In this document: positions 1-64,000 of the stretch, in pieces
How positions within the stretch are numbered: the first letter of the stretch is position 1
How the letters are laid out: each line of letters opens with the position of its first letter
Source: Novibacillus thermophilus
GTDB taxonomy: Bacteria > Bacillota > Bacilli > Thermoactinomycetales > Novibacillaceae
NCBI RefSeq assembly: GCF_002005165.1
Contig: NZ_CP019699.1
Location: 2,108,001-2,172,000 of the forward strand
Direction of reading: 5' to 3'
DNA: 64,000 bases
Notes under the pieces: model-generated
The model's input: only the letters and a program-made list of their open reading frames with translations
Database searches by the model: none
What the model was told of the DNA's origin: nothing
Position numbers and translations under genes: made by a program

Positions 1-198
1 TTATCGCTTTCATTTTTTCATATTGTCTTCTGTTTTTCATGCGACGATTTTGACTTTTTTTACGAATTTTTTACCTCTTTTATTTAGACAAGACAAAGGC
101 AAAAAATTATAGAAATAAATCAAAATAGTGTTATAGATGAAAAAGAGTGTTTGTTTACAATGAACATGAACATTCGGTGATCGATTGGTGAGGGAAAA

Positions 199-969
199 AT
201 GTTAAAAACAGGATTGTGTTCGGTGACATTCAGAAAATTTAGCGCGGAGAAAATCGTCGAATTGGCTGCAAAAGCGGGCTTGGAAGGAATTGAATGGGGC
301 GGGGACGTCCACGTTCCTCCCGGAAACTTTATTCGTGCCGCTGAAGTGGGCAAAATGACGAGAGAGGCCGGTTTAGAAGTGGTTTCATACGGTTCGTATT
401 ACCGAGTAGGGTGCGGGGATGAGAATGAAGCTGCTTTTGAGACCGTGCTGGAAACCGCTGTTCAGATGAAAGCGCCCGCGATTCGCGTTTGGGCGGGCAA
501 CCGCGGGTCGGATGAGGCGGATGAGGAGGACTGGGAAAGAGTCGTAATCGATTCCAAACGAATGGCCTCTTTGGCGGAAATGAAAGGGCTCTCTGTCAAT
601 TATGAATATCACGGTGGAACGCTAACGGATACGAAAGAAAGTGCGTTGCGCCTCATGAAGGAGGTGAATCACCATCGTTTAGGCATTTACTGGCAACCTG
701 CGGTCGGACAGGATATACGATCGCGCCTTGCAAGTATTCAAGACATCCGACGTTGGCTTGCGCATGTGCACGTTTTTCATTGGGACCAAAAACAGAACCG
801 ACTTCCGCTCGTAGAAGGAGTAGCAGAATGGGAGCACTATCTGTCGTTACTGATGGATACAAAATTCGACCGTTACGTAATGTTAGAGTTCGTAAAGGAA
901 GACAATCCCGAACAGTTTTTGCAAGATGCTAAAGTTTTAAAAGAACTCGTTCAAGAGCAAACCCGATGA
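199..969 (+). CDS. Sugar phosphate isomerase/epimerase-like TIM-barrel protein
   Basis: 256-residue protein of the xylose isomerase-like / AP endonuclease 2 TIM-barrel superfamily. The N-terminus (LCSVTFRKF, then AGLEGIEWGGD) is the usual first barrel strand and helix, and the acidic and His positions (EYHGG near residue 138, VHVFHWD near 193, MLEF near 231) lie where metal ligands sit in this superfamily. It probably isomerises or epimerises a sugar or sugar acid in the cytoplasm. The start is supported by GGTGAGGG just upstream of the ATG. It is the first gene of a carbohydrate ABC/two-component/heparinase-like operon, so it likely acts on a product of that polysaccharide route. The substrate cannot be told from sequence. 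The 198 bases upstream are AT-rich and must carry the promoter, but I see no convincing -35/-10 pair. Confidence 0.8.
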   Translation: MLKTGLCSVTFRKFSAEKIVELAAKAGLEGIEWGGDVHVPPGNFIRAAEVGKMTREAGLEVVSYGSYYRVGCGDENEAAFETVLETAVQMKAPAIRVWAGNRGSDEADEEDWERVVIDSKRMASLAEMKGLSVNYEYHGGTLTDTKESALRLMKEVNHHRLGIYWQPAVGQDIRSRLASIQDIRRWLAHVHVFHWDQKQNRLPLVEGVAEWEHYLSLLMDTKFDRYVMLEFVKEDNPEQFLQDAKVLKELVQEQTR

Positions 970-1067
970 ACGACAGAAGGTCGAGTACGAAAAAGCTGAC
1001 AATAGTAAAGTCAACGTCGTGTTAGATACCGCTATATAACACCGTGGAAAAAAGAGGTGAATTCTCA

Positions 1068-2009
1068 TTGAGGCCTAAAGCAGAGGGACCGGTACTGCCA
1101 CAAATGTTGTCATTAAAAAAGAAAAAGTCACCGTTGGATCGGAAGGAGGCCTTCACAGGGTTTCTTTTCGTGGCTCCGTTACTCCTGGGGATTTGCGTAC
1201 TAACCTTAATCCCTGTAATCGCTACGTTTGCACTCAGTTTCACCGAGTGGAATTTTATTGCGGGTATCGAGCAATTACAGTGGGTAGGGTTGGAAAATTT
1301 TCAACAGTTGGCACAAGATACGGTGTTCTTAAAATCTTTGGCCAACAATGCCATTTTTATGTTGACGACACCGATCTGCATGATAATATCTCTGTTGCTC
1401 GCGATTATCATTAACAAATACGTTTACATGAAAGATTACTTTAAAGTGGTGTATTTTTTGCCCTATGTCTCAAGTGTCGTGGCTGTTGCCGTTGTGTGGC
1501 AGGTCTTATTTCACCCATCTGCTGGTCCGATTAACCAGTTCCTGATGGCTTTAGGGATTGACAATCCGCCCAAATGGATTGCCGATCCACAGTTTGCGCT
1601 TGTATCTGTCATGTCCATACACGTGTGGATTTCAATAGGATTTAACATGATTGTTTACATAGCCGGGTTGCAAACGCTTCCTAAAGAGTTGTACGAAGCA
1701 GCTGACATGGACGGTGCCAACGTCTGGGTCAAATTGAGGTACATTACATTTCCGCTACTGTCTCCGACGTCATTTTTTTTACTGGTTACAGGCATTATCT
1801 CGACTTTTAAAGTGTTCGATTTGATTGCCGTTTTAACCCAAGGAGGCCCGATGCACGCCACAAGCGTCATTGTTTGGGACTTGTACGAAACGGCCTTTAT
1901 CCATTTGGATATCGGTTACGCCTCGTCCATGGCTTTCGTGTTGTTCTTGTTCGTCATCTTGATCACACTCATTCAGTGGATAGGTCAAAAAAAATGGGTG
2001 AATTATTAG
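1068..2009 (+). CDS. Sugar ABC transporter permease (MalF/UgpA type)
   Basis: Integral membrane subunit of a CUT1 carbohydrate importer with about six transmembrane segments. The cytoplasmic EAA loop is visible as YEAADMDGANVWVKLRYITFP, cut here only by its position around residues 215-235. The reading frame opens at a GTG at 1044, but AAGAGGTGA at 1051-1059 lies inside that extension and is ideally spaced (8 nt) from the TTG at 1068, so TTG is preferred. A basic stretch (KKKKSPLDRK) precedes the first membrane helix. It pairs with the permease at 2024 and the lipoprotein at 2977. No ATPase is encoded in this operon, so a shared MsmX-like ATPase from elsewhere probably energises it, as is usual in Bacillales. 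Confidence 0.88.
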   Translation: MRPKAEGPVLPQMLSLKKKKSPLDRKEAFTGFLFVAPLLLGICVLTLIPVIATFALSFTEWNFIAGIEQLQWVGLENFQQLAQDTVFLKSLANNAIFMLTTPICMIISLLLAIIINKYVYMKDYFKVVYFLPYVSSVVAVAVVWQVLFHPSAGPINQFLMALGIDNPPKWIADPQFALVSVMSIHVWISIGFNMIVYIAGLQTLPKELYEAADMDGANVWVKLRYITFPLLSPTSFFLLVTGIISTFKVFDLIAVLTQGGPMHATSVIVWDLYETAFIHLDIGYASSMAFVLFLFVILITLIQWIGQKKWVNY

Positions 2010-2023
2010 GGAGGAGAGGCTGT

Positions 2024-2857
2024 ATGGCCGACGCCATTAACGTAAAAAAGATGGTCGTCACCATCATCATGTTTCTGGGCAGTATTCTATTTTTATTGCC
2101 GTTTATTTGGATGTTATCCACTTCCTTTAAAATTGAAGCGGACGTCTTCAAATTCCCGATCGAATGGATTCCTAAACGCTGGAACGGCCTGAACAACTAT
2201 CGAGAAGTGTGGTTTGGGGACTATCCCTTTTATATCTACTATTGGAATTCGATTAAAGTGAGTGTGCTCACAACCGCGTTGTCGGCAACAGTGACATGTT
2301 TAGCCGCTTACGGCTTTTCCAAAGTCAAATTTCCGGCTGGAAAATGGCTGTTTTTCGTCGTTTTAGCCACTTACATGATCCCGCCACAAGCGATGTTAGT
2401 GCCGCAGTTTATTTTGTACCGGAGTATCGGGTTGTTTGACAGCCACTTGGGGTTAATCTTGTTGGGAAGCTTTAGTGCATTAGGTACGTTTATGCTGCGG
2501 CAGTTTTTTATGGGTGTCCACGACGACTACATTGATGCCGCCAAAATCGACGGTGCCGGGCATTGGCGAATTTTTCGTTCGGTGGCTTTTCCGATGGTCC
2601 GTCCGGCTGTTTCGACCTATGTCATCTTAAGATTTATCTGGACGTGGAACGACTATCAGAACCCATTGATTTTCCTGAGAACTGACCGCTTATACACGAT
2701 CCAATTAGCCATGCAGAAATTCACCACGATTAACGGTGAATTTTATTCACTCATTATGGCCGCTGCCGTTTCGGCGATTGTTCCGTTAATCATCGTTTTT
2801 ATCATTGGTCAAAAACAGGTGATCGAAGGAATTTCTCTCGGGGGAGTGAAAGGTTAA
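2024..2857 (+). CDS. Sugar ABC transporter permease (MalG/UgpE type)
   Basis: 277-residue second permease of the CUT1 importer. It starts MADAINVKKMVV, has a first helix ending in PFIWMLSTSFK (a very typical MalG-family opening), an EAA loop (DAAKIDGAGHWRIFR) and the family C-terminus GISLGGVKG. A longer frame runs back to 1874 inside the previous gene. GGGAGGAGAG at 2009-2018 places the ATG at 2024 at good spacing, so the longer version is rejected. The start lies 14 bases after the preceding stop, so the two permeases are almost certainly co-translated. Confidence 0.9.
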   Translation: MADAINVKKMVVTIIMFLGSILFLLPFIWMLSTSFKIEADVFKFPIEWIPKRWNGLNNYREVWFGDYPFYIYYWNSIKVSVLTTALSATVTCLAAYGFSKVKFPAGKWLFFVVLATYMIPPQAMLVPQFILYRSIGLFDSHLGLILLGSFSALGTFMLRQFFMGVHDDYIDAAKIDGAGHWRIFRSVAFPMVRPAVSTYVILRFIWTWNDYQNPLIFLRTDRLYTIQLAMQKFTTINGEFYSLIMAAAVSAIVPLIIVFIIGQKQVIEGISLGGVKG

Positions 2858-2893
2858 TGTCAATATATTGGTAATCTAGGTAAAATTACTTTC

Positions 2894-2908
2894 GTGATGT
2901 AGCATCAC
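2894..2908. repeat. Small perfect hairpin between permease and binding-protein genes
   Basis: GTGATG-TAG-CATCAC is a perfect 6-bp stem with a three-base loop in the 119-base gap between permease and solute-binding lipoprotein. It has no following T-run, so it is not a classical terminator. Such stems inside ABC operons can stabilise the separate binding-protein mRNA; that role is inference. Confidence 0.35.
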
Positions 2909-2976
2909 ATATTTGTTAAATTGGCAATGAAAGGGCTTTCTATCAAATGAAAAATGGAAAGGCGGGGGGAGTTGAG

Positions 2977-4353
2977 ATGAAGGCGAAGGCCAAGATTTTC
3001 GTGATTTGTATGTTGTTGACCGGTGTTTTAGCGGCATGTGGAGGCGGAGGAGAAGAGACGGCCGCAACCGAGGAAGGGGGAGCGAATGCTGAAGGATCAC
3101 GTGACAACGTAACAATTAAACTTCATACTCACGGTAACGAAGCGAACTATAACTGGAAGGAGACGCTGGCCGCTTTTGAAGAAGAATATCCTAACATTGA
3201 CGTTGACTTAATCATCCTGAGTGAAAAAGGGGATACGCAAGAGGCGATGAAGAAGTTGGATTTGGCAGCGGCATCCGGAGAAGCGATGGATGTCCTGATG
3301 TTCAGCGATCCGGCGTCTTATGCCCAACGAGTAGGCGCTGGGATGGTGGCGCCCATTGACGAGTTCATTGTGGAGGAAGGGTACGACGTTCATGAGGAGT
3401 ATAAGGTCGATACGAGCTTAGGCGGCAAATATTACGCTCTTCCGGGTAAATTCAACCCGTGGTATGTACTCTTGAACAAAGATCATTTAGAGGAAGCTGG
3501 GTTGGAAGTTCCTGAAGACTGGACTTGGGATGAATTTATGGAATACGCCAAAAAACTGACAGTGGGCGAGGGAAGTGAGAAGCGTTACGGGACGTTCTTC
3601 TTTGGTCCGCAAGACGGTTCGTGGATGGAGTACTTGAAACTCGCAATGGCGAGTGAGCCGGAAAACACTGAATTTCTTAAAGACGACGGCACGTCGAATC
3701 TCGACAGTCCATTTTTTCGCAAGACGTTGGAAATACGCCTAAAAATGGAGCAGGAAGACCAGTCCGTCACGCCTTATACAGATTTGATTTCCCAGAAGCT
3801 GCACTACCGGAATCAGTTTTTTAATCAAGATGCGAGCATGATTTTAATCGGGAGTTGGATGAATACAGAGTTAGGGGGCACAGATCAGTTCCCGTTGGAC
3901 TTTAATGTCGCGGTCGCACCGTACCCGAAAAATGACCCGAATGATGAGGGAGGATTTACTCCGGTCACGACAGACTTTATGTCCGTCGCTTCAAATTCGG
4001 AGCACACGCAAGAGGCCTATACGTTTATTCGTTGGTACACGACTGAAGGCCAATTAATACAAGGGAAGAACATTCCGTCGTGGAATAAAGTGAGTGAAGA
4101 CGATTTGGACCGCATTGTCGATACAATACTGTCGGGAACGAATAACCCAGAGAAAGTGGATAAAGCGTCGCTCCTCAAGGTGTTGTCGGAAGCGAAATCT
4201 TCTAAAATGACTTCGCCGGCTTCCTATCAGGCCGAAGTTTACAAAGTCATCAGTGAAGAATATGAGAAATTGATCTTTGGTGAGCAAGACATTGATACGA
4301 TGATCAAAGTCTCACAAGAGAGGGTGCAGGACGTTATCGAAAACAACGGGTAA
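2977..4353 (+). CDS. Carbohydrate ABC transporter substrate-binding lipoprotein
   Basis: 458-residue extracellular solute-binding protein of cluster family 1. The signal peptide (MKAKAKIFVICMLLTG) ends in the lipobox VLAAC, so the mature protein is lipid-anchored at the Cys. A Gly/Glu/Ala-rich linker precedes the sugar-binding domain, which begins TIKLHTHGNEANYNW. An alternative ATG at 2947 would add ten residues before the charged N-region; GGCGGGGGGAG upstream of 2977 supports the shorter form. Partner of the permeases at 1068 and 2024. The substrate is probably an oligosaccharide released by enzymes such as the heparinase-like protein downstream; this is inferred from context. Confidence 0.88.
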   Translation: MKAKAKIFVICMLLTGVLAACGGGGEETAATEEGGANAEGSRDNVTIKLHTHGNEANYNWKETLAAFEEEYPNIDVDLIILSEKGDTQEAMKKLDLAAASGEAMDVLMFSDPASYAQRVGAGMVAPIDEFIVEEGYDVHEEYKVDTSLGGKYYALPGKFNPWYVLLNKDHLEEAGLEVPEDWTWDEFMEYAKKLTVGEGSEKRYGTFFFGPQDGSWMEYLKLAMASEPENTEFLKDDGTSNLDSPFFRKTLEIRLKMEQEDQSVTPYTDLISQKLHYRNQFFNQDASMILIGSWMNTELGGTDQFPLDFNVAVAPYPKNDPNDEGGFTPVTTDFMSVASNSEHTQEAYTFIRWYTTEGQLIQGKNIPSWNKVSEDDLDRIVDTILSGTNNPEKVDKASLLKVLSEAKSSKMTSPASYQAEVYKVISEEYEKLIFGEQDIDTMIKVSQERVQDVIENNG

Positions 4354-4416
4354 CGGTTTGATAAGATAAATGATACAGGGGGTGGTCCCCATCTTTTCTC
4401 TAAGAAGGGGTTCGCT

Positions 4417-6222
4417 ATGTGGAGTTGGATCCATCAACTGGTGGCGGATCAATCACTGCGTTCAAAAATGATGCTAGCGACTGTGGTATGTATTGTTGTG
4501 CCAGTATGTACGACCCTGATCATTTATACTTTTCAAACGAGAGAAGCCGTAAAAGAGCAAGCGGTTGCAAATGCAGAGCGGGAGCTTCAGCTGACGGAAG
4601 CCTACGTATCGAAGTTGTTGGAAGACATGCTCTACATCGCGAATTTCGTGCAGATGGACTCTGAGATCAATACGATATTAAAGGGAAAAGAAAACACCAG
4701 GAACAGCCCACAACAAACTGAAGACACATATGAGGCGTTTATCGATGACAGCAAGGTTAGGAAAACGATGGATAACATCACGTTAGTTGGCGAGAAATCT
4801 TACGTAACCATCCTGCTAACAAGTGGTCAAGCATATGCCAATTATTCGACGAGTGAGTACGATCCAGTCACGATGTTTCAAGAGCGATGGTTTCATCAGC
4901 TGAGAGACGTATACGGGTTTGAGTCATACTGGATTGGCAGTCACCCGACAGTTTTTAAATCGGAAAAGAAGGGCAACCCTTATCAAATTTCAGTTGCAAG
5001 AACACTTCGTGACGGAAGTTCCAACATATACGGGTATGTTGTCGTTTCATTGGATGAGAATCAGTTCAGCAAAATATTCGAGAATGTGGCGGCCAATGAG
5101 GAGATGATGTTGGTCGATGCGTCACACCAAATTATATCGCATAAAGATGACGACAGAATTGGTGAGACACTTTCATATTTGAAGGGAAGGCCTAGAAACG
5201 AAGCTTCAACGATTGTCCGAATATCCGACGAAGATTATCTCGTTTCTAGGCGTTCCATTCCGTTCGTCGATTGGCAGCTCGTTTCGCTGACCCCGTATAA
5301 ACAAGCCGTATCCGACATTCATTCAATCTTCCATAAGGTGTTTATGGCGGAACTCGTATTGTTTGTCGCCTTCCTGTTTATTTTGGCTTATTTTTTACGG
5401 GTGATTGTACAGCCGATCGTTCATTTAGGAAGCGTGGCGGACGCTGTACAGCAAGGGGATTTAACGGTACGTTCACGGATTAAGGGCAAGGACGAAATTG
5501 GGCGTCTGGCCGAATCGTTTGACCTCATGCTTGATCGTATAAATGCGATGATCCGAGACATTACCGAAACACAGGAGAGAAAGAGAAAAGCTGAACTGGC
5601 GATGTTACAGGCTCAAATTAACCCACACTTTCTGTTTAATGCACTCAATTCCATTCGGATGAAAGTAATGCGAAAAGGGGACATAGAGAGCTCAGAGATG
5701 ATCAGCTCTTTATCTAAATTGTTGAGAATGACGATCGACCAAGGCAGAGAAACAATTCCCTTCCGGAAAGAAATCGATATTGCCAAAGACTACATTCACC
5801 TGATGAACATGAGGCGATCGACAGAGGTCCAATTGGATATTCATGTGTCCACAGATGCGTATTTAGAAGAAATACCGCGCTTCATCTTACAACCGATTAT
5901 TGAGAATTCAATTATTCACGGCTTTAGCCAAGACGGCGGCACGATTTCATTAGACGCATATGTCGAGGAAGATGTTTTTGTCATCCAAATTGAAGATAAC
6001 GGGCGAGGGATGTCCAGAAAAAAGCTGGAGCACGTACAGGAGTCACTGATAGCGGACACCGCCACAGCTGAGGGTGACGGAGAGAGAAAAGGCTTCTCCA
6101 ATATAGGGTTATCCAATGTTTTTGAACGCATGCGGATGACGTTTGGGACAGCATTCCGCATGCGTTTGGAAAGTAAAGAGGGTCAAGGTACCAAAGTAAT
6201 CATGTTTATACCGAGGAGGTAA
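4417..6222 (+). CDS. YesM-like membrane sensor histidine kinase
   Basis: 601-residue LytS/YesM-family sensor. A membrane helix lies near residues 18-40, followed by an extracellular sensor domain, a second helix around 308-328 and a HAMP domain at about 328-382 (VIVQPIVHLG to MLDRINAM). The phosphoacceptor His is about residue 404 in QINPHFLFNALNS, the signature of this subfamily. N and G boxes follow (IIENSIIHGF, DNGRGMS). It should sense a carbohydrate outside the cell and phosphorylate the AraC-type regulator encoded 9 bases downstream. The pair probably controls the flanking ABC and polysaccharide genes, as YesMN-type pairs do in Bacillus and Paenibacillus. Confidence 0.9.
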   Translation: MWSWIHQLVADQSLRSKMMLATVVCIVVPVCTTLIIYTFQTREAVKEQAVANAERELQLTEAYVSKLLEDMLYIANFVQMDSEINTILKGKENTRNSPQQTEDTYEAFIDDSKVRKTMDNITLVGEKSYVTILLTSGQAYANYSTSEYDPVTMFQERWFHQLRDVYGFESYWIGSHPTVFKSEKKGNPYQISVARTLRDGSSNIYGYVVVSLDENQFSKIFENVAANEEMMLVDASHQIISHKDDDRIGETLSYLKGRPRNEASTIVRISDEDYLVSRRSIPFVDWQLVSLTPYKQAVSDIHSIFHKVFMAELVLFVAFLFILAYFLRVIVQPIVHLGSVADAVQQGDLTVRSRIKGKDEIGRLAESFDLMLDRINAMIRDITETQERKRKAELAMLQAQINPHFLFNALNSIRMKVMRKGDIESSEMISSLSKLLRMTIDQGRETIPFRKEIDIAKDYIHLMNMRRSTEVQLDIHVSTDAYLEEIPRFILQPIIENSIIHGFSQDGGTISLDAYVEEDVFVIQIEDNGRGMSRKKLEHVQESLIADTATAEGDGERKGFSNIGLSNVFERMRMTFGTAFRMRLESKEGQGTKVIMFIPRR

Positions 6223-6231
6223 GAGGATTCC

Positions 6232-7848
6232 ATGTATAACGTGATGCTGGTAGACGACGATTACCCGGTATTAGAACTGTTGTCGGAAACGGTAGAGTGG
6301 GAGAAGTTAGGCCTTCGGCTTCAAAGTGTTCACGAAAATGGCGCCAGTGCACTCAGTCATGCGTTAAAGGAAATGCCTGACATTTTGATTACAGATATCG
6401 GAATGCCGGAGATGAACGGCATTGAGTTAACGAAAAAGCTTAAACAGAGAAAACCTAATTTACAGGTGGCGATCCTTTCCTGCCACAGTGAATTTACATT
6501 TGCACAACAAGCATTGCGGTTAAACGTTCAAGAGTATATTTTGAAGGACACACTCGATCTGGATGACTTGAGGGACGTTTTACTGAGCATCAGAGAAAGT
6601 CTGGAAAAAGAAAGAGAGGCCGATGCCGTTAAGTTGAATTTACAGCGCATAGTCGAACGGAACAAGGAGTTAAGCAGAGAAGAATTTGTGCGCAAAACCG
6701 TTCATCAGCCGATTTACGACGAAACAAAGTGGTATGCGGAAGCGAGAACGTTTGGGCTGCAACTGGAAAGCACGGCTTACTTTCCAGTACTGTGCTTCAT
6801 CCATCATTACCGGTCCGAAAAACAGCGCTTCTCCTCGGAGGATACACTTCAATTTGCAGTCGCTAACGTCATTCGGGAAATGCTCCACAAACACTTTCCC
6901 CAGGCTGTCTACTTTTATTACGGCATCAACGAATCATTTATTCTTTTCCCCTATCACTTTGACTTAAAGACGAGCGACTACGATAAAGCCGCCGACAGTA
7001 TGAAACACATTCAAAGCGCGCTGCGACGGTCATTGGGTGTGTCGATGTCATTTATAGTGGGAGAGGTTTGTTGCGATCCAAACAGTTTCAAGCAAGAACT
7101 GGCTGATTTACTGTTCAACACTCAGCAGCGATTTTACGTGCAACCTGACGCGATTGAACAGAAGAGAAACCGGGAACAAGGAAAAGACGGGTTGTTTTAT
7201 TGGTACGATCAGGCGGTCATGGAACTGAGGGAATTGTTTGTGAAAAAGGATAAGCGTCAAGTGGCTAAAACCGTGACAGGGTGGATCAAGTTTATGGGCG
7301 AGGAATGTTTTCCTCCCGAAGCAGTGAAAGGATGGGTGTTAAAACTGTTGTTGGACATTAAGGTGGAATTGAAGGACTTACACCTGTTTCATTCGTCCTA
7401 CACGACAGATACCTTGCACAGAGAAATTTTTGAAATCGGTTCCTTAAGTGAATTGAAAGATTGGTTAATCAGTTATCTCGAATCGTCACTAACCCATACA
7501 GGAGAGCATTTCGGGAAGATCCGGAGACGTGAAATTTTAGATGCGTGCCATTATGTCGTGATGAATTTAGATAAGAAAATCAGCCTGGAAGAAATCGCCG
7601 GTCATCTTTACTTAAACCCGAGTTACTTTAGCCGGTTATTCAAAAAAGAAGTCGGCGAAACATTTGTCGAATACGTGACAAAGACCAAAATGAAGCGGGC
7701 AAAGGAGCTTCTCGACGTGACAAGCGACTCAGTGGGAGAAGTTGCACAAAGACTCGGCTACGATAATCAAAGTTACTTTATTAAATTGTTTAAGGATCAT
7801 GTTGGAGTGACACCGATGGAGTACAGAATCCGCCATAAAAACGTTTAG
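6232..7848 (+). CDS. YesN-like response regulator with AraC DNA-binding domain
   Basis: 538-residue response regulator. The receiver domain has the acidic pair VDDD near the N-terminus and phospho-acceptor Asp at about residue 55 (LITDIGMPEMNG). A long middle region follows, then a C-terminal AraC/XylS double helix-turn-helix (EEIAGHLYLNPSYFSRLFKK and GEVAQRLGYDNQSYFIKLFK). A strong GAGGAGGTAAG precedes the ATG. It is the cognate partner of the kinase immediately upstream and is expected to activate this operon. No operator could be assigned. Confidence 0.92.
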   Translation: MYNVMLVDDDYPVLELLSETVEWEKLGLRLQSVHENGASALSHALKEMPDILITDIGMPEMNGIELTKKLKQRKPNLQVAILSCHSEFTFAQQALRLNVQEYILKDTLDLDDLRDVLLSIRESLEKEREADAVKLNLQRIVERNKELSREEFVRKTVHQPIYDETKWYAEARTFGLQLESTAYFPVLCFIHHYRSEKQRFSSEDTLQFAVANVIREMLHKHFPQAVYFYYGINESFILFPYHFDLKTSDYDKAADSMKHIQSALRRSLGVSMSFIVGEVCCDPNSFKQELADLLFNTQQRFYVQPDAIEQKRNREQGKDGLFYWYDQAVMELRELFVKKDKRQVAKTVTGWIKFMGEECFPPEAVKGWVLKLLLDIKVELKDLHLFHSSYTTDTLHREIFEIGSLSELKDWLISYLESSLTHTGEHFGKIRRREILDACHYVVMNLDKKISLEEIAGHLYLNPSYFSRLFKKEVGETFVEYVTKTKMKRAKELLDVTSDSVGEVAQRLGYDNQSYFIKLFKDHVGVTPMEYRIRHKNV

Positions 7849-7859
7849 AGGGTTGTGTT

Positions 7860-9701
7860 ATGAAGCGAGATCAAATTCAAAAGTGTTTGCACGACTATAG
7901 AGTTAAAGGGCCTTCCCTCCTGCTTCCCGAAGTGGAAGACCTTGACAATTGGTGGAGCACTTTTCATCAGGATAAGGCCTATAAATTTCTTTTGGACGAA
8001 ATACGAGAGGAGGCCGGAAAACTCATTCACGGCCAAGACCCGGAGCTGACATATTCCTTATTTCAGGCCTTCTGGGACAACGGGTCGAGGGTCGAATACG
8101 AAGAAGTTTATTTTCGGAAAAGAAGGCGACTGAATACGTTTGCCATGATGTCGTTACTTGATCCTGATCAACAAGTGTTTCGTGAAGCCCTGCAGAATAC
8201 CTTGTGGTCCATTTGCAATGAGTATACGTGGTGTCTGCCCGCCCATTTAAGTCACGGCCGAACGAACATCCACTTTTCTCTTGAGGGCCACGCTGACGAT
8301 CCGCACAGTGACGCTCTAGAGATCGATTTGTTTGCTGCGGAGACCGCCTTTTCCTTAAGTGAAATCTTAAGTTTAACAGACCGGTTCTTACATCCGTTGA
8401 TAAAAGGGAGAATACATGAAGAAGTTTACCGAAGAATTTTTCGACCTTACGTTCAGAATGTTTACCATTGGGAAACGGCAACGCACAATTGGTCGGCAGT
8501 TTGTGCCGGTTCGATTGGCGCGGCTGCGCTGCACTTAATCGATGATGTGGATGACCTATCTCTCATTCTAGAGAAGGTCCTACATTCTTTGGAATTTTAT
8601 TTAGCTGGTTTCAATGAAGACGGCGTTTGTAGAGAGGGTTACATGTATTGGCAATACGGATTTGGGTACTACGTTTACTTCGCTGACTTATTGAAAAAGA
8701 GAACAGGGGGGAAGATTGATTTATTTCAGTCTGAAAAAGTACATCAAATAGCTCGTTTTCAGCAAAAAGTCTTTATGGAAGGAAATGCGGTGATTAATTT
8801 TTCCGACTGTCCTTCCCATGTCCGTGTGTTTCTCGGCATGACTCACTATTTAAAACAGCGCTATCCGGATCTTGACGTCCCCGTCACACGTCTTCGCGCA
8901 AAATACACGGACGATCATTGTAGTCGGTGGGCGCCGGCGATCAGAAATTTAGTGTGGTTTTGTCCCGAAGAGAAAGGCGAACCTTGGCGGGCGGCAACCT
9001 ACTACTTAGATGCTTCCCAATGGTATATGTCAAGGCACGTATCCCGTTCGGGTGTCTACGTATTCGCCGCAAAAGGAGGTCACAATGCAGAGCCCCACAA
9101 TCATAACGACCTCGGGCATTTTATCTTTCACGCGAGGGGAGAAACCTTTTTGAATGACTTGGGGTGTGGCTTGTACAACAAAGCCTACTTCAGCCCGGAA
9201 AGGTATTCGATCAACTGCAATGGATCACAAGGTCATTCCGTACCTGTGATCAATCATCAATTCCAGTGTGAAGGGATTTCACAGCGTGCGTTTGTCGAAG
9301 AAGCCGCGTACGGGAATCAGGTCGACTCGTTTACGTTCAACTTGACGAAGGCTTACCGCATCCCCCATTTACAGCGATTGACCAGGCGGTTCACTTGGCA
9401 CAAAACGCATCGTCCGACGTTGATTCTGGAAGACAGCTATGTTTTCACTGAAGAACCGGAATCGATCGTTGAAAGATTTGTGACACCAATTGCTTCGATC
9501 GATGAGTACGCTGACGAGCTTAAGCTTGTGGGCAAGCACTGTTTGCACATTACATTTGATCGCAAAGTGCTTGAGCCGAAAATTCAAACGTTAGATTTTA
9601 TCGATCACGATCATCGTAAAGTTGAGCAATTTGCGATAGATTTTACTCTTGTAAAACCCCGAAAGGAAAGCAAAGCGCGGTTTGTGTTTCATTTTGAATG
9701 A
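7860..9701 (+). CDS. Heparinase II/III-like protein
   Basis: 613 residues; an all-alpha N-terminal half (about 1-370) followed by the beta-sandwich heparinase II/III domain. The family signature is seen at about residues 407-420 (GHNAEPHNHNDLGHF, His- and Asn-rich), followed by FLNDLGCGLYNKAYF and NGSQGHSVPVING-like spacing. Members are polysaccharide lyases or oligouronide lyases acting on uronic-acid-containing glycans. No signal peptide is visible at the N-terminus (MKRDQIQKCLHDYR), so it probably works in the cytoplasm on imported oligosaccharides. It lies 11 bases after the regulator. The exact substrate is unknown; neighbouring DUF2264 and rhamnose genes suggest a rhamnose/uronate-containing glycan. 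Confidence 0.8.
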   Translation: MKRDQIQKCLHDYRVKGPSLLLPEVEDLDNWWSTFHQDKAYKFLLDEIREEAGKLIHGQDPELTYSLFQAFWDNGSRVEYEEVYFRKRRRLNTFAMMSLLDPDQQVFREALQNTLWSICNEYTWCLPAHLSHGRTNIHFSLEGHADDPHSDALEIDLFAAETAFSLSEILSLTDRFLHPLIKGRIHEEVYRRIFRPYVQNVYHWETATHNWSAVCAGSIGAAALHLIDDVDDLSLILEKVLHSLEFYLAGFNEDGVCREGYMYWQYGFGYYVYFADLLKKRTGGKIDLFQSEKVHQIARFQQKVFMEGNAVINFSDCPSHVRVFLGMTHYLKQRYPDLDVPVTRLRAKYTDDHCSRWAPAIRNLVWFCPEEKGEPWRAATYYLDASQWYMSRHVSRSGVYVFAAKGGHNAEPHNHNDLGHFIFHARGETFLNDLGCGLYNKAYFSPERYSINCNGSQGHSVPVINHQFQCEGISQRAFVEEAAYGNQVDSFTFNLTKAYRIPHLQRLTRRFTWHKTHRPTLILEDSYVFTEEPESIVERFVTPIASIDEYADELKLVGKHCLHITFDRKVLEPKIQTLDFIDHDHRKVEQFAIDFTLVKPRKESKARFVFHFE

Positions 9702-9743
9702 GTATAGATGCGCCTAGGTTGAAGGCGAGGAGGAGAGGAACAA

Positions 9744-10901
9744 ATGGAACAAACGTTGACGGACAGAGCGTATTGGATCGAGGCGATGTGTAAAATTGCA
9801 GATCCGGTATTGCGGGCCTTGAGTGAAAGGCGTTTGAAACGATCAATGCCTGTTGAATGCAGGGAAGGGACACATCGCGAGAGATTCTCCCATCTTGAGG
9901 CTATGGGGAGATTGCTGGCAGGAATGGCACCGTGGTTGGAAGGCGGTGCGACCGAAGGAGACGAAAATCGCTTACGTGAACACTACTGCACTCTGGCAAG
10001 GATGGCCGTCGATGCCGGCACTGATCCGGAATCACCCGATTATATGAACTTCTCTGAAGACTTTCAGCCGATAGTCGATAGCGCCTATTTGTCCCAGGCC
10101 ATATTGCGTGCCCCCACAGAACTGTGGGAAAAACTCGACGACCGAGTGAAGCAACATGTCATTAACGCTTTGAAGAAAACGAGGTCGAGGAAACCGTTCT
10201 TTATGAACTGGCTCCTGTTTTCTGCCATGACGGAAACGACTTTGTACAAAGTAGGGGTAAGTGACTGGGATCCGATGCGAATTGATTATGCAATTAAACA
10301 GCACGACCAATGGTATGTAGGAGATGGTCTGTACAGCGATGGCCCAGACTATCACTGGGATTATTACAACAGCTACGTCATTCATCCCATGTTAGTCGAC
10401 ATTCTCGAACATGTAGGGGATGAATACGATGAATGGCAGGCACGGCGGGAGCCGATTTTAGAAAGGGCCCAAAGGTATGCAGCCATCCAGGAACGGTTAA
10501 TATCGCCGGAAGGAACGTTTCCTCCGATCGGGCGCTCTCTGGCCTACCGTTTTGGTGCCCTGCAAAGCCTTGCTCAGAGCGCTTTACGCGACGAACTCCC
10601 GCACACAGTATCTCCCGCTCAAGTCAGAAGCGCCTTAACTGCTGTTATTCGCCGGTCGTTGGAACAACCGGGGACCTTTACGGAAGAGGGCTGGTTAACG
10701 ATCGGGCATTGTGGCCAACAACCGGAAATCGGTGAGATTTATATTTCAACAGGAAGCTTGTACATGTGTGCGGCTGTCTTTTTGCCGTTGGGACTCCCGG
10801 AGGCACACCCTTTTTGGAGTGATCCGCCTGAAGACTGGACAGCAAAAAAAGCTTGGTCAGGTCGCCCTTTTCCAATCGACCGCGCTTTAGAAGATGCATA
10901 G
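9744..10901 (+). CDS. DUF2264 domain protein (predicted glycan-active)
   Basis: 385-residue protein whose N-terminus (TDRAYWIEAMCKIADPVLRAL, then HLEAMGRLLAGMAPWL) and central YVGDGLYSDGPDYHWDYYNSYVIHPM block match the DUF2264 family as I know it. The family is an alpha/alpha-barrel group often encoded with rhamnogalacturonan or other polysaccharide utilisation genes; a catalytic role is not firmly established. No signal peptide, so cytoplasmic. GGCGAGGAGGAGAGG precedes the ATG. It is the last gene of the operon and is followed by a terminator. Likely acts with the heparinase-like enzyme on imported oligosaccharide. Confidence 0.8.
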   Translation: MEQTLTDRAYWIEAMCKIADPVLRALSERRLKRSMPVECREGTHRERFSHLEAMGRLLAGMAPWLEGGATEGDENRLREHYCTLARMAVDAGTDPESPDYMNFSEDFQPIVDSAYLSQAILRAPTELWEKLDDRVKQHVINALKKTRSRKPFFMNWLLFSAMTETTLYKVGVSDWDPMRIDYAIKQHDQWYVGDGLYSDGPDYHWDYYNSYVIHPMLVDILEHVGDEYDEWQARREPILERAQRYAAIQERLISPEGTFPPIGRSLAYRFGALQSLAQSALRDELPHTVSPAQVRSALTAVIRRSLEQPGTFTEEGWLTIGHCGQQPEIGEIYISTGSLYMCAAVFLPLGLPEAHPFWSDPPEDWTAKKAWSGRPFPIDRALEDA

Positions 10902-10989
10902 CTAGTTCCCAAATGGATGGATGGCTGAACAAGCATGTGTCGCGCTTCAGTTAGATGTCAATGCGCTGATCAGGAAGTAGCGACAGATG

Positions 10990-11033
10990 CCCTCCTGTGA
11001 CGGGAAAACCCATTACAGGGGGGTTAATTTTTT
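10990..11033 (+). terminator. Rho-independent terminator after the glycan operon
   Basis: Outer stem CCTCCTGT (10991-10998) pairs with ACAGGGGG (11015-11022), and an inner GGG-AAAA-CCC stem extends it. A T-rich stretch follows at 11024-11033. It separates the DUF2264 gene from the rhamnose operon. Confidence 0.75.
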
Positions 11034-11081
11034 CGCATTAAAGAGAAAGAAGTCGATACATTTTATTTTTTTAAAAACCCC

Positions 11082-11110
11082 TTCCCAAATTCAAAGAAAA
11101 CAGATATAAT
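11082..11110 (+). promoter_or_regulatory. Probable sigma-A promoter of the rhamnose operon
   Basis: A perfect TATAAT at 11105-11110 lies 17 bases downstream of a weak -35 (TTCCCA, 11082-11087), about 40 bases before the aldolase start. A poor -35 fits an activated or tightly regulated promoter. An A-rich stretch with ATAATCAAAAACAAATAAAC directly follows and resembles the A-rich motifs near the DeoR gene at 21804; it is a candidate DeoR-type operator. Confidence 0.5.
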
Positions 11111-11152
11111 CAAAAACAAATAAACACTCTTCAATAAATGTGAGGGAGAAAC

Positions 11153-13227
11153 ATGCCTGCTAATCTTTGGGATCATCAAAAAGCAAGCCGTTTACAAAAA
11201 GGGTTGGATGAGCTCGTTTACCGGTCGAACTTGCTGGGTCAAGATCGGTCTGTCGCAAACTGGGGCGGCGGTAACACTTCGATGAAAACGGTGGAACGAG
11301 ACTTTCGCGGACGCGAGACGTCGGTCATGTGGGTAAAAGGAAGCGGTTCCGACCTCGCCACGATGAAAGCGGATAACTTTACGGCGTTGCGACTCGACGA
11401 TGTGCTGCCCCTGATGGACCGCGATGAGATGTCAGACGAAGAAATGGTGTCGTATTTGACACACTGCATGATGGACAGCAAGCATCCGCGCATGTCCATC
11501 GAAACGCTGTTGCACGCCTTTTTGCCTTTTCAGCATGTGGACCACACCCACCCTGATGCGATTATCAGCATTTGCTGTGCAGATAACGGAAAAGAGATTG
11601 CCCAAGAGATTTACGGTGATCGTTTCGTCTGGGTGCCGTACATACGACCGGGGTTCCAATTGTCGAAAATGATTGCCGAGCGCGTGCGAGAAAACCCCCG
11701 AGCCGAATTGGTGCTCATGGAAAAGCACGGTCTCGTGACGTGGGGAGAAACGTCGGAAGCGTGTTACCACAACACGGTCAACATCATTCAAGAGGCGGAA
11801 GCATACATCGCCCGACGGACTGAAAAGGTGAAGGACAGCCTGTTCGGCGGACAAAAAGTGAACTCGCTGGACGAAGAAAAGCGGCGTGAGACCGTTTGTG
11901 CCATCATGCCTGTCATCCGCGGCTTAGTGAGTCGAGAAAACAAAATGATTTTGCACTACGACGACTCCGACGACGTCCTCGAGTTTGTCAACAGTGCCGA
12001 CGCTTCCCGTCTGTCGCAGATAGGGGCCGCGTGTCCGGATCACCTCGTTCACACAAAACGTGTCCCGCTGTTTGTCGACTGGGACCCGTCATCCCAGCAT
12101 GTGAACGATTTAGTTGACCGGATTAAAGACGGCATCGAAAGGTATGCCGAAACGTACACCGCTTACTTCAACCGGAACAAACAGGACGGAGACACGATGT
12201 TTGAGCCGTACCCGCGCGTCATCCTCATACCCGGCATCGGGATGGTGACCACGGGTAAGAGCAAGGCGATGGCAGAAGTGAGTGCGGCGCTGTACCACCG
12301 TGCCATTGCCGTCATGGCCGGAGCGACAGTGCTGGGTCAATTCGTCTCCCTCAATGAGGAAGAATCGTTTGCGGTCGAGTACTGGCCTTTGGAACTGTAC
12401 AAACTGACACTCGCTCCCCCGGAAAAAGAGTTTTCCCGACACGTCGCCCTCATTACAGGAGGAGCAGGCGGGATCGGCAGCAAGGTAGCCCGGCGACTGG
12501 TAGAAGACGGGGCGCACGTCGTCCTGGCCGACTTAAACGTTGAAGGGGCGACAAAAGTAGCCCGGGAGCTAAACGAAGCGGCGGGGCGGAGAGGGCACTG
12601 GCCGTTCAAGCTGACGTGTCGGACGAAAAGATGGTGGAAGCGGCATTTCGTGAAGCGGTCCTCCGCTACGGCGGGGTCGATATTCTCGTGAACAACGCAG
12701 GTCTCGCCACATCGAGTCCTCTGGAAGAAACGTCTGTCGAAGAGTGGAATTTGAACATGAACGTCCTCGCTACAGGATACTTCCTGGTGGCGAAAGAAGC
12801 CTACCGTCTGATGAAACTGCAAAACATCGGCGGATCCATGGTGTTCGTCGGCTCGAAAAACTCCATTTACGCCGGCAAAAATGCTTCAGCTTACAGCTCG
12901 GCGAAAGCAGCGGAAGTTCACCTCGCCCGCTGTATTGCGGCAGAAGGCGGACCGTACGGCATCCGCGTCAATTCGGTGCTGCCCGACGCCGTGTTGGAAG
13001 GGTCCGCCATCTGGAATTCTCAGTGGCGGGAAGAACGGGCGGCCGCCTACGGTATCGAGCCGGATGAACTTGAAGAACACTATCGTCATCGAACTGTGCT
13101 GAACGTGAACGTGTACCCTGGCGATGTCGCGGAAGCCGTCGCATTTCTCGCCTCCTCCCGCGCAGCCAAAACGACTGGCTGCATGATCACCGTGGACGGC
13201 GGTGTGCCGGCGGCGTTTACGCGGTAG
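11153..13227 (+). pseudogene. rhaEW: Bifunctional rhamnulose-1-phosphate aldolase / lactaldehyde dehydrogenase, frameshifted
   Basis: Class II aldolase domain (residues about 1-420, with HTHPDAI and MEKHGLVTWG metal-site motifs) followed by a short-chain dehydrogenase domain (ALITGGAGGIG nucleotide motif, then YSSAKAAEVHLAR catalytic Tyr/Lys). It matches the YuxG/RhaEW family that cleaves L-rhamnulose 1-phosphate to DHAP and L-lactaldehyde and then oxidises or reduces the lactaldehyde. The frame is lost at the GGGG run 12583-12586: the first frame stops at 12691 and the homologous protein resumes as ALAVQADVSDEK in the other frame. Adding one G restores a continuous product of about 691 residues, close to the usual length. 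Most likely a sequencing shortfall, as with the other lesions in this window. First gene of the rhamnose operon. Confidence 0.88.
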
Positions 13228-13270
13228 TCAATCCTGTGTCGTGGAAAGATTCAATCTGGAGGGATTTCAA

Positions 13271-14494
13271 GTGAGTGACATTCAGTACCAGGCGTTTGAA
13301 ACCCGTCAAAAGGAGCGGGGGATCGACATCGAAGCTGTGAAGCGCGAACTGAAGGCACTGAAAGTCGAGACCCCTTCCTGGGGGTACGGCGACTCGGGAA
13401 CGCGGTTCAAAGTGTTTAAAAAAGTCGGCGTCCCCCGCGATCCGTTTGAAAAATTGGACGACGCGGCCGTCGTTCACAAACTGACCGGCCTTACACCTTC
13501 CGTCGCCATCCACATTCCGTGGGACAAGGTGGACGATTACACGCAACTGTCGGAGTACGCGGCATCCCTCGGGCTTCGCATCGGGGCGGTGAATCCCAAT
13601 TTGTTTCAGGAAGACGACTACATGCTGGGCAGCATTACGAATGCCGATGAAAACGTTCGGAAAAAAGCGGTCGACCACTTGCTGGAATGCGTCGAGATTG
13701 CGAAAGAAGTCGGATCAGACATTGTCAGTCTCTGGCTGGCCGACGGGACGAACTATCCCGGACAGGCGGACATCCGAAAACGCAAGCACTGGATGGAGGA
13801 AGCGTTGGCCCAAACGTATCAAGCGCTGGAGTCCGGCATGCGGTTGCTGATCGAATACAAATTTTTCGAGCCTGCTTTTTACCATACGGATCTGGCTGAC
13901 TGGGGGATGGCGTACAACACAGCTGTAAAATTGGGGCCTCAAGCTGAAGTGCTGGTGGACACCGGCCATCACGCCCAGGGGACAAACGTGGAACACATCG
14001 TCGCCTATTTGCTGGACGAGGAGCGGCTCGGCGGATTTCATTTCAACTCGCGCAAGTATGCCGACGATGACCTGATCGTCGGAGCCATCAACCCGTACGA
14101 ACTGTTTCTCATTTTCTATCAAATACTAGCGGCGTTGCGTGACGACGAACATCCCGGAACGCAACAGACTGCGAGACGGATTGCGTACATGATCGACCAA
14201 AGCCACAACATTGAGCCGAAAATTCCTGCCATGATCCGGTCGCTCCTCAATGTGCAGACGTACTACGCCAAAGCGCTGTTGATCCAATGGGACGAACTTG
14301 AGGACGCCCAGGCCAAACAAGATGTGTTGCGAGCAGAGGCTTGTGTGCGTGAAGCGTTTGAACAAGATGTCACGCCTCTCCTGCATGCCGTGCGGGAGGA
14401 GATGAACGTGCCGCGGGACCCGATGAAAGCTTTCTATGAAAGCGGCTACCTGGACAAGATTCAAGAACGCGGTGTAGGCGGAGCCAGTTGGTGA
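13271..14494 (+). CDS. rhaA: L-rhamnose isomerase (RhaI type)
   Basis: 407-residue TIM-barrel aldose-ketose isomerase that converts L-rhamnose to L-rhamnulose with divalent metal. Visible motifs include WGYGDSGTRF, VDTGHHAQGTNVEH and FHFNSRKYADDDL, the metal- and substrate-site blocks of the Gram-positive/Pseudomonas-type RhaI family rather than the E. coli type. The open frame extends back to 13202, but CTGGAGGG lies 8 bases upstream of the GTG at 13271, giving the preferred start. It sits between the aldolase/dehydrogenase and the kinase, completing the phosphorylating rhamnose pathway. Confidence 0.9.
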   Translation: MSDIQYQAFETRQKERGIDIEAVKRELKALKVETPSWGYGDSGTRFKVFKKVGVPRDPFEKLDDAAVVHKLTGLTPSVAIHIPWDKVDDYTQLSEYAASLGLRIGAVNPNLFQEDDYMLGSITNADENVRKKAVDHLLECVEIAKEVGSDIVSLWLADGTNYPGQADIRKRKHWMEEALAQTYQALESGMRLLIEYKFFEPAFYHTDLADWGMAYNTAVKLGPQAEVLVDTGHHAQGTNVEHIVAYLLDEERLGGFHFNSRKYADDDLIVGAINPYELFLIFYQILAALRDDEHPGTQQTARRIAYMIDQSHNIEPKIPAMIRSLLNVQTYYAKALLIQWDELEDAQAKQDVLRAEACVREAFEQDVTPLLHAVREEMNVPRDPMKAFYESGYLDKIQERGVGGASW

Positions 14495-14538
14495 CGTGTC
14501 GTCGGTTCTCATGATTTCAGCATTTGGGGGAACTCGTC

Positions 14539-16054
14539 ATGGGTAAGCGGAATGGACAGGTGTGGAATGGATTAGCCGTCGATCTCGGGGCATCCAGTGG
14601 TTTGGTGCTCTTAGCTCAGTATGACGGTGAACGCCTGCAGTTTGAAGAAATTCACTCGTTTAAAAACGAGCCGGTGAGACTTCACTCCACCCTTCATTGG
14701 GATATATTGCGACTGTTCCACGAAATAAAAGGTGGTTTGCGGAGAGCGGAGAAGCGAGTGAAAAAGGACGGGGGAAGTGTGGCGTCGCTGGGGATTGACT
14801 CTTGGGCGGTGGATTACGGCCTTCTCGACCGCTCCGGCCGCCTCCTCGGCAATCCCGTCCACTACCGAAACGAGGCACACGCCGGCGCGATGGAAAAGTT
14901 GCTGAAACGCATCCCGCGGGACACTATTTTTCGGGAGACCGGGATACAGTTCATGCCGATCAACACGATTTACCAGCTCAGTGCCATGAAGGATGAAGAC
15001 CACCCCCATCTGGAACAAGCGGAGACGTTTCTCATGATTCCCGATCTCATTCACTATTTCCTAACCGGTGAGAAAGCGGCCGAACTGACAAACGCCACGA
15101 CGACCCAACTGTTTGATCCGACGCGGCGAACGTGGTCTGAGCCGTTGATCGGACAGCTGGGACTGCCGCGCCCCATCTTTCCCCCATCGTGGAGCCAGGG
15201 ACAGAGATCGGAAAAGTGTTACCGTCCGTGTCGGAAGAAATTGGGGATATAAAGGCTAACGTCATCGCGGTGGCGACCCACGATACAGGATCTGCTGTCG
15301 CTGCGGTACCGGCACAGACAGAACGTTTTGCGTACTTGTCGTCTGGAACGTGGTCCCTCTTGGGGACAGAAGTAAAGGAGCCGGTGTTGTCTGATCGGGC
15401 GTTGGCGCTAAACTTCACCAATGAAGGCGGGGTCAACGGAACGTATCGGCTGCTCAAAAACATCATGGGGCTGTGGCTGTTACAAGAAGTGAAGCGGGTG
15501 TGGGAAGCGGAGGGGGATGCGTACACTTGGGACGAATTGACACACTTAACGTCTTCCGCCCCCCGTTTGTGTCCCTCGTCGATCCCGATGCTCCCGAGTT
15601 TTTGACACCCGGAGACATGCCGGAGCGCATCCGGGCGTACTGTCGCAAAACCGGGCAGCCTGTCCCCGAAACCCGGGGGGCGGTACTGCGGTGTATTACA
15701 GAGAGTCTCGCCCTTAAGCACCGTTTCGTCCTCGACCTGCTGGAAGAACTGACGGGACAACCGTTAGATGTGCTGCACATGGTGGGAGGCGGGACGCGGA
15801 ACGAGCTCTTGTGTCAGTGGACGGCTAACGCCTGCGGCCGGCCGGTCGTCACCGGTCCAGTGGAAGCGAGCAGCTTAGGGAACATTTTAGTCCAGCTGAT
15901 GGCAGCCGGAGAAGTCAATTCCCTGTCGGAAGGCCGACAGCTCATCTCCCAGTCCGTCCCGTTGAAAACGTATGAGCCAAAGGACAGGGACTTGTGGAGT
16001 GAAGCGTATGAGAGATTTAACAGATTGTGCCGCCTTCCCCAGCAGCAGTCCTGA
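14539..16054 (+). pseudogene. rhaB: Rhamnulokinase, frameshifted twice
   Basis: FGGY-family sugar kinase phosphorylating L-rhamnulose. The N-terminal ATPase fold (LAVDLGASSGLVLLAQYD), SWAVDYGLLDRSGRLL, the [14 protein letters not shown] loop, [10 protein letters not shown] and HMVGGGTRNELLCQWTAN are all present and in order, but in three frames. The first break is at CCCCC 15181-15185 (FPPSW instead of [12 protein letters not shown]), the second at the six-C run 15559-15564 (SSAPRLCPS instead of [13 protein letters not shown]). One C added at each gives about 505 residues, close to the family length. GGGGGA lies 7 bases before ATG 14539. The kinase is probably intact in the organism. Confidence 0.88.
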
Positions 16055-16153
16055 ACAAGGCAGTCTGTCACGCTATCAGCAACTATTTCCGCTCTTTTTG
16101 GTGCAGAAAAAGTCTACGTTATGCAGTGGAATTGGCAAAGTAGGAGGAATGAG

Positions 16154-16915
16154 ATGTTAGTTGCAGAGAGGCACCGTGAAATTGTGGCGGTCGTCAACAA
16201 AAGAGGCAGTATACGGGTCACGGAATTGGCACAGTTATTCCATGTAACAGAAGAGACGATTCGCCGGGATTTGGAAAAGTTAGAATCGCAAGGAAAGCTC
16301 CAACGGAGTCACGGTGGAGCGGTTCGTACGGAGAGCACAGAGAGGGAGACACCTTTTTCGGAGCGGGAAATTGCCCACGTTAAAGAGAAGTCTGCCATCG
16401 CCCGGGAAGCCGTGAAACGGGTGGAAGAGTACGACTCCATTATACTGGACGCCAGTACGACTGCTTGGCAAATGGCGCGATTACTCCCGAACATTCGCCT
16501 TACAGTCGTCACAAACGCGATTAAAGTGGCGATGGAATTGGCGAACCGGTCACGGATTACCGTGATTTCAACCGGCGGGACACTGTCCCCGGAGTCGCTG
16601 TCGTACGTCGGTCCGTTAGCCGAGCGGTCGTTGGAAACGTATCACGTGAACAAACTGTTTTTCTCTTGCAGCGGATTACACACCGAACACGGATTGAGTG
16701 ATCCGACAGAATGGCAAGCGGTACTCAAAAGGCGCATGATGTCCATCGCCGGACAGTGTTACTTGCTGGTGGACCACAGTAAATTCGGGGTTCAGGCGTT
16801 TTCGACCATTGCCGATGTCGCAGGTGTTCACGAAGTGATCACAGACGACAAAGTTGATTCGGACAGTGTAAAACAGCTGGAACAAGTCGGGGTTTCTGTC
16901 ACATTGGCGACATAG
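16154..16915 (+). CDS. DeoR-family transcriptional regulator of rhamnose genes
   Basis: 253-residue repressor. N-terminal winged helix (IVAVVNKRGSIRVTELAQLF and EETIRRDLEKLESQGKLQR) is the DeoR signature; the C-terminal sugar-phosphate sensor domain shows DASTTAWQMARLLP, VVTNAIKVAMEL and VVISTGG-like blocks plus DHSKFGVQAF. TAGGAGGAATGAG places the start at the second in-frame ATG (16154) rather than 16121. Position between kinase and transporter genes matches RhaR of rhizobial rha loci and YulB of B. subtilis, so a rhamnulose 1-phosphate-type inducer is likely. Confidence 0.88.
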   Translation: MLVAERHREIVAVVNKRGSIRVTELAQLFHVTEETIRRDLEKLESQGKLQRSHGGAVRTESTERETPFSEREIAHVKEKSAIAREAVKRVEEYDSIILDASTTAWQMARLLPNIRLTVVTNAIKVAMELANRSRITVISTGGTLSPESLSYVGPLAERSLETYHVNKLFFSCSGLHTEHGLSDPTEWQAVLKRRMMSIAGQCYLLVDHSKFGVQAFSTIADVAGVHEVITDDKVDSDSVKQLEQVGVSVTLAT

Positions 16916-16953
16916 ACATCATGGACTCCGCTGTTTTGAAAGGAGGTAAAAGG

Positions 16954-18486
16954 GTGGAATCTAAGACACCGTTTCTAAAATTGACGGGGATCAGTAAAAC
17001 ATTTCCAGGGGTCAAGGCGCTGGACAACGTACAGCTGGAACTTTTGGAAGGGGAAGTCCACGCGTTAATGGGAGAAAACGGGGCCGGCAAATCGACGTTG
17101 ATCAAAATATTGGCCGGTGTATTGGATCCCGATGAAGGGGGGCAAATCGTACTGGACGGCGAGCCTGTCCGCTTCCGCGATCCCCTCGACGCGTTACAGC
17201 GCGGCATTTCCGTCATCTACCAAGATTTGAGCCTGTTTACGAACTTGACTGTGGCCGAAAACATTACGTTTGGAACACAGATGGAACTCGGTGCCTTCCG
17301 CCGCGTGCACTGGAAAAAGATAAGGGAACAGGCGCAAGAAGCGCTGGATCAACTGGGGATGGAGCTAGATTTGAGACAGCGGCTAAGCGAGCTGAGTATC
17401 GCCAAACAGCAGATGGTGGCCCTCGCCCGGGCACTGCAGTCTGAAGCCCGGCTGATCATTATGGACGAGCCGACATCTTCCCTTTCTTCCAGTGAGATCG
17501 AACTGCTGTATCAGATTATCGAAACGTTAAAAGAAAAGAACATCGCTGTGCTGTTTATCAGTCACAAATTTCAAGAAGTGTTCAAAGTGGCGGATCGAAT
17601 TACCGTGTTGCGCGACGGGCAGTACATCTCGACGGATCCGATAGAAAAAGTCACCGAGGATTCTCTCGTACAAAAAATGGTCGGGCGGTCCATTTTGTTC
17701 GAGCCCCTTAACGAGAAGAGTGCGGCGCGGGAAGACACCGTACTGGAAGTGAGGAACCTCAGCCGCCAAGGCCAGTTCCACAACATTTCACTCGAGTTGA
17801 AAAAGGGAGAAATACTGGGCATAACCGGTTTGGTCGGAGCAGGGAGAAGCGAGCTCGCCCAGGCCGTGTTCGGATTGAATGCTGCCGATTCCGGCGAGAT
17901 TTTGATTGAAGGGGAAAAGGTTGCCTTTCGGCATCCGTCTGACGCCATTGAAAAAGGGATTGCTTACGTGCCTGAAAACCGAAAGTTGGAAGGTCTCGTG
18001 TTGTCCCAATCCATTTCTCGCAATATCACGATACCGATCCTGAAACGGATCAAAACGAACAAACTGCTCGATCTGAAGCGGGAGCAGCAGCTAGGTGAGA
18101 AGTACATCGCCGACCTAGATATTCGGCCGGCTGACCCTAATCGGTTGACCGGCGAACTGAGCGGCGGGAACCAGCAAAAAGTGGTCATCGGCAAGTGGCT
18201 GGCTGCTGAGCCGAAAGTGCTCATTGTCGATGAACCGACGAACGGCGTCGACATCGGGGCAAAAGTGGCGATTCACAAATTGTTGCGGCAGTTAGCGGCA
18301 GACGGGTTGGGAATTATCCTGATTTCTTCTGAGTTGCCAGAAGTGCTGACTGTCAGTGACCGCATTCTCGTAATGCGGCTGGGTCGGCTAGTCGCCGAGT
18401 TGGACGTTCAAGGAACGACGCAAGAAACCATTTTAGAGTACGCACTAGGGGAACGACAGCCAGAAGAAGGGAGGAAAGCCCTTTGA
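16954..18486 (+). CDS. rhaT: Rhamnose-type ABC transporter ATP-binding protein
   Basis: 510-residue CUT2 ATPase with two fused nucleotide-binding domains. The first has GENGAGKST, LSIAKQQMVALARAL and IIMDEPTSSLS; the second has the degenerate GLVGAGRSE Walker A, LSGGNQQKVVIGKWL and LIVDEPTNGVD, the normal RbsA/XylG pattern. AAAGGAGG directs initiation at GTG 16954, not the ATG at 16921. Its stop overlaps the TTG start of the next permease, so they are translationally coupled. Substrate assignment to L-rhamnose rests on the flanking catabolic genes and the RhaSTPQ-like arrangement. Confidence 0.88.
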   Translation: MESKTPFLKLTGISKTFPGVKALDNVQLELLEGEVHALMGENGAGKSTLIKILAGVLDPDEGGQIVLDGEPVRFRDPLDALQRGISVIYQDLSLFTNLTVAENITFGTQMELGAFRRVHWKKIREQAQEALDQLGMELDLRQRLSELSIAKQQMVALARALQSEARLIIMDEPTSSLSSSEIELLYQIIETLKEKNIAVLFISHKFQEVFKVADRITVLRDGQYISTDPIEKVTEDSLVQKMVGRSILFEPLNEKSAAREDTVLEVRNLSRQGQFHNISLELKKGEILGITGLVGAGRSELAQAVFGLNAADSGEILIEGEKVAFRHPSDAIEKGIAYVPENRKLEGLVLSQSISRNITIPILKRIKTNKLLDLKREQQLGEKYIADLDIRPADPNRLTGELSGGNQQKVVIGKWLAAEPKVLIVDEPTNGVDIGAKVAIHKLLRQLAADGLGIILISSELPEVLTVSDRILVMRLGRLVAELDVQGTTQETILEYALGERQPEEGRKAL

Positions 18487-19444
18487 AGAGCTTGATGAAA
18501 AAGAGAGAGACAGGAATCGCCGCTATTTTGCTGATCCTCTTTATTTTCGTGTCGGCGCAGTCCCCCCAGTTTTTAACCGCAAGTAACCTGATAAATGTTT
18601 TGAACAACAATGTCGTGTTAGGAATTATGGCCTTGGGTATGACTGTCGTCATTATTACAGGGGCATCGACGTGTCGGTGGGATCTATGTTAGCCGCCATC
18701 GCGGTTATCATCGGCAACTTTCTGTTCACACCGTTTGCCAATGCCTTGACCGTTGTCGTCGTTGCCCTTGCGTCCGGACTGTTACTCGGTTTCATCAACG
18801 GGTTTTTTGTCGCCAAATTTCGTATTCCGGCCATCATAGTGACACTCGGGACGCTGAGTATTTATCGCGGCGTCAACCTAGAGGTGACGAGGGGAACGTG
18901 GATTTCCGGCCTGCCCGACTGGTTTTTGCAGTTCAACCGCACCAGTTTGCTCGGCATTCCCATTCCGATTTACGTCTTCGTTTTCGCCATTCTCGTCACT
19001 TACGGCTTGCTGAACTACACGCGCATCGGCCGCTGGATTTACGCCTACGGCGGCGACGCTGAATCGGCACAGCGCATCGGCATTAAACCGGAAAAAGTCC
19101 ATCTGTTTGTATACAGTTACATGGGACTGATGACAGGGTTGGCGGCGTTGATGCACTCTGCTCAATTGGGAAACATTCAGCCTACCGCTGCCGTCGGGTT
19201 TGAACTGTTGGTCATTGCCGCCGTCGTGATCGGAGGGACGAACATTCTCGGCGGGATCGGTTCTGTCGTCGGAACGGTCCTCGGCGTGCTATTGCTCGCC
19301 TTTTTGCAAAACGGGCTCGTGCTGGCCCACATCAGTTCTTTCTGGCAAGACGTCATCATTGGCGCAATTATCGTCGCTGCCGTTACGTTTGATGTTGTAC
19401 GGGAAAAGAGGAGGCAGCGGGAGAGGGTCGCCCTCCAAGTGTAG
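18483..19444 (+). pseudogene. rhaP: Rhamnose-type ABC transporter permease, frameshifted
   Basis: CUT2 (RbsC-like) permease with about eight to ten hydrophobic segments. The N-terminal part (MKSLMKKRETGIAAILL to MTVVIITG) ends in an out-of-frame tail at 18692; the continuation (VSVGSMLAAIAVIIGN) is in the other frame. The conserved ITGGIDVSVGS motif is recovered by adding one G to GGGG at 18660-18663, giving about 320 residues, the expected length. TTG start overlaps the ATPase stop, with GGGAGG nine bases upstream. Probably a base-calling defect, since the rest of the transporter is intact. Confidence 0.87.
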
Positions 19445-19499
19445 AGCAAAGACAGAGGTGGTAAAGGTTGTGCAACATTGAGCAGGGAGGGAAAAGGTC

Positions 19500-20477
19500 G
19501 TGACCGCATGGTTCCGTTCATTTGAGTTTTTACTGTTCGTGATACTCATCGCGTTAATGGCCATTATGGCCGTCACGTCACCCGCATTTCTTAGGTGGGA
19601 CAATCTGTTTTTGATCACGCAACAAATGTCTGAACTCGGCATTATCGCCTTGGGGATGACCCTCGTCATTTTAACGGCGGGCATCGATTTGTCTGTCAGC
19701 TCGATCGTCGGTTTGAGTGCTACCACCATCGGATATTTGAGTTTCCACGGGGTGAATATTTGGGTCGCAGTGTTGGCGGGTTTAACGGTTGCCGTCCTCT
19801 GTGGAATGTTTAACGCTCTATTTATCGCCCGGATCGAGGTATCCCCTATACTCGTCACGCTGGGAACGATGTCGCTCTTTCAGGGGATCGCCCTGTACGT
19901 GACGAAAGGGAATGCGTTTTCTAATTTCCCCGAGTCTTACAACGTCATCGGCCTGGGCTATGTGGGTCCATTTCCGGTCCAGTTTCTCATCTTTGCATGT
20001 CTTGCAGTCGTGATCGCCCTTGTGCTGAAACGCACTCCGTGGGGGAGGAGCATTTATTTAATCGGCGGGAATACAGTGGCCTCCCGCTTCTCCGGTGTCA
20101 ACCACCGCAAAGTGCTGTTTTACGTTTACGTGCTCGTCGGTTTGCTGTGCGGTATTGCCGCTGTCATCATTTCGTCACGGGTGAATACGGCCAGGCCGGA
20201 CTGGGGGAGTTCTTACTTGTTGCAGTCCATTGCGGCCGTCGTGCTTGGAGGAACGATGTTGACGGGCGGGAAAGGAAGTATTTTAGGGACGGTCATGGGG
20301 GTGAGCATTTTTGCCGTCTTGTCGAACGGACTGAATCTAAACGGCGTATCGCCTTTCATGCAGAATGTCTTCATGGGGGCCATCTTGATCGTCGTGTTAG
20401 TCATCCGTTATTACACCCACACCCACTCACGCAAAAAACAAAAACAACGTGAGCCGTCGAAACAGCTGTCGGCGTAG
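19500..20477 (+). CDS. rhaQ: Rhamnose-type ABC transporter permease
   Basis: 325-residue CUT2 permease, second of the heterodimer. It contains the ILTAGIDLSVSSIVGLSA family motif near residues 58-75 and VLGGTMLTGGKGSILGTVMGV near the C-terminus. GGGAGGG precedes the GTG start by about eight bases. It ends in a basic cytoplasmic tail (HTHSRKKQKQRE). Works with RhaP, RhaT and the binding protein encoded downstream. Confidence 0.88.
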   Translation: MTAWFRSFEFLLFVILIALMAIMAVTSPAFLRWDNLFLITQQMSELGIIALGMTLVILTAGIDLSVSSIVGLSATTIGYLSFHGVNIWVAVLAGLTVAVLCGMFNALFIARIEVSPILVTLGTMSLFQGIALYVTKGNAFSNFPESYNVIGLGYVGPFPVQFLIFACLAVVIALVLKRTPWGRSIYLIGGNTVASRFSGVNHRKVLFYVYVLVGLLCGIAAVIISSRVNTARPDWGSSYLLQSIAAVVLGGTMLTGGKGSILGTVMGVSIFAVLSNGLNLNGVSPFMQNVFMGAILIVVLVIRYYTHTHSRKKQKQREPSKQLSA

Positions 20478-20579
20478 TTCACTTTATAAAGGGGGGATGT
20501 CTATGTGAAGTAACCGTCACTTTCGCGTAAAGGGGTTATCGTTTCAGTTGCGAACAAAGAAATTCTGGGAGGGTTTCCA

Positions 20580-21656
20580 TTGCGTTTAAAGAGACATTTA
20601 TTTTTACTGTTTGTGTTGTTGGTGTCAACAGCGGTCATCTTTGCGGGATGTGGCGTCAAGGATACTTCTTCAGACGGGGCAGCCGAATCTGATACACCTG
20701 AAGAAGAGACGACATCTGATGCCCAGCAAGGGGAAGGGGGATCAGACGGCAGTTATAAGATTGCGTTAGTCCCAAAACTGGTGGGGATTCCGTACTTTGA
20801 AGTCGCAGCAGAGGGAGCGGAAAAAGCAGGAGAAGAACTCGGAGTAGAAGTCATTTACACGGGTCCGACGGAAGCTGACGCAGCCCAACAGGTGAATACG
20901 ATTCAAGATTTAATCAGTCAAGGCGTGGATGCCATTGCCGTAGCGCCGAACGACGCCCAAGCTCTCACTCCGATTTTGAAAGAAGCTCAGGAAAGTGGTA
21001 TCCTCGTCCTCAGCTGGGACACGGCGGCTGAAGAAGGGGCGACCGAATACTTTGTGAATCAACTGGATGGAGACACGTACGGCCGTCACCTCATGGATTT
21101 GCTCGTGGAAAGCATGGGGAAAGAGGAAGGGAAGTACGCTATTGTCACCGGGGCTTTAACCGCTGCCAACTTGAACGCCTGGATTGAAGCGGCGCAAAAA
21201 CAAGCGGAGGAACACTACCCCGGGTTAGAGCTCGTCACAGATGTGGTCCCTTCAGATGAGGACCAACAGATGGCGTTTCAACAAGCACAAAATTTACTCA
21301 GTGCCTATCCGGACCTCGACGGGTTTATCGGGGTCAGCACACCGGCGCCGATTGGAATCGCTCAAGCTGTACAGCAAGCAGGGAAACAAGATGAAGTCGC
21401 CGTTGTCGGAACGACGTCTCCGAATATGGCCAACGAGTACTTGAAAGACGGGTCCCTTGACGTCGCGTCCCTGTGGAACCCTGCCGATTTGGGTTACTTG
21501 GCCATTGCCGTTGCCAAAAAGGCGTTAGACGGAGAGGAGATCGGCGAAGGGTTACAGATTGAAGGGTACGATCAGTTAGAAGTCCGGGGGAGCGAGATTA
21601 TCATGGGTCCGCCGCTAGACTTCACAGCTGACAACGTCGACGACTACGACTTTTAA
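20580..21656 (+). CDS. rhaS: Rhamnose-type ABC transporter substrate-binding lipoprotein
   Basis: 358-residue periplasmic-binding-protein-1 fold lipoprotein. Signal peptide with lipobox IFAGC, an acidic Ser/Asp/Glu linker, then the sugar-binding domain beginning YKIALVPKLVGIPYFEVAAEGA; GPTEADAAQQVNTIQDLISQGVDAIAVAPND is typical of CUT2 binding proteins of the RhaS group. TTG start with GGGAGGG upstream. Last gene of the rhamnose operon, followed by a strong terminator. No rhamnose mutarotase gene is present in the operon. Confidence 0.88.
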   Translation: MRLKRHLFLLFVLLVSTAVIFAGCGVKDTSSDGAAESDTPEEETTSDAQQGEGGSDGSYKIALVPKLVGIPYFEVAAEGAEKAGEELGVEVIYTGPTEADAAQQVNTIQDLISQGVDAIAVAPNDAQALTPILKEAQESGILVLSWDTAAEEGATEYFVNQLDGDTYGRHLMDLLVESMGKEEGKYAIVTGALTAANLNAWIEAAQKQAEEHYPGLELVTDVVPSDEDQQMAFQQAQNLLSAYPDLDGFIGVSTPAPIGIAQAVQQAGKQDEVAVVGTTSPNMANEYLKDGSLDVASLWNPADLGYLAIAVAKKALDGEEIGEGLQIEGYDQLEVRGSEIIMGPPLDFTADNVDDYDF

Positions 21657-21662
21657 ACTGTG

Positions 21663-21700
21663 AACCGGGCACGGTATGAAAATTCCGTGTCCGGTTTTTT
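21663..21700 (+). terminator. Rho-independent terminator of the rhamnose operon
   Basis: Twelve-base stem AACCGGGCACGG (21663-21674) pairs with CCGTGTCCGGTT (21685-21696) with a single G-T wobble, then a run of six T ending at 21700. Confidence 0.92.
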
Positions 21701-21803
21701 GTTAGCGGCTTGAAGCCGGTTCAAAAGGGTTTTCCCTCAATCTTTTAGAGGTTCGGTAAGTGAGTTTTTCCAGACGGTTGGAACGGAAGCGTGTTAAAGA
21801 ACT

Positions 21804-22583
21804 TTACTCACTGGGAACGATCACGTTTATACCTTTATCGCGAAACTTTCGGATAACACTTTCCGGTGTTTTACGGTCAGTGATGAGCGTTGTGACTTGT
21901 TCTGTTTTGGCAAAAGAGGCGATCGAACTCTTCTCCATTTTACTGTGATCCAAAAGAGCCACGACATGTGGCGAAGAGTCAACCATCAGTTTTTTCAGTT
22001 CGACCTCGTACATGTTAAAATCCGTTAACCCGTCTTCAAAGGTAAAGCCCCTCGCTGATAAAAAAGCCGTATCTACATTGATTTCGTTAAAAATGTGCCG
22101 GCTTAACGTCCCTTCCAGTGAAATAGAGCCAATTCTCAAGATGCCGCCCGTGACGATGACGGTAATTTCCGGGTTCTCTCTCAATTCCATCGCGGCCATC
22201 AAGCCGTTCGTAATAACCGTCAAGCGAATTTTCCTTTTCCTGAGACTGCGCGCCATTTCCAGACAGGTCGTACTGCCATCAAGTAAAATACACTGCCCAG
22301 TTTCCACCATGTCTGCTGCTGTTTTGCCAATTGCGATTTTTTCTTGCCTGTTTTTCTTTTCACGCACTAAAAAACTGTATTCAGACGAGACGTTGTCCGC
22401 CAGAACGGCACCGCCGTGTATGCGTTTAATGTGCCCTTCTTTTTCTAATGCAGTCAAGTCTGAACGAAGCGTTGCTTCTGTTACGTTAAATAGTTGGGAC
22501 AACTCTTTCACGGTAGCCCGTTGATGCTGGTTTAAATACTCTAAAACCCTTTGTTTTCGTTCGAGAGAAAACACTTTAGACAA
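21804..22583 (-). CDS. DeoR-family transcriptional regulator
   Basis: 259-residue repressor reading leftward. Winged helix MSKVFSLERKQRVLEYLNQH and VTEATLRSDLTALEKEGHIKR, then the DeoRC sensor domain (LLDGSTTCLEMARSL, LTVITNGLMAAMEL, VIVTGGIL, LLDHSKMEKSS). Divergently transcribed from the TarJ-like dehydrogenase at 22877, with a 293-base AT-rich spacer that carries a repeated motif, so it probably controls that gene and perhaps the polyol transporter operon beyond it. The effector is likely a sugar or polyol phosphate. Confidence 0.88.
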   Translation of the reverse strand: MSKVFSLERKQRVLEYLNQHQRATVKELSQLFNVTEATLRSDLTALEKEGHIKRIHGGAVLADNVSSEYSFLVREKKNRQEKIAIGKTAADMVETGQCILLDGSTTCLEMARSLRKRKIRLTVITNGLMAAMELRENPEITVIVTGGILRIGSISLEGTLSRHIFNEINVDTAFLSARGFTFEDGLTDFNMYEVELKKLMVDSSPHVVALLDHSKMEKSSIASFAKTEQVTTLITDRKTPESVIRKFRDKGINVIVPSE

Positions 22584-22632
22584 TGGGTCACCTCCTTAAA
22601 ACCGAAATATGCATAAAATAATGTTAACAAAG

Positions 22633-22774
22633 CGAATATAAAATAACAATAAAAAGTCAAAAAAAGAAAATAAATATAGAGTATTTACCGTATTTGAACT
22701 CATTCGACAGCCTGGTTAACTCCGTTTGACAAAAAATATATCTTAAACGAATATAATCAAACAATTAAAAGCTC
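22633..22774. repeat. Imperfect direct repeats, candidate DeoR operators
   Basis: Two copies of a 26-27 base element begin CGAATATAA and end AATtAAAAG-Tc: 22633-22658 and 22748-22774, in the spacer between the divergent DeoR and dehydrogenase genes. Related A-rich blocks occur at 22831-22856 and near the rhamnose promoter. DeoR regulators often bind such spaced direct repeats; assignment is inference. Confidence 0.45.
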
Positions 22775-22801
22775 CTTATGACTTTTTATTGCTCGTTTTT
22801 G

Positions 22802-22832
22802 TTGACATAAAGAGCGTATTCCGGTATATAAT
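22802..22832 (+). promoter_or_regulatory. Sigma-A promoter of the TarJ-like gene
   Basis: TTGACA (22802-22807) is followed after 17 bases by TATATA (22825-22830), which continues into TATAAT at 22827-22832. The start codon lies 45 bases downstream, preceded by AGGAGTG. An A-rich block right after the -10 may be a repressor site. Confidence 0.75.
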
Positions 22833-22876
22833 AATCATAAATAAACAAAATTAAACGTCTAGTCAGGAGTGAATGG

Positions 22877-23971
22877 ATGAATAAGCATGAGGTTGTGACA
22901 TCGAAAGCGTACCGATTAATCGCGCCTGGGAAATTTGTAGAAACCACGCTCCAACATGAAGTAAAACAAGAACAAGTGGTTGTTAAGCCGACATTAGCCA
23001 GCATTTGCCATGCAGACCTTCGGTACTACACCGGCAAGCGGAAGCGAAACGTTCTGAAAGAAAAGCTGCCAATGGCTTTATTTCATGAGGGGATCGGTCA
23101 CGTGGTGATCTCAAATGCCGACTCTGTCCCACCAGGGCAACGCGTGGTCATTGTTCCCAATATACCCGGCAGGTTGTTAAATAACAACAGCGGCAAAAGC
23201 AGACTTCCCCAATCTACTTTAAGAAATAACGTTGCGGATAACTATGCCGCTGACAGTGTTTTTCTGGGAAGCGGGTATGACGGCATCGGGCAGAGTCACC
23301 TCGTGTTGCCGGCTGAGAACGCGGTTCCGGTTCCCGACAGTATTCCGGACGGGATTGCTGTACTGACTGAACTGAGCTCAGTTTCGTTACATGCGATACA
23401 TCACGTATCAGCATTTCTTAAAGAGGGGAAAGTGGCCGTTTTCGGCGACGGTCCGGTGGGGTTTTTGACCGCGGCCATGCTTTACCACGTTTTCCGCATT
23501 CCGAAATCTCAGCTCCTCGTATTTGGCGCGGTACGCGAGAAATTGGCACAGTTTGATTTTGCGACGACCCATCTCGTACAAGACTACCATTTTCACAGAC
23601 AGCAAAATGTGGCAACTGTTATCGAATGCACGGGAGGCGTGTTCAGTGAAAGTGCGATAAATCAAGCGATCGATTTAATAGCGCCGCAAGGCAAGATCGT
23701 ATTGTTGGGCGTTTCAGAAGAAAGGGTGCCGATCAATACGAGGGATGTCCTCGCCAAGGGGTTAACGCTGATCGGGAGCTCCCGAAGCACTGTCAGCGAC
23801 TTCAAAGCACTGATGCAAGACTTTCAAAATCAAGCCTATCAGCAAACAATAGAGAAACTTTTGCCGGATCAATATGATTACATTCGAAACGTAAATGACT
23901 TACATAACACAATGGATAGGGCATCTAAAAATAAAGGATGGAAAAAAATAATAATGAATTTTGATTGGTAA
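22877..23971 (+). CDS. TarJ-like polyol-5-phosphate dehydrogenase (ribulose-5-phosphate reductase family)
   Basis: 364-residue medium-chain dehydrogenase. Landmarks shared with TarJ (ribulose 5-phosphate reductase of wall teichoic acid synthesis) include ASICHADLRYYTGKR, LFHEGIGHVV, the conserved SGYDG and LTLIGSSRS near the C-terminus; GDGPVGFLTA is the nucleotide-binding motif. TarJ is normally encoded beside the cytidylyltransferase TarI; none is here. Instead it has its own promoter, faces a DeoR regulator and precedes a polyol transporter operon. A catabolic polyol-phosphate role (for example ribitol- or arabitol-phosphate oxidation) is therefore as likely as teichoic acid synthesis. Confidence 0.78.
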   Translation: MNKHEVVTSKAYRLIAPGKFVETTLQHEVKQEQVVVKPTLASICHADLRYYTGKRKRNVLKEKLPMALFHEGIGHVVISNADSVPPGQRVVIVPNIPGRLLNNNSGKSRLPQSTLRNNVADNYAADSVFLGSGYDGIGQSHLVLPAENAVPVPDSIPDGIAVLTELSSVSLHAIHHVSAFLKEGKVAVFGDGPVGFLTAAMLYHVFRIPKSQLLVFGAVREKLAQFDFATTHLVQDYHFHRQQNVATVIECTGGVFSESAINQAIDLIAPQGKIVLLGVSEERVPINTRDVLAKGLTLIGSSRSTVSDFKALMQDFQNQAYQQTIEKLLPDQYDYIRNVNDLHNTMDRASKNKGWKKIIMNFDW

Positions 23972-24039
23972 AAGCAAAAAATAAAAAGTATTATGAAATG
24001 CAAATTGTATATAAATACATTATAAAAACAAAAAAGTAA

Positions 24040-24068
24040 TTGACAAACGAAAATTGAGAAATTAAAAT
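24040..24068 (+). promoter_or_regulatory. Sigma-A promoter of the polyol ABC operon
   Basis: TTGACA (24040-24045), 17-base spacer, TAAAAT (24063-24068). It lies in the 233-base AT-rich gap after the TarJ-like gene and about 135 bases before the binding-protein start. Confidence 0.7.
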
Positions 24069-24124
24069 AACATCAAATAATATTTTGAAGCTGTCGTATT
24101 TTTTCGCACAAGAAAGGAGGTGTC

Positions 24125-24226
24125 ATGATTGCGGTAGATTTTTGTCGCAGCGCTCACAGTGGGAGCCAACAGTTAAACGGGAAATGGATGGAGGGAATTC
24201 GACAATGTCGAAAAAAAGTTGGCTGA
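24125..24226 (+). CDS. Possible 33-residue leader ORF overlapping the binding-protein start
   Basis: ATG at 24125 is preceded by AAAGGAGGTG, an almost perfect match to the anti-Shine-Dalgarno, at close spacing. The frame runs 33 codons (MIAVDFCRSAHSG...) and ends at TGA 24224-24226, 20 bases inside the next gene in a different frame. It resembles nothing I know. It could be a translated leader that couples or tunes translation of the transporter binding protein, or the ribosome site may be accidental. Confidence 0.3.
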   Translation: MIAVDFCRSAHSGSQQLNGKWMEGIRQCRKKVG

Positions 24227-25617
24227 TATCACTCATACTTGTTACCGCTTTCACCGTAGCGGCTTGTGCTTCAAACGAATCGGCATCTGATTCTGGGGCA
24301 GAATCAGACGAAGCTGAAACCGGATCGGCTGAGGCGTTTGATTGGAAAATGGCAGACGGAACGACGATTGAGGTCGCGTTCAACCAACATCCGTATGCCG
24401 ATGCGATTATCGAGAAGCTAGATGCGTTTAAGGATTTGACGGGAATAACGGTCGATTACTCCGTTACGCCTGAGGAAAACTACTTCGACGTTGTGACGAC
24501 AGCACTGAATGCGAAAAACGGGAAACCGGATGTTTTTATGACCGGATCGTATCAACTGTGGGAGTACGCCCCGGCCGGTTACATTCAAGGGTTGGATGAG
24601 TTTTTGAATGACCCGTCCAAAACAAGTCCTGATTACGATGCAAGCGATTTCTTAGAAGGAGTCATTCAAAGTAACCGCTGGGACCTTACGCCGGGAAATC
24701 CGGCAGGTGAAGGGGAACTGTGGGCGATTCCCATCGGGTTTGAGACGAACGTCCTCGCGTACAACAAACGAGCTTTTGAGGAAAACGACCTTGAAGTTCC
24801 GACGACGTTCGAAGAGTTAATTGAAACAGCCGAAAAACTGCAAGGGTGGAACGGGCCGGGTTCCTACGGAATTGCCACGAGGGGGACGCGTTCGTGGGCC
24901 ACGATTCACCCAGGCTACATGACCGCCTACTCCATGCACGGCGCCAAAGACTTTGACGTTGAAGACGGCAAACTCGTCGCACAGGTAAACAGTCCTGAGG
25001 CAATTGAAGTGACCGACATGTTTGCTGAATTAGTGAAAAGAGGCGGACCGCAAGACTGGGCAAGCTACACGTGGTATGAAGTGTCGTCTGATTTAGGGGC
25101 AGGAAAGGCCGCCATGGCGTTTGATGCCAGCAGCGCTTCTTATTTCCAGAGCGTTGAAGGCGCTTCACAAGAGGGTGAAAATCTGGCTTGGGCACCGCCG
25201 CCGCTGACGAAGGACGGAGCTGAACTCGGCGCCAACTTGTGGATCTGGTCATTGGCTATGAATGAAACGTCTGAGAAAAAAGACGCAGCCTGGCTGTTTA
25301 TGCAGTACTTCTCAGGTAAGGAACACACACTTTGGGGCGCTACAGAAGCGAGCGTTTTCGATCCAGTTCGTTCCTCCGTCTGGGAAGACCCTGCATTCAA
25401 AGAAAAGATTGCCCAAAAAGACGGTTATAAAGAGACGTTCGATGCCATTATCGATAACACGTCCATCAAGTTTACGCCGCAACCGGAATTTTTCAATACG
25501 ACGACTGAATGGGCCGGGGCCCTCCAGGATATCATTACGTCCGGTGCCGATACTGAGGAGAGGATGAATCAACTGGCCGAAGACTTAAACGAGCGTGTAT
25601 CGAGAATCAGAAGATAA
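24205..25617 (+). CDS. Polyol/sugar ABC transporter substrate-binding lipoprotein
   Basis: 470-residue solute-binding protein. Signal peptide MSKKSWLISLILVTAF with lipobox VAAC, then an acidic Ser/Asp/Glu linker and the binding domain from FDWKMADGTTIEVAFNQHPY. The TTG-initiated longer frame (24085) would bury the signal peptide; GGAGGG upstream of ATG 24205 decides the start. First structural gene of an operon with two permeases, two ATPases and polyol-degrading enzymes, so a polyol ligand is likely. Confidence 0.88.
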   Translation: MSKKSWLISLILVTAFTVAACASNESASDSGAESDEAETGSAEAFDWKMADGTTIEVAFNQHPYADAIIEKLDAFKDLTGITVDYSVTPEENYFDVVTTALNAKNGKPDVFMTGSYQLWEYAPAGYIQGLDEFLNDPSKTSPDYDASDFLEGVIQSNRWDLTPGNPAGEGELWAIPIGFETNVLAYNKRAFEENDLEVPTTFEELIETAEKLQGWNGPGSYGIATRGTRSWATIHPGYMTAYSMHGAKDFDVEDGKLVAQVNSPEAIEVTDMFAELVKRGGPQDWASYTWYEVSSDLGAGKAAMAFDASSASYFQSVEGASQEGENLAWAPPPLTKDGAELGANLWIWSLAMNETSEKKDAAWLFMQYFSGKEHTLWGATEASVFDPVRSSVWEDPAFKEKIAQKDGYKETFDAIIDNTSIKFTPQPEFFNTTTEWAGALQDIITSGADTEERMNQLAEDLNERVSRIRR

Positions 25618-25706
25618 AGGCCATGAAAAACGGGAAGGGGCAGAGGGGAACACCACTTCTCTGTCCCTCGCTCAACACGCATTCTCAACCAGAAGGAGGG
25701 CTTTAC

Positions 25707-26654
25707 GTGAGAGAGAGTGGAATCCAGCCTTCCACCGTGTCAAACGACGTGACCGTTCAATCGCCTAAACGTCAACCACCTTTTATGCGGAGGGCTAGAC
25801 CTTATCTCATCCTTGCACCTGCGCTGTTACTGACGGCAGGAATTTTATATCCGTTCGTTATCTCTATTTATTATTCGCTGACGAACTATTCGTTTAAGTA
25901 TGCTGATTATTCCTTTGTCGGGTTGGAAAACTGGGTGTACATGTTTAAAAATCCGGACTTTTACCACAGCGTGGTGGTTACGCTGAAGTACGCCCTGTTT
26001 TCCACCGGGATCCAGACAGTGTTAGGTGTCATTGTGGCATTGTTGCTGAACCAGGAAACGCGGCTCGCCAAATCACTCAGAATCGTGTTAATCTTTCCGC
26101 TGATGGTGGCGCCGGTCATCGCCACGCTGATCTGGCAGCTTATGACTAATCAGTCTGTGGGCATTCTCAATCAGTGGCTTCGATTCTTCGGAGTAGAAAA
26201 TTTTATGTGGGGGGCTGATCCCAAAACGGCACTGTTCACGGTTGTTCTAATCGATGTGTGGGTTTACACGGCGTTCGTCATCGTGCTCGTATTGGCAGGA
26301 TTGCGGTCATTGCCCCAGGCTCCCTTTGAATCGGCGAAAATAGACGGGGGGTCTGCCTGGTTTACGTTTAAAACGTTAACCTTGCCGATGATCATGCCGT
26401 ACATCCTCATTGCTGTCGTGTTTCGATTAATGATTTCATTACAAGAGTTTTCTATCATTTTCGCCCTAACGCGTGGAGGACCCGGAGATACTTTGATGAC
26501 TCTTTCGCTCCGAGCGTACGTGGAGGCCTTTACATATAAGGAGTTAGGTTTTGCCATTCCGTACATGCTCGTTTTGTGGGTCATTGTGTTTATTGCCAGT
26601 AATTTTCTGATCAAATACTGGAGCTACTCTCAGCGCAAGGCTTCAGGCAATTGA
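25707..26654 (+). CDS. Polyol/sugar ABC transporter permease (MalF type)
   Basis: 315-residue membrane protein. A 40-residue hydrophilic N-terminus leads to the first helix (PYLILAPALLLTAGILYPF), a hallmark of the SmoF/MalF group. The EAA loop appears as FESAKIDGGSAWFTFKTLTLP. AAGGAGGG is six bases before GTG 25707, so the upstream in-frame ATG at 25623 is not used. Forms the membrane channel with the permease at 26667. Confidence 0.87.
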   Translation: MRESGIQPSTVSNDVTVQSPKRQPPFMRRARPYLILAPALLLTAGILYPFVISIYYSLTNYSFKYADYSFVGLENWVYMFKNPDFYHSVVVTLKYALFSTGIQTVLGVIVALLLNQETRLAKSLRIVLIFPLMVAPVIATLIWQLMTNQSVGILNQWLRFFGVENFMWGADPKTALFTVVLIDVWVYTAFVIVLVLAGLRSLPQAPFESAKIDGGSAWFTFKTLTLPMIMPYILIAVVFRLMISLQEFSIIFALTRGGPGDTLMTLSLRAYVEAFTYKELGFAIPYMLVLWVIVFIASNFLIKYWSYSQRKASGN

Positions 26655-26666
26655 GGAGTGGTCAAA

Positions 26667-27482
26667 TTGTCTCGAAGGTTTTTGGCCATTTTACGCAACG
26701 CTTTTTTAATCTTGTATGCGTTATTTGCATTGTTCCCCCTTTTCTGGATGTTGCTCATATCGTTTAAGCACGATCGCGACGTGTACACGACGACATTTGT
26801 TTTCAGTCCGACAGTTGAGAATTACACAACCTTGATCACAGACGGTGTGTACGTGCACTTTTTCCTGAACAACTTGATCGTCAGTGGCGGGGCGGTCCTC
26901 TTGTCCGTTGTCGTCGGTGTCCCTGCGGCGTACGCATTTGCCAGGTTTAAGTTTAAAGGCCAAGAATCGCTGGCTTTCACGCTGCTGTCTTTCCGCTTTG
27001 CTCCTGAGATCCTGGTTATTCTGCCGCTGTATTTAATTTACCAGCAGTTAGGGCTGTACAATACGCACTTTGGTTTGATCTGGGTACTGCAACTCATTAC
27101 GTTACCTTTAATCGTGTGGGTGTTAAGGGGGTACTTTGAAGAGATATCGCCGGAAATTGAACATGCGGCACGGATGGACGGTTACCCTTGGTGGCACGTG
27201 TTTTTGAAGATTTTAATGCCGCTGATCAAACCGGGATTAGTCGCATCAGCGCTGTTGTCCTTTATCTTTGCCTGGAATAACTTTACGTTTCCGCTGTTGT
27301 TGGGAAGTCAAGATGTCATGACGACCACGGTCGGAACTCTCCGTTACATCTCGTCAGAAACAGTGCAGTACGGGCAGATGGCTGCCGCAGCGACAGTCGC
27401 CACGATTCCCCAGATCGTGCTGGCGATGCTCATTCAAAAACATTTGGTCCGCGGATTAAGCATGGGAGCGGTGAAGGGTTAA
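26667..27482 (+). CDS. Polyol/sugar ABC transporter permease (MalG type)
   Basis: Roughly 271 residues, six predicted helices, with the opening block LFPLFWMLLISFKHDRDV and the terminal RGLSMGAVKG of the MalG family; EAA loop EHAARMDGYPWWHVFLKILMP is centrally placed. A GTG at 26658 is possible, but GAGGAG at 26653-26658 overlaps it and is correctly spaced for TTG 26667. Twelve bases separate it from the previous stop. Confidence 0.85.
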   Translation: MSRRFLAILRNAFLILYALFALFPLFWMLLISFKHDRDVYTTTFVFSPTVENYTTLITDGVYVHFFLNNLIVSGGAVLLSVVVGVPAAYAFARFKFKGQESLAFTLLSFRFAPEILVILPLYLIYQQLGLYNTHFGLIWVLQLITLPLIVWVLRGYFEEISPEIEHAARMDGYPWWHVFLKILMPLIKPGLVASALLSFIFAWNNFTFPLLLGSQDVMTTTVGTLRYISSETVQYGQMAAAATVATIPQIVLAMLIQKHLVRGLSMGAVKG

Positions 27483-27515
27483 CGTTGTCAACTCACGATG
27501 ATAGGGGTGACGGAT

Positions 27516-28664
27516 TTGGCTGATGTCAAGCTGCAAAACATAACAAAACAATTTCATCATCAAACAGTGTTGGACAACATCAGTTTTGACGTCAAAGATA
27601 AAGAGTTTTTCGTAATATTCGGCCATGCCGGCGCGGGGAAGACGACTATTCTGAACACGATTGCCGGCCTCTATGCGCCTGATTCTGGACAGGTCCTAAT
27701 TGATAACCGAGAAGTGACTGGTGTCGAACCGGAAGACCGGAATATTGCCATGGTTTTTGAAAACTACGCCTTGTACCCCCACTACACTGTTTTTGAGAAC
27801 ATCGCGTCACCGCTTAAAAGTCCGAAACACAGACAGCCGCAGCGTGTGATTGAAGAAAAAGTCATCCGTACGGCCAAAAAGTTAAACATCGATCACCTCC
27901 TCGACCGCAAACCGTCAGAACTGTCCAACGGCCAAAGGCAAAGGGTGGGGCTGGGGCGGGCATTAGTTCGAGAACCGGAAGCTTTCCTGATGGATGAACC
28001 GCTCACCCACTTGGATGCCAAGTTACGGCATCAAATGAGAGCAGAACTCAAGGAAATGCAGTACCACCTTGATACGACGACGGTATACGTCACCCACGAC
28101 TATTTGGAAGCGATGAGTCTCGGCGATCGGATTGCCATCCTGAACGAAGGAAAAATTGAACAGATCGGGACTCCCCACGACATTTACTACTTCCCCGCAT
28201 CTGAATACGTCGCCCAGGCATTCGGGGAGCCGGAGATCAATTTACTGGAAGGGCACGTACAAACTGAACACGGAAAACACTGGCTCGCGATTCACGAGAT
28301 AGGCGAAGACTTTCTCCTCCCTGAAGACGTTAGCCGCACACTGCTGGAGCGAGGGGCGCGGGTGTTGAGTGTGGGACTGAGGCCGACAGACATCGATTTT
28401 AGCCGGACAGACGAAAATGGCGGGTTACCCGGAACCGTGTACAGCTTTGAGCCGTTGGGGGCTAAGGCGATTCTGTCCGTTAAAGTAAAAGAGCGGATCA
28501 TCAACACGGTCACTTCCGCAGACGAGGAGCTCAATCTGGATGAACGCGTCTTTTTGAAGATACATTTGGATAGAGCGGTCTTTTTTGACCGTGATGACGG
28601 CAAATTTCTTGCGCGGAGCAAGAGGAAAGGAGGGATAGAGCGTGGCCGAATTGCAGTTGATTGA
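27516..28664 (+). CDS. ABC transporter ATP-binding protein 1 (UgpC/MalK type)
   Basis: 382-residue importer ATPase. Walker A is GHAGAGKTT, signature LSNGQRQRVGLGRAL, Walker B FLMDEPLTHLDAKLR, and H-loop VTHDYLEA; a C-terminal OB-type regulatory domain follows about residue 235. The Q-loop reads MVFENYALYPH, with Glu where Gln is usual. AGGGGTGA points to TTG 27516; the upstream ATG 27498 is the alternative. It is followed by a second, different ATPase gene overlapping by 23 bases, suggesting a heterodimeric motor as described for the GlpST glycerol importer. Confidence 0.87.
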   Translation: MADVKLQNITKQFHHQTVLDNISFDVKDKEFFVIFGHAGAGKTTILNTIAGLYAPDSGQVLIDNREVTGVEPEDRNIAMVFENYALYPHYTVFENIASPLKSPKHRQPQRVIEEKVIRTAKKLNIDHLLDRKPSELSNGQRQRVGLGRALVREPEAFLMDEPLTHLDAKLRHQMRAELKEMQYHLDTTTVYVTHDYLEAMSLGDRIAILNEGKIEQIGTPHDIYYFPASEYVAQAFGEPEINLLEGHVQTEHGKHWLAIHEIGEDFLLPEDVSRTLLERGARVLSVGLRPTDIDFSRTDENGGLPGTVYSFEPLGAKAILSVKVKERIINTVTSADEELNLDERVFLKIHLDRAVFFDRDDGKFLARSKRKGGIERGRIAVD

Positions 28665-29741
28665 CTTATGCAAAACCTATTACAAAAACAGACAACCGAT
28701 CAACGCAGTAAAGTCTTTTAGTTTGCAGGCTCATGACGGAGAGTTCATCGCCCTGTTGGGGCCTTCTGGCTGCGGCAAATCGACCACATTGAGAATGATC
28801 GCTGGGCTGGAGGAGATTACGTCTGGCGAGATCAAAATTGGGGATCAAGTCATAAACGACGTCCCCCGAAGGACAGAGGCGTGGGTCTGGCCTTTGAAAA
28901 TTATGCCCTGTACCCTCCGTTAAACGTTTTCGACAACATTTCGTTCAACTTAAAAGCGAAAGGGATAAAGGCGGACAAAATAAAGGCCGAAGTGTTGCGC
29001 ATCGCTGAAATGCTGCAGATTGAAGATCTGTTACACGTGAAGCCTGCCAAACTCTCGGGCGGGCAGAAACAGCGGGTCAACATTGCCCGGGCAATCATAC
29101 GCCGTCCGAAAGTGTTGCTGCTCGATGAGCCGCTGTCCCACTTGGACGGGAAAATGAGGCAAAAAATGAGAACAGAGATCAAACGGTTACAAAGCGACAT
29201 TCGAGCCACGACGATTATCGTCACCCACGATCAGTCGGAAGCGTTGGCGCTGGCAGACCGGATTGCTGTTCTCCACGAAGGCGAATTACAGCAGTACGGG
29301 ACTCCTGTCGAGATATTCAACTCTCCTAAAAACGAGTTTGTGGCGAGCTTTATAGGGGAACCGGCGATGAACATCTTTACTGTAGAAACTGTCTTCTCAG
29401 AAGATCAACTGCAGTTCAAAATCGAGGGGGCTGACATTACATTTAACGTACCTGAACAACTGAGAGAGAAAGTAAAAACAGGAGGGAAATACCGTTTCGG
29501 TATTCGACCGACAGACGTGGAAGTCGTCTCAGCCTCCCAAGACTATACGTTCTCTCACGAGGTGGCGGCCTTTGAAAATCTCGGTGAAGAGTTTCGCGTC
29601 ATGCTCAGATTGAACGGAACCGTATTTAATGTGGTGACGAACGAAGAAATAGATTTTAAACGGGGAGAAACCATTTATTTAAAAATAAAAGCACATAAGA
29701 TTAACCTCTTTGATTTTAAGTCCAGGAAACGCCTGAACTAA
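28642..29741 (+). pseudogene. ABC transporter ATP-binding protein 2 (UgpC/MalK type), frameshifted
   Basis: Second importer ATPase. Walker A GPSGCGKST is in the first frame; Q-loop LAFENYALYPP, signature LSGGQKQRVNIARAI, Walker B LLLDEPLSHLDGKMR and VTHDQSEALAL are in the second. The junction should read NDVPPKDRGVGLAFENY but the CCCCC run at 28863-28867 is one C short, so the first frame ends at 28923. With one C added the product is about 366 residues, normal for the family. AGGAAAGGAGGG precedes GTG 28642, inside the end of the first ATPase gene. Like its partner it has Glu instead of Gln in the Q-loop. Confidence 0.87.
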
Positions 29742-29763
29742 ATAACTGAATGGAGGGATTGAC

Positions 29764-30858
29764 ATGGGCGTCAAAACGGAACTTCCACGCGAACTTCCCA
29801 AAAAGATGAAAGCAGTGGTCGCATACGCGCCAGGTGACTATCGGCTGGAAGAGGTGGACACGCCGAAAGCGGGGCCGGGGGAGATTGTCATCAAAGTGGA
29901 AGCGTGCGGCATTTGTGCCGGTGATTTGAAAGCGTACGATGGGGCTCCAAGTTTTTGGGGAGATGAGACTCAGCCCGCCTACATAAAGGCTCCCGTCATC
30001 CCCGGGCATGAGTTTGTCGGGCATGTCGTACAGACGGGAGAGGGGGTTGAAGGTTTTTCCTTTGGAGACCGCGTCATTTCAGAGCAAATTGTGCCGTGTT
30101 GGAAATGCCGCTTTTGTCAGCGCGGGCAGTACTGGATGTGCGAGAAGCACGACTTATACGGCTTTCAGTACAACGTCAACGGCGGAATGGCTGAGTATAT
30201 GAAATTTACGAAAGAGGCGATTAATTATCGAGTTCCTGACCACTTAACGCTGGAACAGGCGGTACTGATTGAACCGTATGCCTGTTCATTGCACGCCATA
30301 CAACGTGCCCAGATACAATTAGGGGATTTTGTCGTCTTGTCAGGTGCCGGAACGTTGGGATTGGGCATGGTCGGAGCGGCCAGAAGGTCTGGTCCCGGAA
30401 AGTTAGTTGTACTTGACCTCATCGACGAGCGGCTGAAACTGGCCCAAAAATTCGGAGCGGACGTCGTCATGAACCCGCTCAAAGTGGATGTCGTTTCAGA
30501 GATCAAAAACATGACAGACGGCTACGGGTGTGACATTTACATTGAAGCTACCGGACATCCGAAGTCAGTCGAACAAGGGCTTTCGATGATTCGCAAATTG
30601 GGGAGGTTCGTCGAGTTCAGTGTGTTTAAAGATCCGGTGACGGTTGACTGGAGCATTATAAGTGACCGGAAAGAACTGGATCTTTTAGGTTCTCACTTGG
30701 GACCGTACTGTTATCCGATCGTCATCGACGGCATCGAAAGGGGCTATTTGCCGACAGAAGGCGTCGTGACGCATCAACTGCCGTTAGATCAATTCGAACG
30801 AGGTTTCGAGTTGGTCAAGAGCGGTAAGCACTCCATTAAAGTCGTATTAATTCCGTAA
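29764..30858 (+). CDS. Zinc-dependent polyol dehydrogenase (threitol/erythritol-type)
   Basis: 364-residue medium-chain dehydrogenase. Catalytic zinc ligands are in EACGICAGDLKAYD and PGHEFVG; a structural-zinc loop CWKCRFCQRGQYWMC has all four Cys; nucleotide fold SGAGTLGLGMVGAA. The extended N-terminus before MKAVVAYAPGDY and the acidic VLIEPYACSLHA region are typical of L-threitol/erythritol dehydrogenase relatives. It should oxidise the imported polyol to a ketose. Downstream RpiB-like and DhaK/L-type genes fit an erythrulose-phosphate route. The polyol is not proven. Confidence 0.82.
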   Translation: MGVKTELPRELPKKMKAVVAYAPGDYRLEEVDTPKAGPGEIVIKVEACGICAGDLKAYDGAPSFWGDETQPAYIKAPVIPGHEFVGHVVQTGEGVEGFSFGDRVISEQIVPCWKCRFCQRGQYWMCEKHDLYGFQYNVNGGMAEYMKFTKEAINYRVPDHLTLEQAVLIEPYACSLHAIQRAQIQLGDFVVLSGAGTLGLGMVGAARRSGPGKLVVLDLIDERLKLAQKFGADVVMNPLKVDVVSEIKNMTDGYGCDIYIEATGHPKSVEQGLSMIRKLGRFVEFSVFKDPVTVDWSIISDRKELDLLGSHLGPYCYPIVIDGIERGYLPTEGVVTHQLPLDQFERGFELVKSGKHSIKVVLIP

Positions 30859-30883
30859 CATCACATGATGGCTGGTGATTTCT

Positions 30884-31360
30884 GTGGACATCGCAATCGG
30901 TTCAGACCACTTCGGCTACACGCTGAAAGAGGCAGTGAAACAGTTTCTCCTCGAACTCGGTCATAACGTTGTCGATTACGGATGCAAAGATTGTGAAGAA
31001 GTGGATTATCCAGATGTCGCGTTTCGAGTGGCGACAGATATACGGGATCAAAAGTATTCGAGAGGGATACTCATCTGTGGAACTGGCATCGGGGTGTGCA
31101 TCGCGGCCAATAAAGTTCCTGGGGTGCGCGCCGCTGTTTGCCACGACACTTATTCTGCAGAACGGGCACGCAAGAGCAACAACGCCCAAATTTTGGCGAT
31201 GGGGGCGAAAATTATCGGCGAAGAAGTGGCCAAAAAAGTTGTTAAAGAGTGGCTTGAGTCTGAGTTTTCGGGCGGTCGTTCCCTGCGTAAGGTTAAAAAA
31301 ATAGACGCGCACGAGAAGGCGTTGAACAGCACCAATCATTCAACAAATGGAGGAGTGTAA
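30884..31360 (+). CDS. RpiB/LacAB-family sugar-phosphate isomerase
   Basis: About 158 residues. N-terminal IAIGSDHFGYTLKEAVKQFL and central SRGILICGTGIGVCIAANKVPGVRAAVCHD are the RpiB signature, with active-site Cys in CGTG. Family members interconvert ribose 5-P/ribulose 5-P, galactose 6-P/tagatose 6-P, or erythrulose 4-P/erythrose 4-P. Placed between a polyol dehydrogenase and DhaK/DhaL-type kinase genes, it best fits the last role, as in mycobacterial threitol/erythritol pathways. Two GTG starts (30875, 30884) are possible; GGTGA favours 30884. A 30-residue polar tail is unusual. Confidence 0.82.
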   Translation: MDIAIGSDHFGYTLKEAVKQFLLELGHNVVDYGCKDCEEVDYPDVAFRVATDIRDQKYSRGILICGTGIGVCIAANKVPGVRAAVCHDTYSAERARKSNNAQILAMGAKIIGEEVAKKVVKEWLESEFSGGRSLRKVKKIDAHEKALNSTNHSTNGGV

Positions 31361-31367
31361 GGGCTGT

Positions 31368-32369
31368 ATGAAGAAACTCATAAACAACCCCGATCATGTC
31401 GTAGATGAGATGATTGAAGGGTTTGTCGCGGCGCATCCGCAGTACGTCCGAAAGTTGGAAAGCAACAAGCGTTCCGTCGTGAGTGTGAATTCTGGACGAA
31501 AAGGGAAAGTCGGCGTGGTGATTGGAGGGGGGTCGGGTCACAAACCGGCCTTTATCGGGTATGTCGGAAAAGGGATGGCTGACGGAGTCGCGGTCGGCAA
31601 CATATTTGCCTCTCCGCCCCCAGATCCAATATTAGAAGTTACCAAAGCGGTGGACGGAGGGAAAGGTGTCATTTATCTGTACGGCAATTATGCCGGAGAT
31701 TGCATGAACTTCGACATGGCGCAGGAACTGGCATCCCTGGAAGGAATCCGCGTCGAGACCGTGCTAGTGACAGACGATGTCGCTTCTGCCCCGAAGGGTG
31801 AGATGGAAAAGCGCCGGGGCATTGCCGGAGACTTTTTGGTCTTCAAAGCAGCAGGGGCAGCCGCAGATATGGGCCATGATCTGGATGAAGTGGTGCGTTT
31901 GGCCAAAAAGGCGAATGATCAGACGCGAACGATGGGGGTAGGGTTAACGCCGTGTTACATTCCGCAAACTGGAGAGCCGAGCTTTGAACTTGACGACAGT
32001 GAAATGGAAATCGGACTCGGAATCCACGGCGAACCTGGCGTCAAACGCGGTGAACTTCAGACGGCGGACAAAGTGGCAGACTTTCTTTTAGAGCAGATAA
32101 CAGGAGATCTGAGCCTGGTCAAAGGGGATACCGTCACGGTACTCGTCAACGGTTTAGGGTCTACTCCGTATTTAGACTTGTACATCGTGTTCAGAAGAGT
32201 TGCACACGTTTTAGCTGAAAAAGGCATATCCATTTACCGTTCCTACGTGGGAGAGTACGTCACTTCCTTGGAAATGGGCGGTTGTTCCATTACGTTGATG
32301 AAAATGGATGATGAAATGATAGAGTTGGTCGATTATCCTGCTGACTGTCCGATGTTTGTTCAAACATGA
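31368..32369 (+). CDS. dhaK: DhaK-type ketose kinase subunit
   Basis: 333-residue DhaK-domain protein. It begins MKKLINNPDHVVDEMIEGF, contains VIGGGSGHKPAFIGYVG, VLVTDDVASA and GLGIHGEPGV, in which the His at about residue 220 forms the covalent hemiaminal with the substrate ketone. It binds dihydroxyacetone or a C4 ketose such as erythrulose and passes it phosphate from the DhaL subunit encoded next. No DhaM is nearby, so phosphate probably comes from ATP bound to DhaL. ATG 31347 would add seven residues (MEECKGC); AAGGG favours 31368. Confidence 0.87.
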   Translation: MKKLINNPDHVVDEMIEGFVAAHPQYVRKLESNKRSVVSVNSGRKGKVGVVIGGGSGHKPAFIGYVGKGMADGVAVGNIFASPPPDPILEVTKAVDGGKGVIYLYGNYAGDCMNFDMAQELASLEGIRVETVLVTDDVASAPKGEMEKRRGIAGDFLVFKAAGAAADMGHDLDEVVRLAKKANDQTRTMGVGLTPCYIPQTGEPSFELDDSEMEIGLGIHGEPGVKRGELQTADKVADFLLEQITGDLSLVKGDTVTVLVNGLGSTPYLDLYIVFRRVAHVLAEKGISIYRSYVGEYVTSLEMGGCSITLMKMDDEMIELVDYPADCPMFVQT

Positions 32370-32384
32370 AGGGTGGTGGTTCGT

Positions 32385-33035
32385 GTGAATGCGGAACAGT
32401 TTAAACAACTGTTGTCGGACATCGCAGCAAACGTAGAAAAAGAAAAGGACTACTTATCCCAGTTAGACAGGGCCGTAGGCGATGGAGACCACGGTGTGAC
32501 TATGTCCATTGGGTGGCAAGCGATAAAAAAGAGATTGGCGCACGAATTGAAAGATGAGCAGGATTGCGGCAAAATATGTCAGGATACGGCCATGACGTTT
32601 CTCAATGCGGTCGGTTCCTCAGTCGGCCCCCTTTACGCTACGGCGTTGCTGAAAGGGGCCAGTCTTTTCAGCGGGAAGACATCGTTGACGAAAGAGGACA
32701 TCATTCAATTTCTCATTGCCGCAGGCAAAGGAATTCAAGAGAGGGGGAAGGCACAAGTCGGAGATAAAACGATGGTCGACACTTGGATCCCAGCCATCGA
32801 AGCTCTAGAAGAGGAAAGTCGAAGGGGAAAAACGCTGGTGGAGTGTTTGGAAGCGGCTGTTCGCAGTGGCGAGGAGGGGATGAAGTCTACCGTGGAGATG
32901 GTCTCTAAAAAGGGGCGCTCTAGTCGCCTAGGAGAACGGTCTAAGGGACATCAGGACCCAGGTGCTACGTCGAGTTACATTATACTTAAGACGTTCTTGA
33001 CATGTGTGAAAAACTTTGAGGCGACAAAGTCTTAA
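32385..33035 (+). CDS. dhaL: DhaL-type ATP-binding kinase subunit
   Basis: 216-residue all-alpha DhaL-domain protein. The Mg-ATP-binding motif DRAVGDGDHGVTM is near residue 35; GKAQVGDKTMVDTWIPA and DPGATSSYIIL complete the barrel. AGGGTGG at 32370-32376 places the start at GTG 32385 rather than 32373. Acts with DhaK 15 bases upstream to phosphorylate a short ketose. In this operon the product should be erythrulose phosphate or DHAP. Confidence 0.87.
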   Translation: MNAEQFKQLLSDIAANVEKEKDYLSQLDRAVGDGDHGVTMSIGWQAIKKRLAHELKDEQDCGKICQDTAMTFLNAVGSSVGPLYATALLKGASLFSGKTSLTKEDIIQFLIAAGKGIQERGKAQVGDKTMVDTWIPAIEALEEESRRGKTLVECLEAAVRSGEEGMKSTVEMVSKKGRSSRLGERSKGHQDPGATSSYIILKTFLTCVKNFEATKS

Positions 33036-33044
33036 AAGCGGGGG

Positions 33045-34103
33045 ATGACAGTGCATCAAAAAATGAAGGCGGCCGTCTTGTACGCACGAGGAGATGTGAG
33101 GCCCGACGTCGTGGATATCCCGCAAATCAGCGAGGACGAAGTCTTAATTAAAGTGAAGTACTGCGGCATTTGCGGGTCCGATGTGCCCCGCGCGATGATA
33201 ACTGGCGCAAGGACGTACCCTCTCATATTGGGGCATGAATTTTGCGGTGAAGCCGTGAAAGTCGGTGATTCTGTCCGCACGGTTCAGCCGGGAGATCGCG
33301 TCGTGGTAGCGCCCCTCATCCCATGTGGCAAGTGTCCGTACTGTATGGCAAGTGATTACGGGTTGTGCGAACATTACAACATTATTGGAACAGGGAGTCA
33401 CGGCGCTTTCGCTGAGTATGTGAAAGCCCCGGGTCATCACGTCCTTCCCATCGATGACGAACTCGATTTTGAAACGGCAGCCGGGGTTGAGCCCGCGACG
33501 ATCGGTTACCACGGGTTAAAAAAGGCAGGGATTCTGCCGGGAGAGACGGTTGTGATTATGGGGTGCGGGCCGATCGGCCAGTTAACGCTTCAATGGGCCA
33601 AAATTTTTGGGGCGGCCACTGTCATCGCCGTCGACATATTCGAGGAAAAGCTAGAATTGGCAAAAGCGTTGGGGGCCGACCGAACGATCAACGCAACGGA
33701 GGGCGACGTCGCAACCCGCATCCGTGAACTCACGGGTGGCGGTGCCGACGTCGTCGTAGAGACAGCCGGAAGCTCCACGACCCAGGAGCAGTCTATTCTA
33801 TCTGCCCGAAAAAAAGGGCGCGTCATCTTGGTCGGGATCTCCCATTCGAATCTTCCATTAAAGGAAGAAGCGGTCGAGCACCTTTTGCGCGGTGAAATCC
33901 ACATTCAAGGAACGTGGAACTCGTATACGGCACCTTTTCCGGGTGCGGCCTGGAAAGCGGCGTTACATTTTATGACGAAGGGAGCCCTTCAGTTTAAGCC
34001 GATCATTTCCCACAAAATTTCCGTTGAAGAAGTCGGAACGTATCTGAAGGGAATGGCGGATCGGACGCTTTATTACAATAAGGTGCTCGTTGCCTTTGGT
34101 TGA
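33045..34103 (+). CDS. Galactitol-1-phosphate dehydrogenase-like zinc dehydrogenase
   Basis: 352-residue medium-chain dehydrogenase. Zinc motifs KYCGICGSDVPRAM and LGHEFCG, structural loop CGKCPYCMASDYGLC, nucleotide motif GCGPIGQLTLQWA. The block GTWNSYTAPFPGAAW near residue 287 is a GatD feature, so it probably oxidises a polyol phosphate delivered by a PTS. It precedes a galactitol-family PTS but is separated from it by a terminator and promoter. Last gene of the polyol ABC operon. Confidence 0.83.
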   Translation: MTVHQKMKAAVLYARGDVRPDVVDIPQISEDEVLIKVKYCGICGSDVPRAMITGARTYPLILGHEFCGEAVKVGDSVRTVQPGDRVVVAPLIPCGKCPYCMASDYGLCEHYNIIGTGSHGAFAEYVKAPGHHVLPIDDELDFETAAGVEPATIGYHGLKKAGILPGETVVIMGCGPIGQLTLQWAKIFGAATVIAVDIFEEKLELAKALGADRTINATEGDVATRIRELTGGGADVVVETAGSSTTQEQSILSARKKGRVILVGISHSNLPLKEEAVEHLLRGEIHIQGTWNSYTAPFPGAAWKAALHFMTKGALQFKPIISHKISVEEVGTYLKGMADRTLYYNKVLVAFG

Positions 34104-34134
34104 GCCCCACCCTTTCGCTGCGGCAAACTCGATG

Positions 34135-34168
34135 AAGGCATGCGCACAACGCTTGCGTATGCCTTTTT
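34135..34168 (+). terminator. Rho-independent terminator after the polyol ABC operon
   Basis: AAGGCATGCGCA (34135-34146) pairs with TGCGTATGCCTT (34154-34165) with one wobble, seven-base loop, then five T. Confidence 0.92.
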
Positions 34169-34180
34169 GTTATAAACTGG

Positions 34181-34234
34181 TTGAGAAAACGCTTTACATA
34201 TTTTACAATAGTAATACTCTATTACAAATGAAAA
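34181..34234 (+). promoter_or_regulatory. Promoter and operator region of the galactitol-family PTS
   Basis: TTGAGA (34181-34186), 17 bases, TACAAT (34204-34209). GAAAACGCTTTAC (34184-34196) overlaps the spacer and resembles a CcpA cre box. Downstream of the -10, ATTACAAATGAAAA (34221-34234) is similar to the TTTACAAATGTAA element at the SorC promoter (36816), suggesting the same regulator acts at both. Confidence 0.55.
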
Positions 34235-34252
34235 GAGAGAGGAGGGGGCGGG

Positions 34253-34735
34253 CTGTCCGACTACGGTTTATTCAGGCCAGAAAACGTAAAACTAAACGTT
34301 AAATGCTGTGCGGCAGAGGATGTCATTCGGCAGCTGGGATGGGCGTTGACAGAGAACGGCGACGTTGTTGACGGTTATGCCGCCGCGTGCGAGGAGCGGG
34401 AGCAGCTCTATCCGACGGGCTTACAACTTGAGACGACGGGTGTTGCGTTGCCGCACGCCGACTCTCACTACGTCAAGCGTTCCGCCATAGCAGTCGCCAC
34501 TTTGTTAGAGCCGGTCACATTTCGCAAGATGGGCGATCCGGCGCAAGACGTATCGGTACGAGCCGTATTTATGTTGGCTCCGCAAAAAGGAGAAGAGCAG
34601 CTTTTGTTTCTGGAAGGGTTAGTCGCTTTTTTCCAACAGGGCGATCTGTTGCAAAAACTGTTCTCCCGTTCATCCGCTCACCAGGCTGCCCAATTTTTGC
34701 AGAAATACGTTTTTGGAAGGAGATCGACACAGTGA
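34253..34735 (+). CDS. gatA: PTS galactitol-family EIIA, probable CTG start
   Basis: About 160 residues with phospho-acceptor His at about residue 68 in GVALPHADSHY, preceded by REQLYPTGLQL as in GatA-type IIA proteins. The frame has no ATG, GTG or TTG before TTG 34346, yet the 31 upstream codons encode a typical IIA N-terminus (RPENVKLNVKCCAAEDVIRQLG). GGAGG at 34241-34245 lies seven bases before CTG 34253, which is therefore the best start. The preceding in-frame stop is at 34229. It receives phosphate from HPr and passes it to the IIB encoded next, with a four-base overlap. Confidence 0.82.
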   Translation: MSDYGLFRPENVKLNVKCCAAEDVIRQLGWALTENGDVVDGYAAACEEREQLYPTGLQLETTGVALPHADSHYVKRSAIAVATLLEPVTFRKMGDPAQDVSVRAVFMLAPQKGEEQLLFLEGLVAFFQQGDLLQKLFSRSSAHQAAQFLQKYVFGRRSTQ

Positions 34736-35016
34736 AAAAGAAAATTTTGGTAGTGTGTGGGACAGGTATCGCCACATCGACCGTGGCGACACAAAAGTTA
34801 AAGCAGTTTTTGGAAAACAAAGGTATTGAAGCCCAGGTTGAGCAAGCAAAAGTGATGGAAATCGGGTCCAAGGCTGAGCAATTCGACCTCATCGTTGCCA
34901 CGACACAAGTTTCCTCAGACGTCAAGACACCGGTTGTGAATGCAGTTCCGCTTCTCACCGGCGTCGGATTGGACGAGTTTTACGAAAAGGTCGAAAAGGC
35001 GTTAACTGAAAAATAA
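34732..35016 (+). CDS. gatB: PTS galactitol-family EIIB
   Basis: 94-residue cytoplasmic phosphotransfer domain. The phosphorylated Cys is residue 9 in LVVCGTGIATSTVA, the GatB P-loop. GTG start overlaps the IIA stop. It transfers phosphate to the polyol during uptake through the IIC channel encoded 12-15 bases downstream. Confidence 0.9.
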   Translation: MKKKILVVCGTGIATSTVATQKLKQFLENKGIEAQVEQAKVMEIGSKAEQFDLIVATTQVSSDVKTPVVNAVPLLTGVGLDEFYEKVEKALTEK

Positions 35017-35031
35017 ACGGGAGGGATCGTG

Positions 35032-36360
35032 ATGGGAGTCGTCCAGTATGTCGTCGATTTAGGCCCAACGGTGGTGTTGCCTATCCTCATTTGTCTGTTC
35101 GGCCTTTTACTGCGTCAAAAGTTGGGTTCGGCGATCCGCTCGGGCATAACGGTCGGGATTGGTTTTATCGGCATTAATTTGGTCATCGATTTACTCGTCG
35201 GCAATTTAGGCCCTGCAGCACAAGCGATGGTGAACAATTTAGGTGTTAATTTAAGCGTCATCGATGTCGGTTGGCCGGCCACTTCTGCGATCGCTTTCGG
35301 GTCGACGGTCGGCGCACTGGCGATTCCGATCGGTTTGGCTGTCAACGTTGGCATGTTGGTATTGGGATTGACAAAAACGTTGGACATCGATTTGTGGAAT
35401 TTTTGGCACATTGCCTTTACGGGGGCATTAGTGGCGATATTGACGGACAGCTTCTGGATGGGGATACTCACTGCCGTCGTCCACATGATGATTCTACTCA
35501 TTCTCGCTGATTTAACGGCAAAGCACGTGCAAGATTTTTACGGTTATCCGAACATTTCGTTTCCGCACGGGACGTCGGCACCATACTATCTTATCGCCTT
35601 GCCGATGAACAAACTGTTTGATGCGATTCCTGTCGTCAGGGATTGGAAAGCGAACCCCGAATCGATTCAAAAGCGGTTTGGTGTTTTGGGAGAATCGACA
35701 ATTATCGGCTTGGCACTCGGACTCGTCATCGGGGTGTTGGCCGGCTACGACGTGCAGCAAATTTTGCAGTTGGGCATCAGCACTGCTGCTGTGATGTTGC
35801 TGTTGCCGCGCATGGTTTCCGTTTTGATGGAAGGGTTGATGCCAGTGTCTGAAGCGGCAGGAGAATTCATTAAAAAGCGGTTTCCCGGCCGGGAATTTTA
35901 TATCGGGTTGGATTCAGCCATCGCAGTCGGGCATCCGTCTACGATTGCCAGTTCTCTTTTACTCGTCCCCATCGTACTCGCGTTGGCCGTCATGTTGCCC
36001 GGCAACCGGGTCCTGCCTTTTGGTGACTTGGCGACCATTCCGTTTATCGTCTGTCTCATGGTGCCCATCTTTCGCGGCAACGTTTTCCGGACCGTTGTCA
36101 CCGGTGCTGTGGCCATCGGAATCGGCTTGTACATTGCCACGTGGATTTCGCCCATGTTTACGACGGCGGCAGCCAACGCCAAGTTTGAGTTTCCAGAGAA
36201 TGCGACGACCATTTCTTCCCTCGTCGACGGTGCGAATCCAATGACTTGGATATTGTTGATGGTGTCCAAACTCGGCGCACTGGGCATGATCGTTTTTGGT
36301 ATACTGATTATAGCGTGGGCGTACTATATGAAAGTGCGGCGTGCGCAACCAGTGAAGTGA
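35032..36360 (+). CDS. gatC: PTS galactitol-family EIIC permease
   Basis: About 442-residue integral membrane protein with ten or more hydrophobic segments. GatC-type blocks include IRSGITVGIGFIGINLVIDLL, VDVGWPATSAIA-like DVGWPATSAIAFGS, and YPNISFPHGTSAPY; the last likely lines the substrate site. GGGAGGG is seven bases from ATG 35032 (GTG 35029 also possible). Substrate is a hexitol or pentitol; galactitol is not proven, because the tagatose pathway genes are absent here. Confidence 0.9.
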   Translation: MGVVQYVVDLGPTVVLPILICLFGLLLRQKLGSAIRSGITVGIGFIGINLVIDLLVGNLGPAAQAMVNNLGVNLSVIDVGWPATSAIAFGSTVGALAIPIGLAVNVGMLVLGLTKTLDIDLWNFWHIAFTGALVAILTDSFWMGILTAVVHMMILLILADLTAKHVQDFYGYPNISFPHGTSAPYYLIALPMNKLFDAIPVVRDWKANPESIQKRFGVLGESTIIGLALGLVIGVLAGYDVQQILQLGISTAAVMLLLPRMVSVLMEGLMPVSEAAGEFIKKRFPGREFYIGLDSAIAVGHPSTIASSLLLVPIVLALAVMLPGNRVLPFGDLATIPFIVCLMVPIFRGNVFRTVVTGAVAIGIGLYIATWISPMFTTAAANAKFEFPENATTISSLVDGANPMTWILLMVSKLGALGMIVFGILIIAWAYYMKVRRAQPVK

Positions 36361-36386
36361 TTTCACGCGATAAGGGAGTGACACAA

Positions 36387-36740
36387 GTGGAAATTCAAGA
36401 GATGGAAGCAGAGTTGTACTGCATCCACTGTCAGCAGGACACGATTTTCAACTTGACTTATTTTGACAACACGCTGTGGCGAGTAGAATGTGAAACTTGT
36501 GGTCACCATATGGAAATACAGGAAGACATTGTAAAAAAGTATTTCAGTCACTGGGTCGAGCGCATCCTGACAAAACCGAAGCGAATGACGAAAGAAATCG
36601 AAGCAGATTTGGCTAAATTTTTTTACACGATGCCTGTCCGCATCATGAGTAAGCCTATTCGCGTCAGAAGAGAGTGGAAATCGGTTAAACGGTACAAAAA
36701 GCACAAACAGCATGCAAATGCAAATGACGACGTACAATGA
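36387..36740 (+). CDS. Zinc-ribbon 'bh' family protein
   Basis: 117 residues. Two Cys pairs, CIHC near the N-terminus and CETCGHH about 25 residues later, form a probable zinc ribbon; the rest is basic (RVRREWKSVKRYKKHKQH). It resembles the small 'bh' proteins known in Bacilli, whose function is not established. AAGGGAG lies eight bases before GTG 36387, so the in-frame upstream region belonging to the IIC gene is excluded. It is the last gene of the PTS operon, followed by a terminator. A nucleic-acid-binding role is a guess. Confidence 0.7.
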   Translation: MEIQEMEAELYCIHCQQDTIFNLTYFDNTLWRVECETCGHHMEIQEDIVKKYFSHWVERILTKPKRMTKEIEADLAKFFYTMPVRIMSKPIRVRREWKSVKRYKKHKQHANANDDVQ

Positions 36741-36751
36741 ACCTTCATCGG

Positions 36752-36774
36752 ACCGGTCCTCTGGGCCGGTTTTT
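36752..36774 (+). terminator. Rho-independent terminator of the galactitol-family PTS operon
   Basis: ACCGGTCC (36752-36759), loop TCT, GGGCCGGT (36763-36770) with one wobble pair, then a T-run to 36774. Confidence 0.88.
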
Positions 36775-36783
36775 AATTTGTTG

Positions 36784-36812
36784 TTGACACGAAAACGGTT
36801 ACGCCCTATAAT
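36784..36812 (+). promoter_or_regulatory. Consensus sigma-A promoter with cre-like box, SorC/GutM operon
   Basis: TTGACA (36784-36789), exactly 17 bases, TATAAT (36807-36812). The spacer holds CGAAAACGGTTACG (36790-36803), which matches the cre consensus TGWAANCGNTNWCA at 12 of 14 positions. CcpA binding there would block RNA polymerase when preferred sugars are present. Confidence 0.82.
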
Positions 36813-36815
36813 TGT

Positions 36816-36848
36816 TTTACAAATGTAATTAATAATAACATATGTAAA
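36816..36848. promoter_or_regulatory. Probable SorC operator (tandem dyads)
   Basis: TTTACAAATGT (36816-36826) and ACATATGTAAA (36838-36848) form an inverted repeat with one mismatch, and each arm is itself near-palindromic. The position directly downstream of the -10 and 12 bases before the regulator start fits autoregulation. Confidence 0.6.
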
Positions 36849-36860
36849 GGTCGCGATGGC

Positions 36861-37811
36861 ATGATCAAGTGGCAAGATCCGCGTCTGCTCTTCAAAGTGG
36901 CAAAACTGTATTACGAAGAAGAGAAAACGCAGTCAGAAATCGCTGACATCATGCGCGTCTCCCGCCCGATTATTTCCAAAATGCTGCAAAGGGCGAAAGC
37001 AGAAGGGATTGTGGACATTAAGATTCACGCGCCAGATGAAACCCTCTTTCAGTTGGAGGATGAGCTCAGTCGGAGGTTCGGACTGGAAGAAGTGGTTCTG
37101 GCAGAAGGTGAAGAACACGATACAGATGAAGTGGTGAAGGTCAGAGTCGCAAAGTGCGCCGCTGATTACGTCCTGCAGAAGTTACAGCGGGGAGAAAAAA
37201 TAAGTGTGTCGTGGGGAACGACACTGTATCAATGGGTCGAGGAGATGTCCCCAACGAAGCTGGAAGGTGTGGAAGTGATCCCGATCGTCGGAGGGATCGG
37301 TCAGTTCCGCTTCGAAGTACACGCCAACTTTATTGCACAGCGGTTAGCGGCTAAACTGGGGGCGTCGAGTTATCAGCTGTACGCTCCTGCCATTGTTGAA
37401 CGGCCTGAAATTCGCGGGACGCTGCTGAGCGACAAAAGTATTGCCGGCGTCCTCGACCTCGGAGAACACGCCGACTGGGCTGTTGTGGGAGTTGGCGACC
37501 CGTACAAGTCCACGATGCAACGTGCCGGTTATTTGGGAGAAAAGGAATTGGAGGAATTGCGGAATGCGGGAGCGGTCGGGGACTGTTGTTCACAGTTTGT
37601 CACCCGAGACGGAGAGCTGTGTGACACTGAACTCAATCGCAGGGTAATGGCCGTCCCCTTGACGAAACTCAAAAAGGGGCCGCGCGTGATTGGCATTTGC
37701 GGTGGACAGAGTAAAGCGCCTTCCTTGCGCGCCGTATTAAACGGCGGGTACTTGGATATTCTCATTTCGGATCGCATGACAGCAGAACAATTGCTGGAAG
37801 GAGAGACGTAA
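36861..37811 (+). CDS. SorC-family transcriptional regulator
   Basis: 316 residues. N-terminal helix-turn-helix (AKLYYEEEKTQSEIADIMRVSRPIISKML) followed by the SorC sugar-phosphate-binding domain (SVSWGTTLYQWVEEM, IPIVGGIGQF, ADWAVVGVGDP, RVIGICGGQSKAPSLRAVL). Family members sense phosphorylated sugars or polyols and control polyol operons. It is first in a unit with gutM and probably regulates both PTS operons through the TTTACAAATG-type sites. Confidence 0.88.
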   Translation: MIKWQDPRLLFKVAKLYYEEEKTQSEIADIMRVSRPIISKMLQRAKAEGIVDIKIHAPDETLFQLEDELSRRFGLEEVVLAEGEEHDTDEVVKVRVAKCAADYVLQKLQRGEKISVSWGTTLYQWVEEMSPTKLEGVEVIPIVGGIGQFRFEVHANFIAQRLAAKLGASSYQLYAPAIVERPEIRGTLLSDKSIAGVLDLGEHADWAVVGVGDPYKSTMQRAGYLGEKELEELRNAGAVGDCCSQFVTRDGELCDTELNRRVMAVPLTKLKKGPRVIGICGGQSKAPSLRAVLNGGYLDILISDRMTAEQLLEGET

Positions 37812-37814
37812 GCT

Positions 37815-38246
37815 GTGTGGACGGTCTTTATTTTGGCATTTGCTGGAGTGTGGACCCTTCAGATTGTGATGGCTCACGTGCAAGCGCGGCACTACCGTGC
37901 GACGTTACACGAGATGCGGAACACGACACATGCAGGCTACTTAGGGGTCGGCGTCCACAAACCGCGTTGGGGGGTCGGGTCCGTTGTCATCCTGGTGACG
38001 AATCAGGAGCGGGTGGTATTAAAGGCAGCCCACATGACGGGGGTGACGGTCTTTGCGAGGTTTAAACCGATGACTGCACTCGTCGGAAAGCCGCTGGAAA
38101 CGCTCCAGAAAAAAGGCGATAAACCGTTAGACAAGGCGACGATCATGGCGGTTGAACGCATCGAAGAACAGGTGAATCGAAAGGAGGGGGATGAAGATGG
38201 TACCGAAGGGCGTGCCACGCTTAACGCCGGGGAGCAAGCTGTATAA
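37815..38246 (+). CDS. gutM: GutM-like glucitol operon regulator
   Basis: 143 residues: one N-terminal membrane helix (VFILAFAGVWTLQIVMAHVQ), then the GutM core HYRATLHEMRNTTHAGYLGVGVHKPRWGVGSVVILVTN. GutM proteins are accessory regulators of glucitol PTS operons. Starts three bases after the SorC gene. The C-terminus is a low-complexity Glu/Lys/Asp tail that overlaps a small ORF in another frame. Confidence 0.85.
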   Translation: MWTVFILAFAGVWTLQIVMAHVQARHYRATLHEMRNTTHAGYLGVGVHKPRWGVGSVVILVTNQERVVLKAAHMTGVTVFARFKPMTALVGKPLETLQKKGDKPLDKATIMAVERIEEQVNRKEGDEDGTEGRATLNAGEQAV

Positions 38247-38385
38247 GTGTTTGGAATATGACAGAGTCATTTGTGAAGGAAAAGACGAGACGTTTCTCAT
38301 CGAAATTAAACGCCTGACAGATGAGCACGATCGGCACAGAACGGATGAGGACCGTTCCATTTCACTGGGGCCGCGGGCCGGGTGA
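38197..38385 (+). CDS. Small hypothetical protein after gutM
   Basis: 62 residues (MVPKGVPRLTPGSKLYKCLEY...), basic in the first half and acidic later. AAGGAGG (38181-38187) is nine bases before ATG 38197; ATG 38191 is also in frame but too close. It overlaps the end of gutM by 50 bases in another frame, and its stop lies inside the following terminator stem, the layout expected of a genuine last gene. I do not recognise the family. Confidence 0.5.
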   Translation: MVPKGVPRLTPGSKLYKCLEYDRVICEGKDETFLIEIKRLTDEHDRHRTDEDRSISLGPRAG

Positions 38386-38420
38386 AGAATTCAAAGGATG
38401 AATTCTCGCCCGGCTTTTTT
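38377..38420 (+). terminator. Strong terminator/attenuator between gutM and the glucitol PTS
   Basis: Stem GCCGGGTGAAGAATTC (38377-38392, one bulged A and one wobble) pairs with GAATTCTCGCCCGGC (38400-38414), followed by six T. It lies 47 bases before the IIC gene. No separate promoter is obvious after it, so it may work as an attenuator with read-through. Confidence 0.88.
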
Positions 38421-38466
38421 CTGACTTCCCGCTCACACACACATTTTAACGAGGGAGGAACGACAC

Positions 38467-39030
38467 ATGGATTTCTTTGTCCAGTTAGCCGAAGGGTTTA
38501 TCGGCATGTTTCAAGCAGGAGGAGAGCAGTTTGTCGGGTTGTTCACGGGTATTTTACCGACTTTAATCTGTTTGATTACTGCAGTGAATGCTTTCGTCAA
38601 GTTTGTAGGGGAGGAGCGGGTCTACAGAGTTGCGCGCTTTTGTACGAAGAACATCATTCTCCGTTATACGGTTTTTCCCATTTTGGCTGTGTTTTTCTTG
38701 ACCAATCCGATGGCTTACACGTTCGGAAAGTTTTTGCCCGAAAGACAAAAGCCGGCATTTTACGACTCGGCCGTCTCTTTCGTTCATCCGATAACAGGGC
38801 TGTTCCCCCACGCCAATGCAGCCGAACTGTTCGTCTACTTGGGGATTGCAGAAGGAATTCAACAGCTGGGACTGTCCCTCGGCCCATTGGCGCTCCGTTA
38901 CTTCTTAGTCGGCATTTTGATCATCCTGTTGCGCGGCATTGTGACGGAATGGATTACAGCTTACATGATTAGACGGGAAAAGTTAAAAAAGGCGAATGCC
39001 AGCCAAGCCGAGTCACAGGCTTCGGTTTAA
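38467..39030 (+). CDS. srlA: PTS glucitol/sorbitol-family EIIC
   Basis: 187-residue membrane protein (SrlA/GutA). Typical blocks: GLFTGILPTLICLITAVNAFVKFVGEER, FLTNPMAYTFGKFLPE and GLFPHANAAELFVYLGIAEGI. GGGAGG precedes ATG 38467. With SrlE and SrlB downstream it completes a three-gene glucitol-type permease. No sorbitol-6-phosphate dehydrogenase (srlD) accompanies it, so sorbitol need not be the substrate. Confidence 0.92.
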   Translation: MDFFVQLAEGFIGMFQAGGEQFVGLFTGILPTLICLITAVNAFVKFVGEERVYRVARFCTKNIILRYTVFPILAVFFLTNPMAYTFGKFLPERQKPAFYDSAVSFVHPITGLFPHANAAELFVYLGIAEGIQQLGLSLGPLALRYFLVGILIILLRGIVTEWITAYMIRREKLKKANASQAESQASV

Positions 39031-39045
39031 GGGAGGTTTGAGCAC

Positions 39046-40065
39046 ATGTACCGTAAAGTGAAGGTTGAAAAAGGGGCTAGCGGTTGGGGCAAACATTTGA
39101 TCGTAGAACCAAACGAGCAGAAGAAATACATTGTCTCTGTGACCGGAGGGGGCATTCATCCAGTTGCTGAGCGCATTGCAGAACTGACGGGCGCTGAGGC
39201 ACGGGACGGGTTTAAACAGTCTGTCCCGTCGCACGAAATGGCGTGCGTCGTCATCGACTGCGGCGGCACCGCCCGTTGCGGGGTGTATCCGAAAATGGGC
39301 GTGTTGACAGTGGATGTTACACCAGCTTCGCCTTCTGGACCGCTGATGAAATACATCAACGAGGACAATTTCGTATCCGGGGTCAAGGTGGAAAACATTT
39401 CAGTAGTGGAAGGCGAGAGAGAAGGAGCGGATGTTAGCGAGGAGCCGATGAACATCCCGCCTTTGGAGAGCCGGTCGGCGCAAGCGTTAAAAGAAGAGGC
39501 AAAACAAAAAGCGGCCGCATTGACTGGGAAGACCTCGAAAGGAAATATCGTCGAACGAATCGGGCGGGCGATGGGTTCAGTCGTCGGAGTATTTTATCAA
39601 GCCGGACGGGAAACGGTTGAGCAAGTGATCAAAAATATTATTCCCTTTATGGCTTTTGTCAGTATGCTTATCGGGATCATTACATTTACAGGGATTGGGG
39701 ACTGGATTGCCCACGTCATTCAACCGTTGGCCGGCAATTTAATTGGGATGCTCATCATCTCTGTCATTGCCTCGTTGCCGCTCTTGTCACCCTTGCTCGG
39801 ACCTGGAGCGGTCATTGCCCAGGTGGTGGGGGTCCTCGTCGGGGTGGAAATCGGCCGCGGCAACATTCCGCCCCACCTGGCGTTGCCGGCGCTGTTCGCC
39901 ATCAACCCGCAAGTTGGATGTGACTTTGTCCCCGTCGGGTTGACCCTCGGGGAAGCGAAGCCAGAGACGATCGAAATCGGTGTGCCGGCAGTTCTCATTT
40001 CCCGGCAAATCACCGGTCCTCTCGCTGTCGTCATTGCGTACTTCTTAAGTTTTGGGCTGTACTAA
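39046..40065 (+). CDS. srlE: PTS glucitol/sorbitol-family EIIBC
   Basis: 339 residues: IIB domain at 1-120 with Cys72 and Cys78 in [17 protein letters not shown] (the former the likely phosphorylation site), a hydrophilic linker, and the C2 membrane domain from about residue 180 ([58 protein letters not shown]). GGGAGG precedes the ATG by about ten bases. Confidence 0.92.
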
Positions 40066-40089
40066 ATTTCGTAGGGAAGGAGCCATAGC

Positions 40090-40473
40090 GTGATCGATCA
40101 AGTAGTCCAACCGCTGTACACGGTAAAAGTGACTGAAGTGGGAAAAGAAGTGCCTCTCTTTGCCGAAGAGGAGATGATGGTCTTGTTCAACGAAGACGCT
40201 CCGCCTGAACTGCGCGACATATGTGTCCTGCATTCTTCCGGCGAGTTGTCAGTCCCCTTGCAATTGGGAGATGTTGTCCTTTTTGACCAAGAACAATACC
40301 GGATTACGGCCATCGGCGACGAAGCCAACCGGACGTTGGCGGAGCTCGGGCACGTTACGTTTAAATTCGATGGATGTGACCGTCCGTCGCTTCCAGGGAC
40401 GATTCATCTGGAGCGAAAAGCGGTGCCGAATGTGGCCGTCGGGACGGTCGTGCAAATAAAAAGATACCTTTAA
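40090..40473 (+). CDS. srlB: PTS glucitol/sorbitol-family EIIA
   Basis: 127-residue IIA of the glucitol family; VLHSSGELSVPLQLGDVVLF near residue 45 contains the conserved His region, and LAELGHVTFKFDG the second conserved block. GTG start with GGAAGGAG upstream. It accepts phosphate from HPr and feeds the SrlE IIB domain. Confidence 0.9.
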   Translation: MIDQVVQPLYTVKVTEVGKEVPLFAEEEMMVLFNEDAPPELRDICVLHSSGELSVPLQLGDVVLFDQEQYRITAIGDEANRTLAELGHVTFKFDGCDRPSLPGTIHLERKAVPNVAVGTVVQIKRYL

Positions 40474-40492
40474 TTGCGAGAGGAGAGATACC

Positions 40493-41806
40493 GTGCTGGG
40501 AATGAACAAATGGTTGGCTAAGCGGGAGAAGGACGGGAAACCGGTCCAGGTGGGCCTCGTCGGTGCGGGACAGATGGGGCGCGGCATGGTGGCGCAGATT
40601 CAACAGATGAAGGGGATGGAAGTCGTCGCGGTGTGTGACATTGTGCCGGAAAACGCTGCAGCCGCGTACTTGAATGCCGGCATTCCCGCTGACCGAATTG
40701 AACGGTGCAACCGGCTGAGCCAAGCGACAACGGCAGTAGAAAAAGGACGCTGGGTCGCAACCGAGTACGCAGACATCGTGTTCAATCTTCCAATGGTCGA
40801 CGTGGTGATCGATGCGACGGGCGTGCCGGAAATCGGGGCGAAGGTCGCTTACCACGCCATTCTAAACGGCAAGCACATCGTCATGTTGAATGTGGAGGCG
40901 GACGTCACTGTCGGGCCCATTTTGAATAAGTTGGCGCAAAGTTCCGGAGTTGTGTACTCCGGTGCCGCTGGGGACGAGCCGGCCGCGATCATGGAACTGC
41001 ACGATTTTGCAGCCGCCATCGGCTTTGAGATCATAGCCCTCGGAAAAGGCAAAAACAACCCGATGCGCCTTGACGCCAACCCTGACACAGTGAAGGAAGA
41101 GGCGAAAGCGAAAGGCGCGAACCCGAAAATGTTAGCGTCCTTTCAGGACGGAACGAAGACAATGGTGGAAATGAACTGTGTCGCCAATGCAACGGGATTC
41201 GTACCGGATCGGGCCGGGATGCACGGCCCGTCCGCCACACTGGAAGAATTGAGCCGGGTGTTTACCTTAAAGGAAGACGGCGGCATTTTGTCCCGAAGAG
41301 GGGTCGTCGATTATGTAAAGGGCGTGGCGCCAGGTGTTTTTGCCGTCGTCACATCGGAGCAGGAAGAAGTGCGGCGGGAAATGCAGTACTTAAAGATGGG
41401 GGACGGTCCCCACTTCACCTTGTACCGCCCGTTCCATTTGACTAGTCTGGAAACGCCCCTTTCCGCCGCCCGGGCCGTCATGCTCGGTGAGCCGACTATT
41501 GCTCCGCTCGGTGCGCCCGTAGCCGAAACTGTTGCGGTCGCCAAGAGAGATTTGGCGTCAGGGCAGTATTTAGACGGGATTGGCGGGTACACGTTTTACG
41601 GGCAACTGCAAACTTTAGAGGACGCCAAAAAGGCCAACGCCCTCCCCGTCGGACTCATCGACAGCCGCACAAAGCTGAAACGGGATGTCCGCCAAGGTGA
41701 CGTGTTGACTTACGACGATGTGCTGTTAAATGACGGCTCGTTCATTGTGCACTTGCGCCGCTTGCAGGATCAAGTATTCGACGTTAAAGGAGATGATGTG
41801 TTGTGA
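40493..41806 (+). CDS. DRL (DXR-II)-like NAD(P) oxidoreductase with SAF domain
   Basis: 437 residues. Rossmann motif VGLVGAGQMGRG at 20-31, homoserine-dehydrogenase-like core (VIDATGVPEIGAKVAYHAI, GKHIVMLNVEADVTVGP, GAAGDEPAAIMEL, LGKGKNNPMRLDA, MVEMNCVANATGFVPDRAGMHGP) and a C-terminal SAF-like domain (AVAKRDLASGQYLDGIGGY). These blocks and the length match the family containing Brucella DRL, which makes 2-C-methylerythritol 4-phosphate from DXP. Other family members are uncharacterised, so DXP/MEP specificity is not assured. It lies 20 bases after srlB and overlaps the E1alpha gene by four, so it acts between the PTS and a thiamine dehydrogenase. Confidence 0.78.
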   Translation: MLGMNKWLAKREKDGKPVQVGLVGAGQMGRGMVAQIQQMKGMEVVAVCDIVPENAAAAYLNAGIPADRIERCNRLSQATTAVEKGRWVATEYADIVFNLPMVDVVIDATGVPEIGAKVAYHAILNGKHIVMLNVEADVTVGPILNKLAQSSGVVYSGAAGDEPAAIMELHDFAAAIGFEIIALGKGKNNPMRLDANPDTVKEEAKAKGANPKMLASFQDGTKTMVEMNCVANATGFVPDRAGMHGPSATLEELSRVFTLKEDGGILSRRGVVDYVKGVAPGVFAVVTSEQEEVRREMQYLKMGDGPHFTLYRPFHLTSLETPLSAARAVMLGEPTIAPLGAPVAETVAVAKRDLASGQYLDGIGGYTFYGQLQTLEDAKKANALPVGLIDSRTKLKRDVRQGDVLTYDDVLLNDGSFIVHLRRLQDQVFDVKGDDVL

Positions 41807-42774
41807 AGGCACAATCGGCACTGCCTGACGAACGTCTGCCGGAACTGTTAGAACAGATGTGGCTCATCCGCTATTTTGACGAAAAAATTGACGAAATGTT
41901 TGCGAAAGGACTCATCCACGGGACGACCCACTTGTATGTCGGACAGGAGGCAGTGGCGGTGGGAGCCTGTGCGGACTTGACCGACGACGATTACATTACG
42001 AGTACCCACCGGGGCCACGGCCACTGCATCGCCAAAGGAGCCGACGTGAACAAAATGATGGCGGAAATTCTCGGCAAGGAGACGGGCTACTGCAAAGGGA
42101 AGGGAGGCTCGATGCACATTGCCGACGTCTCGACTGGAAACCTCGGGGCGAACGGGATTGTCGGCGGGGGCATTCCGATTGCGACAGGGGCGGCGTTAAC
42201 CCTTCACATGCAGAAGCGGGACAATGTCGTCCTCTGCTTTTTCGGTGACGGTGCTGCAAACGAGGGCAGTTTTCACGAATCGCTCAATTTGGCTGCCATT
42301 TGGAAGTTGCCGGTCGTCTTCATCTGTGAGAACAACCAGTACGGCATGTCAGGCTCTGTGAAAGACATGTTTGCCATCGCAGACATTGCAGAGCGGGGGG
42401 CCGCGTACGGCATTCCCGGGACAGTGGTAGACGGCAACGACTTGTTCGACGTGTACGCCAGTGTGAAAGAAGCCATCGCGCGCGCCAAGGCGGGGGAGGG
42501 GCCGACGTTGATCGAGTGCAAGACGTACCGCTGGAAAGGCCACTCGAAAAGCGATGCGAAAAAATATCGGACCCGGGAAGAAGAAAAAGAGTGGCGGGCG
42601 AAAGACCCGATCCGCCGCTTAGAAACGCATTTAAAAGAGTCTGGTCAGATGGAAGAAGGGGATCTCAGGCGCATTGAAAGTGCGGCGCAGCAAAAAATTG
42701 AGGACGCCGTAAAGTTTGCCGAGGAAAGTGAACGGCCGAATCCGGAAGAAATCGAGCAAGATGTTTACGCGTAA
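41803..42774 (+). CDS. Acetoin/pyruvate dehydrogenase-like E1 alpha
   Basis: 323-residue thiamine diphosphate enzyme subunit. The TPP-Mg motif starts at about residue 148 ([18 protein letters not shown] ... ENNQYGMSG); [24 protein letters not shown] and [10 protein letters not shown] are closest to the AcoA (acetoin) group. GTG start overlaps the DRL-like stop. With E1beta and E2 it forms a dehydrogenase core converting an acyloin or 2-oxoacid to acyl-CoA. Confidence 0.85.
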
Positions 42775-42790
42775 AGGAGAGAAAAAAACG

Positions 42791-43768
42791 ATGCGAACCA
42801 TCACTTATCGCGAAGCAGTGCGCGAAGCGATCCGAGAGGAAATGAACCGGGACCCGAACGTCTACATGATGGGTGAAGACATCGGGGTATACGGCGGAGC
42901 TTTCGGGGTCTCCCGCGGCTTGTTGGAGGAGTTCGGCCCGGAACGCATTCGCGACACCCCGATTTCGGAAGCGGCAATCGTAGGGGCTGCTGCTGGATCG
43001 GCTGTCACCGGGATGCGCCCGATAGCCGAACTGCAGTTTTCCGACTTTATCACCATCGGCATGGACCAGCTCGTCAACCAAGCGGCAAAAATGCGCTACA
43101 TGTTTGGCGGAAAAGCAAAAGTTCCGATGGTGGTCCGTACACCGTCCGGCGGCGGGACCGGTGCCGCTGCACAACACTCCCAAAGCTTGGAGGCCTGGGT
43201 GGCACACGTTCCCGGACTGAAGGTGGTGCAACCGTCCACCGCTTACGATGTCAAAGGTCTGCTTAAAGCGGCGGTTCGCGATGACAACCCCGTCGTCTTT
43301 TATGAACACAAACTGCTGTACAATACGAAAGGCCGCGTGCCGGAAGAAGATTACGTCATCCCGCTGGGCAAGGCAGACGTCAAGCGCGAAGGACGCGATG
43401 TGACCGTTGTCGCGACAGCGATGATGGTGCACAAAGCGTTAAAAGCAGCTGAAACTTTGGAAAAAGAAGGGATTTCAGTGGAAGTTGTCGACCCGCGCAC
43501 CCTCGTTCCGCTGGACAAGGAGACGATCGTGCAATCGGTGATCAAAACCGGCCGGTGCGTCGTCGTCCACGAAGCGGTAAAACGCGGGGGGTACGGCGGA
43601 GAAATTGTCAGCACCATCGTCGAGAGCGAAGCGTTCGACTATTTGGATGCGCCGATTCAACGCGTGGCCGGCCGGGAAGTCCCGATGCCTTTCAGCACGC
43701 ACTTAGAGCAGTACGTGATCCCCAGTGAAGATAACATCGTAGCCGCGATACGAGACGTGATGGTGTGA
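42791..43768 (+). CDS. Acetoin/pyruvate dehydrogenase-like E1 beta
   Basis: 325-residue transketolase-like beta subunit ([62 protein letters not shown]). AAAGGAG is ten bases before ATG 42791, so the longer frame from 42716 inside E1alpha is not used. Pairs with E1alpha to form the TPP site. Confidence 0.87.
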
Positions 43769-43781
43769 GGGGGCTAAAGAA

Positions 43782-45101
43782 ATGGCAGAAGAGCTGTTAA
43801 TGCCGAAACTCGGTATGACGATGGAAGAAGGCATTTTGACGGAGTGGTTCAAGCAGGAAGGTGACGAAGTCGAGCAAGGAGATCCGATATTTGAGGTCAT
43901 GACCGATAAAATTAACATTGAGGTGGAAGCGCCAAAGGCCGGGGTGCTGTTAAAAAAGCTGGCCGACGAAGGAGAGACGGTGCCGGTGAACCAGGTTGTC
44001 GGTTACATCGGCAAAGCGGGAGAAAACGTTCCCGATTCGGTACCGTCCCCGCCTTCAGCTCATAGCAGACCGCGTGCAACGGAAGAACATGAGGCCGTTG
44101 AGCCGCAAACGACGGCACCTGACCAAACGGGGCAAACGGAGGGGGACGGAAAAGAACTAACCAAAAAGAACGGCCTTGTCCGGGCGACGCCGTCGGCGAG
44201 GCGGCTGGCGCGTATCCACCACATCGACTTGCAGACCATCCTCGGAACGGGACCGCGCGGCCGTATTCAAGCCCGCGACGTCGAGGAAGCGGCACAGCGA
44301 AAACGACAAGGGATCGTAGGGGACACGGCTCCCGGGGATTCCGAAACGCCTGTCGTCCGCGGCGACAAAGTGCCGTTGCCGGAAACCTCTGACGACCGGG
44401 GGGGTTCCGCGCATTACGAAGAAGTGCCGTTAAAAGGGGTTCGCAAAGTGATCGCGGACCGGATGGTACAGAGCGTTCGTCAAGCCCCGCACGTGACGTT
44501 GCACCGTTGGGTGGCGATGGACGCAGCCCTTCAATTCAAACAGGAGTGGGAGGAGGCGGTTCGGGATGAGTCGGGATACAAATGGTCGGTCAACGACCTC
44601 CTCGTCCTGGCCGCTGCCCGGGCGTTAAGGCGTCACCCGGAGATGAACGCTTGCGTAGAAGACGACGCGGTCCGCCGGTACCGCGATGTGAACATCGGCG
44701 TTGCGGTCCAGACCGACGACGGTCTGATGGTCCCCGTACTGCGCCGTGCGGACCAGTTGAGGATCGGCGAACTCGTCAGACAGTTCCGGGAAATAGTGAC
44801 AAAAGCCCGCCGCCGATCGTTGACGGGGGAAGAGATGTCAGGGGGGACGTTTACAATTAGCAACCTCGGCGGCTACGGCATCGAGATGTTTACCCCGATT
44901 ATTAACCAGCCGCAGGTTGCCATTCTCGGTGTGGGGAAAATCGTGACGCAGCCGGAATGGAAGGATCGTCAATGGGTGCCGGTGCAACAAATGCCCCTTA
45001 GCCTTTCGTTCGACCACCGCGTCGTGGACGGGGCTCCTGCGGCCCAGTTTTTGCAGACTGTGGCCCACTATTTAGAAGAACCGGGCAAACTGTTCATCTG
45101 A
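43782..45101 (+). CDS. Dihydrolipoamide acyltransferase E2
   Basis: 439 residues: one lipoyl domain with modified Lys43 in MTDKINIEVEAP, a charged linker, a peripheral-subunit binding domain at about 132-170 (ATPSARRLARIHHIDL), and the catalytic domain with HRVVDG (His412, Asp416). It accepts the acyl group from E1 and passes it to CoA. No E3 or lipoate ligase is encoded nearby, so E3 must be shared with another complex. Confidence 0.88.
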   Translation: MAEELLMPKLGMTMEEGILTEWFKQEGDEVEQGDPIFEVMTDKINIEVEAPKAGVLLKKLADEGETVPVNQVVGYIGKAGENVPDSVPSPPSAHSRPRATEEHEAVEPQTTAPDQTGQTEGDGKELTKKNGLVRATPSARRLARIHHIDLQTILGTGPRGRIQARDVEEAAQRKRQGIVGDTAPGDSETPVVRGDKVPLPETSDDRGGSAHYEEVPLKGVRKVIADRMVQSVRQAPHVTLHRWVAMDAALQFKQEWEEAVRDESGYKWSVNDLLVLAAARALRRHPEMNACVEDDAVRRYRDVNIGVAVQTDDGLMVPVLRRADQLRIGELVRQFREIVTKARRRSLTGEEMSGGTFTISNLGGYGIEMFTPIINQPQVAILGVGKIVTQPEWKDRQWVPVQQMPLSLSFDHRVVDGAPAAQFLQTVAHYLEEPGKLFI

Positions 45102-45119
45102 CAGGGACGCTTTTAACAA

Positions 45120-45173
45120 GGCGCTGGTCATCAGCGAGTGGCGCTTTTCCGTGGCACTCGCTGATGCAGCGCC
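45120..45173. terminator. Large inverted repeat between convergent operons
   Basis: GGCGCTG plus CATCAGCGAGTG (45120-45126, 45129-45140) pair perfectly with CACTCGCTGATG plus CAGCGCC (45155-45173), leaving only a two-base bulge and a 14-base loop: a 19-bp stem. It lies between the E2 gene and the convergent moaA. T-runs are weak on both sides, so its role as a bidirectional terminator is likely but not certain. Confidence 0.65.
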
Positions 45174-45251
45174 TCGTTCTTTTAATTGAAATGAATTTTA
45201 AGTTCTGGTACGGAGCAGAAGGTTGTTTTGAAGCGAATCCCCTTCTCACAC

Positions 45252-46274
45252 CTACCCTCCGATGTAGGACATCTCGATCTTTTTCTTGTGCTGGTGAGGT
45301 TGCGGTGCGGCTGACCGCTCCGCCGAATAGCGGTCGGTGCGGGTTTGCCAGGTGCGGCGGATAATGGCCAACAGTTCTTCATCCGTTGCCCCGCTGCGGA
45401 GGGGGTCGCGCAAATTCGTGCCTTCTGAGGCGAACAGGCACGTGTAGAGGTGCCCGTCGGCCGACAGTCTCGCCCGCGTACACGAGGAGCAAAACGTGTC
45501 GGATATGGACGAAATGATGCCAATTTCATCCCCCGTCTCCTTGTTGCGGTAGCGGGAAGCGACCTCTCCGTAGTAATTCGCTTCTACGGGTTCTAGAGGG
45601 AATGCTGCTTGCAAGCGCGCCAGTATTTCTTTTTTTGTCACGACGTCGTCCCACCTCCAACCGTTGGTGTTGCCGACGTCCATGTATTCAATAAAGCGGA
45701 CAATGTGACCCGTTCCCTGGAAGAACCTGGCCATGCTGACGATTTCGCCGTCATTCGTCCCCCGTTTGACGAGCATGTTGATTTTGACTGTTAAACCGGC
45801 TGCTCGGGCGGCCTCGATGCCGTTCAGAACCGTCTCCACTTTCACTCCTCTTCCGTTCATCCGTCCGAACGTTTCGTCGTCGAGGGAGTCCAGGCTGACG
45901 GTTACCCGCTGTAGACCGGCCGCTTTCAGGCGTTGGGCTTCCCGCGGCAGCAGACTGCCGTTCGTCGTCATCGCGATGTCCTCTATCCCGTCGATCGTCT
46001 TCAGTTGAGCAATGAGGCGGTACAGTTCTCGCCGCATGAGGGGCTCGCCGCCCGTGATGCGCAGTTTCCGCACGCCGAGAGAGGCAAACAGTCGGGCGAT
46101 CCGTGTAATTTCTTCATAGCGGAGCAGTTCGTCCCGGGCTAAAAACGGGTAATCGGGCCCGAATATTTCCTGTGGCATGCAGTAGGTACAGCGGAAATTG
46201 CAGCGGTCGGTGACGGAGATGCGCAGATCTTGGAGCGGGCGGTTGAATGTGTCCGTTACGGTCGCACGGCTCAT
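45252..46274 (-). CDS. moaA: GTP 3',8-cyclase MoaA
   Basis: 340-residue radical SAM enzyme for the first step of molybdenum cofactor synthesis. N-terminal cluster CNFRCTYC (Cys25, 29, 32), second cluster in [19 protein letters not shown], and the C-terminal Gly-Gly needed for activity (SYIGG). GGAGGG precedes the ATG. It is 36 bases downstream of the sigma-54 activator on the same strand, so cofactor supply is tied to the molybdenum hydroxylase opposite. Confidence 0.92.
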
Positions 46275-46310
46275 GGACTTGCCCTCCTTTACCTTTATAA
46301 ACCAACTGTA

Positions 46311-47384
46311 TCACGTGTGGGAAGTGGATGCACGCCTTCCTTTCACATGGTCCAGAACTTCTTTCAGCCGGGGGTAACGGTTGAGTTTGCGGTACAGCGT
46401 CGTTCTTCCGATACCGGCGTTTTTCGCCGTTTGGGACAAGTTTCCGCCGGTTTTGACAATTTGCCGTTCGAGAAAGGATTCCTCGTCGTAAGACAGCGTC
46501 GGTTGTTTCGTGTGTTGTGCTGAGAAGCGAAGGTCTTGGGTGCGGATTGTTGTCGATTGGCGCCCGAAGAGGGCCTGGTAAGCCGCTTGACGCAGCGTGT
46601 GACGGAGTTCACGGATGTTGCCCGGCCATTCGTACTCTTTCATGCGGGCTTTCGCTTTTTCTTCCAGTGTCAGCGATTCGACGCCCAGTTCGTGGGCGAT
46701 CGTCTGCAAAAAGTGTGCAGACAGGGGGAACAGGTCTTCCCGTTCCCGGAGGGGCGGGAGGGTTAGTTCGATCTCGCACAGGCGGTAGTACAGGTCCGCA
46801 CGGAAGCGGCGCTCGTTCACGTCGCGGACGAGATTGCGGTTGGTGGCGGCAATGATGCGCACGTCGACGGATGTCGGCCTGTTGGAGCCGACGGGCGTGA
46901 TCCGTTTGTCTTCCAGCGCGCGCAAAAGGGCGACTTGTGAGGCGTAGGGCATTTCGCCGATTTCGTCCAGGAAGAGCGTTCCTCTGTCAGCCACGATGAA
47001 TTTGCCGCGGTGCCCCCTCGGGCTGGCTCCAGTGAACGCGCCTTTTTCGTAACCGAACAGTTCAGCGGCGACCAACGATTCGGGAATCGCCCCGCAGTTG
47101 ACTGGAACGAATGGTCCGTTCCGGCCGCTTGCCCGGTGAATGGCCCGGGCGACAACTTCCTTGCCGGTTCCGGTCTCTCCCTGAATGAGGACGGATGCGT
47201 CCGTCCGGGCGATACGGCGGGAGAGGCGCAAGACGTTTTGCGCTTTCGGGCATTCCCAGACGGTTTGCTCGTGCTGCTCCAAAGAGCGCAGCGTTCTTGT
47301 TGAATTCGTTTTCATAAAGGGTGAAAGCTTGTCTCCTCGACGTGAAAGGGATGTATCGTCGGCGAACTGTTCATTCTTTTCCAT
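46311..47384 (-). CDS. Sigma-54 activator without sensor domain
   Basis: 357 residues. AAA+ domain from about residue 45 with GETGTGKEVVARAIH (Walker A), FGYEKGAFTGASPRG (the sigma-54 contact loop), GTLFLDEIGEMP (Walker B) and the R-finger region (ERRFRADLYYRL); C-terminal Fis-type helix (NLSQTAKNAGIGRTTLYRKLNRY). There is no GAF, PAS, receiver or other N-terminal sensor, as in PspF. It is divergent from the cox-type operon and separated from it by a repeat-rich region and a -24/-12 promoter, so it should activate that operon. Confidence 0.88.
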   Translation of the reverse strand: MEKNEQFADDTSLSRRGDKLSPFMKTNSTRTLRSLEQHEQTVWECPKAQNVLRLSRRIARTDASVLIQGETGTGKEVVARAIHRASGRNGPFVPVNCGAIPESLVAAELFGYEKGAFTGASPRGHRGKFIVADRGTLFLDEIGEMPYASQVALLRALEDKRITPVGSNRPTSVDVRIIAATNRNLVRDVNERRFRADLYYRLCEIELTLPPLREREDLFPLSAHFLQTIAHELGVESLTLEEKAKARMKEYEWPGNIRELRHTLRQAAYQALFGRQSTTIRTQDLRFSAQHTKQPTLSYDEESFLERQIVKTGGNLSQTAKNAGIGRTTLYRKLNRYPRLKEVLDHVKGRRASTSHT

Positions 47385-47428
47385 ACTGTCAATCCCTTCG
47401 CAATCGTGAATCTTATAAATCTATTCTA

Positions 47429-47480
47429 TGTTCCATTCTTGTTCCGGTCAAGTGTTCCAGTGGAACACCAAATTGGAACA
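47429..47480. promoter_or_regulatory. Enhancer (UAS) for the sigma-54 activator
   Basis: TGTTCCA-G-TGGAACA (47453-47467) is a perfect 7+7 palindrome. Further half-sites flank it: TGTTCCA 47429-47435, TGTTCC 47440-47445 and TGGAACA 47474-47480. The central dyad sits about 75-90 bases upstream of the -24 element, typical for an enhancer. Confidence 0.7.
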
Positions 47481-47540
47481 GATAACAGGTTGAGGGAGCG
47501 CCCAATACCGTAAGAGGTGCTATCAGACAAGGGGAAAAAT

Positions 47541-47556
47541 CGGCATAGTTTTTGCA
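47541..47556 (+). promoter_or_regulatory. Sigma-54 (-24/-12) promoter of the molybdenum hydroxylase operon
   Basis: CGGCATAGTTTTTGCA has the invariant GG (47542-47543) and GC (47554-47555) separated by exactly ten bases. Transcription should begin near 47567, ahead of the coxG-like start at 47609. Confidence 0.85.
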
Positions 47557-47608
47557 TAGATATGTTTGGAAGATGGACATTGACATACAGCGGGAGGTGG
47601 TGAAGACA

Positions 47609-48052
47609 TTGCACATTCATTACCAACACGAATTTCCACTGCAGAGAGAACAGGTGTGGGACCATTTGCAGAATGAGGACGTGCTCAGGAAATCGCTGCC
47701 TGGGTGCCGCAAATTTGAACGGGTCAGTGAAGATACGTACGATGCTGAACTCGGGCTCAACATCGGTCCCGTGAAGGGGACGTTTACCGGCCAGGTCCGC
47801 CTGTCCGACCAAACCCGCCCCGAATCTTATCGTCTCGTACTCAAAGGAAAGGGAAAACCGGGGGAATTGAACGCTGACGCTCGCATCACGTTAGAAGAGA
47901 ACAGTGGAGAAACGGTGGTGTCGTGTGCGGCTGACGTCCAAGTGACAGGCGTGTTGGCGTCAGTCGGTCAGCGCGTGATGGGAAGTGTGGCCAAGCTCAT
48001 CTTGGGACAATTTTTCAAGGCAGTGGCGTCTCAAATACGACAGTCTGCTTAA
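47609..48052 (+). CDS. coxG: CoxG-like SRPBCC protein
   Basis: 147-residue START/SRPBCC-fold protein ([50 protein letters not shown]). CoxG relatives are encoded with molybdenum hydroxylases and help membrane association of the CO dehydrogenase in Oligotropha. The open frame reaches back to 47552, but that would start upstream of the predicted transcript. GGGAGGTGGT eight to nine bases before TTG 47609 fixes the start. Confidence 0.85.
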
Positions 48053-48072
48053 ATGATCGGGAGGTGTCGAGA

Positions 48073-48603
48073 TTGGAAAAACCGACGGTTCAGATCAGTG
48101 TGACGGTGAACGGAGTGAGGATGCAAGCACAGGTCGAGCCGCGTACACTGCTCGTACACGCGTTGCGGGATCACTTTGATCTCACGGGCACTCACATCGG
48201 CTGTGACACGAGTCAGTGCGGGGCGTGCACAGTTTTGTTGAACGGAGAGGCCGTCAAGTCGTGTACTGTCCTGGCCGTACAGGCAGACGGCTGTGAGGTG
48301 ACGACCGTTGAAGGGCTCGGAGACGTGGACGACTTGCATCCGGTACAAGAGGGATTTTGGGAAAAACACGGGCTGCAGTGCGGCTTTTGTACACCCGGCG
48401 TCATGATGACCGCCGTCGATTTGCTGAAACACAATCCTCGTCCCAGTGAAGCAGAGATTCGCCAAGGGCTGGAAGGGGTCATTTGCCGCTGCACCGGGTA
48501 CGAAAACATTGTACGGGCGATTCAGTATGCTGCGGACAAGATGGCCGATGGCGAAAGGGAGAAACAACCCGTTACCGCTGGTGATGTAAAGGAGGGAGAC
48601 TGA
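48073..48603 (+). CDS. coxS: Molybdenum hydroxylase small subunit, 2x[2Fe-2S]
   Basis: 176 residues. Plant-type cluster Cys in [22 protein letters not shown], second cluster in [12 protein letters not shown] and CRCTGY, the arrangement of CoxS/xanthine dehydrogenase small subunits. GGGAGG overlaps the GTG at 48064 and is correctly placed for TTG 48073. It passes electrons from the molybdenum centre to the FAD subunit. Confidence 0.9.
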
Positions 48604-48605
48604 AA

Positions 48606-50954
48606 ATGGCGAACATCTTCGGCACTCCGTTGAAACGGAGGGAGGACCCCCGTCTCGTTACAGGAAACGGCAGCTTCACTGACGACATTCGGTTCAGCAA
48701 CGCGTTGTACGCTGTGATGCTTCGCAGTCCCCACGCCCACGCGCACATTAAATCCATTGACGCGTCCAAAGCGAAACAAGCCGACGGCGTTGTCGCCGTC
48801 TACACGGGACGAGATGTGCAAGGGAAAATGGAACCGATCCCGACGGCGTGGCTCCCGCCGGACTCGAACATACAGACACCGGCCCACCCTGCCCTCGCAG
48901 TGGACAAAGTGCGCTATGTCGGGGATGCCGTGGCGATGGTGATCGCGGAAGACCGCTATGCGGCGAGAGACGCACTCGATCTGATCGAAGTGGAGTACGA
49001 ACCGCTGCCGGTCGTCGTCGATCAGGAGAAGGCGATGGCCGACACAGCTCCCCTATTGCACGAGGACGTGCCGAACAACCTGGCGTACCACTGGCGTGCG
49101 GGCGAAGTGGCAGATGACGTGTTCGAGAAGGCGGAAGTCGTCGTGCGACAACGTTTCCGCCAGCAGCGGCTCATTCCGAATCCGATGGAAATGCGTGCCG
49201 CCGCTGCGCGTTACAATCCGGCGAGCGGCGAGATGACGATCTGGTGCACCTCGCAAAACCCGCACATCCACCGCTTTATTTTGTCCGGGGTGCTCGGGAT
49301 ACCGGAATCGAAGCTGCAGATTGTCGCCACGGACGTCGGGGGCGGATTTGGCAGTAAGATCGCCGTCTATCCGGACGAAGCGCTCGTCGGCTTTGCTGCA
49401 CGCGAACTGCGCCGTCCCGTGAAGTGGACGGAAGATCGCAGTGAACACTTCACTGTCACGTCCCACGGCAGAGATGTCATTTTAGACGTGGAACTGGCCG
49501 GGAAGCGCGACGGCACGTTGGAAGCGCTCAAAATAAAGAACATCGCCAACATGGGCGCGTACTTGTCCACGGCGGCACCCGGCGTGGAGACCATTTTGTT
49601 CGGGTTGATCACTCCGGGACCGTACAAAATCCGGCAGGCACAGGTCGACACGTACGGTGTGTTTACGAACACGACGCCGACGGACGCTTACCGCGGGGCG
49701 GGGCGCCCGGAAGCGACGTATCTCATTGAGCGCATGGTGGACCTTTTTGCCGAGGAGATCGGGATGGACCCGGTGGAGATCAGGCGCCGCAATTTAATCG
49801 AAAAAGACGAATTCCCGTATGACAACGCCCTCGGGTTACAGTACGACAGCGGGGATTACAAAGGCGCATTGGACAAAGTGCTCAACATGCTCGATTACGA
49901 CAAGTTCCGGGAAGAACAAGAGCGGGCACGGCAGCAGGGCAAGTACCTCGGCGTCGGCTTTTCCACGTACGTCGAAATTTGCGGCCTTGGACCGTCAAAG
50001 GTGGCAGGGGCCGTCGGGTTCCAGGGGGGACTGTGGGAAAGTGCGACCGTCCGCGTCCACCCGACAGGGAAAGTGTCCGTCTTCACGGGGACTTCTCCCC
50101 ACGGCCAGGGCGAGGAAACGACGTTTGCCCAAATCGTGGCTGACAAGTTCGGCATCCAGGCGGAAGATATCGAGGTGATTCACGGGGACACGAACCGCAT
50201 CTCCATGGGCTGGGGGACGTACGGCTCCAGGACGACGCCCGTCGGGGGGACCGCCATTGCCATCGCCGCAGACCGGGTGCTGGAAAAGGCGAAAAAGATT
50301 GCCGCCCACGCCTTGGAAGTGGCGGAAGAGGATCTCGACTTTCGCGATGGGGCCTTCCAGGTAAAAGGCGTACCGGACAAAGCGATGTCGTTTGCCGATG
50401 TCTCGTTGCAGGCGTCTGTGGCGTGGAACTTGCCGGAGGGCATGGAGCCGTCGCTGGAAGCCCAGGCGTTTTACGACCCTGACAACTTCGTGTACCCTTT
50501 CGGCGCCCACGCGTGCGTCGTGGAGATTGACAGTGAGACGGGCGAAATCGAGATCAAGCGCTATTTGGCTGTGGACGACCCCGGGCCGGTCATCAACCCG
50601 ATGGTCGCCGAAGGGCAAGTGCACGGGGGCATTGTCCAGGGAATCGGACAGGCTCTGTGGGAAGGAGCCGTATACGATGGGCAAGGTCAGCTCTTGTCCG
50701 GGACGTTCATGGACTATGCGATGCCGAAAGCGCGCTTTTTCCCGAAATTTGAAACGGCCTTCACCGAAACGCCTTCTCCCGTCAATCCCCTTGGTGTCAA
50801 AGGAATCGGTGAGACCGGCACGATCGCGGCGACACCGGCGGTCGTCAACGCTGTCATCGACGCGCTGAAGCCGTTCGGCGTCAAAGAGCTGGAGATGCCC
50901 CTCACACCGGAGAAAATATGGAACGTCCTCAAAAGAGGGAGGGTTGCACAGTGA
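48606..50954 (+). CDS. coxL: Molybdopterin-binding large subunit, form II CoxL type
   Basis: 782 residues, normal for the family. The active-site loop reads AYRGAGR at about residues 361-367, the form II signature; form I CO dehydrogenases have AYxCSFR with the catalytic Cys. GGGFGSK, GQGEETTFAQIVA and catalytic Glu near residue 736 (GIGETGT) are conserved. It hydroxylates or oxidises an unidentified substrate (aldehyde, heterocycle, possibly CO). AGGGAG precedes the ATG, two bases after coxS. Confidence 0.9.
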   Translation: MANIFGTPLKRREDPRLVTGNGSFTDDIRFSNALYAVMLRSPHAHAHIKSIDASKAKQADGVVAVYTGRDVQGKMEPIPTAWLPPDSNIQTPAHPALAVDKVRYVGDAVAMVIAEDRYAARDALDLIEVEYEPLPVVVDQEKAMADTAPLLHEDVPNNLAYHWRAGEVADDVFEKAEVVVRQRFRQQRLIPNPMEMRAAAARYNPASGEMTIWCTSQNPHIHRFILSGVLGIPESKLQIVATDVGGGFGSKIAVYPDEALVGFAARELRRPVKWTEDRSEHFTVTSHGRDVILDVELAGKRDGTLEALKIKNIANMGAYLSTAAPGVETILFGLITPGPYKIRQAQVDTYGVFTNTTPTDAYRGAGRPEATYLIERMVDLFAEEIGMDPVEIRRRNLIEKDEFPYDNALGLQYDSGDYKGALDKVLNMLDYDKFREEQERARQQGKYLGVGFSTYVEICGLGPSKVAGAVGFQGGLWESATVRVHPTGKVSVFTGTSPHGQGEETTFAQIVADKFGIQAEDIEVIHGDTNRISMGWGTYGSRTTPVGGTAIAIAADRVLEKAKKIAAHALEVAEEDLDFRDGAFQVKGVPDKAMSFADVSLQASVAWNLPEGMEPSLEAQAFYDPDNFVYPFGAHACVVEIDSETGEIEIKRYLAVDDPGPVINPMVAEGQVHGGIVQGIGQALWEGAVYDGQGQLLSGTFMDYAMPKARFFPKFETAFTETPSPVNPLGVKGIGETGTIAATPAVVNAVIDALKPFGVKELEMPLTPEKIWNVLKRGRVAQ

Positions 50955-51808
50955 TTGCCAGCGCTTTTGAGTACACGCGGGCCCGTTCGGTAGACGAGGC
51001 GATACGACTGCTTGCCGAAAGCGGCGGAGAAGCCAAAGTGCTCGCCGGAGGGCACAGTTTGTTGCCTTTGATGAAAATGCGCCTGACGACAGTCGACAAG
51101 TTGATTGATATCGGCCGTATCCCGGAATTGAAAGGGATGCGGCAGAAGGGAGATCGCCTTGAAATCGGCGCCTTGACGACCCACGCTGAAGTGGCCAAAG
51201 ATCCACTCGTACAGCGGACTTTGCCCGCGCTAGCTGAAGCGGCGGCACAGATCGGCGACATCCAAGTCCGCAACCGCGGCACCGTCGGCGGCAACATTGC
51301 CCACGCCGATCCGGCTTCCGACCTCCCTGCCCTCGCCGTCGCCTTTGACGCAAAGATCAACGCGAGAGGAGAGGACGGAGACGAACGTTTCTCAGCAGAC
51401 GAGTTTTTCATCGGCCCGTTAATAACGGCCATTCCTGAAAACAGCATTTTAACGTCTGTCTCGTTCGCCATCCCTCCGACAGGTGCTAAAAGCACGTACT
51501 TAAAATATCCGCACCCGGCGACGGGATATGCTGTTGTCGGCGTTGCCGCCGCCGTCAGCCAGTCAGACGACGGAACCGTCGACTATGCCAGAATCGGGGT
51601 AGCCGGTGTCGGTGACGTCGCCTTTCGTGCCGAACAGGTGGAGCAGGCACTCATCGGAAACGTGCCGACGGAAGCGCTCATTCAAACGGCCGCCGCAAAA
51701 GCGGCGGAAGGCGTGGAACTGGGCAGTGACTTGTTCGCCTCGGAAGAGTACCGCCGCCACCTGTGTGTTGTCTATACAGAGCGGGCGCTTAAAAAGCTTT
51801 TGTTGTGA
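50951..51808 (+). CDS. coxM: Molybdenum hydroxylase FAD subunit
   Basis: 285 residues. FAD motifs VLAGGHSLLPLMKMRL near residue 32 and TVGGNIAHADPASDLPA near 110 are those of CoxM. GTG start overlaps the coxL stop by four bases (GTGA), with GGGAGGG upstream; the ATG at 50918 lies inside coxL and is rejected. It transfers electrons from the Fe-S subunit to the respiratory chain. Confidence 0.9.
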   Translation: MIASAFEYTRARSVDEAIRLLAESGGEAKVLAGGHSLLPLMKMRLTTVDKLIDIGRIPELKGMRQKGDRLEIGALTTHAEVAKDPLVQRTLPALAEAAAQIGDIQVRNRGTVGGNIAHADPASDLPALAVAFDAKINARGEDGDERFSADEFFIGPLITAIPENSILTSVSFAIPPTGAKSTYLKYPHPATGYAVVGVAAAVSQSDDGTVDYARIGVAGVGDVAFRAEQVEQALIGNVPTEALIQTAAAKAAEGVELGSDLFASEEYRRHLCVVYTERALKKLLL

Positions 51809-51839
51809 GCGTTAGGAAATAGCTGGCCCCGTCTGATTC

Positions 51840-52168
51840 GGGGCACATCTGAGGCAACCTGCATGCAGGACTTTCTTTGTAGAGCGGCTGCCTTGTGAGA
51901 TTTGCCTCGCCCCGTGTCATATCGTGTTCTGGTGCCGGAGCGCTTAGATCCCATGCCGTCAGCGGCACCAGCAACTCTATCAACGAACAGGATAACTGGT
52001 CTTTTGGACAGCTTCTCCGTACCGCTTAGTACCAGCGATGAAACGCTTTTTCCCACTATGAATCACGACATGTGCCGGCGTCAGACGCTTGGCACATGTA
52101 CTTTCAAGACAGGATCTGAACAATGTGACACGGGACGGTCGCGGAAAGAGGTTGTCCAAAAAAATCAC
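51840..52168 (-). mobile_element. Decayed transposase remnant, possibly IS110-like
   Basis: The 428 bases between coxM and coxD carry no intact gene. On the minus strand, pieces in different frames read FPRPSRV then CAKRLTPAHVVIHSGKKRFIA, and further on GEANLTRQPLY with CMQVASDVPRI, resembling the C-terminal half of an IS110-type transposase. No terminal repeats found. A short GCCCCG/CGGGGC stem (51826-51844) follows coxM but lacks a T-run. Low confidence. Confidence 0.35.
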
Positions 52169-52236
52169 AACTGTTGGGATGTGGACATAGCGGTGACTGA
52201 GTGGACATGAGCGTCCATGCCGTAAGGAGCTGAGCG

Positions 52237-53085
52237 ATGCAATCCATACAAGAAGCTTTTCGGAAACAAGGGTATATTGCGGATCGTGCGACAGCCATCA
52301 CCTTGCATCTCGTCATGGAACTGGAAAAGCCGCTCCTCGTCGAAGGACCGGCCGGGGTCGGAAAAACCGAACTGGCGAAAGTGCTCGCAACCGTATTGCG
52401 CACCAAGCTGATTCGCCTGCAGTGTTACGAAGGGTTGGACGCTAACACGGCGCTGTACGAATGGAACTACGCGAAACAAATGCTGCACATACGTTTGAGC
52501 GAACAGTCGGCTATACAGGCGCCAGACATTTTCAGTGAGGCGTTTTTATTGCGGCGTCCCCTCCTCGACGCCCTGCTGGAAGATGAACGGCCGCCCGTCT
52601 TACTCATTGATGAGATCGACCGGGCCGACGAGGCCTTTGAGGCGTTTTTGCTGGAAATACTGGGTGAGTTCCAAGTGACGATTCCTGAATTTGGCACCGT
52701 TCGGGCAAAACATAAACCTTACGTCATCTTGACGTCCAACCGCACCCGTGATTTGAGCGACGCGTTGCGCCGCCGCTGTCTGTATGAGTGGATCGACTAT
52801 CCCGATGTACAAAAAGAGAAAGACATCCTCAGCGCGAAAGTGCCGGGGATCGACGAACGTTTGGCGGAGCGCGTCGTCCGCGCCGTGAACAAGCTGCGCA
52901 AGTTGCCGCTAAACAAACCGCCGGGGGTCGCGGAAAGCCTCGACTGGGCACGGGCGCTCATGGCCCTTGATCCGGGCGAAGAGAGGGAGGACGGCATTGT
53001 AAGGACGCTCGGCTGTGTCGCCAAAGATCGCGACGACTGGAAACTGATCGAAGAAAAACGGGACATTTTGCAGGAGATCACGTGA
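52237..53085 (+). CDS. coxD: CoxD-like MoxR-type AAA+ ATPase
   Basis: 282 residues. Walker A GPAGVGKTE at 37-45, Walker B VLLIDEIDRADEAFE, sensor region LTSNRTRDLSDALRRRC. CoxD acts with the VWA protein CoxE in post-translational maturation of the molybdenum-copper or related active site. Its stop overlaps the start of coxE. Confidence 0.88.
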   Translation: MQSIQEAFRKQGYIADRATAITLHLVMELEKPLLVEGPAGVGKTELAKVLATVLRTKLIRLQCYEGLDANTALYEWNYAKQMLHIRLSEQSAIQAPDIFSEAFLLRRPLLDALLEDERPPVLLIDEIDRADEAFEAFLLEILGEFQVTIPEFGTVRAKHKPYVILTSNRTRDLSDALRRRCLYEWIDYPDVQKEKDILSAKVPGIDERLAERVVRAVNKLRKLPLNKPPGVAESLDWARALMALDPGEEREDGIVRTLGCVAKDRDDWKLIEEKRDILQEIT

Positions 53086-54290
53086 TGCAGAGAGAGGAAA
53101 CCGCCTGCAAGGTGTCAGAATGTCTCATCCGTTTTGTTCACGACTTGCGGCGAAAAGGTTTTTCCGTCACTCCGGCGGAAACTGCGGAAGTCTTCCGCGC
53201 CCTGGATGTCCTCGATTTGTCCGACGAAACGGAAGTGCGTGTCGGTTTGCGGGCGGTGCTCTGTTCGACGCGGGAAGAGTACGATGCCTTCGATGCGCTG
53301 TTTGCCGCGTTCTTCCGGGAAGGGAGAGGGAGGCCGAATGGCGGTCAATCGCGTGCCCGTCGGCAAGGGAAAGACCGGGAAGAGAATCTCCTTGATCGGG
53401 AAGGGGAAAATGGATCAACGAAAGACGGGGCAAAAGTGGAAGGAAGCGAAAGACACGCTGCTGCTTCGATACGTCCGCAAAACTCGACCGGGTCGGAAAA
53501 ACGCTCCTTTTTACAGGCGTTGCGACAGAGTCAAGCCGAGGGAGCCGAAAGGACGACGGTCCGCGTTCCGGATGAACAGTTCACGCATGTGTGGCAAGCC
53601 GCCCGTCACGTCGTCAAACAGATGCGTCTCATGACCGGAAGGCGCCTCACCCCGAGGCCGAAGGGACACCGGATTGACTTGCGCAGAACGATGCGGCGCA
53701 GTCTCAGTACCGGAGGGCTCCCCGTCGATCCTGCCAGGTCCGGTTACAAGAAGCAAACGGTGCGCTTCGTGCTCGTGTGTGACGGCAGCCGATCGATGGC
53801 GCCGTACGCGGGAGTGTTTCTGCAGTTTTCGTTTGCTTTGTCCCGCTTGATCCCGCATACGGAACTGTACGTCTTCTCGACAGAGGTGCGACGGGTCACA
53901 CCGGCACTGAAGGCCGTCCGCCTGCCGCAAATGCCGTCCCTCGCGGAACTCGGCGCAGAATGGGGCGGCGGGACGCGAATCGGCGACGCCCTTGCCCGGG
54001 TGATGCGCGATGTCGGTTTCCGGCTCTCGCCAGTGGACACAGTCGCTGTCGTATTCAGTGACGGTCTGGACAGCGGAGACCCGGACAGGCTCAGGCGGGC
54101 GATGCGTGCCCTTAAACGGCGGGTCCATTGTGTCGTTTGGCTGAATCCGCTGGCGGCTGTCCCCGGATACGAGCCGAAAGCGCGGGGGATGCAAGCGGCG
54201 CTACCTTATATTGATGTCTTTGCTGCGGCAGACGATGCGACGTCTTTCAATCAACTTGCTCAACGTTTGAGGAAGGGGGATTCCGGTTGA
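53085..54290 (+). CDS. coxE: CoxE-like VWA-domain protein
   Basis: About 401 residues. N-terminal helical domain, a charged low-complexity middle (about 90-145) and a C-terminal VWA domain with MIDAS motif DGSRSM near residue 233, and AVVFSDGLDSGD later. GTG 53082 directly before the ATG is an alternative start, overlapping coxD. Partner of CoxD in enzyme maturation. Confidence 0.87.
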   Translation: MQREETACKVSECLIRFVHDLRRKGFSVTPAETAEVFRALDVLDLSDETEVRVGLRAVLCSTREEYDAFDALFAAFFREGRGRPNGGQSRARRQGKDREENLLDREGENGSTKDGAKVEGSERHAAASIRPQNSTGSEKRSFLQALRQSQAEGAERTTVRVPDEQFTHVWQAARHVVKQMRLMTGRRLTPRPKGHRIDLRRTMRRSLSTGGLPVDPARSGYKKQTVRFVLVCDGSRSMAPYAGVFLQFSFALSRLIPHTELYVFSTEVRRVTPALKAVRLPQMPSLAELGAEWGGGTRIGDALARVMRDVGFRLSPVDTVAVVFSDGLDSGDPDRLRRAMRALKRRVHCVVWLNPLAAVPGYEPKARGMQAALPYIDVFAAADDATSFNQLAQRLRKGDSG

Positions 54291-54622
54291 AGGAAAACAG
54301 GGAGATCGTTGAAGCGTTGGAACGAGCGCGACAAAACGGAAAGCGGACAGCCCTTGCCACTGTCGTATCTGTCACGGGGTCAGCGTACCGCAGAGAAGGG
54401 GCCAAAATGCTCATCGACGAGGACGGTCGGACGACGGGAGTCATTTCCGGCGGTTGTCTGGAACCGGATGTGGCGGAAACGGCCGTACAGGTCATAAAGG
54501 AACAAGTGCCACAGTTCAAACAGTACGACATGGACGAAGAAACGGTGTGGGGGTTAGGGTTAGGGTGCCCCGGCACAGTGCACTTGTACATCGAACCTCT
54601 TCCAGAGGGGGATGAAGTGTGA
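54287..54622 (+). CDS. XdhC/CoxF N-terminal domain protein (split)
   Basis: 111 residues, corresponding only to the N-terminal XdhC/CoxI domain (ATVVSVTGSAYRREGAKMLIDEDG, GVISGGCLEPDV, GLGLGCPGTVHLYIEPL). TTG start overlaps the coxE stop; AAGGGGG upstream. XdhC proteins load sulfurated molybdenum cofactor. It ends at a TGA overlapped by the GTG of the next gene, which holds the other domain. Confidence 0.85.
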   Translation: MKENREIVEALERARQNGKRTALATVVSVTGSAYRREGAKMLIDEDGRTTGVISGGCLEPDVAETAVQVIKEQVPQFKQYDMDEETVWGLGLGCPGTVHLYIEPLPEGDEV

Positions 54623-55431
54623 GTCGAGCGGCGCTTAACGCTTGGATCGACTGTGTGAAGCTCGACCGCCCGGGGTTGTTGGCGACAGTGTTGCAAGCAG
54701 AGGACAAGGACGTGGAGGCGGGAAGCCGGCTATTTGTCTCTGAAGGCGGGGACAGGTGCGGGAGCCTCGGGAGCCGGGAGCTAGACGACGCAGTTGTGGA
54801 AAAAGCCAGAGAGAAGTGGTTGCAGATTGACCCGAAATCGGAGGCGCATCCGTTTGCCTTGCACGGGAAAAACGTCACCGTCTTCCTCGATGTGCACGTC
54901 CCCTCTCCGGAAGTGATGATTTTTGGTGCAGGACACGATGCCATTCCAGTGGCGTCGTTTGCCCGGCAAAGCGGCTTTCGCGTGACGGTGGTCGACCAGC
55001 GGGAGGCTTTCGCCACAGCGGAGTGGTTCCCCGGGGCTCACATTGTGTTGACGCGTCCGGAACACTTGGAAGACAGGGTTCGACCGGACCGCCGGACGTT
55101 CGTCGTGATCATGAACCACCACCTGGACAGAGATCGGGCGTGCCTCCGCTTTGCCCTCGAGTCTGATGCCCCTTACGTCGGACTGCTCGGGCCGCGAAAG
55201 CGGTGCAAGCGCCTACTTCAATCGTTGCGGGAGGAAGGGGTGGCGTTCACGGAAAAGGAACTCTCCCGGCTGTACAATCCCGTCGGGCTCGATATCGGCG
55301 CAGAAGGTTCTGACGAAATCGCCGTCAGCATCGTGTCGGAAATGATCGCCGTAAAACACGGGAAGAGCGGACGCCATTTGCGCGCCCAACGCGATTCGGC
55401 TCCACTTTATCAGTCTGCAGAGAAAAGGTGA
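54619..55431 (+). CDS. XdhC C-terminal Rossmann-domain protein (split)
   Basis: 270 residues: a linker (ALNAWIDCVKLDRPGLLATVLQ) continuing XdhC homology, then the Rossmann domain with VMIFGAGHDAIPVASFARQ and VDQREAFATAEWFPGA, and LLGPRKRCKRLLQSL and NPVGLDIGAEGSDEIAVSIVSEM at the end. AGAGGGGG lies seven bases before GTG 54619. The GTGA overlap with the N-terminal part indicates coupled translation. Adding a base to any nearby G/C run does not fuse the two frames, because TGA 54613-54615 blocks it, so the split looks genuine. Confidence 0.86.
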   Translation: MSRAALNAWIDCVKLDRPGLLATVLQAEDKDVEAGSRLFVSEGGDRCGSLGSRELDDAVVEKAREKWLQIDPKSEAHPFALHGKNVTVFLDVHVPSPEVMIFGAGHDAIPVASFARQSGFRVTVVDQREAFATAEWFPGAHIVLTRPEHLEDRVRPDRRTFVVIMNHHLDRDRACLRFALESDAPYVGLLGPRKRCKRLLQSLREEGVAFTEKELSRLYNPVGLDIGAEGSDEIAVSIVSEMIAVKHGKSGRHLRAQRDSAPLYQSAEKR

Positions 55432-55439
55432 AAACTGGT

Positions 55440-56063
55440 GTGAACAGTGTAGCTGCGTTGATTTTGGCGGCGGGGGCGTCTGTTCGGATGGGACGGACAA
55501 AGCCGCTCCTCGACCTCGGCGGACGCCCGCTCCTGGAACGCGTCATGCAGAAGGTAGGGCGGTTTTCTTTCCGTGAAGTCGTGGCCGTGATCGGGTGTGA
55601 TGCAGAGTCGATCCGCCGCCATATTGCCTTTTCAGACAAAAGGTTCCGCTGGGTGGTGAATCAAAGTTACAAACAGGGGCAGAGCCTCTCTTTGCAAAGG
55701 GGAATGGAAGCTGTAAAGAGTCACCACGTGATGGTGTTCTTAGGTGATCAGCCGTTCATTATGGAAGAGACGATTCACACTGTTTACGACGAAGGTGTGA
55801 GGCAGGGAGAGGCGCGACAGCGCCCGTTTGTCGTCCGTCCCCACTTCCGGTCAGTGCCGGGACACCCCGTTTTTTTCGGGCATGTACAGCAGATGGACTT
55901 TACCGGCCTGGGCGGTGACCAGGGTGCCAAACGGCTGATTGACGACATGGACGACGTGTACGCTCTTCCGGTAGACGATTGTATGATTTTATTCGACATC
56001 GACACCCCGCGCGACTACGAAAGGGCGAACCGCATGTGGCGAAGTGAAAACCGTCTACCGTGA
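55440..56063 (+). CDS. mocA: Molybdenum cofactor cytidylyltransferase-like (MocA/PucB)
   Basis: 207 residues. Nucleotidyltransferase motif AALILAAGASVRMGRTKPLLDL and metal-binding VFLGDQPF; C-terminal FDIDTPRDYERA. It makes the dinucleotide form of molybdopterin (MCD) needed by the hydroxylase. AAAGGTGA is eight bases before GTG 55440; GTG 55428, overlapping the previous stop, is also possible. Its end overlaps the convergent ecsB end by nine bases. Confidence 0.87.
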   Translation: MNSVAALILAAGASVRMGRTKPLLDLGGRPLLERVMQKVGRFSFREVVAVIGCDAESIRRHIAFSDKRFRWVVNQSYKQGQSLSLQRGMEAVKSHHVMVFLGDQPFIMEETIHTVYDEGVRQGEARQRPFVVRPHFRSVPGHPVFFGHVQQMDFTGLGGDQGAKRLIDDMDDVYALPVDDCMILFDIDTPRDYERANRMWRSENRLP

Positions 56064-57272
56064 TGGATGCAGCCGCGAGGGCAGGTACACGTAACTGAAC
56101 ACGTAACTGAACACCCACCCAACAGCGAGGAGGGCGGCTGTGAACTTCAAGGACGCTGTACTCAGGAGACCGGCGAACGCCAGCAGCACACTCTGTACGG
56201 CGAGCAGCGCAAACACGAGGCGAGTTAAGCCGTTCATTCGGCTCTGGACGTCGAGGGGATACACCTTGAACCAGATGGAATGGGCGTGCTTCTTCGCCAC
56301 TCCGGGAAGCTGCACCCCTGTGAGGACGAGGCCGATTACGTACGCGGCGAGAACGGCGTACACATTGGGGACGAACGCCATGACGACCGCTGTGACGATC
56401 GTCAGTCGGACGTAGAGACTCCAGTAATCTCCGCTGCGAGCAAATGTCCGCGCGTACACGTAAAGGTAGGTGTTCTTTTGTCCGAAAGGGATCCGGCTTA
56501 ACAGAGGCGCGAGCCACGGACGAACTTTCACTTGTTGTTGCAAGTGGGGCACATCGACAAAAAAGCCCGTTAAAGCGTACAAAGTGTTGCGCCTTTTCCG
56601 CTCTAAATCGACGAGGCGGTACCACGGGAAGCGCCCTCCCTGGGTGAGACGGCTGTAGTGCACAGTGGCCAAGAGCAGCATGAATGCGGCCATTAACGTG
56701 TACAGCGGGTGGGGGCCGCCGTAAAAGAGCGTCCCGGTCAACAGCACATTGACGGCAAAGCGAAAGGCGATGTGCTTGCCGCGTCCGTGGGTAAGCCTCA
56801 ACTCTTGCCAGTAGGCGTAGACATTCCACAGTTGAAAGATGGCGACGAAGGCGAGGGAAACCGCGAAGCTCGCTTCATCTCCGATTCGAACGCGGTAAAG
56901 GGGCAGCAGTAATCCCATGGCGACGGCGGTGAACACAACCTGCACGACGGCACTGTAGATCAGGCTGGCGCGGAAGTAAGCTCCCATGTGATGTTCCAGC
57001 GGCAACAGGAAAACGACGTCCGGTTGTCTGATGAATGTGCGGACGGACGTCTTGGTCAGCACAGCGGAGATGAAAGCGGCAATCAGGACGTAGGCGGGGA
57101 ACGATTCAGGCAGCCAGCTCAAAAAGGCGGCATAGGCGTCATAAAGTAAAATCCCGGACAGTACGAGGAGAACCGGCATGCCGCCGTTTCCGGCGATGAG
57201 CAGAAAGTAGCGCAACCCTTTGGCCCAGGAGGCGGCCAACCGGCTATAGAAGAGGTCCCGTGCGTCCGTCAT
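56055..57272 (-). CDS. ecsB: EcsB-type ABC transporter permease
   Basis: 405 residues with about eight or more hydrophobic helices; N-terminal DLFYSRLAASWAKGLRYFLLIAGN and central SRLTQGGRFPWYRLVDLERKRRNTLYALTGFFVDVP are EcsB traits. Overlaps the ecsA stop by four bases. EcsAB affects secretion, competence and intramembrane proteolysis in B. subtilis; transported substrate unknown. Confidence 0.88.
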   Translation of the reverse strand: MTDARDLFYSRLAASWAKGLRYFLLIAGNGGMPVLLVLSGILLYDAYAAFLSWLPESFPAYVLIAAFISAVLTKTSVRTFIRQPDVVFLLPLEHHMGAYFRASLIYSAVVQVVFTAVAMGLLLPLYRVRIGDEASFAVSLAFVAIFQLWNVYAYWQELRLTHGRGKHIAFRFAVNVLLTGTLFYGGPHPLYTLMAAFMLLLATVHYSRLTQGGRFPWYRLVDLERKRRNTLYALTGFFVDVPHLQQQVKVRPWLAPLLSRIPFGQKNTYLYVYARTFARSGDYWSLYVRLTIVTAVVMAFVPNVYAVLAAYVIGLVLTGVQLPGVAKKHAHSIWFKVYPLDVQSRMNGLTRLVFALLAVQSVLLAFAGLLSTASLKFTAALLAVGWVFSYVFSYVYLPSRLHPSR

Positions 57273-58015
57273 GCCGGATGTTCCTTTGCCATCTCAATGA
57301 AGAGATCTTCCAAACTGCCGTCGGGAATTCCGGCTTGATCGCGCATTTGCGCCAGTGTCCCTTTCAGCCGCACCCGCCCTTCATGCAGCAGCACAAAGTG
57401 GTCACTGTACCTTTCCGCCGTGCCTAAAATGTGTGTCGACATGAGGATGCCGGTTCCTTGTTGTTTCAGTTGCTCGAAAAGGGTGAGCAGCGAACGGGTG
57501 GCCAAAGGATCGAGTCCGACGAAGGGTTCGTCTACGATTAAGAGGGCCGGCCTCACGAGCAACGCACACATGATCATGACCTTTTGTTGCATCCCCTTGG
57601 AAAATGTGCTCGGAAACCACTTCGCCATCTTCTGCATGTTGAATTCTTCCAGTAACTCCTCTGCCCTCGTTCTAAATGTCTGCTCATCTAATTGGTAAGC
57701 CATCGCGGTCAGTTCCAAGTGCTCAAACAACGTCAATTCGGCATACAGTTGCGGTGTTTCCGGGATGTACGCCACCTGGGAGCGGAATCCCGCCTGGTCT
57801 TCATCGATCGTCTTCCCGTTGAGTGTGATGAGCCCGGACGTCGGCTGCATTAAACCTAAAATGTGCTTGATCGTCGTACTTTTTCCGGCTCCGTTCATGC
57901 CGATTAATCCGACGATTTCACGTTTGTCGACATAAAAAGATACGTCGCGAATAACGGGGCGCCTCACGTCATACCCGCCTGTTAACTCGCTGACTTCCAA
58001 CAAGTGCGTGTCCAC
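57269..58015 (-). CDS. ecsA: EcsA ABC transporter ATP-binding protein
   Basis: 248 residues. Walker A GMNGAGKST, signature FSKGMQQKVMIMCAL, Walker B LLIVDEPFVGLD, H-loop MSTHI. GTG start. Signature Cys-loop SKGMQQK is as in EcsA. Forms a complex with EcsB. Confidence 0.9.
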   Translation of the reverse strand: MDTHLLEVSELTGGYDVRRPVIRDVSFYVDKREIVGLIGMNGAGKSTTIKHILGLMQPTSGLITLNGKTIDEDQAGFRSQVAYIPETPQLYAELTLFEHLELTAMAYQLDEQTFRTRAEELLEEFNMQKMAKWFPSTFSKGMQQKVMIMCALLVRPALLIVDEPFVGLDPLATRSLLTLFEQLKQQGTGILMSTHILGTAERYSDHFVLLHEGRVRLKGTLAQMRDQAGIPDGSLEDLFIEMAKEHPA

Positions 58016-58068
58016 TCTTTTTTGCCTTCTTTCGTTTCTGTTAGGTATCTGTCGGTTCCTATGCTACC

Positions 58069-59451
58069 TTATACAAGCGCGGTATGTCCAATCCGACAAA
58101 AAAGAGGGGCGTCACGCCTCTGAATGTTCCCCTCACGAATAAGGTTTTTGCACGGACTGTTCAATTGGGTCTTCTGGGGTGCAACTGTTTGATCCCGGAG
58201 CATGGGCACATAATATTTAGCTAAGATGTAGTGGAATTCCTTTTTTTTGTCGAATAAATTTGTTTTGTCTGCAAGTTGAATGCCTTCCTGGCTAACTTCT
58301 TTAATGTCTTCCGACCGACACTCGAGGGCGATCTTCGCCTTAAGTTCAAGTAATTGCAAGTACTCTGACGTGAGTTCGAATTTTTCTGCCAGCTTTGTCG
58401 CCTTTGTTGCGTACGTTTTAGCCTTGTCTAATTCTTGTGTTTCGTAATAAACCACTCCGTACAAATAGTAAATGATGGCCAGTATGTTTTGGTCTTTGGT
58501 CATTTGACACAATTTGTGTGCGATATCGAGACAACGTATTGCTTCGTCAAACGCTTTGGAGCGGCAATACATTTCTGCCAGATTTAAATACAGCAAACTG
58601 GCCGTATCCGGTACAGGGTAGTACTTTCGTGAAAGGGCAATGGCCTTTTCAAGCGTTTGAATGGCGTTGTCGTACATCTGCTGCTCGGAGAGGATCAATC
58701 CTTCCAAATTATATTCCAGGATTAACAACCGTATATCATACGTTTGCGCACTTACTTTTTGCGCTTCGAGCACATACTTGTACGCCGTGCCGTACCGTTC
58801 TAAGTGGTAACAATACGTTGCTTTGTCGTGTAAAATCTGTCCTTTAAAATACAGGTTTTCTTTGTCTTCTTGAAAAGCGTCCAACGCTTGATCAGCGTAC
58901 TCAATGGCTTTTTTGTAATCTTGATCCCCGTAAAATGCGCAAATTGACAAGAAGTAGTTCGCTTCCGCTACGAGGTTCTGTTTGTGCTTCACGTTCGATT
59001 CTTGCGCCATGCGGATCACGCTTTGCAAGGCCCGTTTGGCCCGACCCCACTGCTGTCGTTTGCGGTATAAGATTCCTTTTTGCAATTGGACACTTATGTT
59101 GTAATACGGAAAATCGTCAAGCTCGTCTTTTTCTAGCTGGCTTAGTGCTCTCCGTGCTTCATCGTACAGTTTGAGTTGGATGAGGTGGCGGGCAACGGAT
59201 ATTCTCGCTGCGAGGCGCTGCTCTTCTTGCTTCGTTTTTCGGGCCATCTCCTCGATGTCTTCCTTCGTTAACCCCAGCCGCTCCATGATGTAAGTCAGTT
59301 TCTCCTCACTGACGTTGTAGACGACCCCCCTTTCGATATTACTGAGGGTCGGGACCGACACTTGACTGTTCGCCAGATCGTTCAAAGTCAGTCCCAATTC
59401 TTTCCGCCGTTTACGAATTAAAGCGCCGAATTCAATCCGATCCATTTCCAT
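58069..59451 (-). CDS. XRE-family regulator with TPR domain; C-terminus probably frameshifted
   Basis: Helix-turn-helix at residues 5-60 (FGALIRKRRKELGLTLNDLA; VSVPTLSNIERG), then about eight TPR-like helical repeats (YRKRQQWGRAKRALQSV; KKAIEYADQALDAFQ; IQTLEKAIALSRKY). This layout is that of Bacilli regulators controlled by small signalling peptides (Rap/PlcR-like), though no peptide gene is adjacent. ATG 59451 (AGGAGTGGAAG upstream) is preferred over 59493. As written the frame runs through its own terminator to 58069. One extra G in the plus-strand GGGG run 58176-58179 would end it at TGA 58133-58135, just before the hairpin, giving about 439 residues. Confidence 0.82.
   Translation of the reverse strand: MEMDRIEFGALIRKRRKELGLTLNDLANSQVSVPTLSNIERGVVYNVSEEKLTYIMERLGLTKEDIEEMARKTKQEEQRLAARISVARHLIQLKLYDEARRALSQLEKDELDDFPYYNISVQLQKGILYRKRQQWGRAKRALQSVIRMAQESNVKHKQNLVAEANYFLSICAFYGDQDYKKAIEYADQALDAFQEDKENLYFKGQILHDKATYCYHLERYGTAYKYVLEAQKVSAQTYDIRLLILEYNLEGLILSEQQMYDNAIQTLEKAIALSRKYYPVPDTASLLYLNLAEMYCRSKAFDEAIRCLDIAHKLCQMTKDQNILAIIYYLYGVVYYETQELDKAKTYATKATKLAEKFELTSEYLQLLELKAKIALECRSEDIKEVSQEGIQLADKTNLFDKKKEFHYILAKYYVPMLRDQTVAPQKTQLNSPCKNLIREGNIQRRDAPLFCRIGHTALV
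58098..58121 (-). terminator. Terminator of the XRE/TPR regulator gene
   Basis: On the minus strand AGAGGCG-TGA-CGCCCCTCT (58121-58103, one bulged C) is followed by six T (58103-58098). It falls inside the annotated 3' end of the regulator frame, which argues that the true stop lies before it at 58133-58135. Confidence 0.8.
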
Positions 59452-59538
59452 ACGACTTCCACTCCTGGCAAATTTTATCATGCTTATATTCATTTGACAT
59501 CAAGTTCGAATTCCCTACTTATTGCTAAAATTTTAATA

Positions 59539-59562
59539 TTGTGAGAGGCTTTTATATCACAA
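59539..59562. promoter_or_regulatory. Inverted repeat in the regulator/lipoprotein spacer
   Basis: TTGTGA-N12-TCACAA lies in the 236-base spacer between the divergent XRE gene and lipoprotein gene. It could be an operator. No clear -35/-10 pair was found with it. Confidence 0.3.
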
Positions 59563-59687
59563 AAAGTCGAGACCGTCTGCCGGATCTCATCTGTCAGATG
59601 ATCTAGTAGCCGTGTGGCCGATAATCCGTTAAGATAGTAGGGGAGAGAGCCCTGATCCGCTTTTGTTCAGTGAAAGGAGAACGGCTG

Positions 59688-60884
59688 ATGTTCGATGTGG
59701 GGCGGCGTGTTTTGTTTCTCATCCTGATCGGTCTGCTGTCGGGTTGCCAGACGGCATCCGAGGCCGGTGCCGATCCGCAGACCGAACAGCCAACAGCAGC
59801 GGTCGGTAAAATGCCCGAGGAACAAAGTGAGCCGTTTCGACCGTATGCGTACGAGGAAGTCTCACAATTGAAGACGCTAGTGTTCGCGGACGGATTTGAA
59901 GCATATACATCCGAGAAGCCGTACTTACTTGGCTACAGTTACGAAGGCGATTACGTCGCCACGATCATTTACGACGCGGCTCAAGAAGGGTACATCGTGG
60001 AAGTTCACGACACTTTGACGAACAGTGTCGCATACGAAGCGTTTGTGCCCAGTGCCGACCGTTTGTTAAAAAGCGACTCCGTCAGTCACGACTTGCTGAC
60101 CGCCGCCCAAGAGTCCCTCGATATGGGTTACCGGATTAAAGTCCCGCCGGTCGTCAATGAGCAAACAAGCGGCGTTTTTGAGCAGCAGGGAGCGGAAGGA
60201 AATATGTTTCGCTTTCACCTCGGCGTGGAGGAGGAGACGTTTCGCGTTGAGGTCAGCAATCAAGACGGGCAGATGTGGATTGTCGTCAATGACAGCACCC
60301 CTTTGAACACTGACCAAACGTTTGTCCACGAATACACGTGGGCAATTCACCCGCAAGGGACAGATCGTGTCTCCATTATGGTTTATACGGCAGTAGACGG
60401 TCAGCCCGTCACACCTTATGTGTACACCGTGAACACGGCGGCGCTCGACAGACGCCTGTCCGAACAAGCGTTAAACCAAACGTTGGAAAAGTGGTTGGAT
60501 CACCCGAAGATCATCTACCGCTATCCTTCAACGGCAAATGCCCACTGCGTGCTGGCGGTGGAAGCGGAAGGCGAGGAGGCGCTGGATGCCACCTCCATAT
60601 ACAATGGCCGAGTGGCCGAGTTTGTCCTTCTTGACCGGAACGGGGAGAAGGTCGTGCACGGCGAAGCATCAGGCGTTTTTGACAGAGAGGATCACCTGTT
60701 AAGCGCACCTGACGAACACCATCACTACGAAATTACAGTGATACCCGGCCAAGTGGCACGTTATGCAGAACTGTTGGTCGTCGACATATACAATGGAGAG
60801 GATGACCTCGCCCAAACGTTAGAGTGGTCGTGGGACGCCAAAGAACGGGAATTTCAATTGATCGGAGCGGAGGGAACAGAGTAA
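59688..60884 (+). CDS. Lipoprotein of unknown function
   Basis: 398 residues. Signal peptide FDVGRRVLFLILIGLLSGC ends in lipobox LLSGC, so it is membrane-anchored outside the cell. The remainder is acidic and beta-rich by eye, without a motif I recognise. AAAGGAGA precedes ATG 59688 (a longer in-frame start at 59670 is less likely). It abuts the phosphatase gene with no gap. Confidence 0.7.
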   Translation: MFDVGRRVLFLILIGLLSGCQTASEAGADPQTEQPTAAVGKMPEEQSEPFRPYAYEEVSQLKTLVFADGFEAYTSEKPYLLGYSYEGDYVATIIYDAAQEGYIVEVHDTLTNSVAYEAFVPSADRLLKSDSVSHDLLTAAQESLDMGYRIKVPPVVNEQTSGVFEQQGAEGNMFRFHLGVEEETFRVEVSNQDGQMWIVVNDSTPLNTDQTFVHEYTWAIHPQGTDRVSIMVYTAVDGQPVTPYVYTVNTAALDRRLSEQALNQTLEKWLDHPKIIYRYPSTANAHCVLAVEAEGEEALDATSIYNGRVAEFVLLDRNGEKVVHGEASGVFDREDHLLSAPDEHHHYEITVIPGQVARYAELLVVDIYNGEDDLAQTLEWSWDAKEREFQLIGAEGTE

Positions 60885-61490
60885 ATGCACTTGTTTTTAG
60901 TTCGCCATGGCGAGACCGTGTGGAATGTGGAGAGACGCTGCCAGGGACATACAGATATTCCGTTAAATGAAAAGGGGCTCGAGCAAGCGGAAAAACTGGG
61001 CCGCTATCTGCAGAACGTCCAGCTCGACGCCGTTTACGCCAGCGATCTCAGCCGTGCCCGGCAAACGGCGGAAAAGATCGCCCAGTATCACCGTCTGAAC
61101 GTGCAAAAGATGCCAGCTTTGCGCGAACGCCACTATGGGGAATGGGAAGGTTTGACAGTGGAAGAAATTAACGAGCGCTACCCTGATCAGCTGCACGTTC
61201 GGCGGGCAGGAGGGGTGTACGGAATTGAAACGTTTGCCGATTTGCAAGGGCGTGTATTTAACGGCTTGACTGATTTAGCGCGCAAACATTCGGGCCAAAA
61301 TGTGGTGGCCGTCAGTCACGGCGGGAGCATTAACGCTTTCCTGCACCGTGTGACGAACGGGGAGTTGGGAACAGGGGTGACGGTCATTGAAAACACAGGA
61401 GTGACGCAGTTGGTGTACCGAGCGCAAGGACGTTGGGACGTTCTCCATGTGAACGAAACGGAGCACCTGGTGAGGTCAAGTACTAGGTAG
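60885..61490 (+). CDS. Histidine phosphatase family protein (PhoE/GpmB-like)
   Basis: 201 residues. Catalytic RHG at 7-9 (LVRHGETVWN), second conserved block ASDLSRARQTAEKIA, ERHYGEWEGL and catalytic VSHGGSINAFLH. Such proteins are broad-specificity phosphatases or phosphoglycerate mutase relatives; sequence does not decide the substrate. ATG directly follows the lipoprotein stop, so they form one operon. Confidence 0.85.
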   Translation: MHLFLVRHGETVWNVERRCQGHTDIPLNEKGLEQAEKLGRYLQNVQLDAVYASDLSRARQTAEKIAQYHRLNVQKMPALRERHYGEWEGLTVEEINERYPDQLHVRRAGGVYGIETFADLQGRVFNGLTDLARKHSGQNVVAVSHGGSINAFLHRVTNGELGTGVTVIENTGVTQLVYRAQGRWDVLHVNETEHLVRSSTR

Positions 61491-61650
61491 TTGACACGTG
61501 GAGATTGGCATAAACGACTGATTCGCTGAAAACATAAGGGCGGATTGACTTGCGTACGTAGTTGCACGATGAAACGGGATCGACTACTATTTTTAATAAG
61601 GATTTTTCGAACTTATTGAATAAACTGAGTGTATAAAGGGAGAGGTTAAT

Positions 61651-62411
61651 TTGAAGGTTTCCCTGTTCATCACCTGCCTCGCCGATCAATTTTTCCCCAA
61701 TGTCGGCGTTGCGACCGTCCGTCTGTTGCGGCGACACGGGTGTACGGTCGATTTTCCACGAACGCAAACGTGTTGTGGTCAGCCCGCGTTTAACAGCGGT
61801 TACGTGAATGAGGCACGTCGAGTGGCGGTAACGCTTTTGGACGCGTTCGACGATGCCGACTACGTCGTCAGTCCCTCGGGATCGTGTGTCGGCATGATTC
61901 ACCACTACTACCCTGAACTGTTCCGGGACGACACGGAGCTTCTGGAGCGTGTCCGGCGGCTTATCGACAAAACGTACGAGTTCTCCCAGTTTATGGTCAA
62001 TGTGCTCGGTGTCATAGACGTGGGGGGGTGTTTCCCCACCGGGTGACGTACCATCCGTCTTGCCACGGCTCTCGCCTGCTTGGGGTGAAAGATGAGCCGA
62101 TGAGCCTCCTCAAAAGTATAAGCGAGATTGAGCTCGTTCCCCTTCCGCATGCAGAAGACTGCTGCGGGTTTGGCGGGACGTTCGCTGTGAAGATGAGTGA
62201 GATGTCCGGGGCGATGGTCGAAGAAAAAGCCGATCACGTGATGGAAACGGAGGCGTCTTACCTCGTCGGGACGGATATGGGATGTCTGATGAACATCGCC
62301 GGACACTTGAAGCGGCGGGGCGAACGGATTAAGGCGATGCACCTTTCGGAACTGCTGTACACTGCCAGTGAGAACGGACGGACGTCCGTCGTGAAGGAGG
62401 GTCAGACGTGA
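61651..62411 (+). pseudogene. lutA: Lactate utilisation protein A, frameshifted
   Basis: Fe-S oxidoreductase with two CCG domains. N-terminal half: SLFITCLADQFFPNVG, RTQTCCGQPAFNSGY; C-terminal half: HRVTYHPSCHGSRLLGV, HAEDCCGFGGTFAVK. The frame breaks at the seven-G run 62022-62028; one more G gives VGGVFPHRVTYHPSCH and about 253 residues. TTG start preceded by GGGAGAGG. With LutB and LutC it oxidises L-lactate to pyruvate. The longest homopolymer of all lesions here, so slippage in vivo is also conceivable. Confidence 0.87.
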
Positions 62412-63907
62412 GTGACGAGACGACGGCTGCGACGCTGCGAGAGCGGGCATCCCAAGCGCTGTCCGACGATTTTTTGCGCCAGGCGGTCAAGTTTACCACC
62501 GATCGGCTGCGCGGCAAGAAGCGGGAGAGTACGGAAGCGTTTGGCCGGTGGGAAGAGTGGCGTGAACGCGGACGGCAGATTCGGGCCCACACCATCGCGT
62601 ACTTGGACTACTATCTCGACCAGTTTACGCGCAACGTGGAAGCGCTGGGGGGTCACGTTCACTTTGCGCAAGATGCAGCGGAAGCACGGGAGATCGCCCT
62701 CCGCATTGCACAAGAAAAGCAGGCGAAACTGACGGTGAAGTCGAAATCGATGGTGTCGGAAGAATTGCACATCAACGACCATTTTGAAGCCCATGGCATT
62801 GAATGTTTGGAGACGGACCTCGGGGAGTGGATTGTGCAGCTGGCCGACGAAACACCGTCCCACATCATTATTCCTGCTATTCACAAAAACCGCTACCAAA
62901 TTAAAGACTTGTTTGAACGACAAGGCGGAGAGACGCTGTCAGAAGAGACGGAAGTGCTGGCCGGCTTTGCCCGCCGCACGCTGCGCCAAAAGTTTCAACA
63001 GGCGGAAATCGGCATGACCGGCTGCAACTTTGCCATTGCCGAAAGCGGCTCCATCGTCATTTTTAGCAACGAGGGGAACGCCCGCATGGTGACCACATTG
63101 CCGAAAACACACATCGTCACGATGGGGATGGAGCGCATATTGCCGTCCTGGGACGATCTCGAGGTGATGGCGAATTTGCTCCCCCGCAGTGCGACGGGAC
63201 AGAAGTTGACGGTTTACATGTCGGTTTTAAGCGGCACGCGGCGGGAAGGGGAAATCGACGGTCCGGAGGATTTGCACGTCATCATTTTGGACAACGGCCG
63301 TTCACATCAATTAGGAGATCCGGAATTTCAAGAAGTGCTCCACTGCATTCGCTGCGGTGCTTGTTTAAACGTGTGCCCCGTTTACCGTCAAGTTGGCGGA
63401 CATACGTACAATTCTCCGTACAGCGGTCCGATCGGCGCTGTCCTCACTCCGCTCTTGCGCCAGGACGACGGACAGGCAGAGGAGTTGCCCTACGCCTCCA
63501 GTTTGTGCGGCGCCTGTTACGACGCCTGCCCGGTGAAAATTCCCCTCCACGACATGCTCGTCCACTTGAGGCGGCGCAAGGTGGAAAAGGGGGAAACGTC
63601 CAAAGGGGAGCAGCTGGCCTTTCGCCTGTACGGCAAGGCGTTCAGTTCCGCTTCAACTTACAGCGCCGGCGGCAAAGTGGCGCGTAAACTGCAGCGGGCG
63701 ACCGTGGGAGACGGGTCGCGCATGGAGTGGGCAAGGCCCTTTACCGGACCGCTCCAAGGCTGGACGGATCACCGGCACTTGCCGGAGCCGCCGGCCCGTT
63801 CGTTCCGGGACATATGGGCAGAACTGGAAAAAGAAGGGTCGGACGTTTCGGAGGACCGTGTCAAGGATTTGCATGGGAAAGATGCAGGTGATGCCCGTGA
63901 ATCGTGA
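62408..63907 (+). CDS. lutB: Lactate utilisation iron-sulfur protein B
   Basis: 499 residues. LUD domain in the first 300 (KSKSMVSEELHINDHFEAHGIE; GMTGCNFAIAESGSIVIFSNEGNARM) followed by two 4Fe-4S motifs (CIRCGACLNVCPVYR and CGACYDACPVKIP). GTG start overlaps the lutA stop; GAAGGAGGG upstream. Confidence 0.92.
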   Translation: MSDETTAATLRERASQALSDDFLRQAVKFTTDRLRGKKRESTEAFGRWEEWRERGRQIRAHTIAYLDYYLDQFTRNVEALGGHVHFAQDAAEAREIALRIAQEKQAKLTVKSKSMVSEELHINDHFEAHGIECLETDLGEWIVQLADETPSHIIIPAIHKNRYQIKDLFERQGGETLSEETEVLAGFARRTLRQKFQQAEIGMTGCNFAIAESGSIVIFSNEGNARMVTTLPKTHIVTMGMERILPSWDDLEVMANLLPRSATGQKLTVYMSVLSGTRREGEIDGPEDLHVIILDNGRSHQLGDPEFQEVLHCIRCGACLNVCPVYRQVGGHTYNSPYSGPIGAVLTPLLRQDDGQAEELPYASSLCGACYDACPVKIPLHDMLVHLRRRKVEKGETSKGEQLAFRLYGKAFSSASTYSAGGKVARKLQRATVGDGSRMEWARPFTGPLQGWTDHRHLPEPPARSFRDIWAELEKEGSDVSEDRVKDLHGKDAGDARES

Positions 63908-64000
63908 AGACTTTTTGCAACACATAGCCGACCGCTTGGGGCGCCCGCGCCAAACGACGCCGCCGGCCCGGGACGTGCGCGGTGTCCCTTCGTTTTACCG
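63897..64000 (+). CDS. lutC: Lactate utilisation protein C, 5' part only
   Basis: The first 34 codons run off the window edge (NREDFLQHIADRLGRPRQ ... VRGVPSFY). The short N-terminal helix followed by a Pro-rich stretch matches LutC, and position after lutB agrees. It overlaps the lutB end; GTG 63897 with GGTGAT upstream is preferred, ATG 63891 is possible. Confidence 0.75.
   Translation, partial: MNREDFLQHIADRLGRPRQTTPPARDVRGVPSFY

Follow-up and report, generated by a model that had tools for sequence, protein, structure and literature searches.

Genes of the locus

Analysis of the window (the whole stretch of DNA analysed, 64 kb in length) showed a molybdenum hydroxylase operon on the + strand and a divergent regulatory gene on the - strand, with a gap of 224 bp between them. 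The operon started with coxG (47609-48052, 147 aa), which had a TTG start after GGGAGGTG and matched PF06240 (E = 1.9e-27). Profile matches placed the 2Fe-2S subunit gene coxS at 48064-48603, the molybdenum subunit gene coxL at 48606-50954, the FAD subunit gene coxM at 50918-51808 and a CoxD/MoxR-type AAA ATPase gene at 52237-53085, all on the + strand. These were followed on the same strand by genes for a CoxE-type VWA protein (53082-54290; PF05762, E = 5.6e-50), an XdhC/CoxI N-terminal-type protein (54287-54622; PF02625), an XdhC Rossmann-type protein (54619-55431; PF13478) and a MocA-type molybdenum cofactor nucleotidyltransferase (55428-56063; TIGR03310, under the cut-off). The CoxG, CoxS, CoxL and CoxM matches, together with the accessory genes, bore out the molybdenum hydroxylase operon named in the first-pass annotation. 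Between coxM and the ATPase gene lay 428 bp (51809-52236) in which no terminator was found; in several relatives this gap was shorter. XdhC was divided over two overlapping genes in the window (54287-55431), while several relatives had one frame of about 380 codons.

The CoxL protein carried the form II loop AYRGAGR, and the form I motif was absent. It scored under every curated equivalog cut-off: the best NCBIfam model was the archaeal glyceraldehyde dehydrogenase alpha subunit (782 bits, where the cut-off is 790), and the aerobic CO dehydrogenase large subunit model gave 780.6 bits, short of its cut-off of 991. The solved structures that matched CoxL best were CO dehydrogenase large subunits.

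The divergent gene (46311-47384, - strand) encoded a sigma-54 activator (bEBP) of 357 aa with an AAA+ domain containing GAFTGA and a Fis-type HTH (Sigma54_activat, E = 7e-65, plus HTH_8), as had been proposed for this gene. The frame was intact, with the motifs GETGTGKE (Walker A), GAFTGA, DEIG (Walker B) and the HTH. A Pfam search for an N-terminal sensor domain (GAF or PAS) in the 357-aa protein gave no match, a feature that the earlier reading of enhancer and activator had missed although the elements it named were present. A longer, misannotated activator was ruled out, as the open frame had at most 369 codons and the control region lay upstream; with the control region directly upstream of the frame there was no room to add a sensor.

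Predicted sigma-54 promoter and enhancer array

A candidate sigma-54 promoter, TCGGCATAGTTTTTGCAT, was located before coxG at 47540-47557 on the + strand, with GG at 47542-47543, GC at 47554-47555 and N10 between them, as first annotated; its expected start lies at about 47567. Compared with TGGCAYRNNNNTTGCW, 11 of the 12 informative positions fitted, and the sole mismatch was C for T directly 5' of GG, so that the -24 element read CGGCAT against TGGCAC/T. It was the only site in the 64-kb window with a score of at least 11 against TGGCAYRNNNNTTGCW, and the chance of such a -24/-12 site in the 224-bp gap was about 0.003 under a first-order Markov model. The shorter pattern GGCAYNNNNNTTGCW was not enriched genome-wide (31 copies, against 35 for the reversed control); the hexamers alone are therefore no proof, and the case rests on position and context. 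The gene rpoN, whose absence had been named as grounds for abandoning sigma-54 control, was found in a single copy, and the genome encoded seven clear sigma-54 activators, that is, six besides the 357-aa protein. The + strand from 47200 to 47700 contained no sigma-A-type match.

Upstream of the promoter, a perfect dyad GTGTTCCAGTGGAACAC, composed of GTGTTCCA, a central G and TGGAACAC, occupied 47452-47468; its centre, 47460, was 81 bp upstream of where the -24 element starts. The window had no other perfect palindrome of the 8+1+8 form (P about 0.004 under the model), and the 15-bp core of the dyad, TGTTCCANTGGAACA, had no further perfect copy in the 3,629,225-bp genome. The dyad was part of an array at 47429-47480 with TGTTCC at 47429, 47440 and 47453 and GGAACA at 47462 and 47475, in agreement with the perfect TGTTCCA/TGGAACA dyad and extra half-sites described at first pass. 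Five such half-sites within 52 bp were reached in none of 20,000 model sequences. Relative to the -24 element the half-sites stood at -112, -101, -88, -79 and -66. A one-mismatch dyad at 1,930,496 was considered as a second target of the activator and rejected because it lay inside a pxpC-like coding region. The sequence TGTTCCAAAGGGACA had exact copies at about nine places in the window genome (for example at 110815, 211045, 282824 and 2071189); it is probably part of a repeated element and is not the enhancer.

On the activator strand, the best sigma-A-type match was TTGACC (47451-47446), a 17-bp spacer and TAGAAT (47428-47423), with 10 of 12 positions fitting; it is a weak consensus match (1 found against 0.6 expected in shuffles). 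The dyad abutted the -35 element of this putative promoter, whose spacer contained two of the half-sites (47429 and 47440). Since the half-sites lie in and beside the likely activator promoter, the bound activator should repress its own gene, and the position of the sites suggests autorepression. The array itself had been recognised at first pass, but its overlap with the likely sigma-A promoter of the activator gene had not. Taken together, the observation of a molybdenum hydroxylase operon behind a predicted sigma-54 promoter, an enhancer and a divergent activator gene was confirmed as real at the level of sequence.

Relatives of the activator

The full-length relatives closest to the window activator shared 50-61% identity with it, all came from the same order and were 620-710 aa in length. 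A search of genome contigs for close orthologs of the 357-aa protein gave none above about 52% identity, and the matched loci did not contain cox genes. Both of the relatives scanned for domains had PAS, and one also had GAF. Most relatives were encoded divergently to alcohol dehydrogenase or aldehyde dehydrogenase genes with sigma-54 promoters, gene names that come from a reading of the translations. In the phylogenetic tree, the window activator fell inside an 18-row clade with 99% support, two rows of which were the window's own and the remaining rows all 620-710 aa; it sat on a long branch with no resolved place inside the clade. The branch is called AcoR-like here from its domain make-up and predicted targets, the characterised B. 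subtilis AcoR being outside the tree sample.

The enhancers facing the full-length relatives shared half-sites at about -78, -67, -59 and -48 from the -24 element. The predicted half-sites of the window are of the same kind, and their spacing is different: the TGTTCC and GGAACA cores of the window dyad were 3 bp apart against 5 bp in the related promoters. The enhancer geometry therefore differs, and the perfect dyad may not be the sole functional unit of the enhancer.

Orthologous operons in the class

Among 400 sampled genomes of the class, 38 orthologous CoxL proteins (64-79% identity) were found outside the window genome, and 37 loci with enough upstream sequence formed the promoter test set. 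The sample covered one other genus of the window's family, in which the operon was absent at the threshold applied. Gene order in the orthologous operons was largely as in the window. A good -24/-12 site (score 10-12) was present 65-101 bp before coxG in 14 of the 37 operons, and a convincing site was missing in the other 23. The background rate was 0.0115 sites per 130 bp, giving a binomial P of about 6e-20, a value computed with 15 loci, one of them probably spurious, and on related genomes that are not independent. The locus dropped from the count (L218, 15 to 14) had a site that overlapped the ribosome-binding region and is probably spurious. The predicted sigma-54 promoter before orthologous Cox operons is conserved in several Bacilli families.

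Twelve of the 14 operons with a site came from three families other than that of the window and had dyads like TTTCAAAAATGAAA as twins with a spacing of 20-22 bp, placed at -80/-59 or -69/-48 relative to the -24 element. Between L212, L213, L215 and L216 and the set L204-L208, the dyads were at -69/-48 in one set and at -80/-59 in the other, the pair being displaced by one helical turn and its spacing unchanged. In all 12, a gene for a sigma-54 activator lay downstream in the same orientation; a search of about 9 kb upstream of the orthologous operons gave none. Scanning of three downstream activators showed sub-threshold CBS hits in all three and PAS domains in two, and these proteins were on a different tree branch from the window protein.

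The remaining two operons, L185 and L186, belonged to the order of the window and were the closest orthologs with a sigma-54 site. Their half-sites, TGTWYC/GRAACA, were at -92, -81, -73, -61 and -49 and resembled the array at promoters facing the full-length relatives of the window activator. The sequence TGTTTCAAAATGAAACA of L186 was the sole match in its genome (G006) with one mismatch allowed. The closest full-length relatives of the window activator were encoded elsewhere in these two genomes. In the fourth genome of the order (G016), the operon was present with neither a sigma-54 site nor a member of the window activator branch.

In the Cox operons L258-L269 from other Bacilli families, the operon continued through mocA, pxpB, pxpC, biotin carboxylase and pxpA to the activator gene, about 6-14 kb after the start of coxL, and a second pxpB-pxpC pair often followed; the pxp and biotin carboxylase names are a reading of the translations.

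Elsewhere in the window genome, at about 1.926-1.933 Mb (G000:C1:1925001-1945000, 775-9568 of locus L153), there was a block of gabT, gabD, pxpB, pxpC, a biotin carrier gene, biotin carboxylase and pxpA. The block had a -24/-12 site of its own, some 60 bp upstream of gabT, and PAS-type activators. The pxpC, biotin carboxylase and pxpA genes of this block were in shorter broken frames, which are frameshifts or assembly errors.

Proposed control of the operon

The region at 47385-47608 is best read as a two-way control region. To the right, sigma-54 RNA polymerase would bind the -24/-12 site and wait for the activator. Sitting on the TGTTCC/GGAACA array some 65-115 bp upstream of this site, the divergent activator would loop over and, at the cost of ATP, open the promoter that serves coxG-S-L-M-D-E-xdhC-mocA. 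To the left, sigma-A polymerase would make the activator, which when bound would shut off its own gene. With the GAF-PAS sensor lost, the signal probably comes from the dose of the activator, through autorepression, or from a partner protein, as PspA is for PspF, and not from direct ligand sensing. We regard this explanation as a whole, with its AcoR-branch activator and autorepression, as probable.

A coincidental -24/-12 match and dyad, with the operon on an ordinary sigma-A promoter and the dyad serving a repressor, would account for the fact that single-site matches are common genome-wide and that some orthologous operons have no sigma-54 site. Against this stand the conserved position of the site before coxG in 14 orthologs with helically phased dyads, the lack of a sigma-A-type match on the + strand at 47200-47700 and the divergent sigma-54 activator gene, and we consider such a coincidence highly improbable. 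Somewhat less remote, though still improbable, is a sigma-54-dependent promoter served in trans by a sensor-bearing activator, with the 357-aa gene a decaying or modulating remnant. Candidates include the AcoR-like paralog at 1.194 Mb, whose promoter has TGTTCC-N5-GGAACA, nearly the same half-site, and a PAS activator near 1.93 Mb; the genome has six other clear activators. In two relatives of the same order with the conserved promoter, neither the 9 kb or so upstream of the operon nor the 7-10 kb downstream yielded an activator gene. The intact frame with all its motifs argues against a remnant, as do the divergent position of the gene on the array and a perfect dyad that is unique in the genome.

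The explanation with the most weight among the alternatives, while unlikely, shares the sigma-54 part of the two-way reading and differs only in the control of the activator: the short protein would be a constitutively active truncation, and free sigma-54 would be enough to keep the operon always on, autorepression playing no part. The lack of a Pfam sensor domain agrees with it, and 11 of 490 Clostridiales activators have no regulatory domain, like PspF (PMC6615313). The overlap of the array with the likely activator promoter, which would give feedback for free, speaks instead for the two-way reading.

As for the origin of the circuit in the two-way reading, an AcoR-branch activator may have displaced the activator that is linked to the Cox operon in other Bacilli. 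An activator swap within the order, then loss of the sensor in the window lineage, would fit the distribution over the four genomes of the order. That the conserved Cox promoter changed hands in this way, with the AcoR-branch activator replacing the usual one, losing its sensor and now being controlled by dose through sites in its own promoter, is offered as a tentative account, one we hold to be possible and somewhat short of probable.

Substrate and significance

The pxpB-, pxpC- and pxpA-like genes and the biotin carboxylase gene in the operon of the relatives point away from CO oxidation and towards the breakdown of a lactam or cyclic amide. Taken with the gabT-gabD-pxp block of the window genome, this suggests, as a working hypothesis, that the form II Cox enzyme could oxidise a cyclic imine or amide whose ring is then opened to give a GABA-like product. 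Form II Cox hydroxylases are widespread, and a conserved sigma-54 control region gives a handle on their substrate: in many Bacilli the linked activator bears a sensor, whose ligand should be the substrate or product of the pathway. To this the window would add a conserved promoter whose activator was exchanged and has lost its sensor, a useful case for studying the rewiring of sigma-54 circuits.

Sigma-54 control of catabolic operons in Firmicutes is well documented (PMC6615313, PMC4428206). In Clostridiales, sigL was reported in 57 of 124 genomes with 490 activators (PMC6615313), and many sigma-54 operons are known in B. thuringiensis (PMC4428206). With seven activators in the window genome as well, the statement at first pass that such control is uncommon in Firmicutes was overstated. 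The accompanying remark that it was not known for form II Cox loci held for the literature, since no open-access report linking sigma-54 with form II Cox operons or coxL in Bacilli was found and no cox operon appears in the regulon paper on Clostridiales (PMC6615313), but not for the genomes, in which predicted sigma-54 promoters are conserved before the orthologous operons of Bacilli.

Comparison with known systems

The window shares with form II CoxL and archaeal glyceraldehyde dehydrogenase-type molybdenum hydroxylases the same set of subunits and the AYRGAGR motif. With the PspF and HrpR/HrpS group, which have no regulatory domain and are controlled by protein binding in trans (PMC7175178), the window activator has in common only the AAA+ and HTH domains and the missing regulatory domain. 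It scored 225 bits against the PspF equivalog cut-off of 444, belongs by sequence to the AcoR-like branch instead, and had no PspA-like partner identified. AcoR-type activators (AcoR and AdhR of Bacilli and Clostridia) share the AAA+ domain with GAFTGA and the Fis-type HTH. They have a GAF-PAS sensor, whereas the window protein is only 357 aa, has neither GAF nor PAS, and faces a form II Cox operon. The Cox operons L258-L269 have, as in the window, an orthologous coxG-S-L-M(-D-E)-xdhC-mocA order and a sigma-54 promoter before coxG. Their activator is usually about 690 aa, downstream and co-directional, while that of the window is 357 aa and divergent, and their enhancer is a dyad TTTCA-N4-TGAAA in twin copies in place of the TGTTCC/GGAACA array of the window.
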